DNA of 37,966 nucleotides from Opitutaceae bacterium (GTDB lineage: Bacteria; Verrucomicrobiota; Verrucomicrobiia; Opitutales; Opitutaceae). The stretch covers positions 1 through 37,966 of the forward strand of contig JANJTQ010000072.1 of assembly GCA_024711005.1 (NCBI GenBank), given 5' to 3'. The translations under genes were made by a program, and so were the position numbers. The stretch's first letter is position 1. The number at the start of each line of letters is the position of its first letter. Under the pieces are notes generated by a model. That model did no database searches. It saw only the letters and a list, made by a program, of their open reading frames with translations, and had not been told where the DNA came from. Positions 1 to 37,966 of this stretch are shown piece after piece.

Positions 1-1086
1 GGATTCGCCGACGAGGCCGATCACTTCACCTCGCTTTACTTCGAAGCTCACCCCGTCGACGGCGTGGACGGAAGCGGCGGGTTTGCCAAACAGACCGGAG
101 GCCCGCCCCGTGAAGTGCGTGGAGACGTCCTTCACTTCAAGAATGGTTTCGTTCGGCTCAATGGTCGGGCGAGTCGGAGGCACAGCCTCGGCGTCGGTTG
201 CGGCGGCGAAATCGAAGCGGGCAAGCAGTTCCCTTTCGGAAATAGGCTTGGACAGATCGGGAGGGAGACCAGGAATGGTGAACAGCGGACGCCCCTTTTC
301 CTGGAGAGCAGGCACGCAGCGCTGAAGGGCTTTCGTGTAGGGATGCTGTGGGTTCCTAAAGAGCGTGCGTGTATCGGCGGTTTCCATGATGCGACCGGCA
401 TACATGACCTGAACGCGGTCGCAGAGTCCGGAGACGACGCCCAAGTCATGAGTCACAAAAATGACCGCCATGCCGAACTCGCGCTGGAGTTTCTTGATGA
501 GGGCGAGGATCTGCGCCTGCACCGTCACGTCCAAGGCGGTGGTGGGCTCGTCGGCGATGAGGATATCGGGACGGGTGATCAGGGCCATCGCGATCATCAC
601 GCGTTGCCGCATGCCGCCCGAGAATTCATGCGGGTAGCTGTGCATGCGTTTCGCGGCGTCCTCGATTCCGACGGCCTCCAGCATGGCAAGCGCACGCGCG
701 AGGGCGGCTTCGCGAGAGATTTTCTCGTGAATGAGCAGAGGCTCGATGATCTGATCCGAGATGCGCGTATAGGGGTTAAGTGACGTCATCGGATCTTGGA
801 AAATCATCGAGATGCGCCGGCCGCGAATGGCGCGTGCCTCCTTCGGTGAACAATGCAGCAGGTCAACCCCCTCAAACATCGCGGTGCCGCTTTCGATCCG
901 ACCGGGCGGCTGGGGAACAAGTCCCATCAGAGAATAGCAGGTAACGGATTTGCCGGAGCCGGATTCACCCACAATGCCGAGGATCTCGCCGCGCTCCAAA
1001 TCGAAGCTCACGCCATCGATCGCGCGGTAAACGCCGCGCCGTGTGTGAAAATAAGTGCGTAGATCTTTAACCGAAAGCAGCGGCAT
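1..1086 (-). CDS. Oligopeptide/dipeptide ABC transporter ATPase, two-domain (OppD-OppF fusion), 3' part outside window
   Basis: ATP-hydrolysing subunit of a peptide importer, acting at the inner face of the cytoplasmic membrane. The reading frame starts with ATG at 1086 and stays open to base 1 (362 codons, no stop), so it is cut by the window edge. The first nucleotide-binding domain is complete: Walker A GESGSGKS at residues 40-47, Q-loop Gln97, signature FSGGMRQR at 155-162, Walker B ILIADEPT at 175-182 and switch His213. An OppD-type C-terminal extension follows (about 245-310). A second domain then begins (NETILEVKD at about 312) and reaches the first residues of its Walker A (GLVGES) at the edge. 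This makes it a fused two-ATPase protein like GsiA, not a single OppD. The substrate cannot be told. The permease genes must lie outside the window. Confidence 0.93.
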
Positions 1087-1220
1087 GGAGAGATGCCAAA
1101 AGGGCGGTAATTTTCGGGTGACTGCAAGCCTTCAGGCAGCGTGTGCCTCAGACGCCTAAGTCAGTTCCAATGAAGTTGAGTTTGCCGGACGGCGCATACC
1201 CGTTTGAGAAGCCTCAGCCT

Positions 1221-1291
1221 GGAGGCCCGACGACCTCGTCAGGCTTGATGGCGCGCTCTCCCAACCGACCCGACGAGGTCGTCGGGTCTCC
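1221..1291. repeat. Palindromic intergenic repeat (REP-like hairpin)
   Basis: Arms 1221-1240 and 1272-1291 are complementary at 19 of 20 positions, with a 31-base loop. Each arm is itself nearly palindromic (GACGA-CC-TCGTC). It lies between the 3' end of ruvA and the start of the ABC ATPase gene. It has no T tract, so it looks more like a dispersed REP-type element than an intrinsic terminator. The rest of 1087-1327 shows nothing else recognisable. Confidence 0.6.
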
Positions 1292-1327
1292 ACCTCGGAC
1301 GCCAGGCGCGGACATGACAGAGTAGAG

Positions 1328-1939
1328 CTAGGCTCCGAGCGCCTTTTTGATCAACTGCTCAGTCGTGGCCTTGGGACCGAGCGCGAGCGCGGCGCGACGG
1401 ATGGCCTCGTCGGCGTCCGCCGCTTTGTAACCCAGCGCGGTGAGCGCCAGCACGGCGTCGCGCATCTTGGTGTCGCCGTGGGGCGATCCGGCGGGGGCCC
1501 CGCTCGCGGACAGAACCGTTTCCGACGAACCGGTCGCGCCGACCTTGGCGCGAAGCTCAACCACAAGCCGTTCGGCGGTCTTTTTGCCGATGCCGGGGCA
1601 TTTCGCGAGCGTGGCGATGTCGCCGCTGCCGATGGCACTTTCGAGCGAAGGCAGGGACAGCTTGCTCATGATGGTGAGCGCCATCTTCGGTCCCACGCCG
1701 GTGACGTGCTCGATCATCAGGCGGAAAAAATCGCGCTCCGCAGGCGTGGCGAAACCGTAGAGGGTCTGCGCGTCCTCGCGATAAATCACGAGCGTGTGAA
1801 GCTTCACCGTCGAACCGGTGGCGGGGAGTTTTTCCGCCGTGGTAACGGGGATGTTTACTTCGTAGCCGAGTCCGTTGAGCTCAACAATCGCATGCAACGG
1901 TGTCGCTGCGGTGAGCAAACCCTGGATGGAAGTGATCAT
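1328..1939 (-). CDS. ruvA: Holliday junction branch migration protein RuvA
   Basis: DNA-binding subunit of the RuvABC resolvasome: it holds four-way junctions and positions the RuvB motor. The ATG at 1939 (MITSIQGLL) was chosen because RuvA proteins begin with M-I-x-x-(I/L)-x-G. The frame is open 10 codons further upstream, but those residues fall inside a repeat and do not fit the family. The product is 203 residues, the usual size. It has an N-terminal OB-fold domain (1-62), two helix-hairpin-helix motifs (VTGVGPKMAL at 79-88, CPGIGKKTAERL at 114-125) and a C-terminal RuvB-binding three-helix domain after a linker rich in Gly, Ser and Ala. ruvC and ruvB are not adjacent in this window. Confidence 0.96.
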   Translation of the reverse strand: MITSIQGLLTAATPLHAIVELNGLGYEVNIPVTTAEKLPATGSTVKLHTLVIYREDAQTLYGFATPAERDFFRLMIEHVTGVGPKMALTIMSKLSLPSLESAIGSGDIATLAKCPGIGKKTAERLVVELRAKVGATGSSETVLSASGAPAGSPHGDTKMRDAVLALTALGYKAADADEAIRRAALALGPKATTEQLIKKALGA

Positions 1940-1951
1940 CTGAGTGTCGAT

Positions 1952-2060
1952 GAAATGACCAATGCCCAATGACGAATGACCAATAAAAAAAGCCGCGGCA
2001 GATTGAGTGCGGGGGCGTGGTCAGCCATTGGGAATTGCGTCATTGAAGATTGGTCATTTC
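1952..2060. repeat. Short element with terminal inverted repeats (MITE-like)
   Basis: A perfect 12-bp inverted repeat, GAAATGACCAAT at 1952-1963 and its complement at 2049-2060, extends imperfectly to about 23 bp (1952-1974 against 2038-2060, sharing CAATGACG). The interior also holds direct copies of ATGACCAAT. It fills nearly all of the ruvA-dapB gap. It has no coding capacity. It could be a miniature repeat unit or a diverged transcription terminator for dapB. Confidence 0.5.
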
Positions 2061-2069
2061 GGCTGCGTC

Positions 2070-2801
2070 TCAGCGCAGTCCGAGCACGTCCTGCATGTCG
2101 TAAACACCGGCGGGACGTCCGACAACCCACTGCGCGGCGCGGATTGAGCCGCGCGCAAAAATTCCGCGGTCCGACGCTTTGTGGGTGAGTTCAATGCGTT
2201 CGCCGAGCGCGGCGAACATCACCGTGTGGTCGCCGACCACGTCGCCGCCGCGCAAGGCATGAATGCCGACTTCGGTGGAGGTACGTTCGCCGGTGATGCC
2301 TTCGCGTCCGTGGCGCAGGGCCTCGGCCGTGAGCTTACGCTCTTCAAGGATGATTTCGAGCAGACGTGCGGCGGTGCCGCTGGGGGCGTCTTTTTTAAAG
2401 CGATGGTGCATCTCGATCACCTCGGCGTCGTAGTCGGAGCCGAGGACGGATGCGGCGCGGCGGGTCAGGGCAAAGAGCAGATTTACGCCCACCGAGTAGT
2501 TGCCGGACCAGACGCAAGGCACTTTGGCGGCCTCGGCGAGCAGGCGTTTTTTTTCCTCGGCGGCGTGGCCGGTGGTGCCCACGACGAGCGGCTTGTTGTT
2601 GGCCACGGCCAGACGCACCACTTCGGCGGAGATGTGGTGTGAACTGAAATCAATCACGACGTCTCCCTTGGTGATGCCGGCGGCGATGTCGTCGCCGGCA
2701 TCGATCGCCGCGGCAATGGTGGCGCCGGCTTCCTGCGCGGCGGTGGTGATGGCCTGGCCCATGCGGCCGCGGGCCCCGATCAAAGCGATGCGAAGGGACA
2801 T
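2070..2801 (-). CDS. dapB: 4-hydroxy-tetrahydrodipicolinate reductase
   Basis: NAD(P)H-dependent second step of the branch from aspartate semialdehyde to diaminopimelate and lysine; cytoplasmic. The N-terminal Rossmann fold carries GARGRMG at residues 8-14. The catalytic and substrate signature is HHRFKKDAPSGTA in the centre of the protein. The length is 243 residues, slightly shorter than the E. coli enzyme (273) but normal for compact versions. It starts 4 bp after the dapA stop, so the two form a dapA-dapB operon and catalyse consecutive reactions. Confidence 0.96.
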   Translation of the reverse strand: MSLRIALIGARGRMGQAITTAAQEAGATIAAAIDAGDDIAAGITKGDVVIDFSSHHISAEVVRLAVANNKPLVVGTTGHAAEEKKRLLAEAAKVPCVWSGNYSVGVNLLFALTRRAASVLGSDYDAEVIEMHHRFKKDAPSGTAARLLEIILEERKLTAEALRHGREGITGERTSTEVGIHALRGGDVVGDHTVMFAALGERIELTHKASDRGIFARGSIRAAQWVVGRPAGVYDMQDVLGLR

Positions 2802-2805
2802 GAGA

Positions 2806-3696
2806 TTATTTGCCGAGGGATTTAAGGACGGAAACGAGTGTCTGCTCGCTGGCCTTGGTGAGTTCCGAGAGCGGCTCCCGAACGAGGGCGGTGCGAATGA
2901 TCCCGGCGCGCGCGAGAGCGTATTTCACCGGAACGGGATTCGGCTCGATGAAGAACGTCTTGAAGATCGGGTAGAGCTTGCGGTGAAGTTTGGTGGCCTT
3001 GGCAAGATCGCAGGCGAGGCCGGCGTTGACGAGTTGGACGACTTCCTTGGCAAGGAGATTCGAGGCGACGCTGATGACCCCCTCGGCGCCGACCGACATG
3101 AAGGGCAGGGTGAGGCTGTCGTCACCGCTCAGCACAGTGATGTCCTTGCCGAGCGCGTGTTTGATCTGATCCACCCGGTCGACGGAACCGCCGGCCTCCT
3201 TGATGTAACGAACATGTGGATACTTCGCGCGCAGACGCTCGATGACCGGTACGCCGATTTCGATGCCGCAGCGGCCGGGGATCGAGTAGAGAATGACGGG
3301 CTTGTCGGTCGCCTCGGCGACGGCGGAAAAATAGCGAAACACGCCTTCTTGCGACGGCTTGTTGTAATAAGGTGCGACGACCAGCACCGCGTCGGAGCCG
3401 GCCTCGGTGGCCAGCGAGGTGAGTTCGACGGCCTCCTTGGTGGAGTTGGAGCCGGTGCCTGCGATGACCGGCACGCGACCGCGGGCGGCCTCGATGACGG
3501 CGCGTACGACATCAAGGTGTTCCTCGTGCGACAGAGTGGGGGACTCGCCGGTCGTGCCAACGGGCACGAGGCCGTTGATGCCCGACTTTATTTGAAACTC
3601 CACGAGTTTGCGCAGATCGTCGTAAGCGACGGACTGATCTTTTTGGAAGGGGGTCACGAGTGCTGTGATCGTGCCGGTAAGAGGGCGGAGTTTCAT
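2806..3696 (-). CDS. dapA: 4-hydroxy-tetrahydrodipicolinate synthase
   Basis: Condenses pyruvate with aspartate semialdehyde, the committed step of the DAP/lysine pathway. The 296-residue TIM barrel has GTTGES at 47-52, Tyr110, the proton-relay Tyr137 (VILYSIPGR) and Schiff-base Lys166 (YIKEAGG). I chose the ATG at 3696 (MKLRPLTGTITALVTPF), which matches the family's usual N-terminus. An upstream in-frame ATG at 3765 would add 23 residues with no family match and run nearly into the divergent pilT-like gene. It is transcribed with dapB. No clear Shine-Dalgarno precedes the start. Confidence 0.96.
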   Translation of the reverse strand: MKLRPLTGTITALVTPFQKDQSVAYDDLRKLVEFQIKSGINGLVPVGTTGESPTLSHEEHLDVVRAVIEAARGRVPVIAGTGSNSTKEAVELTSLATEAGSDAVLVVAPYYNKPSQEGVFRYFSAVAEATDKPVILYSIPGRCGIEIGVPVIERLRAKYPHVRYIKEAGGSVDRVDQIKHALGKDITVLSGDDSLTLPFMSVGAEGVISVASNLLAKEVVQLVNAGLACDLAKATKLHRKLYPIFKTFFIEPNPVPVKYALARAGIIRTALVREPLSELTKASEQTLVSVLKSLGK

Positions 3697-3779
3697 GGCT
3701 GGTTTACGGGAAGATACCTTGCACAGCAGAGCACCCCACTTTACCAAATCCGCAACGTTTTTCATCCATCCCTACTTGC

Positions 3780-4868
3780 ATGTCGCAGACCACCGAAATT
3801 TTTAATGATTTGCTCAAACTTGCCGTGGAAAGCGGCGCGAGCGATATCGTGATCAAATCCAACAAACCGGGTTACGTGCGTCTCTCGGGGCGCTTGAAGC
3901 CGGTGGACATGGACCCGATTTCCGCCGACGAAGTGCGCGAGTTCGTGGATACACACGTGCCACGTGTGTTTAAGATGCGCTGGGAAGACGAGGGGCAGGT
4001 GGACTTCGCGTATTCGGCGGAGGGAGTGGGTCGCTTCCGCGTGAACGGGTTCCATCAACGCGGCACGGCGAGTATCGTTTTCCGTCATATCAAGAGCCGA
4101 GTGCCGACATTCGCGAATCTCGGACTCAACCCCGAACCGATGCTCAACCTGGCCAAGGCCAAGGACGGCATCGTGCTTGTGTGCGGCGCCACCGGTTCCG
4201 GCAAGAGTTCGACCATGGCCGCCATGCTGGGTTGGATCAACGAGAACATGGACAAGCATATCGTGACGCTCGAGGACCCCATCGAGTTCACGTTCCAAGA
4301 CGACAAGTCCGTGTTCCAACAACGCGAGATCGGCCTCGATGTGCCGACCTTCGAACTCGCGATCAAGTCGGTGCTGCGTCAGAATCCCGACATCATTTTG
4401 ATCGGTGAAATGCGCGACCGCGAAACCTTCGAAACCGCGATCTCCGCGGCCGAGACCGGTCACTTGGTGTTATCCACGATGCACGCGGCGACGGTCGCAC
4501 AGTCGCTCACCCGCTTGTTTGAGTTCTTCCCGCCCGAGCAGCAACTCCAGGCCCGCCGCCAGGTGGCCGGTTCGTTGCGCGGTTTTATCTGCCAGAAGCT
4601 CATTCCCACCATGGAAGGTGGCGGTCGTGTCCCGGCCAACGAAATCCTTTCCGCGGATAGCGTGATCAAGACGCTGATTCTCGAGGGCCAATTCGAGAAG
4701 ATCCAAGCGCTCTTGGAAAGCGGCACCGACTCGGCGAGCTTCTCGTTTAATCGCGATCTCTACCGACTCGTAAAGGCCGGCACGGTCAGCAAGGCGGAGG
4801 CCTTGCGCTTCTCCCCGAATCCGCAGGCGCTGGAGATGAACCTCAAGGGCATCTTCTTTAAGACCTGA
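3780..4868 (+). CDS. pilT: Type IV pilus retraction ATPase, PilT/PilU family
   Basis: Hexameric motor ATPase that powers pilus disassembly in twitching motility; cytoplasmic, at the pilus base. Its 362 residues have the usual order: N-terminal PAS-like domain (1-100), Walker A GATGSGKSS at 136-144, Asp box TLEDPIEF at 163-170, Walker B IILIGEMRD at 205-213 and His box STMHAA around His235. It lacks the N-terminal extension of PilB, so it belongs with the retraction type. No other pilus gene is adjacent, which is common for pilT. It is divergent from dapA with a gap of about 80 bp. PilT and PilU are hard to separate here; the name is a family-level call. Confidence 0.9.
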   Translation: MSQTTEIFNDLLKLAVESGASDIVIKSNKPGYVRLSGRLKPVDMDPISADEVREFVDTHVPRVFKMRWEDEGQVDFAYSAEGVGRFRVNGFHQRGTASIVFRHIKSRVPTFANLGLNPEPMLNLAKAKDGIVLVCGATGSGKSSTMAAMLGWINENMDKHIVTLEDPIEFTFQDDKSVFQQREIGLDVPTFELAIKSVLRQNPDIILIGEMRDRETFETAISAAETGHLVLSTMHAATVAQSLTRLFEFFPPEQQLQARRQVAGSLRGFICQKLIPTMEGGGRVPANEILSADSVIKTLILEGQFEKIQALLESGTDSASFSFNRDLYRLVKAGTVSKAEALRFSPNPQALEMNLKGIFFKT

Positions 4869-5021
4869 GCGTAGGGCGGCTAAAAAACAACCAGCCTCAT
4901 CACCTCGTCTGCAACCTGCGGTCGACCGTGCCGTCGGGTACTTTTCCCACGCAAGGCGCTTCGGCCGATTTTCGGGCTTGGTTTCAGGCTGGCGGAGCCT
5001 TAGCCGTGATCGTTTCCAATC

Positions 5022-5927
5022 ATGGCTACCGCACTTATTTTTTCCGGACAGGGCGCCCAAAAAGTCGGCATGGGCAAGTCGCTCTACGAAAACTCCGCCA
5101 CCGCGCGCGCCCTCTACGATGAAGCCAACCGCGTGCTCGGCTGGAATCTTGCAAAAATCTGCTTCGAGGGTCCGGACTCCGAGCTCACCCAAACCAAGGT
5201 TTGCCAGCCGGCGCTCTTCGTCCACGGCATGGCGCTGCACGCCATCTTGAAAGAACAGGGGAAACTCGGCGACGTGAAGTTCGCGTTCGGTCTCAGCCTC
5301 GGCGAGATCACCGCGCTTACAGCCGCCGGCGTGTTCGATTTCGCCACCGGCCTGAAAGTCGTGGCCGAACGCGGCCGCCTGATGCAGCTCGCCTGTGAAC
5401 AAACCACCGGCGGCATGGCCGCGATCTTGGGCGAGGAACGTGCGACGATTTACGATCTCTGCGCCGCGTTCGACATCGAGGCAGCCAATTTCAATGCCCC
5501 CGGCCAGATCATTGTTTCCGGTGACAAGGCCAAGGTGGATGCCGCCGTCGCCGCCGCCAAGGACCGCGGCATCAAGAAAGTCATTCCGCTCAATGTTGCG
5601 GGAGCCTATCACAGCCGGTTGATGGAGCCGGCTCGCGCCGCCTTCGCCACCTTCTTGGAGGGAGTTCAGTTCAACGCCCCGCAGCTCACGGTGTTCACCA
5701 ACACGACCGGTCAGGCCGTGAGCGAGCCCGTCGCCATTCGCGAGGCCCTCGTGAAGCAGATCGTCTCGTCCGTGTTGTGGGAAGATTGCATGCGCTCGGC
5801 GGTCGCCGCCGGTGCGAGCGATTTCCTTGAGCTCGGGCCGGGTGGGGTGCTCGCCGGCCTGGCCAAGCGCACGGACAAGGCGTGGGTCGTCAAGAGCCAG
5901 GCCGAGTTCGCCGATTTGGGGGCTTGA
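5022..5927 (+). CDS. fabD: Malonyl-CoA:ACP transacylase
   Basis: Moves the malonyl group from CoA to acyl carrier protein to start fatty acid elongation; cytoplasmic. The 301-residue protein opens with the FSGQGAQ motif (7-13). The nucleophile Ser92 sits in GLSLGE, Arg117 (ERGRLMQ) binds the malonyl carboxylate, and the catalytic His197 is in GAYHSRLM. Length and motif spacing match E. coli FabD. The start is MATALIFSGQGAQ, the family's usual N-terminus. The upstream gap (4869-5021) holds no gene. No other fab genes are beside it; lepA follows 97 bp downstream. Confidence 0.96.
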   Translation: MATALIFSGQGAQKVGMGKSLYENSATARALYDEANRVLGWNLAKICFEGPDSELTQTKVCQPALFVHGMALHAILKEQGKLGDVKFAFGLSLGEITALTAAGVFDFATGLKVVAERGRLMQLACEQTTGGMAAILGEERATIYDLCAAFDIEAANFNAPGQIIVSGDKAKVDAAVAAAKDRGIKKVIPLNVAGAYHSRLMEPARAAFATFLEGVQFNAPQLTVFTNTTGQAVSEPVAIREALVKQIVSSVLWEDCMRSAVAAGASDFLELGPGGVLAGLAKRTDKAWVVKSQAEFADLGA

Positions 5928-6024
5928 ATGCCACAAGGGGCGGCCACACGCTCTTCCTTTAACTCTCTTTAACCGCATCTGTTGGTCCCTCCCCACGGGA
6001 CACATTGTCAGCCCGCCTGCCCGC

Positions 6025-7818
6025 ATGGACGTCTCCCTAACCCGTAATTTCTGCATCATCGCCCACGTTGACCACGGCAAGACGACGCTGTCCGACCGCT
6101 TGTTGGAATACACCAACACGGTTACGCAGCGCGTGCTCACCGAACAGCACCTCGACTCCATGGACCTCGAGAAGGAGCGCGGCATCACCATCAAGAGCCA
6201 CCCGGTGACCATGCACTACCCGGCCAAGGATGGGATGATCTACAAAATCAATCTCATGGACACGCCGGGTCATGTGGATTTCGCCTACGAAGTTTCCCGT
6301 TCGCTCGCCGCTTGCGAAGGCGCCGTCCTCTTGATCGACGCCGCCCAAGGCGTCGAGGCGCAGACCGTCGCCAACGCCCATCTCGCCACCGCGCAGGGAC
6401 TGAAAATCATTCCCGTCATCAACAAGATCGATCTGCCCTCGGCGAATCTCGAACTCTGTATCACCCAGCTCGAAGACATTCTCATGATTCCCGGCGAGGA
6501 AGCCATTCTCGCCAGCGGCAAATCAGGCATCGGTATCCAGGATATTCTTGAAGCCGTCGTCGCCCGCATCCCGCCGCCGCGTTGGTCTCACCACGATCAC
6601 ACACGCGCCCTCGTCTTCGATTCTCTCTACGACAGCTACCGCGGCGTCATCACCTATGCCCGCGTGTTCTCCGGCGCGGTGAAGGCCGGCGACCAAATGC
6701 TCCTGATGAGCAACACCCAGAAATCCGAAATCAAGGAAGTCGGCGTTTTTACCCCGAAGATGACCAAGGTGGACGTCCTCGGAGCCGGCGATGTCGGTTA
6801 CGTCATCTCCAACATCAAGGACACCTCCGAGATCAAGATCGGCGACACGCTCACGCTCGCGAAAAGCCCGGCAACGGAAATGCTGCCCGGCTACAAGGAA
6901 GTCCGCCCGATGGTGTTTTGCGGTCTGTATCCGCTCGAATCCAGCGACTACGAAAAGCTCAAGGCGGCCCTCGGCCGTCTGCGCCTCAATGACGCGGCGT
7001 TTCTCTACCAATCCGAAAGCTCTCTCGCCCTCGGGTTCGGGTTCCGCTGCGGCTTTCTCGGCCTCCTGCACATGGAGATCATTCAGGAGCGCATTCGCCG
7101 CGAACACGACGTCGACATCATCTCGACGTATCCAAGTGTTGTATACCGCGTGAAGCCCCACAGCCGCGACGAGATCGAGGTGGACAATCCCGTCAACCTT
7201 CCGGACCCGGGCACCATCGATTACATCAGCGAGCCGACCATCAAGGCGTCGATCCACATTCCCAACGAGTCGATGGGCGACATCCTTTCGCTCATCATGG
7301 AAAAGCGCGGCATCTGCGATCACACCGACACGCTTGACGGCAACCGCGTGATGCTCAGCTGCGTCCTTCCGTTGAACGAGATCCTCGTCGATTTCAACGA
7401 CCGCCTGAAGTCCGTGACCCACGGCTACGGTTCGATGGATTACGAGCTCGGCGAGTATCGGGTTTCCGATCTCGTGAAGATGGACATCATGATCAACGGC
7501 GATCCGGTCGACGCGTTCTCCAGCATCGTTCACCGCGACAAAGCAGAAGTCAAGGGACGCGTCCTCTGCGAAAAGCTCGCCGATATCATCCCGCCGCAGA
7601 TGTTCAAAGTCGCCATTCAGGCCGCGATCGGCGGCAAGATTATCGCCCGCGACAACGTGAAGGAAATGCGCAAGGACGTGACCGCAAAGTGCTACGGCGG
7701 CGACATCTCCCGTAAGCGCAAGCTCCTCGACAAACAGAAAGAGGGCAAAAAGAAGATGAAGATGATCGGCAAGGTAAACATCCCGCCGGACACGTTCATT
7801 CAGATTCTCAAAAACTAA
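6025..7818 (+). CDS. lepA: Elongation factor 4 (LepA), ribosome back-translocase GTPase
   Basis: Translational GTPase acting on the ribosome. The ATG at 6025 (MDVSLTRNFCIIAHVDHGKT) gives 597 residues, the normal size; the frame is open further upstream, but that stretch belongs to the fabD end and the gap. G motifs are present: P-loop AHVDHGKT at 13-20, the G2 region at GITIKS, DTPGHVDF (G3) and NKID (G4). The LepA-specific C-terminal domain ends with the typical basic stretch (KRKLLDKQKEGKKKMK). It precedes the signal peptidase gene, the same lepA-lepB order as in E. coli, although here a 105-bp gap with a long hairpin separates them. Confidence 0.97.
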   Translation: MDVSLTRNFCIIAHVDHGKTTLSDRLLEYTNTVTQRVLTEQHLDSMDLEKERGITIKSHPVTMHYPAKDGMIYKINLMDTPGHVDFAYEVSRSLAACEGAVLLIDAAQGVEAQTVANAHLATAQGLKIIPVINKIDLPSANLELCITQLEDILMIPGEEAILASGKSGIGIQDILEAVVARIPPPRWSHHDHTRALVFDSLYDSYRGVITYARVFSGAVKAGDQMLLMSNTQKSEIKEVGVFTPKMTKVDVLGAGDVGYVISNIKDTSEIKIGDTLTLAKSPATEMLPGYKEVRPMVFCGLYPLESSDYEKLKAALGRLRLNDAAFLYQSESSLALGFGFRCGFLGLLHMEIIQERIRREHDVDIISTYPSVVYRVKPHSRDEIEVDNPVNLPDPGTIDYISEPTIKASIHIPNESMGDILSLIMEKRGICDHTDTLDGNRVMLSCVLPLNEILVDFNDRLKSVTHGYGSMDYELGEYRVSDLVKMDIMINGDPVDAFSSIVHRDKAEVKGRVLCEKLADIIPPQMFKVAIQAAIGGKIIARDNVKEMRKDVTAKCYGGDISRKRKLLDKQKEGKKKMKMIGKVNIPPDTFIQILKN

Positions 7819-7825
7819 TTACCTA

Positions 7826-7875
7826 TGGGAGCGAGCTTGCCGCGATGACCGGAATCGCGAACAAGCTCGCTCCCA
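7826..7875. repeat. Long hairpin, REP-like, between lepA and lepB
   Basis: A perfect 14-bp inverted repeat (TGGGAGCGAGCTTG at 7826-7839 and its complement at 7862-7875) encloses a second complementary pair, CGCGAT and ATCGCG (7841-7846 and 7854-7859). It starts 8 bp after the lepA stop and has no T tract. The word GAGCGAGCTTG recurs in the gap after lepB (9333-9343), so this is a repeat family and not a one-off terminator. It may still limit read-through from lepA to lepB. Confidence 0.7.
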
Positions 7876-7923
7876 CGCTCGAATCATCGCCTCCACGCAG
7901 GTCTTCCGCATTGCTCAATCCCC

Positions 7924-9222
7924 ATGTTTTTCGGACTCTTCTCGTCGGTCGAAACGAAAATGCGCACCACCGCCGCCAATTGGCTGGAGCTGGCCGACAA
8001 GGTGTATCACTATCGTCGCGACCGACTGACCGAGGCCGAACGCACCGCAATTCAGCAGGCCGCCGGTTCGCTTCGTCGTCAGCTGAAGGAGAAGAGCGAT
8101 GCCAGCAAGCTGAAGCTCGGCATTGAGGCGCTCGAAAACGTTCTCCGTCGCACGGGTGGCACTCACTACCCGAAATCGGCATGGATGGAGAACGTGGAAT
8201 TTTTCCTGGTCGCCGCCATCGTGATCCTCGGCGTGCGGATGTATTTCGTGCAGCCGTTCAAGATTCCGACCAATTCGATGTGGCCGAGTTACAATGGCAT
8301 GACCCCCGAAGTGTTCGCATCGAAGGCCGACGAACCCAATGCCGCGGGCAGGGTGCTGCGCCTCGCCGCCATGGGCGCGCGCCCGCGCACGATCGACGCC
8401 CCGGTGGACGGCGAAGTGCGTGTCCCCGTGATGGGCAACGGTGCCCAAGTCCGCCTCCCGTTTCGCGAAGTGAAGGGCCGCAGTTGGTTTATTTTCCCTG
8501 CGAAGCTAAAAGAATACACGCTGTTCGTTGATCAGCGCCCGGTCACCGTGACAGTGCCGTGGGATTTTGATTTTGAATGGGTGGTGAGAGATGCCTTTTT
8601 GCCCGGAATCACGACGAGAAGAAACCCCGGAAGCGTCGATTTGGCCGCGTTCATCAAAGAGAATCGCGGCACCTTGATGCGGACGCCGGGAGGCATGGAC
8701 CTGTGGAAAACGGGCAAACACGTCCGCGCCGGCGAACGCGTGCTGTCGTTCGATATTCTCACGGGAGACCAACTCTTCGTTGACCGCATGAGCTATCATT
8801 TCGTGAGGCCTGAGGTCGGCGACGGCTTTGTTTTTCGCACCGATCATATCGACAGCCCCAGCATGCAGCTGAACGGACGGCAACTGGAGCAATATTACAT
8901 CAAGCGTCTGGCGGGCACGCCGGGCGACGTGTTGGAAATCCGCGAACCGGTTCTGTATCGCAACGGCGCGCCCATCACGGGATCGAAAGCCTACGAACGT
9001 AACGCCACACTCGAAGGGAATTATCCCGGCTACCAAGCGACCGGCCTGTTGGCGCCAGGGCAAACCTACACGGTGCCGGCAGACTCATATATCGCCTTGG
9101 GCGACAACTCGGCCAACAGCCAGGACAGTCGCTACTGGGGAACGGTACCGGCCAAGGACGTCGTGGGACGTCCGCTGTTCATCTATTATCCGTTCACGAA
9201 ACGCTGGGGCCCGGCACCGTAG
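7924..9222 (+). CDS. lepB: Signal peptidase I with large insertion
   Basis: Membrane-anchored serine protease that removes signal peptides from exported proteins. Of 432 residues, about 1-88 are cytoplasmic and charged, 91-109 form a single membrane segment, and the active domain lies outside the membrane. The nucleophile is Ser118 (PTNSMWPSY), the general base Lys327 (YYIKRLAGTPGD), and the C-terminal signature GDNSANSQDSRYWG is at 393-406. About 208 residues separate Ser from Lys, against about 55 in E. coli, because of a large insertion (roughly 125-315). The ATG at 7924 gives a sensible cytoplasmic N-terminus. The gene sits behind lepA as in E. coli. A second, different S26-type protein lies at 37295-37801. 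Confidence 0.94.
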   Translation: MFFGLFSSVETKMRTTAANWLELADKVYHYRRDRLTEAERTAIQQAAGSLRRQLKEKSDASKLKLGIEALENVLRRTGGTHYPKSAWMENVEFFLVAAIVILGVRMYFVQPFKIPTNSMWPSYNGMTPEVFASKADEPNAAGRVLRLAAMGARPRTIDAPVDGEVRVPVMGNGAQVRLPFREVKGRSWFIFPAKLKEYTLFVDQRPVTVTVPWDFDFEWVVRDAFLPGITTRRNPGSVDLAAFIKENRGTLMRTPGGMDLWKTGKHVRAGERVLSFDILTGDQLFVDRMSYHFVRPEVGDGFVFRTDHIDSPSMQLNGRQLEQYYIKRLAGTPGDVLEIREPVLYRNGAPITGSKAYERNATLEGNYPGYQATGLLAPGQTYTVPADSYIALGDNSANSQDSRYWGTVPAKDVVGRPLFIYYPFTKRWGPAP

Positions 9223-9578
9223 GTCGACCGGATTGATCGGCGAGGGAGGGGCGACGTCTTCGAAATAACATCACTGGGGGCGCGGCTCCGGGGTGTTCGA
9301 AGTGCAGTCGGCTGTTTGCCGGTGATTTTGTGAGAGCGAGCTTGCTCGCGATTCCGATCCTCGCGAGCAAGTGGCGGACTGTCGCTCACGCTCGAAACGC
9401 TCCCACGTTCAAACCTTCCGCGGCTACATTCTCTGCGCACGCAATCCCGTGGATCTCCGAAAGGTGTCCGGGATTTTCTTGGATAAGCCATGCCGGAAAC
9501 GATTCCGGGTTGTAGCGCGTAAGAACCGCCACTTACTGGACTTCAGTCGTCCGGACCCCGGTTTCGGGATCGTAATGC
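9223..9578. other. Non-coding stretch between lepB and the element
   Basis: No credible gene is seen in these 356 bases. They contain a REP-like hairpin (arms CTTGCTCGCGA at 9341-9351 and its complement at 9361-9371), preceded by a GAGCGAGCTTG word shared with the lepA-lepB gap. A weaker echo of the same family (CGCTCACGCTCG) lies at about 9383. The stretch ends at the left attachment site of the integrated element. Confidence 0.6.
9341..9371. repeat. REP-like hairpin after lepB
   Basis: A perfect 11-bp inverted repeat (9341-9351 and 9361-9371) with a 9-base loop. It shares the AGCGAGCTTG core with the hairpin at 7826-7875. No T tract follows. Confidence 0.6.
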
Positions 9579-9606
9579 TTATCGCACAATAAACACTAAG
9601 TCCTTT
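9579..9606 (+). other. attL: dif-like XerCD site, left end of the element
   Basis: This 28-bp site reads as an 11-bp XerC-type arm TTATCGCACAA (9579-9589), a 6-bp centre TAAACA (9590-9595) and an 11-bp right arm CTAAGTCCTTT (9596-9606). Bases 9581-9602 match 26665-26686 at 19 of 22 positions. The left arm contains CGCACAA, close to the CGCATAA of classical dif XerC arms. The right arm is poor, as expected if it came from the virus. The reading as a Xer site is inference; the direct repeat itself is seen. Confidence 0.6.
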
Positions 9607-9608
9607 AA

Positions 9609-9827
9609 TCAGAGCAGGTTACGACGGGGCTTTTGCGGTGCTTTTTGGTGCTTGGCGATGAGGGCGAGAACCTCCCAGACCTTTTCGGCCGGGACTGCGG
9701 ACAGCGCCGTGATGTAAATCGCGGCGAGGTTGTTGTTACTGAGGAAACCGAGTGCCTTGCGTTGGTCTTCAAGCGCCACTTGCACGGCATCGGTGGTCAA
9801 AACTTTGAACTGGGATTCAGCGGCCAT
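9609..9827 (-). CDS. Small hypothetical provirus protein (72 aa)
   Basis: Last gene of the left minus-strand cluster, ending 2 bp from the attL arm. The ATG at 9827 (MAAESQFKVL) overlaps the TAA of the preceding gene in the form TAATG, which favours it over the ATG 7 codons upstream. The product is mostly helical by appearance, with a basic tail (KHQKAPQKPRRN). It has no membrane segment and I recognise no family. Its role is unknown. Confidence 0.65.
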   Translation of the reverse strand: MAAESQFKVLTTDAVQVALEDQRKALGFLSNNNLAAIYITALSAVPAEKVWEVLALIAKHQKAPQKPRRNLL

Positions 9828-10213
9828 TATGCGCGTTCCCAATTCCAACCGAGGTATTCAGAAAGGAAATACCACTGGTATTTTGTGCCGAGGGCGCGAG
9901 CGCCTCCGCGTTGGTGTTTGCTGGCTCGGTTGAAGGCTTCAAGGCCAGCGGTCGAAAGCATCATCTCCAGCGCGGCCACTCCGGCCTCGCTGACGTGTTG
10001 CTCGCCTTGCCAGATGGCTTGGATTTGCGGGCCGGTGTGGCGCAACTGATGGCCGATCTCCTGAAGGCGAGCAAACAGACGGCGCGTGTCGGTGAAGACC
10101 TCGCGGCCGCGTGAGGTGGAGACGATGACCACGGGAACCAACAGGCGCGCAAACATCCCGCCCGAGGGTTGCTCGGCGGGAAGCTCGCGAATGATGGCGG
10201 AGGGTAGGGACAT
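9827..10213 (-). CDS. Hypothetical provirus protein (128 aa)
   Basis: The ATG at 10213 shares its A with the TGA of the gene before it (TGATG), so translation is probably coupled. The first 40 residues include a hydrophobic stretch (FARLLVPVVIVS). The rest has a helical Arg/Gln/His-rich segment and an aromatic C-terminus (YQWYFLSEYLGWNWERA). No domain is recognised. Confidence 0.65.
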   Translation of the reverse strand: MSLPSAIIRELPAEQPSGGMFARLLVPVVIVSTSRGREVFTDTRRLFARLQEIGHQLRHTGPQIQAIWQGEQHVSEAGVAALEMMLSTAGLEAFNRASKHQRGGARALGTKYQWYFLSEYLGWNWERA

Positions 10214-10488
10214 CAGAGGAGCTTTTCCCAACCGTCCGCGCCTGCGTAGTAACTACCGCCAACCGAAAGAAAGCAGTCGCCGGTTGTGATCTCGATGGCG
10301 ATGCAGTCAGGACGCCATGAGGTGATTTCAAAGGGCTGACGACGTTCGGGAAGCTCACGCGTCCATCCGCAAAATTCGCCGTCAAAGAAGACGAAGAAGC
10401 CATCCTTGTATTCATCGCGATATTGGGCGGGAACGCGGGTCAATTCGTGGTTGGGGTGGGGTAACGGCGTTTGGCGTAGCGTGGTCAT
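10213..10488 (-). CDS. Hypothetical provirus protein (91 aa)
   Basis: Soluble-looking protein rich in aromatic and acidic residues (DEYKDGFFVFFDGEFCGW), probably a small beta-structured domain. It is coupled to both neighbours: a 4-bp ATGA overlap upstream (10485-10488) and TGATG downstream. I recognise no family; the central GFFVFFDGEFCGWTREL stretch would be a good probe for relatives. Confidence 0.7.
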   Translation of the reverse strand: MTTLRQTPLPHPNHELTRVPAQYRDEYKDGFFVFFDGEFCGWTRELPERRQPFEITSWRPDCIAIEITTGDCFLSVGGSYYAGADGWEKLL

Positions 10489-10694
10489 TGTTCGCCTTTC
10501 CTGACCGCGTCGGCGACGGCGGCATCAACGATGTTTTGCGCGCTTTCGATGCAGCGGGACGAAACCTTCACCAGCTCGCAATAAGCGTGACGGTCGGCGG
10601 GATGAACGAGCGAAACGGCGGCGGCTTGATCGAGGATTTCCCCCTGTAGCTTGGTGAGACTTTGCGCGAGAACGCGAAGGGCGGAGGCGCTCAT
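10485..10694 (-). CDS. Small helical provirus protein (69 aa)
   Basis: Starts at the ATG at 10694 (MSASALRVLAQSLTKLQGE), which overlaps the previous stop as ATGA. The whole protein looks alpha-helical, with Leu/Ala heptad-like spacing and paired cysteines (ELVKVSSRCIES). The function is unknown. Confidence 0.65.
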   Translation of the reverse strand: MSASALRVLAQSLTKLQGEILDQAAAVSLVHPADRHAYCELVKVSSRCIESAQNIVDAAVADAVRKGEQ

Positions 10695-10888
10695 TTGACG
10701 GCCCCCAGTTGAGAGATGCGGAATTTGACGGGCTTGGCCTCGTCGGCGCGGGCTCCGTCGGTGAACGAGTGAAGCAGGCAGGTTGCCCACCCGTTGCGGG
10801 TCAGGGATCGCACGCGATAAATCGCGGGGCTTTTCGAGCGCGGGAGCTGACGCACAAGCGCGCCGGTATGGACGGCTAAGGAGTTCAT
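10691..10888 (-). CDS. Small basic provirus protein (65 aa)
   Basis: Overlaps its neighbours by ATGA on both sides (10885-10888 and 10691-10694). It is basic, with a pattern of short strands (AIYRVRSLTRNGWATCLLHSF) that suggests a small beta domain. No family is recognised. Confidence 0.6.
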   Translation of the reverse strand: MNSLAVHTGALVRQLPRSKSPAIYRVRSLTRNGWATCLLHSFTDGARADEAKPVKFRISQLGAVK

Positions 10889-11142
10889 TTGGCGGCCTCC
10901 TTCGCGATTTCGGCGGCGGTCAGTAAGTCTTCGAGATTGGCGGTCTTTGTGCAGACGATTCCCCGGATTCGCCTCACATCAGGTAGATCGTCGTTGAAGG
11001 GATTCACGCTGGCTTCGAGGGCGATCAAATCCGCGATATATGCCGCGAATGACTGATTGCGGGATTTCGCGGTGAGAACCGCGAATGCATGAAGGCCTTT
11101 TTCAAGCCTTAGCCCGGTTCGGGCGTAGATGGTGGTTTTCAT
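10885..11142 (-). CDS. Ribbon-helix-helix type regulator (85 aa)
   Basis: First gene of the left cluster. The ATG at 11142 (MKTTIYARTGLRLEKGLHAF) starts just inside the palindromic intergenic region. The N-terminus has the shape of a ribbon-helix-helix DNA-binding domain: a short strand (TTIYARTGLRL), helix A (EKGLHAFAVLTAKSRN) and helix B (SFAAYIADLIALEA). Proteins of this type bind as dimers to inverted repeats and often repress their own operon. The divergent neighbour at 11264 also looks like an RHH protein, so the pair may form the lysogeny switch. The fold call comes from pattern only. Confidence 0.6.
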   Translation of the reverse strand: MKTTIYARTGLRLEKGLHAFAVLTAKSRNQSFAAYIADLIALEASVNPFNDDLPDVRRIRGIVCTKTANLEDLLTAAEIAKEAAK

Positions 11143-11263
11143 GGTCTTTGGTAGCCCACCACCGCCGGGGTCTTTGGCTACCAAACCAAAGATCACCCGG
11201 CGGCGTGGTGGTTACGAAAGATACTATTGATACGAGTCGATCAAGGATTTTCCGACGTCTTCC
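11143..11263. promoter_or_regulatory. Divergent operator region between two RHH regulator genes
   Basis: TTTGGTAGCC (11147-11156) and GGCTACCAAA (11176-11185) form a perfect 10-bp inverted repeat. The word TCTTTGG occurs at 11146 and 11172, and inverted (CCAAAGA) at 11186-11192. A larger imperfect inverted repeat links 11157-11169 (CCACCACCGCCGG) with 11197-11211. The region separates genes leaving in opposite directions, both encoding likely DNA-binding proteins, so it probably carries two promoters and shared operators. I cannot place the -10/-35 elements with confidence. Confidence 0.6.
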
Positions 11264-11695
11264 ATGATGCACATGCCTAACGAAGAATCAGGGAAACCCC
11301 TAACGGCACAGATAAACGTGAAGATGACGCCTGAGCTTAAGGCGGCCCTTCTGTCATTCTACGAAGCAACTCGAATCCCTCCCGGGGACCTGATGAGGGG
11401 CTTAGCGGAGATGGCTGTTGATTACCTCGGATCAACAGGGGAATTCTCATTCCCGGGCTTACAGCTGATCAAAAATCGGACATTGCCGCAGGGTTCAATT
11501 AAGCAGCCACGCACAACGGCAGAGCTGGCGCAAAAAAGCGCCATGAATCGCCTAGCCGCGATGCCGATGACCACGGGCGATTCAGGCATTGATTCGGGCC
11601 TCGGCGGACTGGGCTTAGTGAATGCGTCGGGAGGGAAAGCACCGCGTCCGCCTCGCACAAAGACACGCGGTAAACCGGTTAAGAAGACGAGCTAG
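11264..11695 (+). CDS. Ribbon-helix-helix type DNA-binding protein (143 aa)
   Basis: Plus-strand regulator candidate facing the minus-strand RHH gene. Residues about 14-52 fit an RHH domain: strand AQINVKMT, helix PELKAALLSFYEATR and helix PPGDLMRGLAEMAVDYL. A long Gly/Pro/Lys-rich tail ends in a basic cluster (RTKTRGKPVKK). ATG codons at 11264, 11267 and 11273 are all possible starts; I keep the longest. The secreted protein at 11718 follows 22 bp later and may be cotranscribed. The most likely role is control of the lysogenic/lytic decision, which is inference from position. Confidence 0.65.
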   Translation: MMHMPNEESGKPLTAQINVKMTPELKAALLSFYEATRIPPGDLMRGLAEMAVDYLGSTGEFSFPGLQLIKNRTLPQGSIKQPRTTAELAQKSAMNRLAAMPMTTGDSGIDSGLGGLGLVNASGGKAPRPPRTKTRGKPVKKTS

Positions 11696-11717
11696 CCGAA
11701 ATCATCCAATTTCCACT

Positions 11718-12383
11718 ATGAAAAAACACCTCGCATTCCTTGCCTTTATCGTGACGGCTGTCACCGGATTTGCCGCACCTGGCTCTTACCAAGTCGTGAC
11801 GTTGGCGCTTACTAATTCCGTTACCGAGTCGAATCCGCAAACGCTCCTTTCCAATGGGAACAAGGTGCAATCAAACAAGGTGGTTCTCTACAAGATTACG
11901 AATGTAGCGATTCTCTCCGAAGCGCAGCGGATCGGGCTACTCACCGAGGGCTCACTGACTGGCTGGAAAATCGTCTTAGTCTGGGACCAAGACGGAAACC
12001 AAGAGGGGTTTTACGCGTTTAACGGACTGTCTCAGGTATCGCTGGACAGCATTATCAGGATTGACCCTACAATGGGCGAAGACGTCGAAAGCGGGAAATG
12101 GGTAAGGAACACGTCGGATCGCATCATCTCCGGCAGCAAAACCAACACCTACGCCCAAGTAATCGGCCTTTCCGATACGGTTGACGATTACCTCGGAATG
12201 GCCACGGCGAAGATCAAATACACGATAAAGGACATGGGCGTTTTCGGCGTGGTCTGGCTCCCGGGCGCTTTTAGAACGTCGGCAATCGCTGGATATGGAA
12301 CCGACGGCAGCATTTGGGGCGGGACGATTTCATGCGCCAAGGGTATTGCCGTAATGAACACCGGTTCGATTTTCCTTAATTAA
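11718..12383 (+). CDS. Secreted protein of unknown function, possible lysogenic cargo (221 aa)
   Basis: The ATG at 11718 gives a clean Sec signal peptide (MKKHLAFLAFIVTAVTGFAA, cleavage probably after FAA). The frame upstream is open, but it overlaps the RHH gene and is an artefact. The mature protein of about 200 residues looks beta-rich and Asn/Ser/Thr-rich, with no membrane segment. It is oriented opposite to the virion block and next to the regulator, a usual place for genes expressed in the lysogen. It could alter the host surface or be an unusual structural protein. I recognise no family. Confidence 0.75.
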   Translation: MKKHLAFLAFIVTAVTGFAAPGSYQVVTLALTNSVTESNPQTLLSNGNKVQSNKVVLYKITNVAILSEAQRIGLLTEGSLTGWKIVLVWDQDGNQEGFYAFNGLSQVSLDSIIRIDPTMGEDVESGKWVRNTSDRIISGSKTNTYAQVIGLSDTVDDYLGMATAKIKYTIKDMGVFGVVWLPGAFRTSAIAGYGTDGSIWGGTISCAKGIAVMNTGSIFLN

Positions 12384-12398
12384 TCATAAACGAAATCG

Positions 12399-12429
12399 CC
12401 CGCCCCGGCATGGAGCCAGAGCGGGCGGG
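12399..12429. terminator. GC-rich hairpin between convergent genes
   Basis: CCCGCCC (12399-12405) pairs with GGGCGGG (12423-12429) around a 17-base loop, between the plus-strand cargo gene and the minus-strand PIN gene. On the minus strand the stem is followed by a T-rich ATTTCGTTTATGA stretch, so it probably ends the long viral operon. The loop is long, so the call is tentative. Confidence 0.45.
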
Positions 12430-12462
12430 GAGAGATAGGGCCGGCCGGATTGGCCAGAAGGA

Positions 12463-12870
12463 TCACATGTGAAACGCGCCTTTGGGCGAGATGAAGGGGA
12501 CTTTGTAGACCGAAAAATCCCGGTGGTCCGTCGTCAAGACGGTCGATCCGCGATGGCGACGGGCGAGGATCACGGCGCAAGCGTCGGCGTAGTCCATGCG
12601 CGCCTTCCATTTGGTCATTTCATCCAGCACGTCCACGGGGGCGGGATCTTCGACGCTCATGCGTTCAACCAAACGGCGCAGGTCGGCCACCAGTTCGGGC
12701 GCGTTTTCAATTCCATGCGTGGCTTCGGCGACGGCGGCGGAAGTCACGATGAAGGGACCGGGACGCCCCAGCATCTCCTTGCGCGCCCAAGGGTAATCGG
12801 GGTCTTTAGCGTTGATGGCCGCGATGAGCGGACCGGCATCAAGTATTATGATCGGCGAGGATGCGCGCAC
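12463..12870 (-). CDS. PIN-domain ribonuclease, VapC-like toxin
   Basis: The 135-residue protein fits a PIN nuclease, the toxin half of VapBC-type modules that cleaves RNA with a bound metal ion. The acidic set is visible: Asp11 (IIILDAGPL), Glu49 (AAVAEATHG), Asp93/Asp96 (MDYADACAVI) and Asp115 (LTTDHRDF). It is the last gene of the viral minus-strand block. It overlaps the end of a small upstream gene by 32 bp, an arrangement common between antitoxin and toxin. In a provirus it could stabilise the lysogen or act in host takeover. Confidence 0.85.
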   Translation of the reverse strand: MRASSPIIILDAGPLIAAINAKDPDYPWARKEMLGRPGPFIVTSAAVAEATHGIENAPELVADLRRLVERMSVEDPAPVDVLDEMTKWKARMDYADACAVILARRHRGSTVLTTDHRDFSVYKVPFISPKGAFHM

Positions 12871-13138
12871 GGATGTGTTTTTTGAGGGCCTTCCCTTTCA
12901 GCGGGGTAAAGGAGTGGGAGCCGAAAACATGCTCAAGTCCGGCAAAGGGGTTCCCCGGAACCGCACTGACGACAGCCGGCGCGGCCTTTCGACCAACCCT
13001 ACGGCCGCGAGCGGGTTTCTTTGTTTTGGTAAGCGTGCTCATACCCGCAGACTGTGCGGCGGCCGGGCGCGTTGGCAAGAACGCGAGCATGACGAGGCCG
13101 ACGAGCGGCAGAAGCCAGAGCCATGCAGGGAGTTTCAT
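12839..13138 (-). CDS. Small protein upstream of PIN toxin; secreted peptide or antitoxin (99 aa, or 67 aa from 13042)
   Basis: Two readings are possible. From the ATG at 13138 (MKLPAWLWLLPLVGLVML) it has a convincing signal peptide ending near PAAAQS. From the ATG at 13042 (MSTLTKTKKPARGRR) it is a 67-residue basic protein that could be the antitoxin of the PIN toxin it overlaps. The C-terminal half (GLEHVFGSHSF, GKALKKHIRARILADHNT) is common to both readings. No known antitoxin DNA-binding fold is obvious. A GC-rich stem-loop (13154-13187) lies just upstream of the longer start. The frame stays open beyond 13138 to 13384, but that overlaps the next gene and is not used. Confidence 0.55.
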   Translation of the reverse strand: MKLPAWLWLLPLVGLVMLAFLPTRPAAAQSAGMSTLTKTKKPARGRRVGRKAAPAVVSAVPGNPFAGLEHVFGSHSFTPLKGKALKKHIRARILADHNT

Positions 13139-13153
13139 CCGTTGAAAAGTTGT

Positions 13154-13187
13154 CCCGCCCGGGCCGGAGTTAAAGCGGCCGGGCGGG
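13154..13187 (-). terminator. GC-rich stem-loop in the viral operon
   Basis: CCCGCCC (13154-13160) with GGCCG (13162-13166) pairs with CGGCC (13176-13180) and GGGCGGG (13181-13187), with one bulged base and a 9-base loop. On the minus strand it is followed by ACAACTTTTC. It may be a partial terminator or processing site between the lipoprotein gene and the toxin region. Confidence 0.4.
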
Positions 13188-13212
13188 GTGTGGGCGTTGG
13201 AGCCGGCCGGGT

Positions 13213-13809
13213 TTAGGCGGCCGGAAGTTTTTTGAGCCGGAGGTGCCAGAGAGACGGACCGGCAACGGCAAGCGCGCCGCCGACGCCGAGGACGATCCAG
13301 AGCCAAACCGGCATTTCTTCGATGGACAGGCCGAGGAAGCACGCGCCGGCCACCGCGCCCCCGCCAAGTCCAAGGAGGTCCCACCCCTTCACCAAGCCAA
13401 ACGCGCCGGCTGCAAGGCCCGCGACGAGGCCCAGACGCAGCCAGAGCGCAGCCTTGCCCTTGGCTTCCTCGGCGGGCGTCGGCGGGGCGGCCGGGGTGAA
13501 GGCTTGCGGGCCGGTGACCGTGTCGCGGCGTGTCTCCGCGCTGAATAGTGATTCGCCCGACAGCTTCGCCGACATGGAGCCATCGGCGGCGAATGACACG
13601 ACGGAACCGGCGGGCAAGGGGACCTTGGCGGCGGTCGCGTCACTGGATGCTTTGGCCGGTTGCGCGGCGTCTCCGGTTTGCTGGATATGCGCGGAGCCGG
13701 CGGTTGACCTGGCTGCGGGTGCTCTCGCACCGATCGCGCAGCCGGGGAGCAGCATGACGAGTGCGAGGGCGAACAGAATCCAAGCAATGAGGAGTAAGGA
13801 GGCTTTCAT
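13213..13809 (-). CDS. Provirus lipoprotein with C-terminal membrane segments (198 aa)
   Basis: The N-terminus MKASLLLIAWILFALALVML runs into LPGC, a lipobox with Cys24, so lipid attachment by Lgt and cleavage by LspA are expected. The middle is Ala/Ser/Thr/Pro-rich. Residues about 120-190 hold three hydrophobic segments (LWLRLGLVAGLAAGAFGLV, LGLGGGAVAGACFLGL, VWLWIVLGVGGALAVAG). It overlaps the upstream 53-residue gene by ATGA. It could be a virion membrane protein or take part in lysis; neither is shown. Confidence 0.7.
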   Translation of the reverse strand: MKASLLLIAWILFALALVMLLPGCAIGARAPAARSTAGSAHIQQTGDAAQPAKASSDATAAKVPLPAGSVVSFAADGSMSAKLSGESLFSAETRRDTVTGPQAFTPAAPPTPAEEAKGKAALWLRLGLVAGLAAGAFGLVKGWDLLGLGGGAVAGACFLGLSIEEMPVWLWIVLGVGGALAVAGPSLWHLRLKKLPAA

Positions 13810-13967
13810 TTGCGGCGAAGGTTTTGGATTTTCTCAACGATGGAGACGGTCATGAACGCGGCGGTGGCGATTGACGCGACGATGGCGGCCGTCTTCGCGA
13901 ATTGGTCGAGTCCCCAGCTTGTAGCCGTTCCGAGGATACCGATTGAGAGACGGGTGACATCGTTCAT
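13806..13967 (-). CDS. Small single-span membrane protein (53 aa)
   Basis: A short gene found by following the overlaps: its ATG at 13967 overlaps the previous stop as ATGA, and its own TGA (13806-13808) overlaps the next start the same way. The protein begins MNDVTRLSIGILGTATSWG, has a hydrophobic helix (KTAAIVASIATAAFMTVSIV, about residues 25-44) and ends in a basic tail (EKIQNLRRK). It is a plausible virion membrane protein or holin-like protein. Confidence 0.7.
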   Translation of the reverse strand: MNDVTRLSIGILGTATSWGLDQFAKTAAIVASIATAAFMTVSIVEKIQNLRRK

Positions 13968-14383
13968 TGTTTGGCGAAGCGGCGGGGATCGGTGCGGAAG
14001 GCGAGGATGGCAAAGAAGACGACGGCGGCGGCGAGGACGCCCGCAATCAACACGTTTCGAGTCGTGCCCCGGTTCTGTTCGGAAAACGGGTTGATTGCCT
14101 GCCCTTGCTTGACGACTTCGCTCGTGAATTCGGCGTACGCATCGCCGATGCCGTAGGTCGCCAGCGGGCCGAAGTTGAGGCCGGTCGCGAGCTGCGCCGA
14201 GTTGACGGTGCCTTCATCGAAGCGCTCCGGGTAGGCGAGGATGATTTCGGCGAGTTCGGACAGATACCGGTTCCGGTCATCGTGCGACAGGGAAGGCGTT
14301 TCATCGACGGCCACGGCGAGCGAGGCACGCGAGAGAGCGAGGATGCGAGCGCTGCGGAGGTTGGCGGCTTGTTGTTCAGTCAT
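13964..14383 (-). CDS. Provirus membrane protein (139 aa)
   Basis: An N-terminal helical soluble part of about 105 residues is followed by one membrane segment (NVLIAGVLAAAVVFFAILAF, about 109-128) and a short basic tail (RTDPRRFAKQ). The start is 12 bp after the spike gene stop, and the stop overlaps the 53-residue gene. This layout (soluble part outside, one C-terminal anchor) recurs in several genes of this block and suits a protein of the internal viral membrane. No family is recognised. Confidence 0.7.
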   Translation of the reverse strand: MTEQQAANLRSARILALSRASLAVAVDETPSLSHDDRNRYLSELAEIILAYPERFDEGTVNSAQLATGLNFGPLATYGIGDAYAEFTSEVVKQGQAINPFSEQNRGTTRNVLIAGVLAAAVVFFAILAFRTDPRRFAKQ

Positions 14384-14395
14384 GGCGGGCGGGTG

Positions 14396-15562
14396 TTAGT
14401 TGGTGAGGATGCGGCCCCACGAGACGCGGAAGGTGAGAGACAGGGTATGGTCGCTGTCTTTGGTTTCGGCGGCGGCGAGTAGGACGCGCAGGCCGGCGTC
14501 GGAACCGGCGTTGCCTGCAAGCCAAAGCGTGCGGATAGAGGTCGAGTTTCCGGCTGCGATTCCCAGCGTGCCTGAAAACGTTCGGGTGAACGATCCGGCT
14601 ACGTAGCTTGCGGCCGTCGCTGCGACGGTGGCGAGCACACCGGCCGTGTTGGGATTGACGAAAGCCTCGGCCAGATCGCCGAGGGCGGCCGTCGACGCGG
14701 ACACGGATACATTCTTGGCGGACGATGGCTCCAACCCGTTGCGGGCCGTGATCGCGCCGGTTGTCGATACGATGCTGATCGCGGCCGATCCACTGGGGAC
14801 CACCATTTGCCCGTTTTGAGTCCAGCCGGTAATCGCCGAGACGTACGCCGTCGGTGTCGCGGGGCTGAGGGTCAATGACAGTTCGACCGTTACGCGTAGT
14901 TGCTGACCCGATACGAGAGTCACGCCTACGCCGTCCAGCAAATCGCGCCCGAACAGGTTTGCGCCCGCGCTGGCGGTGTAGCTCCAACCGATTTCGCGAT
15001 AATTCACGGTTCCCGTCTCGGCGGAGAAAATGAAGGTGCGCTTCATCGTCGCGGTTCCACCGGTCCAGACCGTGCCATGCGCGCCGCTATCGGCGGACAG
15101 CGTGCCCGTACGCTTCGTTTCGGTCGTAAGTCCCGTCTGGTTTACATACCAGATCGTTCCCTCTCCGGCGGCAATGGTGCCAGACGTGGCAACGGTCACC
15201 GTTGATGCGTCGGTGAAGGCAGTCACGTAGACTTCCTCTCCGGTGTCCCATTTGAGCAATCGGCCGACGTCGGCGGCCTCAAAGAAGCCGGCCGATGCGG
15301 TGACCGTGGTCCCGGCGCGGCTGAACGTGACGGCCCCGCTGTCTCGCTTGGTTGGGTCGGTCCCGGTGCCAATGACGGCTTGCGTGAACGAGGCCGCCCA
15401 AGACCTGGCTGCGATGCCGTCGAGTCCTTGGTCAAGGATCAGGTTGCGCTTCCGGGGCAGGCGCATGACTTCGCGGCCGGTCGCGGCGTCGATGACGGCA
15501 ACGGAATAGTGGACTTGTGACCCCATCGAGGGGACGGCGATTGATTTTTTAGGCGAGGACAT
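14396..15562 (-). CDS. Putative spike/receptor-binding protein with phage fibre-like domains (388 aa)
   Basis: The start at 15562 (MSSPKKSIAVPSMG) overlaps the repeat-protein gene by 14 bp; an ATG at 15526 is an alternative. Residues 39-70 (KRNLILDQGLDGIA then IGTGTDPT) resemble the N-terminal region of many phage tail and fibre proteins. Residues 73-144 are a module also found in the capsid protein of this element (F-x-A-A-DVG and VTVA signatures). Residues 174-233 form a fibre-type domain (NYREIGW, LFGRDLL, GQQLRVTVELSLTL), and 326-385 look like a diverged copy of it. In a tailless virus such a protein would most likely sit at the vertex as a spike. The role is inferred. Confidence 0.7.
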   Translation of the reverse strand: MSSPKKSIAVPSMGSQVHYSVAVIDAATGREVMRLPRKRNLILDQGLDGIAARSWAASFTQAVIGTGTDPTKRDSGAVTFSRAGTTVTASAGFFEAADVGRLLKWDTGEEVYVTAFTDASTVTVATSGTIAAGEGTIWYVNQTGLTTETKRTGTLSADSGAHGTVWTGGTATMKRTFIFSAETGTVNYREIGWSYTASAGANLFGRDLLDGVGVTLVSGQQLRVTVELSLTLSPATPTAYVSAITGWTQNGQMVVPSGSAAISIVSTTGAITARNGLEPSSAKNVSVSASTAALGDLAEAFVNPNTAGVLATVAATAASYVAGSFTRTFSGTLGIAAGNSTSIRTLWLAGNAGSDAGLRVLLAAAETKDSDHTLSLTFRVSWGRILTN

Positions 15563-16001
15563 AGGAACCAGATTCGATTGAGGCGTTGAGGGTGGCGGCG
15601 GCGTCCGGCGCATCGGCGGCGATGACTACCAGCGTGTAAGCTCCGGAGGTCAGAGCGGCGGCGAGGTCGGCGGCATTGCTGGGGGCCGTGGTTGCCACGA
15701 CTACCAGCGCGTAATCTCCGGCGATCAGATCGGCGGCGAGGGTTCCGGCGTCGGACTCCGCGCCGACGGCAATGTCGACAACCGGGACGATGGCAGAGAC
15801 GTAATCCCCCGATTCCAGCGCAGCGGCGAGAGTGCCGGACCCGACGGCCGGGGCCGTGGTCGCGACGACTACCAACTCATAAGCGCCGGACTCCAGCGCG
15901 GCCGAAAGCTCCGCAGGGGTGTTAAAGAACGGGTCCGCGTAACGCGGGCGGATGTAGAGCCGGGGCGTCGGTCGGGATTGGAGATTGCCGCATGTGCGCA
16001 T
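15549..16001 (-). CDS. Five-repeat protein of the virion block (150 aa)
   Basis: After about 28 basic/aromatic residues (RPTPRLYIRPRYADPF) the protein consists of five degenerate tandem repeats of 23-30 residues. The core is L-x-A-A-L-x-S-G-x-Y-x-L-V-V-V, usually followed by ATTAP. Each unit looks like a short helix plus a strand, so a solenoid or stacked repeat fold is likely. DNA copies of the unit are still recognisable (ACGACTACCA at 15706, 15864 and in variant form at 15627). It lies between the beta-rich protein and the spike, so a vertex, linker or surface role is plausible. Confidence 0.7.
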   Translation of the reverse strand: MRTCGNLQSRPTPRLYIRPRYADPFFNTPAELSAALESGAYELVVVATTAPAVGSGTLAAALESGDYVSAIVPVVDIAVGAESDAGTLAADLIAGDYALVVVATTAPSNAADLAAALTSGAYTLVVIAADAPDAAATLNASIESGSYVLA

Positions 16002-16010
16002 GGGTCCGCG

Positions 16011-16586
16011 TCACTGCGTCCACCAGATTTCAGCGATGCGACAGGCGACGGCCGCGCCGTTGGCGTTGTAAATTTCGACGTCGCCGGAAATCGGCAATGA
16101 AACCGCCGTCTGCGCAAAGATCGTGTGACCGACCGCGCCCGCATAGTCGCGCACTTGGATCGAGAGCGCGGGATCTTCGTTCGTCACGACGATGGCCTTG
16201 CGGCGGACGTCGCGGTTGTTCGCGGCCGGGGCGGCCGGGAACCGTTGACCGGTCGCCGCGGCGAGGCTGTCACCCGTCCACGGAGCGAAGCGCGTAGGTG
16301 CTTCCATCGCGGACCGGCGATTGTCTACGAATTGAGTAAAGCCAATCCAGACGGCCACGCGGATCGGTGCATCGGAGAGGTTGCGCAGTTCGACGCCTGA
16401 AAATTGGTCTTCGGGATCGGCGTTGAGTTGCTGACCCTGCTCAAGCAGCGATTCCGGGGCTTGGTCGAGCTTCACGCCGAGAAGGCCGGGCGCTTCAACC
16501 ACGCTGAAATAACGGCCGGAAGCCGGAATTCTCAGGGTAGCTCCGGCTTGGATGATGGGACGGTGTAGAGTGCTGTCGGCTTTCAT
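16011..16586 (-). CDS. Beta-rich structural protein, candidate penton or minor capsid protein (191 aa)
   Basis: The ATG at 16586 (MKADSTLHRPIIQAG) overlaps the previous stop as ATGA and is preferred to one 9 codons upstream. The sequence is full of short alternating strands (GRYFSVVEAP, SGVELRNLSDAPIRVAVWIG, KAIVVTNEDPALSIQVRD, DVEIYNANGAAVACRIAEIW) in two similar halves, as in a jelly-roll or beta-sandwich pair. It has no membrane segment or signal peptide. Sitting between the anchored proteins and the repeat/spike genes, it is a good candidate for the penton or a spike base. That is inference from fold pattern and position. Confidence 0.6.
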   Translation of the reverse strand: MKADSTLHRPIIQAGATLRIPASGRYFSVVEAPGLLGVKLDQAPESLLEQGQQLNADPEDQFSGVELRNLSDAPIRVAVWIGFTQFVDNRRSAMEAPTRFAPWTGDSLAAATGQRFPAAPAANNRDVRRKAIVVTNEDPALSIQVRDYAGAVGHTIFAQTAVSLPISGDVEIYNANGAAVACRIAEIWWTQ

Positions 16587-17140
16587 TTTGAGGAGCGGCG
16601 GGAGGAGAACCAAGAGACGAGAGCAGTGACGGCGACGAGTCCGACGATGCCCGCGATGAGGAGGGACTTGATGTTTTTCGAGGCCAGCGGATCGGCTTTG
16701 TTATCGGTCAGGTTTTCGATGGCCATCCGGCTCTGACCTTCCGCGCTGGTCGTAACCCGGTCGATGACGGAGCGCGTCGAATTGATGGTTTCAAGGTTTG
16801 CGGTCTTGAGGTGTTCCACGGCGGAGTTCGCGAGCGCGATAGCGGCTTCGGAACCGTCTTGAATGGTGACGTTGGACCCCTCGGAGGCGGTGACGGTGTT
16901 TGTCTTCTTCGTGTTCGTCTGATCGCCCGCAACCGTGGTCCCGCTCCCGGTCGATCCCTTCACGGCAAAACCTCCCTCGCCTTGGTTTATCGAGTCGTCT
17001 TCAAGCTTGATAGACTCGTCAAGGTTGACCGTCGATTTTGAGCCGGAAGCGGCTACGGATTTCGCGGTCGAATTCGTGCCCGCATTGGCGGAGTTATCGG
17101 CGGCGGAGGTCGAAGTTGAACTTTTGGATTTGGAGCCCAT
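16583..17140 (-). CDS. Ser/Thr-rich protein with C-terminal membrane anchor (185 aa)
   Basis: The first 130 residues are dominated by Ser, Thr, Asn, Gly and Ala and are probably extended or beta-structured. A helical stretch (about 95-145) and one membrane segment (LLIAGIVGLVAVTALVSWF) follow, then a short basic end (SSRRSSK). The stop overlaps the next start as ATGA. The architecture suits a protein anchored in the internal viral membrane. No family is recognised. Confidence 0.7.
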   Translation of the reverse strand: MGSKSKSSTSTSAADNSANAGTNSTAKSVAASGSKSTVNLDESIKLEDDSINQGEGGFAVKGSTGSGTTVAGDQTNTKKTNTVTASEGSNVTIQDGSEAAIALANSAVEHLKTANLETINSTRSVIDRVTTSAEGQSRMAIENLTDNKADPLASKNIKSLLIAGIVGLVAVTALVSWFSSRRSSK

Positions 17141-17146
17141 CGGGGA

Positions 17147-17539
17147 TCAGGTGTTGAGATTTTTCTGAAGGATGACTGCGGCGACTTCCCAGCCCTGTTC
17201 CGTCGTGAGTCGGCGGACCAAGCCGGGGCGTTCGGTTGTGCAGCGGATGACCTTGCAACCGAGTGAACGGGCGTGGTCGTAAATCACGGGTGAGAATTCG
17301 GCCAAGATGCGGTTGGCTCCGTCGCCGCCGGCCAAAAGAGCGACAAAGTATTCCTCGCCGCGTTGGAGCCATGAGAGCGTCCCGACGCGCAGGCCGTCCC
17401 GCATGAGGCCTGCGGTGGGCAGATCGCGACGGACATCGATCACGGCCGGGGAGACGTCGCCGCCCCGGGCGCAATCAGCCTCGGCTTTCGCGCACCAAGG
17501 CGCGCCCACGATGGCCCGGGTGAGTGTTGCGGCAGACAT
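17147..17539 (-). CDS. GNAT-like protein (130 aa)
   Basis: The C-terminal half has the pattern of a GNAT acetyltransferase core: a helix (SPVIYDHARSLGCKVIR), a strand and a loop with a conserved-looking turn (CTTERPGLVRRLTTEQGWEVAAVILQK). GNAT-like proteins of this shape occur in genomes of tailless and tailed phages. The acetyl-CoA P-loop (Q/R-x-x-G-x-G/A) is not clear, so it may keep the fold for a structural use. The call is from pattern memory only. Confidence 0.5.
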   Translation of the reverse strand: MSAATLTRAIVGAPWCAKAEADCARGGDVSPAVIDVRRDLPTAGLMRDGLRVGTLSWLQRGEEYFVALLAGGDGANRILAEFSPVIYDHARSLGCKVIRCTTERPGLVRRLTTEQGWEVAAVILQKNLNT

Positions 17540-17542
17540 GGG

Positions 17543-17872
17543 TCAATCCCGGCGACGTTTACGAGGGCGGAAGACCAAGACCAACACGGCGACGACAAGC
17601 GCCGCGATGGATGCGCCAACCGCGACGGGCAACCACGACGGAAGCGCGCCCGCGCCGCCCGCTGCGTTGACGTTGGAGCCGTCGCCGCCGGTCGCTGCGG
17701 TGTCGCCACCTTTCGCGCCGGTGCCGAGGGTCCGCGACCCGAAGCTGATATTGACCGGACCGGCCGGCATGAGAGGGACGCCGGCTCCGCCTCCGCCCCC
17801 GCCTCCTAGAAGGCTCGATCCGATGGTTCCGGCCGCTCCGATTGCGGCTACGCCTAATGCTCCAAAGCTCAT
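17543..17872 (-). CDS. Gly-rich membrane protein of the virion block (109 aa)
   Basis: It starts MSFGALGVAAIGAAGTIG, runs into a glycine tract (GGGGGGG), then a Gly/Ala/Thr-rich middle, and ends with a membrane segment (WLPVAVGASIAALVVAVLVLVF) and a strongly basic tail (RPRKRRRD). The ATG overlaps the cupin gene stop (ATGA, 17869-17872). It is probably a virion membrane protein. Confidence 0.7.
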   Translation of the reverse strand: MSFGALGVAAIGAAGTIGSSLLGGGGGGGAGVPLMPAGPVNISFGSRTLGTGAKGGDTAATGGDGSNVNAAGGAGALPSWLPVAVGASIAALVVAVLVLVFRPRKRRRD

Positions 17873-18345
17873 TCTGAAATTTCGTTGAGGGTTTCGAGTG
17901 CGGTCAGGATCTCGTGAGCTCGGAAGGTTTCGCTCTTTCGGACCAACTGAGATTCCAGCGTTTCAACGTCGGTCTCGGCGGTCGGGTGGACGGTCATCCA
18001 CCTCATTTTTTCGGTGATATACAGAACCTTCCTGACGCCCGGGCTGGACTTGAAGACGGCCGGGGCCGTGATGGTGTAGGTCTGCCCGTCCATGACGACG
18101 CGGGCGCTACCTTCCAGCACGATGTTGAAATGTTCGGTCAGGTGCTCATGACCGATCACGATCGCGCCGGCCGGCATGGTGATTTCACGCAGGTAGACGC
18201 CCGGGCCGAAGCGGTGAACAAGCGGCATCTCCACTTGCGGCAAACACAGCAAATCGCCCTCAACGCGTTCGATGTTCTCAAGCGAGAACATCGAAGGCGC
18301 GGGCGGCCGGGAGAACCAGCGGGACGGCTTGAGCAAAGCGAGCAT
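17869..18345 (-). CDS. Cupin-fold protein (158 aa)
   Basis: The ATG at 18345 (MLALLKPSRWFSRPPAPSM) lies 5 bp after the preceding stop; the open frame beyond it overlaps that gene. The core (about 60-125) is a single cupin barrel with motif GHEHLTEHFNIVLEG, keeping the His and Glu residues that bind metal in cupins, followed by TITAPAVFKSSPGVRKVLY. Similar short cupins are known among phage genes, but their role is unclear. Here it sits between two small membrane proteins in the virion block. It may be enzymatic or a structural beta-barrel. Confidence 0.7.
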   Translation of the reverse strand: MLALLKPSRWFSRPPAPSMFSLENIERVEGDLLCLPQVEMPLVHRFGPGVYLREITMPAGAIVIGHEHLTEHFNIVLEGSARVVMDGQTYTITAPAVFKSSPGVRKVLYITEKMRWMTVHPTAETDVETLESQLVRKSETFRAHEILTALETLNEISE

Positions 18346-18350
18346 CGGAG

Positions 18351-18620
18351 TTAGCGACGGAAGAGCATTCCGAGGCCGATCAGCCCGAGTAAGGCGATGC
18401 CTCCGCCGATGGCCCAAGGGAGCCACTTGGGGGCCGCGCTCGGCTGCGCAGCGGCGTAGCCAGGTGAAGTTACGGTCTGCGTGGCCTTGTTGGCGGCCTT
18501 CGCCTGCGCTTCCGCGCTTTTGATCGCGAGGGATGACGTGGCGTAGGCGGAGGCGGTATCAATGCCTTTGCTGAGCACTTGGGAAAAGAGAGTGCCGAAA
18601 CTGGTGGTGGATTCGCTCAT
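18351..18620 (-). CDS. Small membrane protein after the capsid gene (89 aa)
   Basis: It begins MSESTTSFGTLFSQVLSKG, has an Ala/Lys/Gln-rich helix (about 20-50) and one membrane segment near the end (WLPWAIGGGIALLGLIGLGMLF, about 66-87) followed by RR. It is the first gene after the terminator behind the capsid gene. The layout (N-out helix, one C-terminal anchor) suits a membrane protein of the particle. Confidence 0.75.
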   Translation of the reverse strand: MSESTTSFGTLFSQVLSKGIDTASAYATSSLAIKSAEAQAKAANKATQTVTSPGYAAAQPSAAPKWLPWAIGGGIALLGLIGLGMLFRR

Positions 18621-18647
18621 GGCGGCGGGAGGATTTTAAAAGAAAAA

Positions 18648-18671
18648 GGGCCGCCCCCAGCGGGACGGCCC
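18648..18671 (-). terminator. Intrinsic terminator after the capsid gene
   Basis: GGGCCG (18648-18653) pairs with CGGCCC (18666-18671). On the minus strand a TTTTTCTTTTAAAA tail follows directly. It lies 23 bp after the stop of the major capsid gene. Partial termination here would give more capsid message than message for the downstream virion genes. Confidence 0.8.
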
Positions 18672-18694
18672 GACTGGGAGGCGGGGGTTGTGGA

Positions 18695-19720
18695 TCAGGC
18701 GTTGAACGACGGAGCCACAGAGAGCGCCATGCAGTGCACGGCCTGCGCGGTGCCGGAGGTGATCCGGACGTTCAGGCTCTGCGCGATTTCCAAGAAATCG
18801 CTGGTCTGTTCCGTGAAATCGAAACAGAGCGGAAGCGCGAACTGGGTGGCATCGAGACCGTAATCGTTGAGGTACTCGGCGTTTTCGACCTCTTCAGCCT
18901 CCCAATTACGCTTCGAGTCGGCGTTCACCTCAACGTAACTGATGATGCCTTTGATGTCGGCGGTCAGAGCGGTGACGGTCTGCGACTCGGCGACGGTGAC
19001 GACAGTCGTCGACGTGTAGCCGGTGATCGTCGCAGTCGTACCGTCGCTGTAGACGATACGTTTTCCGACATCGGAGGCGGCGAACAGCGCGGCGGACGCG
19101 GTGGCGGTCACATCGTCCTGAGTGATGGTGATCGCGCCGGACGAACGTACCGGAGTGGTCATCAGCACGCGAAGCAGCGGGTGACGGATCGGAAGTTGAT
19201 CGATGTCGTACGGCCCGGCGAGGGCGTTGACGGACAAGATCGACTTGCGCAGGACGTTGGTCACGCGAGTACGGCGGCCGTTGATGTCGGCAAAGATGCC
19301 GCCATTGTCCCACGAGTAGGTTCCGGCAACGCGGAAAATATCGGTGGGCGTGCCAGTGGTCTTGAACGTGAGTTCAACGGTGAAGCTCTTCGCATCGGTG
19401 AGGTCGTACGCGAGGGCTTGCTCATCGGTCTTGTCGGCGCGGCCGGGCTCGCTGAAGAAGATCGGCAGAACGCCGTTCTTTACCTTGATGCCGTTGAGCT
19501 TTGCCTCGGCGATGAGGTAGGACGCGGGGACATCCCATTGGGTGACCTCGTTCACCTTCACGCGGACCCGGTCGACAACCAAGGTTGCGGCGGTCAGCAC
19601 GCTGTTGATGTAGGTGAGAAGCTTGATGCCGTGGATACGGCGGCCGGTATCGAGCTTAAAGGTTGCGGAACCGCCTTGGGTAACGCCTTCGATGCCGGTG
19701 ATTCGATTGATTCGACGCAT
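18695..19720 (-). CDS. Major capsid protein, double jelly-roll, PM2 P2-like (341 aa)
   Basis: The order of features matches corticovirus PM2 P2 as I remember it: an opening strand pair (IEGVTQGGSATFKLDTGRR), then GIKLLTY, a charged-residue strand (DRVRVKVNEV), NGVLPIFFSEPGRAD, the strand FTVELTFK at the end of the first jelly-roll, and a second jelly-roll with YVEVNADSK, a helix (EEVENAEYLNDYG) and SLNVRITSGTAQAV. PM2 P2 is 269 residues. The extra length comes mainly from an inserted module at about 191-258, between HPLLRVLM and YVEVNADSK, which is also present in the spike protein. The protein would form pseudo-hexameric trimers over an internal membrane. It is flanked by a small membrane protein gene and followed by a strong terminator, as expected for the most abundant virion protein. 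Confidence 0.85.
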   Translation of the reverse strand: MRRINRITGIEGVTQGGSATFKLDTGRRIHGIKLLTYINSVLTAATLVVDRVRVKVNEVTQWDVPASYLIAEAKLNGIKVKNGVLPIFFSEPGRADKTDEQALAYDLTDAKSFTVELTFKTTGTPTDIFRVAGTYSWDNGGIFADINGRRTRVTNVLRKSILSVNALAGPYDIDQLPIRHPLLRVLMTTPVRSSGAITITQDDVTATASAALFAASDVGKRIVYSDGTTATITGYTSTTVVTVAESQTVTALTADIKGIISYVEVNADSKRNWEAEEVENAEYLNDYGLDATQFALPLCFDFTEQTSDFLEIAQSLNVRITSGTAQAVHCMALSVAPSFNA

Positions 19721-19754
19721 GGTATGTGTGCTTGGGAGCGCGAAGGGTTGCGGT

Positions 19755-19916
19755 TTAGGCGGAAGCCGTGGTGTCCGCGCCGGGGAGCTTGGAGGCGGCG
19801 GGCGAGAGGAAGCGGCGGACCTTCGAGAAGGCCGTTGCGACGAGAGCGCCAGCGCCCAAGAGGACGACGACGACGATAAGAGGGTTCTTGTTTGCGAACT
19901 CTTTGACTTTTTTCAT
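19755..19916 (-). CDS. Small membrane protein before the capsid gene (53 aa)
   Basis: The ATG at 19916 (MKKVKEFANKNPL) gives a 53-residue protein with one membrane segment (LIVVVVLLGAGALVATAF, about 13-30) and a basic/Pro/Ala tail (SKVRRFLSPAASKLPGAD). It is the first gene after the terminator and palindromic gap, 34 bp before the capsid gene, so it opens the virion block. It is a likely membrane component of the particle. Confidence 0.7.
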   Translation of the reverse strand: MKKVKEFANKNPLIVVVVLLGAGALVATAFSKVRRFLSPAASKLPGADTTASA

Positions 19917-20149
19917 GGCGGTGGGTGGGTGTGCCGATTGGCGGTGTGCGCCTTGTATCCACCCGGCCACGACGCCGCGAAAGCCACGAAAACGCCGATA
20001 ATAGCCGATAGCCGCCGGCTATCGTCGCAAACGGTCGGGAAACGCCGGCAAACGTGCCCGGACAGAAAAAGCCCGCCCGAAAAGGGCGGGCCAAATGGAC
20101 CCGGTGTTTGATTTGAGAGAGGTCCGGGAAACTCTCGGCTTTCGCCCAG
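19917..20149 (-). promoter_or_regulatory. Gap between replication/packaging and virion blocks: palindrome and likely promoter region
   Basis: This is the largest gap inside the viral minus-strand block (233 bp). It holds the terminator at 20066-20091 and a perfect 8-bp palindrome GATAGCCG-C-CGGCTATC (20007-20023), preceded by a direct repeat of the word ATAGCCGATA. It may carry the late promoter for the capsid block, a regulator site, or the hairpin origin nicked by the HUH Rep. I cannot decide between these from sequence. Confidence 0.5.
20066..20091 (-). terminator. Strong intrinsic terminator ending the packaging block
   Basis: An 8-bp perfect GC stem (GCCCGCCC at 20071-20078 and GGGCGGGC at 20084-20091) with a 5-base loop. 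On the minus strand TTTTTCTG follows. It lies 58 bp after the stop at 20150 and separates the replication/packaging genes from the capsid block. Confidence 0.85.
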
Positions 20150-20356
20150 CTAGCTTGCTTGCTCGCTTCGCTGTAAATTATGGGCGCGTTTTTTTTGCCC
20201 CGTTTTCGGCATGAAGCTTTGCCCATCGATAACGACTTCAACGCCGGTGTAATCCGCGAATTGTTGCGGCGTCATCGACGGGCCGCCGGGACGTCTGATT
20301 GTCGTAAAACGCCCCATCGGGGGAAGACTGATCGTGACTGTTGTTCCGGTTTTCAT
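20150..20356 (-). CDS. Small hypothetical provirus protein (68 aa)
   Basis: The ATG at 20356 (MKTGTTVTISLPPMGRF) overlaps the stop of the ASCH-like gene as ATGA. The product has two short strands (TVTISL, VEVVIDG), a segment with PSMTPQQFADYTGV and a basic end (KTGQKKRAHNLQRSEQ). It is the last gene before the terminator. No family is recognised. Confidence 0.65.
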   Translation of the reverse strand: MKTGTTVTISLPPMGRFTTIRRPGGPSMTPQQFADYTGVEVVIDGQSFMPKTGQKKRAHNLQRSEQAS

Positions 20357-20802
20357 AGGTCGATTCTCGCCCCGGCAACGTCCTTCCATAACCGTATCCC
20401 GATGCACGCCGCGGCGTCTGTGCATGGGCCGTAAACGTCAAACCATCCGGGCAAGATGTCGGTTTTCCATTCCTTCCGAAAGCTCACGATTTGACCGGAC
20501 AAACGGCGGCTTTTTCCGTAACCGAAAGACAGGACCACGGGCCGGCCAATGGCGCAGGTGAATTCGTTCCACTTGCGACCATAGGGGCGGAATTCCTCCT
20601 TTTTTTTGTCCGTCTCGAATGCCTCAAAATATTCGCGTTTCAATGGGATGAAAAGCGGAGGCATCCAATCGCCGTTCTCCATTTGCACCTTTGCGAGACA
20701 CGCCTTTAACCGCGCCATGGTATCGGCAGCGTTTCCTACCTTGTAAGCGTGCATTGCCGCTTTCATGTGATCGTCCAAAAACTGGGCGGTTGATTCGTTC
20801 AT
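20353..20802 (-). CDS. ASCH-like (PUA-fold) protein (149 aa)
   Basis: After a helical N-terminus (1-45), the core begins LFIPLKREYFEAFETDKKKEEFRPYGRKW, close in pattern to ASCH domains (LP-x-K-x-x-Y-F-x-x-I-x-x-G-x-K-x-x-E-x-R). Strands around RPVVLSFGYGKSRRLSGQIVSF and CIGIRLW follow. ASCH domains bind RNA or modified nucleotides and are common in phages. Its start overlaps the packaging ATPase stop (ATGA, 20799-20802). A role in nucleotide or RNA handling during infection is possible; nothing more specific can be said. Confidence 0.6.
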   Translation of the reverse strand: MNESTAQFLDDHMKAAMHAYKVGNAADTMARLKACLAKVQMENGDWMPPLFIPLKREYFEAFETDKKKEEFRPYGRKWNEFTCAIGRPVVLSFGYGKSRRLSGQIVSFRKEWKTDILPGWFDVYGPCTDAAACIGIRLWKDVAGARIDL

Positions 20803-21302
20803 GGCGTGTGCGTCGTCGCGGGGACTCCGCGTTTTTTCAGGATGTAGTGATAATCGGGCAGGTTCGGAGCGGCCGTCAGAGAGCGGTCAACGTATTCCTC
20901 GGCGAGGATGTCCGCCGTCTTGAAACCGACGCGGAACAGCCAGAGAAAACGGCATTGATCGCGGATCGTCGGGTTTACCTGCGTGTGACGTTGCGCGATG
21001 AAAAAACACCGATGGCCAAGGTTTCGTGTCCACGTGGCCAGCTCGGTAAAATCATCATCGAACTTGGAAACCTTAGCGTCGGAGAATTCGACAAAAACGG
21101 CACACCTACGCGCAGCGTTTACCATACGAATGAAACGGTCCGGATCGCTGGATTGCCAGTTGGCTTCCGTCCAACTGTGCCCCCTCGGGACGAATGCGAG
21201 CACGCCGACGCCCTGCTTTCGGAATGTGGCGGCGAGGCTGTTTCGGGCCTTGTAAGTTTTGCCCGATCCAGTCTCGCCGAGAAAGAGGCCGTGAAAACTC
21301 AT
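20799..21302 (-). CDS. Genome packaging ATPase, FtsK/HerA (PM2 P9-like) family (167 aa)
   Basis: NTPase expected to pump viral DNA into the preformed capsid. The ATG at 21302 (MSFHGLFLGETGSGKT) overlaps the previous stop as ATGA; the longer open frame to 21389 has no family match. Walker A is GETGSGKT (9-16). The Walker B strand is CAVFVEFSDA. The sensor/arginine region HRCFFIAQRHTQVNP, then IRDQCRFLWLFRV, is typical of packaging ATPases of membrane-containing DJR viruses. It is short compared with PM2 P9 (about 237) but has all core motifs. Zot-type ATPases of filamentous phages share this fold, but the DJR capsid gene nearby settles the assignment. Confidence 0.8.
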   Translation of the reverse strand: MSFHGLFLGETGSGKTYKARNSLAATFRKQGVGVLAFVPRGHSWTEANWQSSDPDRFIRMVNAARRCAVFVEFSDAKVSKFDDDFTELATWTRNLGHRCFFIAQRHTQVNPTIRDQCRFLWLFRVGFKTADILAEEYVDRSLTAAPNLPDYHYILKKRGVPATTHTP

Positions 21303-21607
21303 CGACGGACCTCGCGAGCGAGAGCGCCCATCAGCGGCCGCATGGGATCGGCGAAGATCATCAGGAGCCAAGCGGCGAGGTACAACCACGCCGTCATGTC
21401 ACGCGGCCCGAAAATCAGCCAGGTCGTAACGACGAGGCAGACGACACGCCACGCCCATGACAGGCAGGCGATGGCGAGCATCATACAGCGGAGGAAATCC
21501 TGATGGGTGATGAAGCCGACGAGCGCCCGCATCGCCTTTTCGAGTAGCGAGCGCTTTACGGCTGAAGGAGCGGCCGGGGCCGCGTCGGGTGTGAGTTCGG
21601 TATGCAT
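21299..21607 (-). CDS. Membrane protein upstream of the packaging ATPase (102 aa)
   Basis: An N-terminal soluble stretch is followed by two or three hydrophobic segments (FLRCMMLAIACLSWAWRVVC, LVVTTWLIFG, AWLYLAAWLLMIFA) and ends RPLMGALAREVRR. Stop and ATPase start overlap by ATGA. It may anchor the packaging machinery at a viral vertex, as small membrane proteins do in PRD1; that is a comparison, not evidence. Confidence 0.65.
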   Translation of the reverse strand: MHTELTPDAAPAAPSAVKRSLLEKAMRALVGFITHQDFLRCMMLAIACLSWAWRVVCLVVTTWLIFGPRDMTAWLYLAAWLLMIFADPMRPLMGALAREVRR

Positions 21608-21615
21608 TGGGAAAA

Positions 21616-22473
21616 TTAATCGACTACGATCACGCGAGAATGGGACGGAGCGGCGGCGGCCGGGCTCGCTGATCCGGATCCGCCCGCGTCATTTTCGGCG
21701 CGGTCGGCCGGAACCGGCGGGGCTTTCGTCCGCCAAAGGCGCGTCCACCAATCGCGGGCGACCTTTGCGGTTTCGTCCTTTTGAGCGGTGCGGATGAAGT
21801 ACGCGAAAAGGGAAACGACTACGGCAATCGTTCCGACCGCGACCCAACCACGGGCGCGGAAATACGCCGCCAACGTGCGACGGAGGGCGGCATGCTCCGA
21901 CGAATCGGGCCGCGCCTCTTTCGTCTGACCGGTGACGAGGCCAGTCAGCGAATAAAGCGTCTGGCAAGCCACCTCGGCGTTGTCCTCTGCGGAGCTTTTC
22001 GCATCCTCCATTAATTCGGCCCGGGCATCGGTAGCGGTCGATTTCTCGGCGGCCTCCGGTTCGTCGGTCGGAATGAACGAACCGCCGACAGGATCAGCGC
22101 CGTTTTTGGCGTTACTGGAGGCGGCGGCCGTTTCGGCGGCCGTCGGCGTGACGGTCACCTCGGGCATCGTCGCGGCCATCTCCGCGCCAAGCGCGGCGGT
22201 AGGATCAGCGCCGGGGGAGCCGGGACGGGAGGGCGAAGAGTTCGCCGACGCTTCCGGAGCCGTGTTCGCCGGCAATGTAGACGTGATAGATGAGGAGGGC
22301 TCGGCACTCTTCGGCTTGCGCCCGCCTTTCGGCATCAACCGCCGAGAGGTCGGATGAAGCGCCCGGCAGTGCTTCGTCGCGTCGAACGCGGTTCCGTATT
22401 TGTCCACAAATCCCGGTCCGATTTCGGACGCTCCGGGAGGTAGTTCGCTGATTCTGTCTGCAAGGTCGGCCAT
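21616..22473 (-). CDS. Low-complexity single-span membrane protein (285 aa)
   Basis: Residues 1-55 form a compact start with FDATKHCRALHPTSRRLMPKG and a basic patch (GGRKPK) that could bind DNA. Residues 56-165 are Ala/Ser/Thr/Glu/Pro-rich and probably disordered. A helical part (ELMEDAKSSAEDNAEVACQTLYSL) precedes one membrane segment at about 209-229 (GWVAVGTIAVVVSLFAYFI). The C-terminus is again low complexity. It sits directly before the packaging genes. A virion membrane protein or a DNA-delivery protein is plausible. No family is recognised. Confidence 0.7.
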   Translation of the reverse strand: MADLADRISELPPGASEIGPGFVDKYGTAFDATKHCRALHPTSRRLMPKGGRKPKSAEPSSSITSTLPANTAPEASANSSPSRPGSPGADPTAALGAEMAATMPEVTVTPTAAETAAASSNAKNGADPVGGSFIPTDEPEAAEKSTATDARAELMEDAKSSAEDNAEVACQTLYSLTGLVTGQTKEARPDSSEHAALRRTLAAYFRARGWVAVGTIAVVVSLFAYFIRTAQKDETAKVARDWWTRLWRTKAPPVPADRAENDAGGSGSASPAAAAPSHSRVIVVD

Positions 22474-22503
22474 GGTGCATTGGTTGGGTTGAAGGTTGGA
22501 AAA

Positions 22504-22749
22504 TTAGGCGCGAAAGAATGGCCAGCGGAGGCGCCAGCGGGCCGGGGGCGGAGGGGGCGGAGGGGGCGGAGGGGGAGGCAGCGGATTTTCGAAAATTACC
22601 GAAAAGCAGCCGTCGCCATTCGGGACAATGGAGTGAAGCGAACGGCCCTGTTGAGATTCCCTCCTGATGATGTCCTCAATGTCCGGAAAAAACCGGTCAG
22701 GCGTCGTCGTGAAGATGCTGTAACGCTGGATGTATGGCGGGTAGTGCAT
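22504..22749 (-). CDS. DUF4177-like small protein with polyproline tract (81 aa)
   Basis: The sequence DIIRRESQQGRSLHSIVPNGDGCFSVIFENP has the shape of the short DUF4177-like fold (helix with E-G-W/R-x-L, then two strands). An uninterrupted run of about 12 prolines and a basic/aromatic end (RWRLRWPFF) follow. The proline run is encoded by a 9-bp DNA repeat and could vary in length. The function is unknown. Confidence 0.6.
   Translation of the reverse strand: MHYPPYIQRYSIFTTTPDRFFPDIEDIIRRESQQGRSLHSIVPNGDGCFSVIFENPLPPPPPPPPPPPPARWRLRWPFFRA
22546..22577. repeat. In-frame 9-bp tandem repeat encoding polyproline
   Basis: Unit GGGCGGAGG: three perfect copies (22546-22554, 22555-22563, 22564-22572) and a degenerate fourth. 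Each unit encodes three prolines on the minus strand, so slippage would change the proline run by three residues without breaking the frame. Confidence 0.8.
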
Positions 22750-22759
22750 GGGTGGAAAT

Positions 22760-23353
22760 TCAGGCGGTGACGGCCGCGCAGCGGCGGGCGGTTTCGATGA
22801 GCCAAGCGGCTAATTGGGGGGGGGTGGCGTCTCGCTCGCGTTTGGTTACGGAGCGTCTGCACCGATCGCGGGAACGTCCGGACCACAGCCCGATTGTCCG
22901 CTCGGCTTCACCGATCACGAACGGGATTTCAGGAAGGTCTTTTGGCTCGATGCCGACGACATAGAACCAGCTCCATTTTTCGGCGCGATGCCCGAACCAG
23001 TTTTGCGGCATCGCAACCGTGAATCCGCCGAAAGAATCGCGTTCACCTGGACGCGGCAGATTTCCGGCATTCCAAAGGGTTGAAGAAATCGGATGTTCTA
23101 AAACGCCGCCGTGCTCTCGCACCTGGGCGATGCACCAAAGGCCAAGGGCTTTTTCCGTTTCGGGGTTTTCGCACTTAGCAAACGACCGCAAGCGGCCCCA
23201 CAAACGGCACGGAGGATGCGCGACAACCGGCATTCCGCCGGCGAACGTGCGAGCGTCCCGGGCGACGTCGTAAACGTCGCATGCCGGAATCGTCTTGTAG
23301 TCCGAATCGGCGCGAGCGCAAAGGATGGCTACGGTTTTCATGACGCGTTTCAT
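22760..23353 (-). CDS. Phage-type methyltransferase-like protein with HPPCRxWG motif (197 aa)
   Basis: It belongs by pattern to a family widespread in phages: VYDVARDARTFAGG near the start, then PVVAHPPCRLWGRLR, HGGVLEHPISSTLW, GGFTVAMPQNWFGHRAEKW and a C-terminal ATPPQLAAWLIETA. The PPC-x-x-W core recalls the PC motif of cytosine-5 methyltransferases, but a clear AdoMet-binding motif is not evident, so enzymatic activity is uncertain. The ATG at 23353 was chosen because it overlaps the stop of the 59-residue gene (ATGA) like other genes in this block; an ATG at 23341 is the alternative. It could modify viral or host DNA. Confidence 0.65.
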   Translation of the reverse strand: MKRVMKTVAILCARADSDYKTIPACDVYDVARDARTFAGGMPVVAHPPCRLWGRLRSFAKCENPETEKALGLWCIAQVREHGGVLEHPISSTLWNAGNLPRPGERDSFGGFTVAMPQNWFGHRAEKWSWFYVVGIEPKDLPEIPFVIGEAERTIGLWSGRSRDRCRRSVTKRERDATPPQLAAWLIETARRCAAVTA

Positions 23354-23529
23354 TCCTTCGGCCGATAGGCTTCGGCCGCGTTTTTCGCCCAAAAATCGCG
23401 GGCTTCGATTTCGTGATCTTCGATGATCTTAACCGGCCTTTGTCCGGGCGCGTTGAGTTCGATCGAATCGGGAATATGCGCCCGGTGATCGTTATTGAAA
23501 TAACAGGTGCTTGAGGATGAAGAGCCCAT
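23350..23529 (-). CDS. Small hypothetical provirus protein (59 aa)
   Basis: A short gene found between two larger ones: ATG at 23529, TGA at 23350-23352, overlapping the next start as ATGA. It begins MGSSSSSTCYFNNDHRAHIP and ends EARDFWAKNAAEAYRPKE. It fills the gap after the 108-residue gene with a 12-bp spacer. No family is recognised. Its frame and overlap pattern make it likely real. Confidence 0.65.
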   Translation of the reverse strand: MGSSSSSTCYFNNDHRAHIPDSIELNAPGQRPVKIIEDHEIEARDFWAKNAAEAYRPKE

Positions 23530-23541
23530 ATCAGGAAAACG

Positions 23542-23868
23542 TTATGCGGCGACGGGTGAAGGGTTGGCCGTCGCGGTGCTCTCCGTCATCCCAGACGCAG
23601 CGGATTGAATCGGTCGGGAGAGCAACGCGACAAAGTGAGCGGCGAGCTTGGCGGACGCTTTCTCCGCGGTACTCGCAAGGTCCGCGACACTCACGAGGCG
23701 CTTGTCGGCCGTCGCTCCGGTGCGGACTTCGACAAGCGCGTCGTCTCCGTCTATGCGGAGAACGACGCAGGCCTGAACGGTGACGGAATCCGAAAAGCTT
23801 CCGGCGCGTAGGTGCGGAGCGGATACAAGCAGGGCGCGGCGGGGGAGGGCGGTTGTTTTTTTGTTCAT
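23542..23868 (-). CDS. Hypothetical provirus protein after rep (108 aa)
   Basis: It starts 20 bp after the rep stop. The N-terminal part has alternating strands (ALLVSAPHLR, SDSVTVQACVVLRIDGDDALVEVRTG) like a small beta-barrel, possibly OB-like. A helical segment (VADLASTAEKASAKLAAHFVALLS) and an Ala/Ser/Thr/Pro tail follow. By position it could be a replication accessory such as a single-strand DNA-binding protein, but I see no defining motif. Confidence 0.55.
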   Translation of the reverse strand: MNKKTTALPRRALLVSAPHLRAGSFSDSVTVQACVVLRIDGDDALVEVRTGATADKRLVSVADLASTAEKASAKLAAHFVALLSRPIQSAASGMTESTATANPSPVAA

Positions 23869-23888
23869 TGTTTTCGTTCGTCTGGCCG

Positions 23889-25907
23889 TCAGGCCGTTTC
23901 AAAAACCAGTTGGATCGGGTCATCGAGTCGCCAACCGCCGGGGGTTTGGAGTTCGTCGGGGACAGTTACTGTGCCCGTGTGGACAGAGATGGAGGCGAGG
24001 TCCGAGAAACACGCTTCATCGCCCGCCAGCGCCTCGCCAGCGGCCCATGACGTCCAAGTGCGCTCCCGGAGCTGCTTGACGAGCGGGTGCCTGTTTACGG
24101 CCGCTACATCGCGTCTGTTGCCCATGACGATGACGCGGTTTTCCTTCCGCATGGTCGGACCGGCGGCAGGCGGAATGAATGCAACCACCTGACAGAAATT
24201 CGGCTTGTCCTTCAGGCGGACTGGCAGGCCTTCAGCGATGACAGAGCCCGCACCTTCGCGGTGTGACGTTCCATCGTCCCACATGGTGAACGTCTCGCCG
24301 ACTTCGACAACGCCCGGTGTGCAGCGTGCCGAGGCCGCGCATTCAGCGGCGAAAACCTCGGCGTCGATCAGCTCATCCATTGCCGCCCTTTCCTCCGGGC
24401 TGATGGAGTCGCGGAGCGTTTTGTTGTGGTCCATTCTCACAACCCATTTCCACGCTTTGCCGCCTCCCGTTTTAATTCGGCGGAGCGTTTCCCCGGCTTC
24501 CTTTCGAGCGGCGATTTCCCTCCTTAACGCGCCCATTGGTCGGACAAGGCGACGGTTTGCCGTTGCCTCGTAAAATGCCTTTAGCTGCGTCGGAGCGAGC
24601 TTCAGCAGGTCACCCGGTTTCGTGACGTATTTGACGATTTCGCGAGCGTTACGAATGATCCCGTCGAAATCGCACTTGCAGCCCCACCGGGCGCGGACCT
24701 TTTCGCATAATTCGGTCCAAAGATCGTTATTCAATGGACGTTTCCCGATAACCCTAACGACGCAATGGAAATGCGGATGATAGAGGGGTTCGTCGGAATG
24801 GAGGCCCGTTTTCTCGTTAAATAAACGGCCGAATTCGATCTTTCCGCCCTCCTCGGCGTCGGCGGCTTCCGTTTCGAGTGTGCCGAATTCGGTAGACGCC
24901 AAGACGATTTCGACGCCGTAGTTTTTCCGCATCCAATAATTGAGCTTCGATAACTTCCGGAAATACGTCGCGAGGCGGTCGGGAATATCGGCGACGAGGC
25001 AGCGAGGGCCGGTCGTAAACGTCCAGAATCGGCAAAAATGGTGCTCTTGAATGAAGTATTCGAGAGAGGCGAGAATCGGCGCACGCGACGACGCAGCCAC
25101 AAGCGGGTTGATGCAGATTCGGCGGTACTGGTCGATTTCCTCCCAAACGCCGGAATGGATCCAGTAGACCCAAAGGCCGCAGTCGTCTTGCCTGCGCGTC
25201 TCGACGCCTTCCAGCTTCAGACGGCGGCAGATTTCCGCAGCCATTTCGCGGAGCTTCGCCTTTTTATTTACCTGCTTGGCGTACTCCTCAACGGACATGC
25301 TGTTGCCCGTGTCCGCTTCGGACTCCTCAAGAAACGACTTGATGGCCTCGGCGAGTTCGCCGGATCGTTTGTCTGTGCGGTTGTGCGCAAGGATCGGCTG
25401 CGCGTCCTTCAGCCAGCCAAGACAGGTTTTGTAGTTCTTGTCGTGATACTGGCGAAGGGCTTCAGCCATCTGCGCGCCCGCGATGGTCCGGGGGCCAACA
25501 AAGGTTTGTAGCGCGATGATTTCGCGCTCGGATCGCTCCATCCGCTTACGGCAGCGTTTCGCCTGGGCGGTGAGTTCCTCGGGGCCGACATCGGAAGACA
25601 GGGCGGGCTCTACCATCGCCGGGAGCGTCACAACGCGCTCTTTCGCGAACTGCGCGGCGTTCGTGCGACGATTGGCGGCGATTCGGCACGATGTCGCGAA
25701 ATCGGGCTGTAACGATGAGCGGGCGGCGTCGATGTCGTCGCGGGCGCGTTGCGCGGCGAGGGCGGACGCGGTGCGGTCTGCGTCGGCGACGTAGGGCGAA
25801 GGGTTTTCGGCGCGGTAACGCTCCGCATCGGCGGCTTGCTTGGCGAGGATCGCCAGAGAGCGAGCCTTGCGGGCCTCTGCGTTGCCGAATGCGCCGACGG
25901 TGCTCAT
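23889..25907 (-). CDS. HUH-type rolling-circle replication initiator (672 aa)
   Basis: The ATG at 25907 overlaps the previous stop (ATGA). The three HUH endonuclease motifs are present in order: motif 1 FWTFTTG (294-300), motif 2 HPHFHC with His379 and His381, and motif 3 EIVKYVTKPGD with Tyr427 and Lys430. The motif 3 form (KY-x-x-K) resembles pC194/Rep_1-type plasmid initiators with one catalytic Tyr. The enzyme would nick one strand and stay linked to its 5' end. The first 290 residues are helical and Arg-rich; the 240 after motif 3 have no recognised helicase motif, so a host helicase is probably used. This gene suggests that replication passes through single-stranded or rolling-circle forms, as in PM2. 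Confidence 0.85.
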   Translation of the reverse strand: MSTVGAFGNAEARKARSLAILAKQAADAERYRAENPSPYVADADRTASALAAQRARDDIDAARSSLQPDFATSCRIAANRRTNAAQFAKERVVTLPAMVEPALSSDVGPEELTAQAKRCRKRMERSEREIIALQTFVGPRTIAGAQMAEALRQYHDKNYKTCLGWLKDAQPILAHNRTDKRSGELAEAIKSFLEESEADTGNSMSVEEYAKQVNKKAKLREMAAEICRRLKLEGVETRRQDDCGLWVYWIHSGVWEEIDQYRRICINPLVAASSRAPILASLEYFIQEHHFCRFWTFTTGPRCLVADIPDRLATYFRKLSKLNYWMRKNYGVEIVLASTEFGTLETEAADAEEGGKIEFGRLFNEKTGLHSDEPLYHPHFHCVVRVIGKRPLNNDLWTELCEKVRARWGCKCDFDGIIRNAREIVKYVTKPGDLLKLAPTQLKAFYEATANRRLVRPMGALRREIAARKEAGETLRRIKTGGGKAWKWVVRMDHNKTLRDSISPEERAAMDELIDAEVFAAECAASARCTPGVVEVGETFTMWDDGTSHREGAGSVIAEGLPVRLKDKPNFCQVVAFIPPAAGPTMRKENRVIVMGNRRDVAAVNRHPLVKQLRERTWTSWAAGEALAGDEACFSDLASISVHTGTVTVPDELQTPGGWRLDDPIQLVFETA

Positions 25908-26131
25908 GCAGCGACGGGCGCCAGCCCGGAGAGCGTTTGAAACTTCACCGCGTAACCCTCGGCGGTCACTTCGATGACGAATGTCCCCGGCTTGAAATCG
26001 CGGGCGAAAAGCGCGGTTTTGTATCCGGTCGCCTTGAGCAACTCGACGCACCGGGCCACCTTGTCGGCGGTGATCTTCGGCGATTCCCCGGACTCAAACG
26101 GGAACGGACGAACGACGGGCGCGGCGTTCAT
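25904..26131 (-). CDS. Small provirus protein before rep (75 aa)
   Basis: The ATG at 26131 (MNAAPVVRPFPFESGESP) overlaps the previous stop as ATGA, and its stop overlaps the rep start. The middle has a helix-strand pattern (KITADKVARCVELLKATG, TALFARDFKPGTFVIEVTAEGYAVKF), a compact alpha/beta shape. No family is recognised. Its tight coupling to rep suggests a replication or regulatory role. Confidence 0.65.
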   Translation of the reverse strand: MNAAPVVRPFPFESGESPKITADKVARCVELLKATGYKTALFARDFKPGTFVIEVTAEGYAVKFQTLSGLAPVAA

Positions 26132-26358
26132 GCGGACGCCTCCGGGGCGATCCCAAGCAGGCGGAAAAGCTCTGCTTCCGGGATATAGTGACGGCCGCGA
26201 AACGCGGGATTTGTCGCGATCCGGCCGGCGGCGCACTCGTCAGCGACCCAACGCGGCGAACGCTTCAGGCCACCTTCCTCCAGAGCTGTTGAAAGCTCGC
26301 AGGGCGTGTAATGCTTCGCCCGGACGGGGCAGGGACTGGATTTGCCGCCGTGGTCCAT
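26128..26358 (-). CDS. Excisionase/MerR-like small DNA-binding protein (76 aa)
   Basis: The ATG at 26358 (MDHGGKSSPCPVRAKHY) overlaps the preceding stop. The sequence HYTPCELSTALEEGGLKRSPRWVADECAAGRI, then GRHYIPEAELFRLLG, follows the winged-helix pattern of the excisionase/HTH_17 type. Such proteins serve as early regulators or as directionality factors. With no integrase encoded, it could regulate early genes or influence Xer-mediated excision. The first role is more conservative. Confidence 0.65.
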   Translation of the reverse strand: MDHGGKSSPCPVRAKHYTPCELSTALEEGGLKRSPRWVADECAAGRIATNPAFRGRHYIPEAELFRLLGIAPEASA

Positions 26359-26588
26359 CAGCAGAGGCCGAGGAGCTGGATTGCCTTGCGGGCGTTGCGG
26401 GAGTGTTCCCACGCGGTCCGGGTGTCGCCAGCGGCGCAAGCGGTGTCCGCTGCGTCGAGTTGATCGAATGCGAACCGCATAGCGTCATTACGCTGCGCGG
26501 CGGTCAGGTTCGCGCCCGATGACACGTTGCGTGCCAACTCCGACGGCGGCGGCGTTGGGGATTCCTTTACTTGGGTGTGAGGCGTCAT
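26358..26588 (-). CDS. First gene of the viral minus-strand block (76 aa)
   Basis: It starts MTPHTQVKESPTPPPSELA at 26588. The C-terminal 45 residues form a helical pair (NDAMRFAFDQLDAADTACAAG and WEHSRNARKAIQLLG). It is the closest gene to the right attachment site, and its stop overlaps the next start. The region between it and attR (26589-26662) must hold the early promoter. No family is recognised. Confidence 0.65.
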   Translation of the reverse strand: MTPHTQVKESPTPPPSELARNVSSGANLTAAQRNDAMRFAFDQLDAADTACAAGDTRTAWEHSRNARKAIQLLGLC

Positions 26589-26650
26589 TTGAATGCGCCC
26601 CAGTCGACTTGGCCCGGTTTCTGGTTAGTGCGTAACTTATTGCAAATTAA

Positions 26651-26668
26651 CGATTTAAGTTAAAATCG
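26651..26668. promoter_or_regulatory. AT-rich inverted repeat next to attR, possible operator/early promoter
   Basis: CGATTT (26651-26656) and AAATCG (26663-26668) form a 6-bp inverted repeat around TAAGTTA-like bases, in the most AT-rich stretch of the window. It partly overlaps the left arm of attR. On the minus strand TTGTAC (26669-26674, read backwards) could serve as a -35 box, with TTAATT about 17 bp further. The promoter reading is tentative. Confidence 0.35.
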
Positions 26669-26690
26669 TACAATAAACATTATGTCTAAT
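26663..26690 (+). other. attR: dif-like XerCD site, right end of the element
   Basis: Left arm AAATCGTACAA (26663-26673), centre TAAACA (26674-26679), right arm TTATGTCTAAT (26680-26690). The right arm matches the E. coli dif XerD arm TTATGTTAAAT at 9 of 11 positions, while the left arm is poor. This mirrors attL, where the left arm is the better one. Joining the good arms gives TTATCGCACAA-TAAACA-TTATGTCTAAT, a plausible original host dif site. This is inference from pattern. Confidence 0.6.
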
Positions 26691-26725
26691 CACGAGATTG
26701 GAGGGGTTGGGTCGATGCACACGCT

Positions 26726-28267
26726 CTGTCATTCTCGCCCCCGCTCTTCTCCTGGCTTCAAAAACGTTCCTCTGGCGTTCTCCTGCACCCGACTTGTCTG
26801 CCCAACGACCAGGGCATCGGTGTGCTGGATGGATCCGTCGATCAGCTTCTCCAATTCCTAAAGGACTCCGGTATTCGCCAGTGGCAGATATGCCCGCTCG
26901 GCCCCACTGGTTACGGCGACTCTCCCTACCAATGTTTCTCTTCCTTCGCCGGTAATCCCTACCTGATCGATCTTCACCCGCTGGTTCACTGCGGTCTGCT
27001 CACCGATTCCGATCTCAATGCGGTCCGTCAGCTTCCCCGCGACCACGTCGATTATGGCTGGCTCTATGTCACCAAGTTCCCGCTGCTCTTCCGTGCGTTC
27101 GATACATTCGCATCCCGGCGTGACTCGCTAACCCTACCTTACGGCGATTTTGAGGCCTTTAAGTCCGCCCAGTCCGCATGGCTCGAACCGTATGCGCTCT
27201 TTCTTGCCATCAAGGATTATTACCATGGCGCCGCTTGGTGGGAATGGCCTGCGGAGGTTCGGTTTTTCATCAAAGCGAGGAAAAGCGCCTTGGCCAAGAC
27301 CGTCGCGGCCCGGGCCGAGGCTCATGCGTTCTTCCAATACCTGTTCTTCGGCCAATGGAATCGCGTCCGCACCAAGGCCACCTCGCTCGGCATCGAGATC
27401 ATCGGCGATGCCCCTATTTTCGTCGCCCGCGACAGCGCCGATGTCTGGGCCTCGCCCCAACTGTTCCAAATCGACCAACGTACCGGCACGCCCTTCGCGG
27501 TGGCCGGTGTGCCGCCCGATTATTTCTCGGCCGACGGTCAGCTTTGGGGCAACCCGCTCTACAATTGGGACGCGCATGCCGCCGACGATTATGCGTGGTG
27601 GGTCGCCCGTCTGGAGGCCAACTTCGCCCTCTGCGATATCGTGCGCATCGATCATTTTCGCGCCTTTGACACCTATTGGTCGATTCCCGCGGCCGCCGAA
27701 ACCGCCAAGACCGGCGAATGGAAACAGGGCCCCGGCCTTCCGTTCTTCGAAGCCGTCAAGGCCGCCTTGCCCGGTGCCCGTTTGATCGCCGAGGATCTCG
27801 GCGAACTCTTTCCCTCCGTTCGCGACCTTCGTGACGCCACCGGACTGCCGGGCATGACGATCCTCCAGTTCGCCTTCGGTGGCGACGCGAGCAATCTCTA
27901 CCTGCCCCACAACCTCCGCGAAAACAGCGTCGTGTATCCAGGAACTCACGACAACAACACGACGCTCGGCTGGTACCGCGCGGCCTCCGAGACGGAACGC
28001 GACCACGTCCGTCGTTATCTCCGTGTGAGTGGCGATGAGATCGGCTGGGATTTTATCCGCGCGGCCTATTCCGCCGTGAGCAACCTCGCGGTGATTCCCA
28101 TGCAGGACTTTTTCAGTCAGGGGGCCGAGGCACGCTTCAATACGCCGGGTGAGGCCATCGGTAACTGGCAGTGGCGCTACGCCGAAACGCAGCTACGCCA
28201 ACTCCATCACGAAGGCGGCGCCGCCTACCTGCGGGAATTGGCGACGCTTTACGGACGACTTGGGTGA
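26726..28267 (+). CDS. malQ: 4-alpha-glucanotransferase (amylomaltase, GH77); start codon unclear
   Basis: Transfers glucan segments between alpha-1,4-linked chains in maltodextrin and glycogen metabolism. GH77 residues are present: nucleophile Asp in VRIDHFRAF (codon at 27650), acid/base Glu in IAEDLGEL (27791) and Asp in THDNNTT (27950). The conserved N-terminus SSGVLLHPTCLPNDQGIG is encoded at about 26768-26821, upstream of the first usual start in frame (GTG at 26822). The frame is open from 26690 but has no ATG, GTG or TTG before that motif. I set the start provisionally at CTG 26726 (LSFSPPLFSWL). An ATG at 26715 with a nearby GGAGG is in another frame, so a frameshift is possible. The element's right end is only about 35 bp upstream. 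Confidence 0.85.
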   Translation: MSFSPPLFSWLQKRSSGVLLHPTCLPNDQGIGVLDGSVDQLLQFLKDSGIRQWQICPLGPTGYGDSPYQCFSSFAGNPYLIDLHPLVHCGLLTDSDLNAVRQLPRDHVDYGWLYVTKFPLLFRAFDTFASRRDSLTLPYGDFEAFKSAQSAWLEPYALFLAIKDYYHGAAWWEWPAEVRFFIKARKSALAKTVAARAEAHAFFQYLFFGQWNRVRTKATSLGIEIIGDAPIFVARDSADVWASPQLFQIDQRTGTPFAVAGVPPDYFSADGQLWGNPLYNWDAHAADDYAWWVARLEANFALCDIVRIDHFRAFDTYWSIPAAAETAKTGEWKQGPGLPFFEAVKAALPGARLIAEDLGELFPSVRDLRDATGLPGMTILQFAFGGDASNLYLPHNLRENSVVYPGTHDNNTTLGWYRAASETERDHVRRYLRVSGDEIGWDFIRAAYSAVSNLAVIPMQDFFSQGAEARFNTPGEAIGNWQWRYAETQLRQLHHEGGAAYLRELATLYGRLG

Positions 28268-28310
28268 CAGCCAAGGAACAACGCGATCCCGACCTCGAAT
28301 CCCGATCATC

Positions 28311-28736
28311 ATGAAACCCGCCCGCGCCTCCGCCGTGCGACCTCGGGCCGTCAGAACCGAACACCCGCTCCAGTGGCTCGCCGATCCGCTGACGGACGAA
28401 CCAACCTTCGTCCTCAAATCATGGTTCGGCGGACGCACGATCATGCTTCACGGCATGCATCATCTGTTCCTCTCCGCCCAAGGCGAACCGTGGCAGGGCG
28501 TGCTCGTGTGCACCTTTCACGAACATCAGGACAGCCTGCGGGCGGAGTTCCCTGCCCTCGTGCAACACCCCGTTTTGAAGAAGTGGCTTTATCTGCCGGA
28601 AGCCGCCGAATCGTTCGAACGCGATGCCAAACGACTCGTCCAACTTGTCCGGGCCCGCGACCCGCGAATCGGGATTCCGCCATCTCCGAAAAAGAAGCGC
28701 GCGGTGAAGAAGATCCGGTTTGGCGATACGCTCTGA
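28311..28736 (+). CDS. Conserved protein of unknown function (141 aa)
   Basis: The ATG at 28311 (MKPARASAVRPRAVRTEHP) lies 43 bp after malQ and is probably cotranscribed. The sequence has the signatures of an uncharacterised family I have seen in many Gram-negative genomes: DEPTFVLKSWFGGRTIMLHG, then PWQGVLVCTFHEHQDSL, HPVLKKWLYLPE and DPRIGI. It has no signal peptide or membrane segment. A basic tail (PSPKKKRAVKK) is present. The function is unknown. Confidence 0.8.
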   Translation: MKPARASAVRPRAVRTEHPLQWLADPLTDEPTFVLKSWFGGRTIMLHGMHHLFLSAQGEPWQGVLVCTFHEHQDSLRAEFPALVQHPVLKKWLYLPEAAESFERDAKRLVQLVRARDPRIGIPPSPKKKRAVKKIRFGDTL

Positions 28737-28816
28737 GATCCAAGCGTCCTCCCGACCGTCGAGGCGTTCATGTGTGGTAATACGGCGCCGTCACCCCCGA
28801 GTCCGGCAGCACCCCC

Positions 28817-31000
28817 TCACAACAGCAGATCGCCTTGCACTCCGCCGGGAGGCGTCACGCCAAGCGAAGGCCCGTAACGCTCCAGCCAATCGTCGAGTTT
28901 CTTCAGGTAATACTCCGGGTCATACGGCGCCGTGATCGGATCATAATGGGCGACCGGACGGGCCCGCTGCCAGTCGCTGGTCCCTCCCCGCTGCTTCATC
29001 GCGATGTAGTAGGTCACCCGTTCTCCCATTCGCGGGCGTGGTATGAGTTGCAGCGCGGCTTCCGCCGATGCACGACGTGGTTTGCCGCCGCCTTCGATGA
29101 AGCGTTCGTAGGCGTCGGGGTTCATGCTGAGCACCTCCGCTTTCGCGACTTCCTCGATGGGCATCGCGCGCTTCGCCAGCTTTGCCCGATACTCGTCCAC
29201 CATCGCCAGCGGAGATTCGTTGCTCGCGCCCACCAGGAATCGGATGAGCTGGTTGCCGAGTTTTTTGAGATACGGTTCGATGCCTCGCGAGCGCAACGCA
29301 CTCCCGCGAATGATCACCTTCTTCCCGTCGTAGAGCGCGTAGTTCTTCGCCTTGTAACTCCACATCGCCTCGTAGCTCCCGTCGTGTTCGAGTTCGATGC
29401 CGGGTGGCAGCACGCCAATCACCCGTTCGAGCAACGCTTCAGGGCGATCGAAGTATGTATGCGACGACAGATAAATACCGTCGGTGTCCGCCTCCAAAAT
29501 CGTGCAGCCGTGTCGGGCAAATTCATCGATCAACACCTGCAACAACTCGCGACCGCGTCTCGTGACTTCCGCCGCCAGTTCTCCATCGCCGAAACGCGCA
29601 CCGGAGAACCCGAGGTAACCGTAAAACGAATTGATGAGGATCTTGAAACTCGACTGACGCGCCTGCGCCTCGGCTCGTTCGTCTTCGGTGGGCGCGGTAC
29701 GGGCGAGCTGTTTGTAGCGCAAGCGGTATTCGCGCAATGACGTGAGCAGCGGAATAAACACGCCGAGCGTGTCGTTGCGTGGATTGCGTCCGATCGCGAG
29801 CAACAGACTCGGGTAGAGAGAGGCCACGTCGAAATGCAACACGTGTCGGAACACGCCTTCTTTGAAACTGCGCGTGTAACCGCCTTCGAACGGAGTCACC
29901 GCCGGTGGCACTGGGCACGACTGCCGCGCATGGTAATAGTGTTCGAGAAACAGCAGGTCGATTTTGCCGGTGGTGCCGCGCAGCGTCGCGTCCTGAAGCA
30001 AAATCGGGAAAGTGCGAACTTGCTCAAAATACGTCGGCAACAGCAGATCGGCGATTCCCTTGGTTTCGCGCAAGTCGTCCGTCAAATACGCGAGGAACTG
30101 ATCGCGGTTTTCCGTGAAGGCGGCGTGGATCTTGTCGCCGGCGAGGTAGGTGCGATCGCTGTCTTCGTTAGTGACGCCGAAATACACCGCGATGTCTTTC
30201 AACCCGTAGGAGGTGAGTTCGCGTGTCGTGATGTCGTATTGCTGCACGAGCAGGTAGGTATCGACGACGGTGCGTCCCGGCAGATCACAGCGCGGAAAAT
30301 CGATCCAACGTTCCGCGACCTTGAGGCGACTGTTGCGAAACGATGCCTTTTGCCCAAAGCGGCCCCAGGCGCACGGTACCTTTAGCTTTTTCGAGCGTTT
30401 GCGCAGGTAATCGAGATCGAACTTAAAAATATTGTGCCCTTCGATCACGTCGGGGTCTTCCTCGGCAAGAACAGCATTGAACTGTTCCAACAGGCGTGCC
30501 TCACCGGCTGCGCTCATCTCGTCCAGCACAAGGATGCGGTTACGATCCCCGAAACGCAGCCCGATTGCCAGCACACGGTCGTCGTTCTTGGATGCATCGC
30601 TGAACGTGTCATCGCCCGACGATGTCTCGATATCCAGCTGGCAGCGGCGCAACTGGTGAAAGCTCAAATCCCGGAAAAGTCGCTGACGCGCCTGCAGGAG
30701 AAACTGGCTCTCCAGCGGACGCACCGCATCGATGCCTCCAATGTCGCGAGTCGCCTTCAGAAAGGCGTCGAATGCGCCAAGCGTGTTGGCATGTGCGAGG
30801 CGGTTAAACGGCCCTTCGCCGTTCAGCGTCTCGATGGAAATACCCTCGGTCGGCGCAACAGCACCCGCGCTTAACCAGGCAAAGGGCCGCAATCTTTCCG
30901 TACGTGCCGAGCGCGAGCCATCGGCGCCCGCAACGGATAGATGCACGAATCCGTCATCGTCCACCCAGACGCCGCAGAGGGATTCAACGGGTGAAGACAT
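28817..31000 (-). CDS. polB: Family B DNA polymerase (Pol II-like)
   Basis: DNA-directed DNA polymerase with 3'-5' proofreading, likely a repair/translesion enzyme like E. coli Pol II. All motifs are intact in 727 residues: Exo I Asp123-Ile-Glu125 (QLDIET), Exo II GHNIFKFD with Asn190 and Asp195, Exo III Tyr305/Asp309 (YLTDDL), motif A HFDVASLYP with Asp391, motif B KILINSFYG with Lys453, and motif C EADTDGIY with Asp505 and Asp507. It is slightly shorter than E. coli Pol II (783). It is transcribed towards malQ and shares no operon with it. It lies outside the provirus, so I treat it as a host gene. Confidence 0.93.
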   Translation of the reverse strand: MSSPVESLCGVWVDDDGFVHLSVAGADGSRSARTERLRPFAWLSAGAVAPTEGISIETLNGEGPFNRLAHANTLGAFDAFLKATRDIGGIDAVRPLESQFLLQARQRLFRDLSFHQLRRCQLDIETSSGDDTFSDASKNDDRVLAIGLRFGDRNRILVLDEMSAAGEARLLEQFNAVLAEEDPDVIEGHNIFKFDLDYLRKRSKKLKVPCAWGRFGQKASFRNSRLKVAERWIDFPRCDLPGRTVVDTYLLVQQYDITTRELTSYGLKDIAVYFGVTNEDSDRTYLAGDKIHAAFTENRDQFLAYLTDDLRETKGIADLLLPTYFEQVRTFPILLQDATLRGTTGKIDLLFLEHYYHARQSCPVPPAVTPFEGGYTRSFKEGVFRHVLHFDVASLYPSLLLAIGRNPRNDTLGVFIPLLTSLREYRLRYKQLARTAPTEDERAEAQARQSSFKILINSFYGYLGFSGARFGDGELAAEVTRRGRELLQVLIDEFARHGCTILEADTDGIYLSSHTYFDRPEALLERVIGVLPPGIELEHDGSYEAMWSYKAKNYALYDGKKVIIRGSALRSRGIEPYLKKLGNQLIRFLVGASNESPLAMVDEYRAKLAKRAMPIEEVAKAEVLSMNPDAYERFIEGGGKPRRASAEAALQLIPRPRMGERVTYYIAMKQRGGTSDWQRARPVAHYDPITAPYDPEYYLKKLDDWLERYGPSLGVTPPGGVQGDLLL

Positions 31001-31072
31001 GGACGATGGAAGCGAAACAGCGCCGTCCGAAAGCCATCATTATCGGCATCCGGACTCCGGGCGCCCAATACC

Positions 31073-31414
31073 TCAGAACGGCTTGACGTAAACCATCACG
31101 ACCGCGACCAAAGCGAGAGCGATGGCGATCACGGACAAAGCACCGACCGCGCCACGCCGACGATAACCAAAGCCGGTAAGCGCGGAGAGCGCGAGCCAGA
31201 CGCCGAGCTTCACGAACATCCAACCTTGGAATTGATTTTGATAGATCTTGGAGATCAGACCGAAGCCGCTCACCAGCACCAGCAAACTGGCGATGCCGGT
31301 GATCATGAGAACCTTTTTGCGCGTCTCAGCGGGAGCGGCGAAGGCGTAGAACGTGTAGCCGAACAACACGAACAAGGAGACGAGGTGGATGATGTAGTAG
31401 GTGGTGGGAGACAT
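31073..31414 (-). CDS. Four-helix membrane protein (113 aa)
   Basis: The ATG at 31414 (MSPTTYYIIHLVSLFVLFG) opens directly into a membrane segment; the longer frame upstream is rejected because it would be a soluble, charged extension. Four hydrophobic helices are visible (about 5-25, 36-54, 66-84, 92-110), linked by short polar loops. Size and layout resemble SirB2-like or CopD-like small membrane proteins, but no signature residue settles it. It ends 72 bp before polB and may be cotranscribed. Confidence 0.75.
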   Translation of the reverse strand: MSPTTYYIIHLVSLFVLFGYTFYAFAAPAETRKKVLMITGIASLLVLVSGFGLISKIYQNQFQGWMFVKLGVWLALSALTGFGYRRRGAVGALSVIAIALALVAVVMVYVKPF

Positions 31415-31596
31415 GTGTGAAAAATTAAGGCCCCGTTTGTCTGCGAACCGGCGACAAAAGTCTAGGGTGCGTTTTTGCCGCAAAAGGATCCATCTCCCGC
31501 GAAGATCCGGTGGCTTACCGCACTTGTATTTGTCCCGAAGAATTGAGATATCCGACGGCTCGCCTCGTTCTAATTCCAAGAAAAACACCGTATAAG

Positions 31597-31923
31597 ATGA
31601 CCAATCCCGCCTGCCCTGAATGTACGCTCGAAGATGTTCTCAGTCACTCCGACCATTGGGAGTGCGCGACGTGTGGCCATGAATGGCCCAAAGAGGCGCC
31701 CGTCGAAGCCGGCCTTGTCGTTAAAGACGCCCATGGAAACCTCCTGGCCGACGGTGACACGATCGTCTTGATCAAGGACCTTAAATTGCGGGGCTCTTCA
31801 CAGGTCCTGAAACAAGGAACCAAGGGCAAAAACATCCGCTTGGTGGCGGGCGATCATGAGATCGACTGCAAGATCGACGGAAGCCCGATGGCGCTCAAAG
31901 CCTGCTTCGTGAAGAAGGCCTGA
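31597..31923 (+). CDS. yjdM: Zinc-ribbon protein PhnA/YjdM
   Basis: The 108-residue protein starts MTNPACPECTLEDVL with a Cys4 zinc ribbon (C-P-E-C and C-A-T-C, 15-20 residues apart). The PhnA domain follows: VKDAHGNLLADGDTIVLIKDLK, KQGTKGKNIRLV, HEIDCKIDG and a C-terminal LKACFVKK. Length and motif order match E. coli YjdM, once called alkylphosphonate uptake protein PhnA; no phosphonate genes lie nearby, so that role is unlikely. It is divergent from the membrane protein gene, with a 182-bp shared upstream region, and ends at a bidirectional terminator. Confidence 0.9.
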   Translation: MTNPACPECTLEDVLSHSDHWECATCGHEWPKEAPVEAGLVVKDAHGNLLADGDTIVLIKDLKLRGSSQVLKQGTKGKNIRLVAGDHEIDCKIDGSPMALKACFVKKA

Positions 31924-31927
31924 CATC

Positions 31928-32103
31928 GAAAAGGCCCGACATTCGCGTCGGGCCTCTTGGCCGGGTTGGGAAAATTAGGTAGTGACACTCCGCCTGTGCC
32001 GTGCACCCAAAGGCTCGAGAACCTTTTTGCGATTAGGTGGGCTCCTCCGGATGGCTTCGTGCTTTCCGATTTACGGCCTAGCAGTCCCCCACCCGTTCCG
32101 GAT
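31928..32103 (-). ncRNA. Candidate structured small RNA, about 176 nt (possibly 6S RNA)
   Basis: This gene-free stretch on the minus strand has a perfect TATAAT box (32109-32114 read backwards). Downstream it holds GGGTGGG pairing with CCCACCT across an inner fold (CCG-TAAAT-CGG), and a second stem-loop AAAGG-TTCTCGAG-CCTTT. It ends with an intrinsic terminator (AGGCCCGAC/GTCGGGCCT, then TTTTC). Promoter, terminator and size fit an independent RNA of 6S class, and the 3' part vaguely resembles 6S. I could not build a convincing 6S closing stem, so the identity is open. The small open frames here look spurious. Confidence 0.45.
31932..31955. terminator. Bidirectional intrinsic terminator between yjdM and the ncRNA candidate
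   Basis: A perfect 9-bp stem (AGGCCCGAC at 31932-31940, GTCGGGCCT at 31947-31955) with a 6-base loop. The minus strand has a TTTTC tail, and the plus strand has a weaker CTTGG. It sits 8 bp after the yjdM stop. Confidence 0.75.
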
Positions 32104-32233
32104 CCCGTATTATATCAAAGGCAAAGAGCAGTTATTGGAAAGCGCCTCGAACACTGCAGGGCGTCACTGGGACGAAAAGTAGTCCGGCGTCAGGGACCGT
32201 CAACCGTCATCAATGGTTTTTATTTGTCGCTGC

Positions 32234-32716
32234 TCAGGCAACGGGCTGTTTTTTCCGCAGCCCGCGAATCCCCCATGCTGCGAGCAGAAAAACGGCTCCC
32301 ACCACGCAGCCGGGCGACACGACAATCACGCCTGTCGTGCACAGCAGCCCGGTGAGCATTATAGCCAGCTTGTCCGTCCAGCGCCCGCCGCCCGTCACTT
32401 GCCACTGGAGAATGGCCAGCAGCAGCCAAAGTGCACAGCCCAATGCCAGGGACGCTACGACAAACCGCCCGGCTACGACTTCACGGCCTTGTCCGGAAAG
32501 CAGGATCGCCAGCAGCCAGAACAGAACCTGATTGAAAAACGCCAGACCGCCGGCGAGCACCGCGATGAGTGTGCGGTTGATGGGGAAGTTGCCACTTGTA
32601 TCAACCGGAATGCGGCTGCGGATAAAACAGCCGGTGCACGAAAAGTAGACGCGTCCCGGTTGTGGTCGCGCGACCTGAATGGGCACCCCCGAATACTGGC
32701 AGCGAAGCTCACTCAT
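32234..32716 (-). CDS. Membrane protein with N-terminal Cys motif (160 aa)
   Basis: It starts MSELRCQYSGVPIQVARPQ at 32716, overlapping the DUF2017-like gene stop by 8 bp. The first 35 residues hold three cysteines (LRCQYSG, SCTGCFI) that could form a small metal site. About four hydrophobic helices follow (45-75, 80-102, 113-130, 135-150). It ends GLRKKQPVA. It is the last gene of the proS-clpS operon. No family is recognised. Confidence 0.7.
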   Translation of the reverse strand: MSELRCQYSGVPIQVARPQPGRVYFSCTGCFIRSRIPVDTSGNFPINRTLIAVLAGGLAFFNQVLFWLLAILLSGQGREVVAGRFVVASLALGCALWLLLAILQWQVTGGGRWTDKLAIMLTGLLCTTGVIVVSPGCVVGAVFLLAAWGIRGLRKKQPVA

Positions 32717-33182
32717 CGTCATCCTCGGCCATTGGATCGAGGTACTTCAGGATAATTTTCTGCAGTTCGTCCAAAAACAAAAAACACGCGAAGGCCTTCT
32801 GAATCGTCTCGTCGAGGTCGCTCATGCTGGTGCTGGCCTCCAGCGCTTCCAGGGTTTCGTCAGGAACCTTGGCGAGGTGGGTCTGGCGAAAACGAAGGCG
32901 CAACGCGGCGCACGCGCGCAGCACCGGCTCGGCATTGTCGCGGTCGAAGGCCACGACGCCTTCCGTGAAAAACTCCTGGTCGAACAAGGAGAACAGCCGG
33001 TCGCAATCGTCGCGTTGAGATTCCAGCAAATCCTCCTTCCAGACGGTGGCGAGTTCGGCATCGGAGTCGCTCAACGCGAGTGGCACCGCAAGGTTGACGC
33101 GCAGATCGTCGACCACGGACTTGATCAAGTCGAGCAGGGGCGCCACCGCCGTGATACTGAGTCGGACCTCAACTCGTTTCAT
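32709..33182 (-). CDS. DUF2017-like protein next to clpS (157 aa)
   Basis: The ATG at 33182 (MKRVEVRLSITAVAPLL) overlaps the clpS end by 14 bp. The protein is helical, acidic at its end (DPMAEDDDE), with LFDQEFFTEGVVAFDRDN, a central RACAALRLRFRQTHL and DLDETIQKAFACFLFLDELQK. In actinobacteria clpS is followed by a DUF2017 gene; this protein has a similar size, helical make-up and position, so I propose the same family or an analogue. The function is unknown, probably connected with ClpS/ClpAP proteolysis. Confidence 0.6.
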   Translation of the reverse strand: MKRVEVRLSITAVAPLLDLIKSVVDDLRVNLAVPLALSDSDAELATVWKEDLLESQRDDCDRLFSLFDQEFFTEGVVAFDRDNAEPVLRACAALRLRFRQTHLAKVPDETLEALEASTSMSDLDETIQKAFACFLFLDELQKIILKYLDPMAEDDDE

Positions 33183-33474
33183 CAGGCTCAAGCGTGGCGG
33201 AGAGATGCCATTGTTGAAGGGAAAAAACGTAGGCCTCGGCGTTTTCACGCACTCCGACCCACACAACGGACCGTCCGTGTTCATGCGCCTCGAGCATATG
33301 CTTTGTCGCAGTCGGTTCGTCGAAACCGAACAGCTTACGGAGCACCATCACCGCGTAGGACATGCGGGTGACCGCGTCGTTGAGGAATACCACGCGCCAC
33401 CCCCGTGGCGACATGGTTTCAACGGCGTCCTGCCGGGAGGGCTCGGAATGGGTATGATTGACCGGATCGATCAT
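33169..33474 (-). CDS. clpS: ATP-dependent Clp protease adaptor ClpS
   Basis: Adaptor that brings N-degron substrates to ClpAP/ClpCP. The 101-residue protein has the ClpS core: WRVVFLNDAVTRMSYAVMVL (W-x-V-x-x-x-N-D), KLFGFDEPTATKHMLEAHEHG (A-x-x-x-M-x-x-x-H-x-x-G) and a final strand after NAEAYVF. The Asn-Asp pair that reads the substrate N-terminus is kept. The ATG at 33474 overlaps the proS stop (ATGA), so it is translationally coupled to proS. The usual partner clpA is not in this window. Confidence 0.9.
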   Translation of the reverse strand: MIDPVNHTHSEPSRQDAVETMSPRGWRVVFLNDAVTRMSYAVMVLRKLFGFDEPTATKHMLEAHEHGRSVVWVGVRENAEAYVFSLQQWHLSATLEPDETS

Positions 33475-35237
33475 GCCTGGGCAAACGCGTCACGCACGAC
33501 GGAGGCGATGTGATCGGCGGCCTCGGCGACCGGGACTTTGATGACGTCTTTTTTCGAGCGCCACTTGAGTTCGATGACACCGGCTTGAAGACCTTTGCCT
33601 CCGATCGTGATGCGCAGCGGAATGCCAATCAAGTCGGCATCCTTGAACTTCACTCCGGGACGCTCTTCGCGGTCGTCGATGATGACATCGGCGCCGGCCT
33701 GTTCGGCGACAGCCGCAAGTTTCCGGGCCAACTCGGCAGGCTCGGCGACCGACGGGTCGAGGAGCGTGATGATGACTTGGAACGGGGCGACCGACCAAGG
33801 CCAGATGATGCCGTCGTTGTCGTGGCTCTGTTCAATCACGGCCTGCATCGTGCGGCTGATCCCGATGCCGTAACAGCCCATCACCATCGGGTGCGACCGC
33901 TTTTGATCATCGGTGTACACCGCGCCGAATTTTTCCGAGTACTTGGTGCCCAGTTTGAAAATGTGCCCGACTTCGATGCCGCGCTTCACCTGGAGCGGCT
34001 GGCCGTTCTTGGGATCGGGCTCCCCCGGATGCACGCGGCGGAAATCGCCAAATTTCGTGATCGCGAGATCGCGGGTCACATTGACGTTGCGAACGTGGAA
34101 ACCGTCCTTGTTGGCACCGGTCACGCCATTGCCGATAAGGCGGATGGCATGGTCGGCGAAAACGCCCGCGAGCGCGGACGGATCTTTGATCGTGCCTTTG
34201 ACCGCACCGAGGCTGCCGGGCTTCGCACCGAGCACCGGCTCGATTTCGTCGGGTGTGGCGGCACGGGTAAGCGTGAAACCGAGGGCACCGAGCTTGGCTT
34301 CTTCGAGTTCATCGTTTCCGCGAAGAATAACCACGAAAGGTTTTCCGTCGCCGATGTAGACGAGGGTCTTGAACTGCTGGTTGGCCTTCACGCCGTAAGG
34401 CGCGGCCTCAAGCGCGGCGATCGTCACCACGCCCGGCGTGGCAAACTCCTCGACGGCGCCGACGGCCCCGGCATCGGTGAGGTCCGCCGGCACGAGCGCG
34501 CTGGTGGCCTTCTCGCGATTGGCCGCGTAGCCGCTCTCTTCGTTGTAGATGACGTCGTCATCGCCGATTTCGGCGGGAACCATGAACTCATGGGAGAAGC
34601 TGCCGCCCATGACGCCCGTGTCGGCCTCGACGGCGATGGCGGTGACGCCGATGCGTTTAAAGAATCGCGCATAAGCGTCCTTCATCGCGAAGTAGCTCTT
34701 CACCGCACCGTCATCATTCGCGTCGAAGGAATAGGCGTCCATCATCACGAACTCGCGGGCGCGCATGAGGCCGAAGCGCGGACGGATTTCGTTACGGAAT
34801 TTGGTGGCGATTTGGAAAAAGTTCTTCGGGAGATCGCGATAGCTGGTGATCTCGTTTTTAACGAGCGGGGTGATGATCTCCTCGTGGGTCGGTCCCAGCA
34901 CGAACTCGGGTTCGCGCGAACGTCCTTTGTTGGCGCCGGCGCTGTCCACGCGGAACATGATTTCGCGGGCGGCAGACCAACGGGGTCCCTGCTCCCAATT
35001 TTCCACGGGATGGACGTGCGGCATCCACAGTTCAATGGCGTCCGAGGCCTCGAGTTCTTCGCGGCAGATCTGCGAGATTTTCTGCATCACGCGCAGGCCC
35101 AGCGGCATGTAGGTATAGAGGCCGCCACCGAGCTTGCGCACGATACCGGCGCGCATGAGCAATTTGTGCGAGGCGATCTCCGCGTCGGCCGGGCTGTCGC
35201 GCAGGGTGGAGATATGGAACTTGGACCAAGTCTTCAT
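33471..35237 (-). CDS. proS: Prolyl-tRNA synthetase (bacterial type, with editing domain)
   Basis: Charges tRNA-Pro. The ATG at 35237 (MKTWSKFHISTLRDSPADAE) gives 588 residues, the usual size; two upstream in-frame starts would add non-homologous residues. Class II motifs are present: motif 1 around GGGLYTYMPLGLRVMQKI, motif 2 FRNEIRPRFGLMRAREF, motif 3 GCYGIGISRTMQAVIEQ. The stretch between motifs 2 and 3 (about 225-405, with KTLVYIGDGKPFVVILRGND) is the YbaK-like INS domain that removes mischarged alanine. The C-terminal anticodon-binding domain is complete. It is the first gene of proS-clpS-DUF2017-like-membrane protein. Confidence 0.96.
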   Translation of the reverse strand: MKTWSKFHISTLRDSPADAEIASHKLLMRAGIVRKLGGGLYTYMPLGLRVMQKISQICREELEASDAIELWMPHVHPVENWEQGPRWSAAREIMFRVDSAGANKGRSREPEFVLGPTHEEIITPLVKNEITSYRDLPKNFFQIATKFRNEIRPRFGLMRAREFVMMDAYSFDANDDGAVKSYFAMKDAYARFFKRIGVTAIAVEADTGVMGGSFSHEFMVPAEIGDDDVIYNEESGYAANREKATSALVPADLTDAGAVGAVEEFATPGVVTIAALEAAPYGVKANQQFKTLVYIGDGKPFVVILRGNDELEEAKLGALGFTLTRAATPDEIEPVLGAKPGSLGAVKGTIKDPSALAGVFADHAIRLIGNGVTGANKDGFHVRNVNVTRDLAITKFGDFRRVHPGEPDPKNGQPLQVKRGIEVGHIFKLGTKYSEKFGAVYTDDQKRSHPMVMGCYGIGISRTMQAVIEQSHDNDGIIWPWSVAPFQVIITLLDPSVAEPAELARKLAAVAEQAGADVIIDDREERPGVKFKDADLIGIPLRITIGGKGLQAGVIELKWRSKKDVIKVPVAEAADHIASVVRDAFAQA

Positions 35238-35373
35238 GAAGTCCGCGAACGAAACAGCCGACCTCGCGCGGAGCAAATGTTATTCCGCGAGGATTGTCCG
35301 TCTGGCATGCCCGCGGATCCGACGGGACGGCGTTCTCCTTGCATTGACCGGGCGGGCCCGTTCACTCGCGCGC

Positions 35374-35997
35374 ATGCCTGATCCTCTTAACCGCAAGCCT
35401 TGGCCCATGAAGTGGGTCGCTCTGGCGATCATCGCGTGCGTCATTCCCTACACGTGGATAACCGTGAAATATCGCAAGGACGCCCCGGCGTATCAGCCTT
35501 ACGAGGATTCGAAAGAACGCGCAAATGTCATGCGACTTCTCGAGGCAGGCTATCAACGGATCAGAGTCTCGGCCGAGCGTCCGGCCGACCCACAGCAAGC
35601 GATCCAGCGCATGACCGCGCCGGTGACCGCCTCGCCTGCCCCCGGAGGTATTCCTCAAATCCTCGCCGACACCTTGGTCGAGACCCCGACACTGCCGCTT
35701 ACGTTCAGCTCGGTGTCGGCTCCGGGTGAAACCGACCCGTTGCTTCCCTACCCGATTGCCTTCGCTAGCAAACTCGAGGATGGGAAGCAGCAAGTCGGAG
35801 GCGCCCATGTTTTCCTGAGGGACGAAAGTCTTGTGATCATTCCCCAGCTTGAGCGGCTTGATAATAATCTCTCCGCCCGCGCCAAAGAAAACCCAGTGGT
35901 GATCACGATTCCCGGCGGCCTACTGAAGACCGGTCGCTACACCGTGTTGCTCGCCGGGAGTGAGCAGTCGCAACAGTGGATCGTAGAAGTCCGGTGA
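35374..35997 (+). CDS. Uncharacterised membrane-anchored protein (207 aa)
   Basis: The ATG at 35374 (MPDPLNRKPWPMKWVALAI) is followed by one N-terminal membrane segment (WVALAIIACVIPYTWITV, about 14-31), so most of the protein is outside the cytoplasm. A Pro/Ala/Thr-rich linker leads to a beta-rich C-terminal part (AHVFLRDESLVIIPQLERL, TGRYTVLLAGSEQSQQWIVEVR) resembling an immunoglobulin-like sandwich. It is divergent from proS. No family is recognised. Confidence 0.75.
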   Translation: MPDPLNRKPWPMKWVALAIIACVIPYTWITVKYRKDAPAYQPYEDSKERANVMRLLEAGYQRIRVSAERPADPQQAIQRMTAPVTASPAPGGIPQILADTLVETPTLPLTFSSVSAPGETDPLLPYPIAFASKLEDGKQQVGGAHVFLRDESLVIIPQLERLDNNLSARAKENPVVITIPGGLLKTGRYTVLLAGSEQSQQWIVEVR

Positions 35998-36326
35998 TAC
36001 GGAAGGACTCGGCAAGGCATTCAGCGAGAACCGCGGAGCAGGACCAATCGGTTCACCATATGTCTCGACGGGCGCGAACCCGGCGCCACCCGGAGGCCCG
36101 AAGAGATCCGCGAGCAACTTCGTGTCCGCTCCCGTCACCGGGGAAAATCTCGGCGAAAACCCCGCGGTCGAAGACGCCGCGCGGGCGGCTGTGTCTCGGC
36201 GGCACACCTCCGGCGGTTGTTCACCGAGGCGGGGCATGGACTAGGGAGTTAAAACTTAGCGCGCCACCAAAGCCTGGAGTTGGGTTATTGCCTTGAGGTC
36301 TCCCTAAACTCCACCTGCCTTGAAAG
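35998..36326. other. Stretch without a convincing gene
   Basis: Frames of about 105 codons are open on both strands, as expected in GC-rich DNA, but neither shows a domain, a signal peptide or a sensible start. I see no tRNA, hairpin terminator or repeat in it. It may contain the ends of transcripts from the gene at 35374 and from the tRNA. Confidence 0.5.
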
Positions 36327-36401
36327 TGGTGCCCCCACGGGGAATCGAACCCCGCTTTTAGGATTGAGAATCCCATGTCCTAACCGATAGACGATGAGGG
36401 C
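36327..36401 (-). tRNA. tRNA-Glu (anticodon CTC)
   Basis: It folds as a complete tRNA on the minus strand: acceptor GCCCTCA/TGGGGGC, a D arm with GGTTAGGA, anticodon arm TGGGA-TTCTCAA-TCCTA with CTC at positions 34-36, and a T arm GGGGTTCGATTCCCC. The CCA end is encoded (36327-36329). CTC reads the Glu codon GAG. A TTGACG box (36441-36446, read backwards) upstream could be its -35 element. No repeat of its 3' end is seen, so it is not an attachment site. Confidence 0.93.
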
Positions 36402-36570
36402 GTCTGTTGGAGCGGTCGACAGTCTGGTTTTCTCGGGGCGCGTCAAGCGTGAGTTTACCGTTATTTCCATCCGGTCGCTCCCGCCCATCTCCGGCGGCCC
36501 AAAAGCAACTACCTGTCCCTGTCGGTCATTTGCTGCCCACGGCGACTGTATTCGCCGCCTGTCTTGTAAC

Positions 36571-36606
36571 GAAAAGGCCGTCCGAATTATCCGGACGGCC
36601 TTTTTT
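36571..36606. terminator. Bidirectional intrinsic terminator after ndk
   Basis: A 9-bp perfect stem (GGCCGTCCG at 36576-36584, CGGACGGCC at 36592-36600) with TTTTTT on the plus strand and TTTTC on the minus strand. It lies 45 bp after the ndk stop and mainly ends ndk transcription. Confidence 0.9.
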
Positions 36607-36650
36607 AGTGGAAATCGACGAGGCTTACCGCGTCATGCGACCAAGATGAC

Positions 36651-37067
36651 TCAGGCGAAGAGTTCCTCGGGCTTGAAGAAGCGGGCCAGCTCAATGCGGG
36701 CGTTCTCGTCGCTGTCGGAGGCATGCACGACGTTCTTCATCATCTCGGTGCCAAAGTCGCCGCGAATGGTGCCCTTGGCAGCCTTGCGGGAATCGGTCGG
36801 ACCGAGCAGTTCGCGAACCTTTGCAACGATATCGTCGCCCTTCAAGGCGATGACCAGCACCGGACTCGAGCTCATAAACGCTTCGATGTCGGGATAAAAC
36901 GGTTTGTCGGCCACGTGCGCATAATGGGAGCGCAGCACCTCGGACGAGAGGCGGATCATCTTCGCTCCAACAATTTCAAAACCGGCTTTTTCGAAGCGGT
37001 CGATCACGTTGCCCGCATGCTTGCTGGCCATGCAATCGGGTTTAAGAATAACAAGGGTTTTCTGCAT
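36651..37067 (-). CDS. ndk: Nucleoside diphosphate kinase
   Basis: Transfers the gamma-phosphate of ATP to other nucleoside diphosphates and so balances NTP/dNTP pools; cytoplasmic. The 138-residue protein starts MQKTLVILKPDCM, as in the family. The phospho-accepting His115 is in NVVHASDS. The nucleotide-binding loop DKPFYPDIEAFMSSSP is conserved. Length is normal. The gene appears to be monocistronic, with a strong terminator downstream. Confidence 0.96.
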   Translation of the reverse strand: MQKTLVILKPDCMASKHAGNVIDRFEKAGFEIVGAKMIRLSSEVLRSHYAHVADKPFYPDIEAFMSSSPVLVIALKGDDIVAKVRELLGPTDSRKAAKGTIRGDFGTEMMKNVVHASDSDENARIELARFFKPEELFA

Positions 37068-37294
37068 AAACGGGCGACGATAGGCACCCCACCACTTCAG
37101 AGGGAAGCCTGATTTTACATCGTGCGATCAATGCCCGAAAAACCAATGGGGCCAATCGCTGTTCGCACCGTTAACCATGGGGCCACCGAAAGACCATGTC
37201 TCGTAAGCGGGAAAGGACTGGCGAGGTGACGAGGACTCGAAAAACGGCGGCATTTCTGCCGCCGTTCATGAACCCCAAACACCACGAAAAGAAA

Positions 37295-37801
37295 TTAACG
37301 CGCCGGAGCGGCCAGAGCCACCGGCGTTGCGGCATTCACTCCTGCGAGCATCACCGCATTGTCCGCGATCGCATTCGAATGAAAGGTCGCATACACCACG
37401 CCCACGAGATTCTCAGCCGTTACCGGCGTGCTGTCGGCCTCGGAATTGTTGTAGCCGGCGGCCGTCCAACCGTTCGCCGCGGACGCCACCAGGCGGTGGG
37501 CGATCGTCTCATTAAACCTGTTCGTGTAAACCACCACCATGCCTGCGCGAAGTTTTTCCGCAGCAAGATCTTTGATGACCACCACCGCGCCGGGACCAAA
37601 AAACGGAAGCATCGAGTTTCCTTCGATACGCAGTACTTTCAAATCGGCACGACCCGCTGCGAGCGCATGCGCGTCATTGAGCGCCGCAATCAGCGAAACC
37701 CCCGACACGGGATTGGCACCGCCGGCCGCCAAGGTCTCTCCGCCAATAGCCAGCCCCGCAAGAGCGAGGATGGTTCGGAGGAGTGCGCGGGCCGTTTTCA
37801 T
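37295..37801 (-). CDS. S26-family (SipW/ER-type) peptidase-like protein with Ser-His pair (168 aa)
   Basis: The N-terminus MKTARALLRTILALAGLAIG is a signal peptide or anchor. Residues 57-104 resemble the catalytic region of S26 signal peptidases: LRIEGNSMLPFFGPG with Ser63, then GMVVVYTNRFNETIAHRLV with His102 where LepB has Lys. Ser-His pairs are typical of the archaeal/eukaryotic/SipW branch. A GYNNSEAD stretch at about 116-123 may replace the GDN-x-x-x-D box. There is no C-terminal membrane segment. It could process a small set of exported proteins, or be a non-catalytic relative. Its upstream region carries a phased repeat array. Confidence 0.65.
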   Translation of the reverse strand: MKTARALLRTILALAGLAIGGETLAAGGANPVSGVSLIAALNDAHALAAGRADLKVLRIEGNSMLPFFGPGAVVVIKDLAAEKLRAGMVVVYTNRFNETIAHRLVASAANGWTAAGYNNSEADSTPVTAENLVGVVYATFHSNAIADNAVMLAGVNAATPVALAAPAR

Positions 37802-37868
37802 GGACCATACCCTACGCGAACACCGCGGAGTCCACTATCCGCCCCACCCCTCAATTACTCTCAAAGCT

Positions 37869-37939
37869 TTCCCCAGGTACTCCGCTAGGTTCCCCAGTAG
37901 GCGCGCCGACTTCCCCCTAGCTTCTAGGGTGAGTTCCCA
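37869..37939 (-). promoter_or_regulatory. Array of four helically phased TTCCC(C) sites with an internal palindrome
   Basis: TTCCCC occurs at 37869, 37890 and 37911, and TTCCCA at 37934: spacings of 21, 21 and 23 bp, about two helix turns, so all sites face the same side of the DNA. A perfect palindrome CCCTAG-CTT-CTAGGG lies at 37915-37929. The array is 68-138 bp upstream of the S26-like gene, a typical place for activator sites. It may instead control a gene beyond the window edge. Confidence 0.55.
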
Positions 37940-37966
37940 TAACGGCGTAGGGATTACACTGAGACT

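Follow-up and report, generated by a model that had tools for sequence, protein, structure and literature searches.

Verrucomicrobial proviruses of the order Vinavirales, clade A, are among the closest described systems to the locus analysed here. They combine a PM2-type double jelly roll (DJR) capsid protein with a P1/penton gene and a fibre gene, the last appearing in a figure legend of the accessible part of PMC9502842 as a 'tail fiber protein homolog' listed besides P1 in Vinavirales. Capsid proteins of this type are plain: according to the available sections of PMC9719478, PM2 and a few others are without the elaborate tops seen on most such capsid proteins. A second body of comparison comes from tailed phages. 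In particular, Ig-like domains are common to their tail fibres, coat insertions and decoration proteins, and the decoration proteins serve both shell reinforcement and cell contact, as set out in PMC7602432.

In this work, we analyse a window of 37,966 nucleotides (the whole stretch of DNA under study) from an Opitutaceae bacterium. The region examined holds a Vinavirales provirus whose capsid protein is of the PM2-like DJR type. It resembles the clade A proviruses in host phylum, capsid family, P1/penton gene and fibre gene. Unlike clade A as described in the available text of PMC9502842, where none is mentioned, it has a module common to the fibre and the capsid protein. We consider it probable that this provirus captured a fibre module, a beta-barrel of about 70 residues, in its major capsid protein, where it would act as a built-in decoration domain. 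Like the Ig-like modules of tailed phages (PMC7602432, in the part available), it is a small beta domain that moves between virion proteins; unlike them, it has another fold and belongs to a DJR virus. What is new is therefore the combination of a known virus order with a known module type, and it suggests that a plain capsid can become decorated when the virus borrows part of a fibre. A literature search by titles and the first lines of abstracts, with supplements and most subscription texts outside its reach, gave no report of a fibre module in a DJR capsid protein among the matches listed. PMC5894146 has no mention of insert, Ig-like, carbohydrate, spike, Opitut- or Verrucomicrobi- terms.

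The provirus, its capsid protein and the insertion

The major capsid protein (341 aa; 18695..19720, minus strand) is a PM2 P2-like DJR protein according to Pfam, structure and profile comparisons. It scores 38.7 bits against the Pfam family P2_N and 25.3 bits against P2_C, the latter only 0.3 over the cut-off of 25. A profile built from 14 capsid proteins matches 9t9v at E 3.8e-16 and PM2 P2 (2vvf) at E 7.9e-14. Moreover, the AlphaFold model (mean pLDDT 88.1) superposes on 255 of the 269 residues of P2 (Z 29.4, rmsd 1.9), even though the window protein is 72 residues longer. Its extra length sets it apart from both P2 and the 265-residue 9t9v: neither has the additional domain of 67-68 residues that the window protein carries in the D'E' loop.

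Downstream of the capsid gene lies the P1/penton gene that is a feature of the order (200 aa; 16011..16613, minus strand); the ORF together with five relatives matches the 'Penton base (GP14)' of 9t9r at E 3.6e-4 over 161 positions. Our guess is that 9t9r and 9t9v both come from phage Jorvik. For Jorvik, the available part of PMC10589892 names Gp14 as the putative P1 spike and Gp9 as the putative P2 capsid protein. A probable packaging ATPase (196 aa; 20799..21389, minus strand) carries the Walker-A motif GETGSGKT and matches phrog_2666 at E 2.1e-10 and Pfam HerA_C only at E 0.058, with relatives in 6 of the 8 provirus regions compared. The replication protein (23889..26051, minus strand) matches Pfam Rep_1 at E 0.002, which is below the cut-off, and has relatives in the proviral loci L019 (2e-90) and L020 (6e-67). 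Finally, the ORF at 17147..17539 (minus strand), which has no Pfam match, occupies the position that an acetyltransferase (GNAT) gene has in other Vinavirales, an equivalence of location only with the gene orders in the accessible parts of PMC9502842 and PMC10589892.

Three further genes of the window deserve mention. Between the fibre and penton genes, an ORF of 150 aa (15549-16001, minus strand) contains five repeats of about 25-30 residues around SGxY/AGDY, and L019 has a 29% identical relative adjoining its fibre. In the L022 provirus, a relative of the PIN-domain ORF at 12463-12870 (minus strand), 49% identical, lies close to the fibre gene; the ORF may belong to a toxin-antitoxin pair that these proviruses carry. 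Outside the provirus, a family B DNA polymerase gene (28817-31000, minus strand) lies beside a 4-alpha-glucanotransferase gene (26822-28267).

The extra domain of the capsid protein (residues ~191-258; 18947..19150, minus strand) was delimited by profile and by the alignment gap. In the model, DSSP places strand D' of the second jelly roll at its left border (residues 182-188; 19157..19177, minus strand) and strand E' at its right border (residues 260-267; 18920..18943, minus strand); we infer the letters from the strand order given in the available part of PMC9719478. In two full alignments, these residues face a gap in every other protein (7 and 13, respectively), and the stretch between window positions 180 and 270 holds 91 residues in the window protein vs 23-29 in the rest. 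Altogether, the insert occurs in one of 16 distinct capsid proteins, the other 15 (15/15) being without it at this site. Left out as repeats were L028 and L111 (same as L021), L108 (L022), L110 (L023), L114 (L019), L131 (L107), L132 (L106) and L133 (L032).

The comparison with L019 is the most telling. Its capsid protein (269 aa, from genome G075) is 51% identical to that of the window and matches window residues 1-190 and 260-341, and the module match of this locus falls in a separate fibre gene, not in the capsid gene. In the tree of the 16 capsid proteins the window protein is sister to L019 (support 99/97) and the insert needs one change. As the module is absent from the 15 other capsid proteins, the change was a gain on the capsid side, and as the window protein is sister to the insert-free L019, a single gain suffices. 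An ancestral capsid module followed by repeated loss is rejected by parsimony (1/16, one change). On the evidence of the sequences compared, then, the window capsid protein gained the module. The locus thus amounts to a natural experiment in which a plain PM2-type capsid protein acquired, in a single step, an additional domain that is probably a top. Its comparators are known, namely an undecorated sister and a fibre homologue in the same virus. It makes two questions testable, that is, whether shell proteins get surface modules by fibre capture and what the capsid gains from them, and it points to a site at which a PM2-type capsid protein has naturally taken up, and apparently tolerates, an insertion.

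The capsid insert is known from one genome only. Searching 189 relatives with the capsid protein gave 7 matches including its own genome, G149 matching only weakly over the module region, and the capsid profile matched 3 of 387 genomes of the phylum and 7 of 372 of the order (own genome counted). No second insert-bearing capsid protein was found in these three sets or in viral contigs, where scans with the capsid proteins of the window, L019 and L107 had no match and a scan with that of L032 returned its own record only. Two weak candidates were set aside. The module profile, at E 0.001, gave no support to the module-like match in G149 (E 0.008). A match to P2_N in a 470-aa frame of G030 (E 3e-4, below the cut-off) belongs to a 466-aa protein that the capsid profile does not match, and the same profile found nothing in the 18 kb around it. 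As a separate observation, the capsid protein of L109 (318 aa; 2718-3674, plus strand) has a different extra segment of its own, between the two jelly rolls.

A module common to capsid and fibre

The fibre gene (14396..15613, minus strand) encodes 405 aa from its first ATG and 388 aa from the second (15562), and its product matches phrog_4176 (tail fiber) at E 1.1e-18, with the best stretch at residues 157-401. The initial annotation had called it a spike. An attachment-type protein it is, but 'fibre' fits better since a separate penton-base gene lies nearby. Its module spans residues 88-157 of the 405-aa frame (15143..15352, minus strand), as delimited by homology to the capsid insert, structural alignment and comparison with fibres that are without the module.

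A direct BLASTP comparison of the two proteins aligns fibre residues 90-157 with capsid residues 192-263 at 29 of 72 identical positions (40%, E 5e-5), the second-best match having E 4.2. The local alignment score of 125 was reached by none of 3,000 full shuffles (maximum 94) and none of 3,000 local, 20-residue shuffles (maximum 87). Against the capsid protein, the fibre read in reverse scores 52. A profile comparison had been proposed at the outset as one check on this likeness, and the match it found is significant: a profile built from 40 fibre modules but not from the capsid protein finds the capsid segment at E 9.1e-11. Across the source genome (5.01 Mb, 351 contigs), the same profile at E<=1 finds the fibre and capsid copies only (7.2e-34 and 1.8e-13). 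These results bear out the original claim of a module of about 70 residues common to the spike candidate and the capsid protein. The span then given for the fibre (residues 73-144 of 388, or 15131-15346) is right, and that for the capsid (193-264) denotes the same segment, off by one from the 192-263 of BLASTP.

Thr, Ala, Ser and Val are abundant in both proteins, and two Thr/Ala/Val-rich beta segments could in principle resemble each other by chance. We give this explanation next to no probability. It is refuted by the empty counts in both shuffle designs, by the profile match to the capsid segment, by the predicted strand-by-strand agreement of the two copies and by the lack of a module at exactly that site in other capsid proteins. 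A recent gene duplication is likewise ruled out, here by the scant DNA similarity that remains: over the aligned codons of the two copies 118 of 228 bases are identical, and the third codon position is equal at 11 of 31 identical residues.

The module corresponds to no family in the collections searched. In Pfam, 27 families were touched (best E 0.0028), those among the 25 listed by at most two of 41 module members each; in PHROGs, 15 families were touched (best E 1.9e-4), again by at most two of 41 members each. A tblastn search with the capsid protein, the fibre and the module had no match in 50,697 phage records, a result in which the low-complexity filter may matter.

Distribution among fibres and source of the capsid copy

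Related proviruses hold five relatives of the fibre, 32-54% identical. All 11 fibres found beside the capsid genes compared here carry the module (window, L019-L023, L032, L106, L107, L109 and L112), and for the other 5 of the 16 capsid genes (L024, L025, L128, L129 and L130) no fibre was found in the stretches examined. Fibre relatives with an adjoining capsid gene occur in Geminisphaera colitermitum TAV2 and in metagenome-assembled genomes of Verrucomicrobiota, Opitutaceae and Opitutales; a distant fibre in Bowmanella comes without a capsid match.

A wider view comes from viral contigs, where a scan with the fibre profile gave 79 loci, taken from the best 80 of 89 relatives. Counting frames with a single match of 200 or more profile positions (which excluded L082, L096, L100 and short pieces at contig ends), and removing 10 identical repeats from 101 frames, we obtain 91 distinct fibre-family frames, 83 with the module and 8 without, counts biased towards fibres with the module, as the module contains one of the two patterns used in the search. 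In six of the eight module-less fibres, eight residues separate the GTGT and QTGLxxExKR motifs; the other two have 16 and 30. At E 0.001 the module was found in 94 of the 9,548 open frames of the searched loci, namely the window capsid protein and 93 fibre frames, the latter including repeated copies of the same locus. All other fibre-profile matches reach past the module columns. Tailed-phage genes are present in three of five contigs checked (L027, L042, L047, L051 and L097): L097 and L051 encode tailed-phage tail proteins, and L047 encodes proteins for tail assembly and a tape measure protein. By these counts, the module is usual in the fibre family but not obligatory, and this family extends to tailed phages.

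This pattern bears on two early proposals. The module was described as movable, and it does behave as a movable unit, as the capsid protein gained it and the fibres carry it optionally. Its proposed role in trimerisation is weakened by the eight fibres of 91 that are without it. For a carbohydrate- or cell-binding domain, suggested early as well, nothing specific speaks: the module alignments have only two near-invariant columns, one Gly and one border Leu, so that no sugar-binding site can be named.

Several side observations concern the fibre family. Second copies of the module occur in the same fibre in L091 (residues 407-451), L096 (192-255) and L100 (209-271), a further sign of mobility. 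In L042 (9947-13569) and L097 (9986-13851), three fibre-family genes stand in or near tandem on one viral contig. A weak module match (L137, G045:C221:1840-2016; E 9.6e-5) lies in a 1,481-residue open frame from another genome of the same family, and is the sole candidate seen beyond fibres and the window capsid protein.

Where did the capsid copy come from? The tree leans to another virus and the neighbourhood, with the only two places in 5 Mb lying 3.6 kb apart, to the provirus's own fibre. In a tree of 61 modules, 60 of them from fibres (23 of 84 modules below 45 bits were left out), the capsid copy joins the tailed-phage fibre L047 with support 92/91 and falls outside a 12-row clade that contains the window fibre and the other provirus fibres; a smaller tree of 28 rows again places it with L047 (95/83). 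The L047 module is also the closest to it, with 58% identity over 53 aa. Capture from another virus, most likely from a tailed-phage fibre or decoration gene and independently of the own fibre, would account for this grouping, and we put its probability at a little below even. Fibre-family genes with a module are often met in viral contigs, and the contigs that bear them include at least two tailed phages, L051 and L047. On the other hand, the trees rest on few columns (77-79) and the capsid branch is long (1.07 and 1.4), and AU tests reject none of three placements with the window fibre or related fibres: with the own fibre p-AU is 0.096, with six of the fibres closest to that of the window 0.151 and with ten of these 0.244.

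The own fibre gene may instead have been the direct source, an in-frame stretch having recombined into the capsid gene 3.6 kb away and then diverged. The two copies belong to one structural gene cluster and are the sole occurrences of the module in 5.01 Mb, the own fibre ranks among the higher pairwise scores of the capsid copy (124, vs 142 for the best), and placement of this copy with the own fibre is not rejected by the AU test. Set against this are the repeated grouping with L047, the slightly better scores of the fibres of L106 (133), L019 (130) and L021 (125), and the little DNA similarity that remains. Altogether, we regard direct copying as a possibility of some weight, although clearly short of an even chance. 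The exchange between shell and spike genes suggested at the outset holds in so far as homologous modules are present in both genes; a direct exchange is unproven, given the grouping with L047 and the p-AU of 0.096.

Fold, position on the shell and possible role

In the capsid model, the insert forms strands at residues 191-208, 221-224, 229-235 and 240-257 and a short helix at 215-217. The fibre module (fibre model pLDDT 91.8) has the same helix and strands at a constant offset, 102 residues earlier, with agreement at 53 of 60 positions, compared to 43 for the best other offset beyond a one-step slide. The initial annotation had named differing predicted folds as the observation that would speak against a common module. 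The secondary structures agree in register, though this agreement is not fully independent because the alignment behind the capsid model contained five fibre-module fragments.

Structure searches with the fibre module point to virion proteins of tailed phages. The best matches are the tail nozzle 8ck1 (Z 8.9, 32% identity), the LME-1 portal-tail structure 9efk (Z 8.4, 20%) and the decoration protein 8eci of Arthrobacter phage Bridgette (Z 8.2, 32% over 66 residues), a Z of 8 being close to the level that the structure-comparison tool calls common. Lower scores go to a gene transfer agent chain (7.0), the lambda tail tip (6.2) and ubiquitin E1 enzymes (5.1-6.4), whose matched part we take to be the FCCH domain. 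Foldseek ranks 8eci first (probability 1.00, E 0.016), with no match reaching 0.001, and such a fold search is informative only for families in its listing. A sequence profile search of the PDB gave 8ck1 at 6.6e-6, PcsB at 0.023, an F2-pyocin side fibre at 0.19 and 8eci at 0.25. The predicted fibre copy thus resembles a barrel of the 8eci/8ck1 type. The likeness to 8eci extends to both fold and sequence, and a capsid role is implied by the name of that protein; unlike 8eci, which is a separate protein of a tailed phage, the module here is a domain inside a DJR capsid protein.

A weaker match connects the module to residues 222-344 of the P22 coat protein (9pgg, Z 5.4), presumably its insertion domain (I-domain). 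Both cases have a small beta-barrel inserted in a coat protein. The P22 carrier is, we assume, of the HK97 fold and the carrier here is DJR, so that we read the likeness as an analogy of use rather than kinship; a Z of 5.4 may reflect only a common arrangement.

The position of the module on the shell follows from the strand order. In the model, the second jelly roll consists of strands 156-166, 169-173, 182-188, 260-267 and 270-276, a helix, and strands 296-299, 316-322 and 326-336, and the insert sits between the third and fourth of these (D' and E') with both jelly rolls intact. The first jelly roll has the same pattern with an additional helix between G and H, an extra helix also reported for PM2 in the accessible part of PMC9719478. 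In the DJR capsid protein of PhiCjT23, the same available text has the BC, DE, FG and HI loops pointing outward. From this orientation and the D'E' strand order, the loop with the module probably faces outside, in keeping with the surface location first ascribed to the module.

On this basis, we can propose how the capture might work. A self-contained barrel whose strands are predicted to continue D' and E' would fit a hairpin loop without disturbing the host fold, and the coat protein could tolerate the insertion for that reason. An outward D'E' loop would place three modules on each capsid trimer and, on a PM2-sized shell (pseudo T=21), about 600 copies (60 x 20 / 2), as opposed to a few per vertex on the fibres. 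The module on the capsid would correspond to a tailed-phage decoration protein that has become fused to the coat protein, and could either reinforce capsomer contacts or offer many weak contacts to the cell surface. By its position and its kin, the capsid module is most likely such a built-in decoration domain. A more specific scenario, which we hold to be rather doubtful, is a cross-realm capture in which a fibre module of a tailed phage (Duplodnaviria) entered the exterior D'E' loop of a DJR (Varidnaviria) capsid protein, the roughly 600 copies then acting as a multivalent adhesin or cement. If true, one of the plainest known capsids became studded with fibre domains.

The provirus itself may be defective, as far as its sequence indicates, and this bears on function. 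The window ORFs scanned for families (part of all ORFs) included no integrase, no exact direct repeat of >=13 bases was found between the flanks 9000-13300 and 23800-27200, and the available text of PMC9502842 raises the doubt that verrucomicrobial members may be inactivated. Together with the fact that the insert is a single case, these observations lend some credit to the idea that the module has no function on the capsid and is merely carried along in a decaying provirus, at no cost or a slight one. We consider this unlikely. Both the fibre and capsid frames are open, without internal stops; the codon make-up of the insert is close to that of the rest (GC3 0.81 vs 0.79); and the module motif and predicted fold have been kept after long divergence. 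A built-in decoration domain is the reading we prefer.

Beyond the module, the fibre model as a whole superposes over 247 residues (Z 17.6, rmsd 3.6) on 9h4p_BD, a tail protein of 953 residues from the archaeal Haloferax tailed virus 1. This likeness suggests that Vinavirales, tailed phages and a tailed virus of archaea may have a fibre fold in common.
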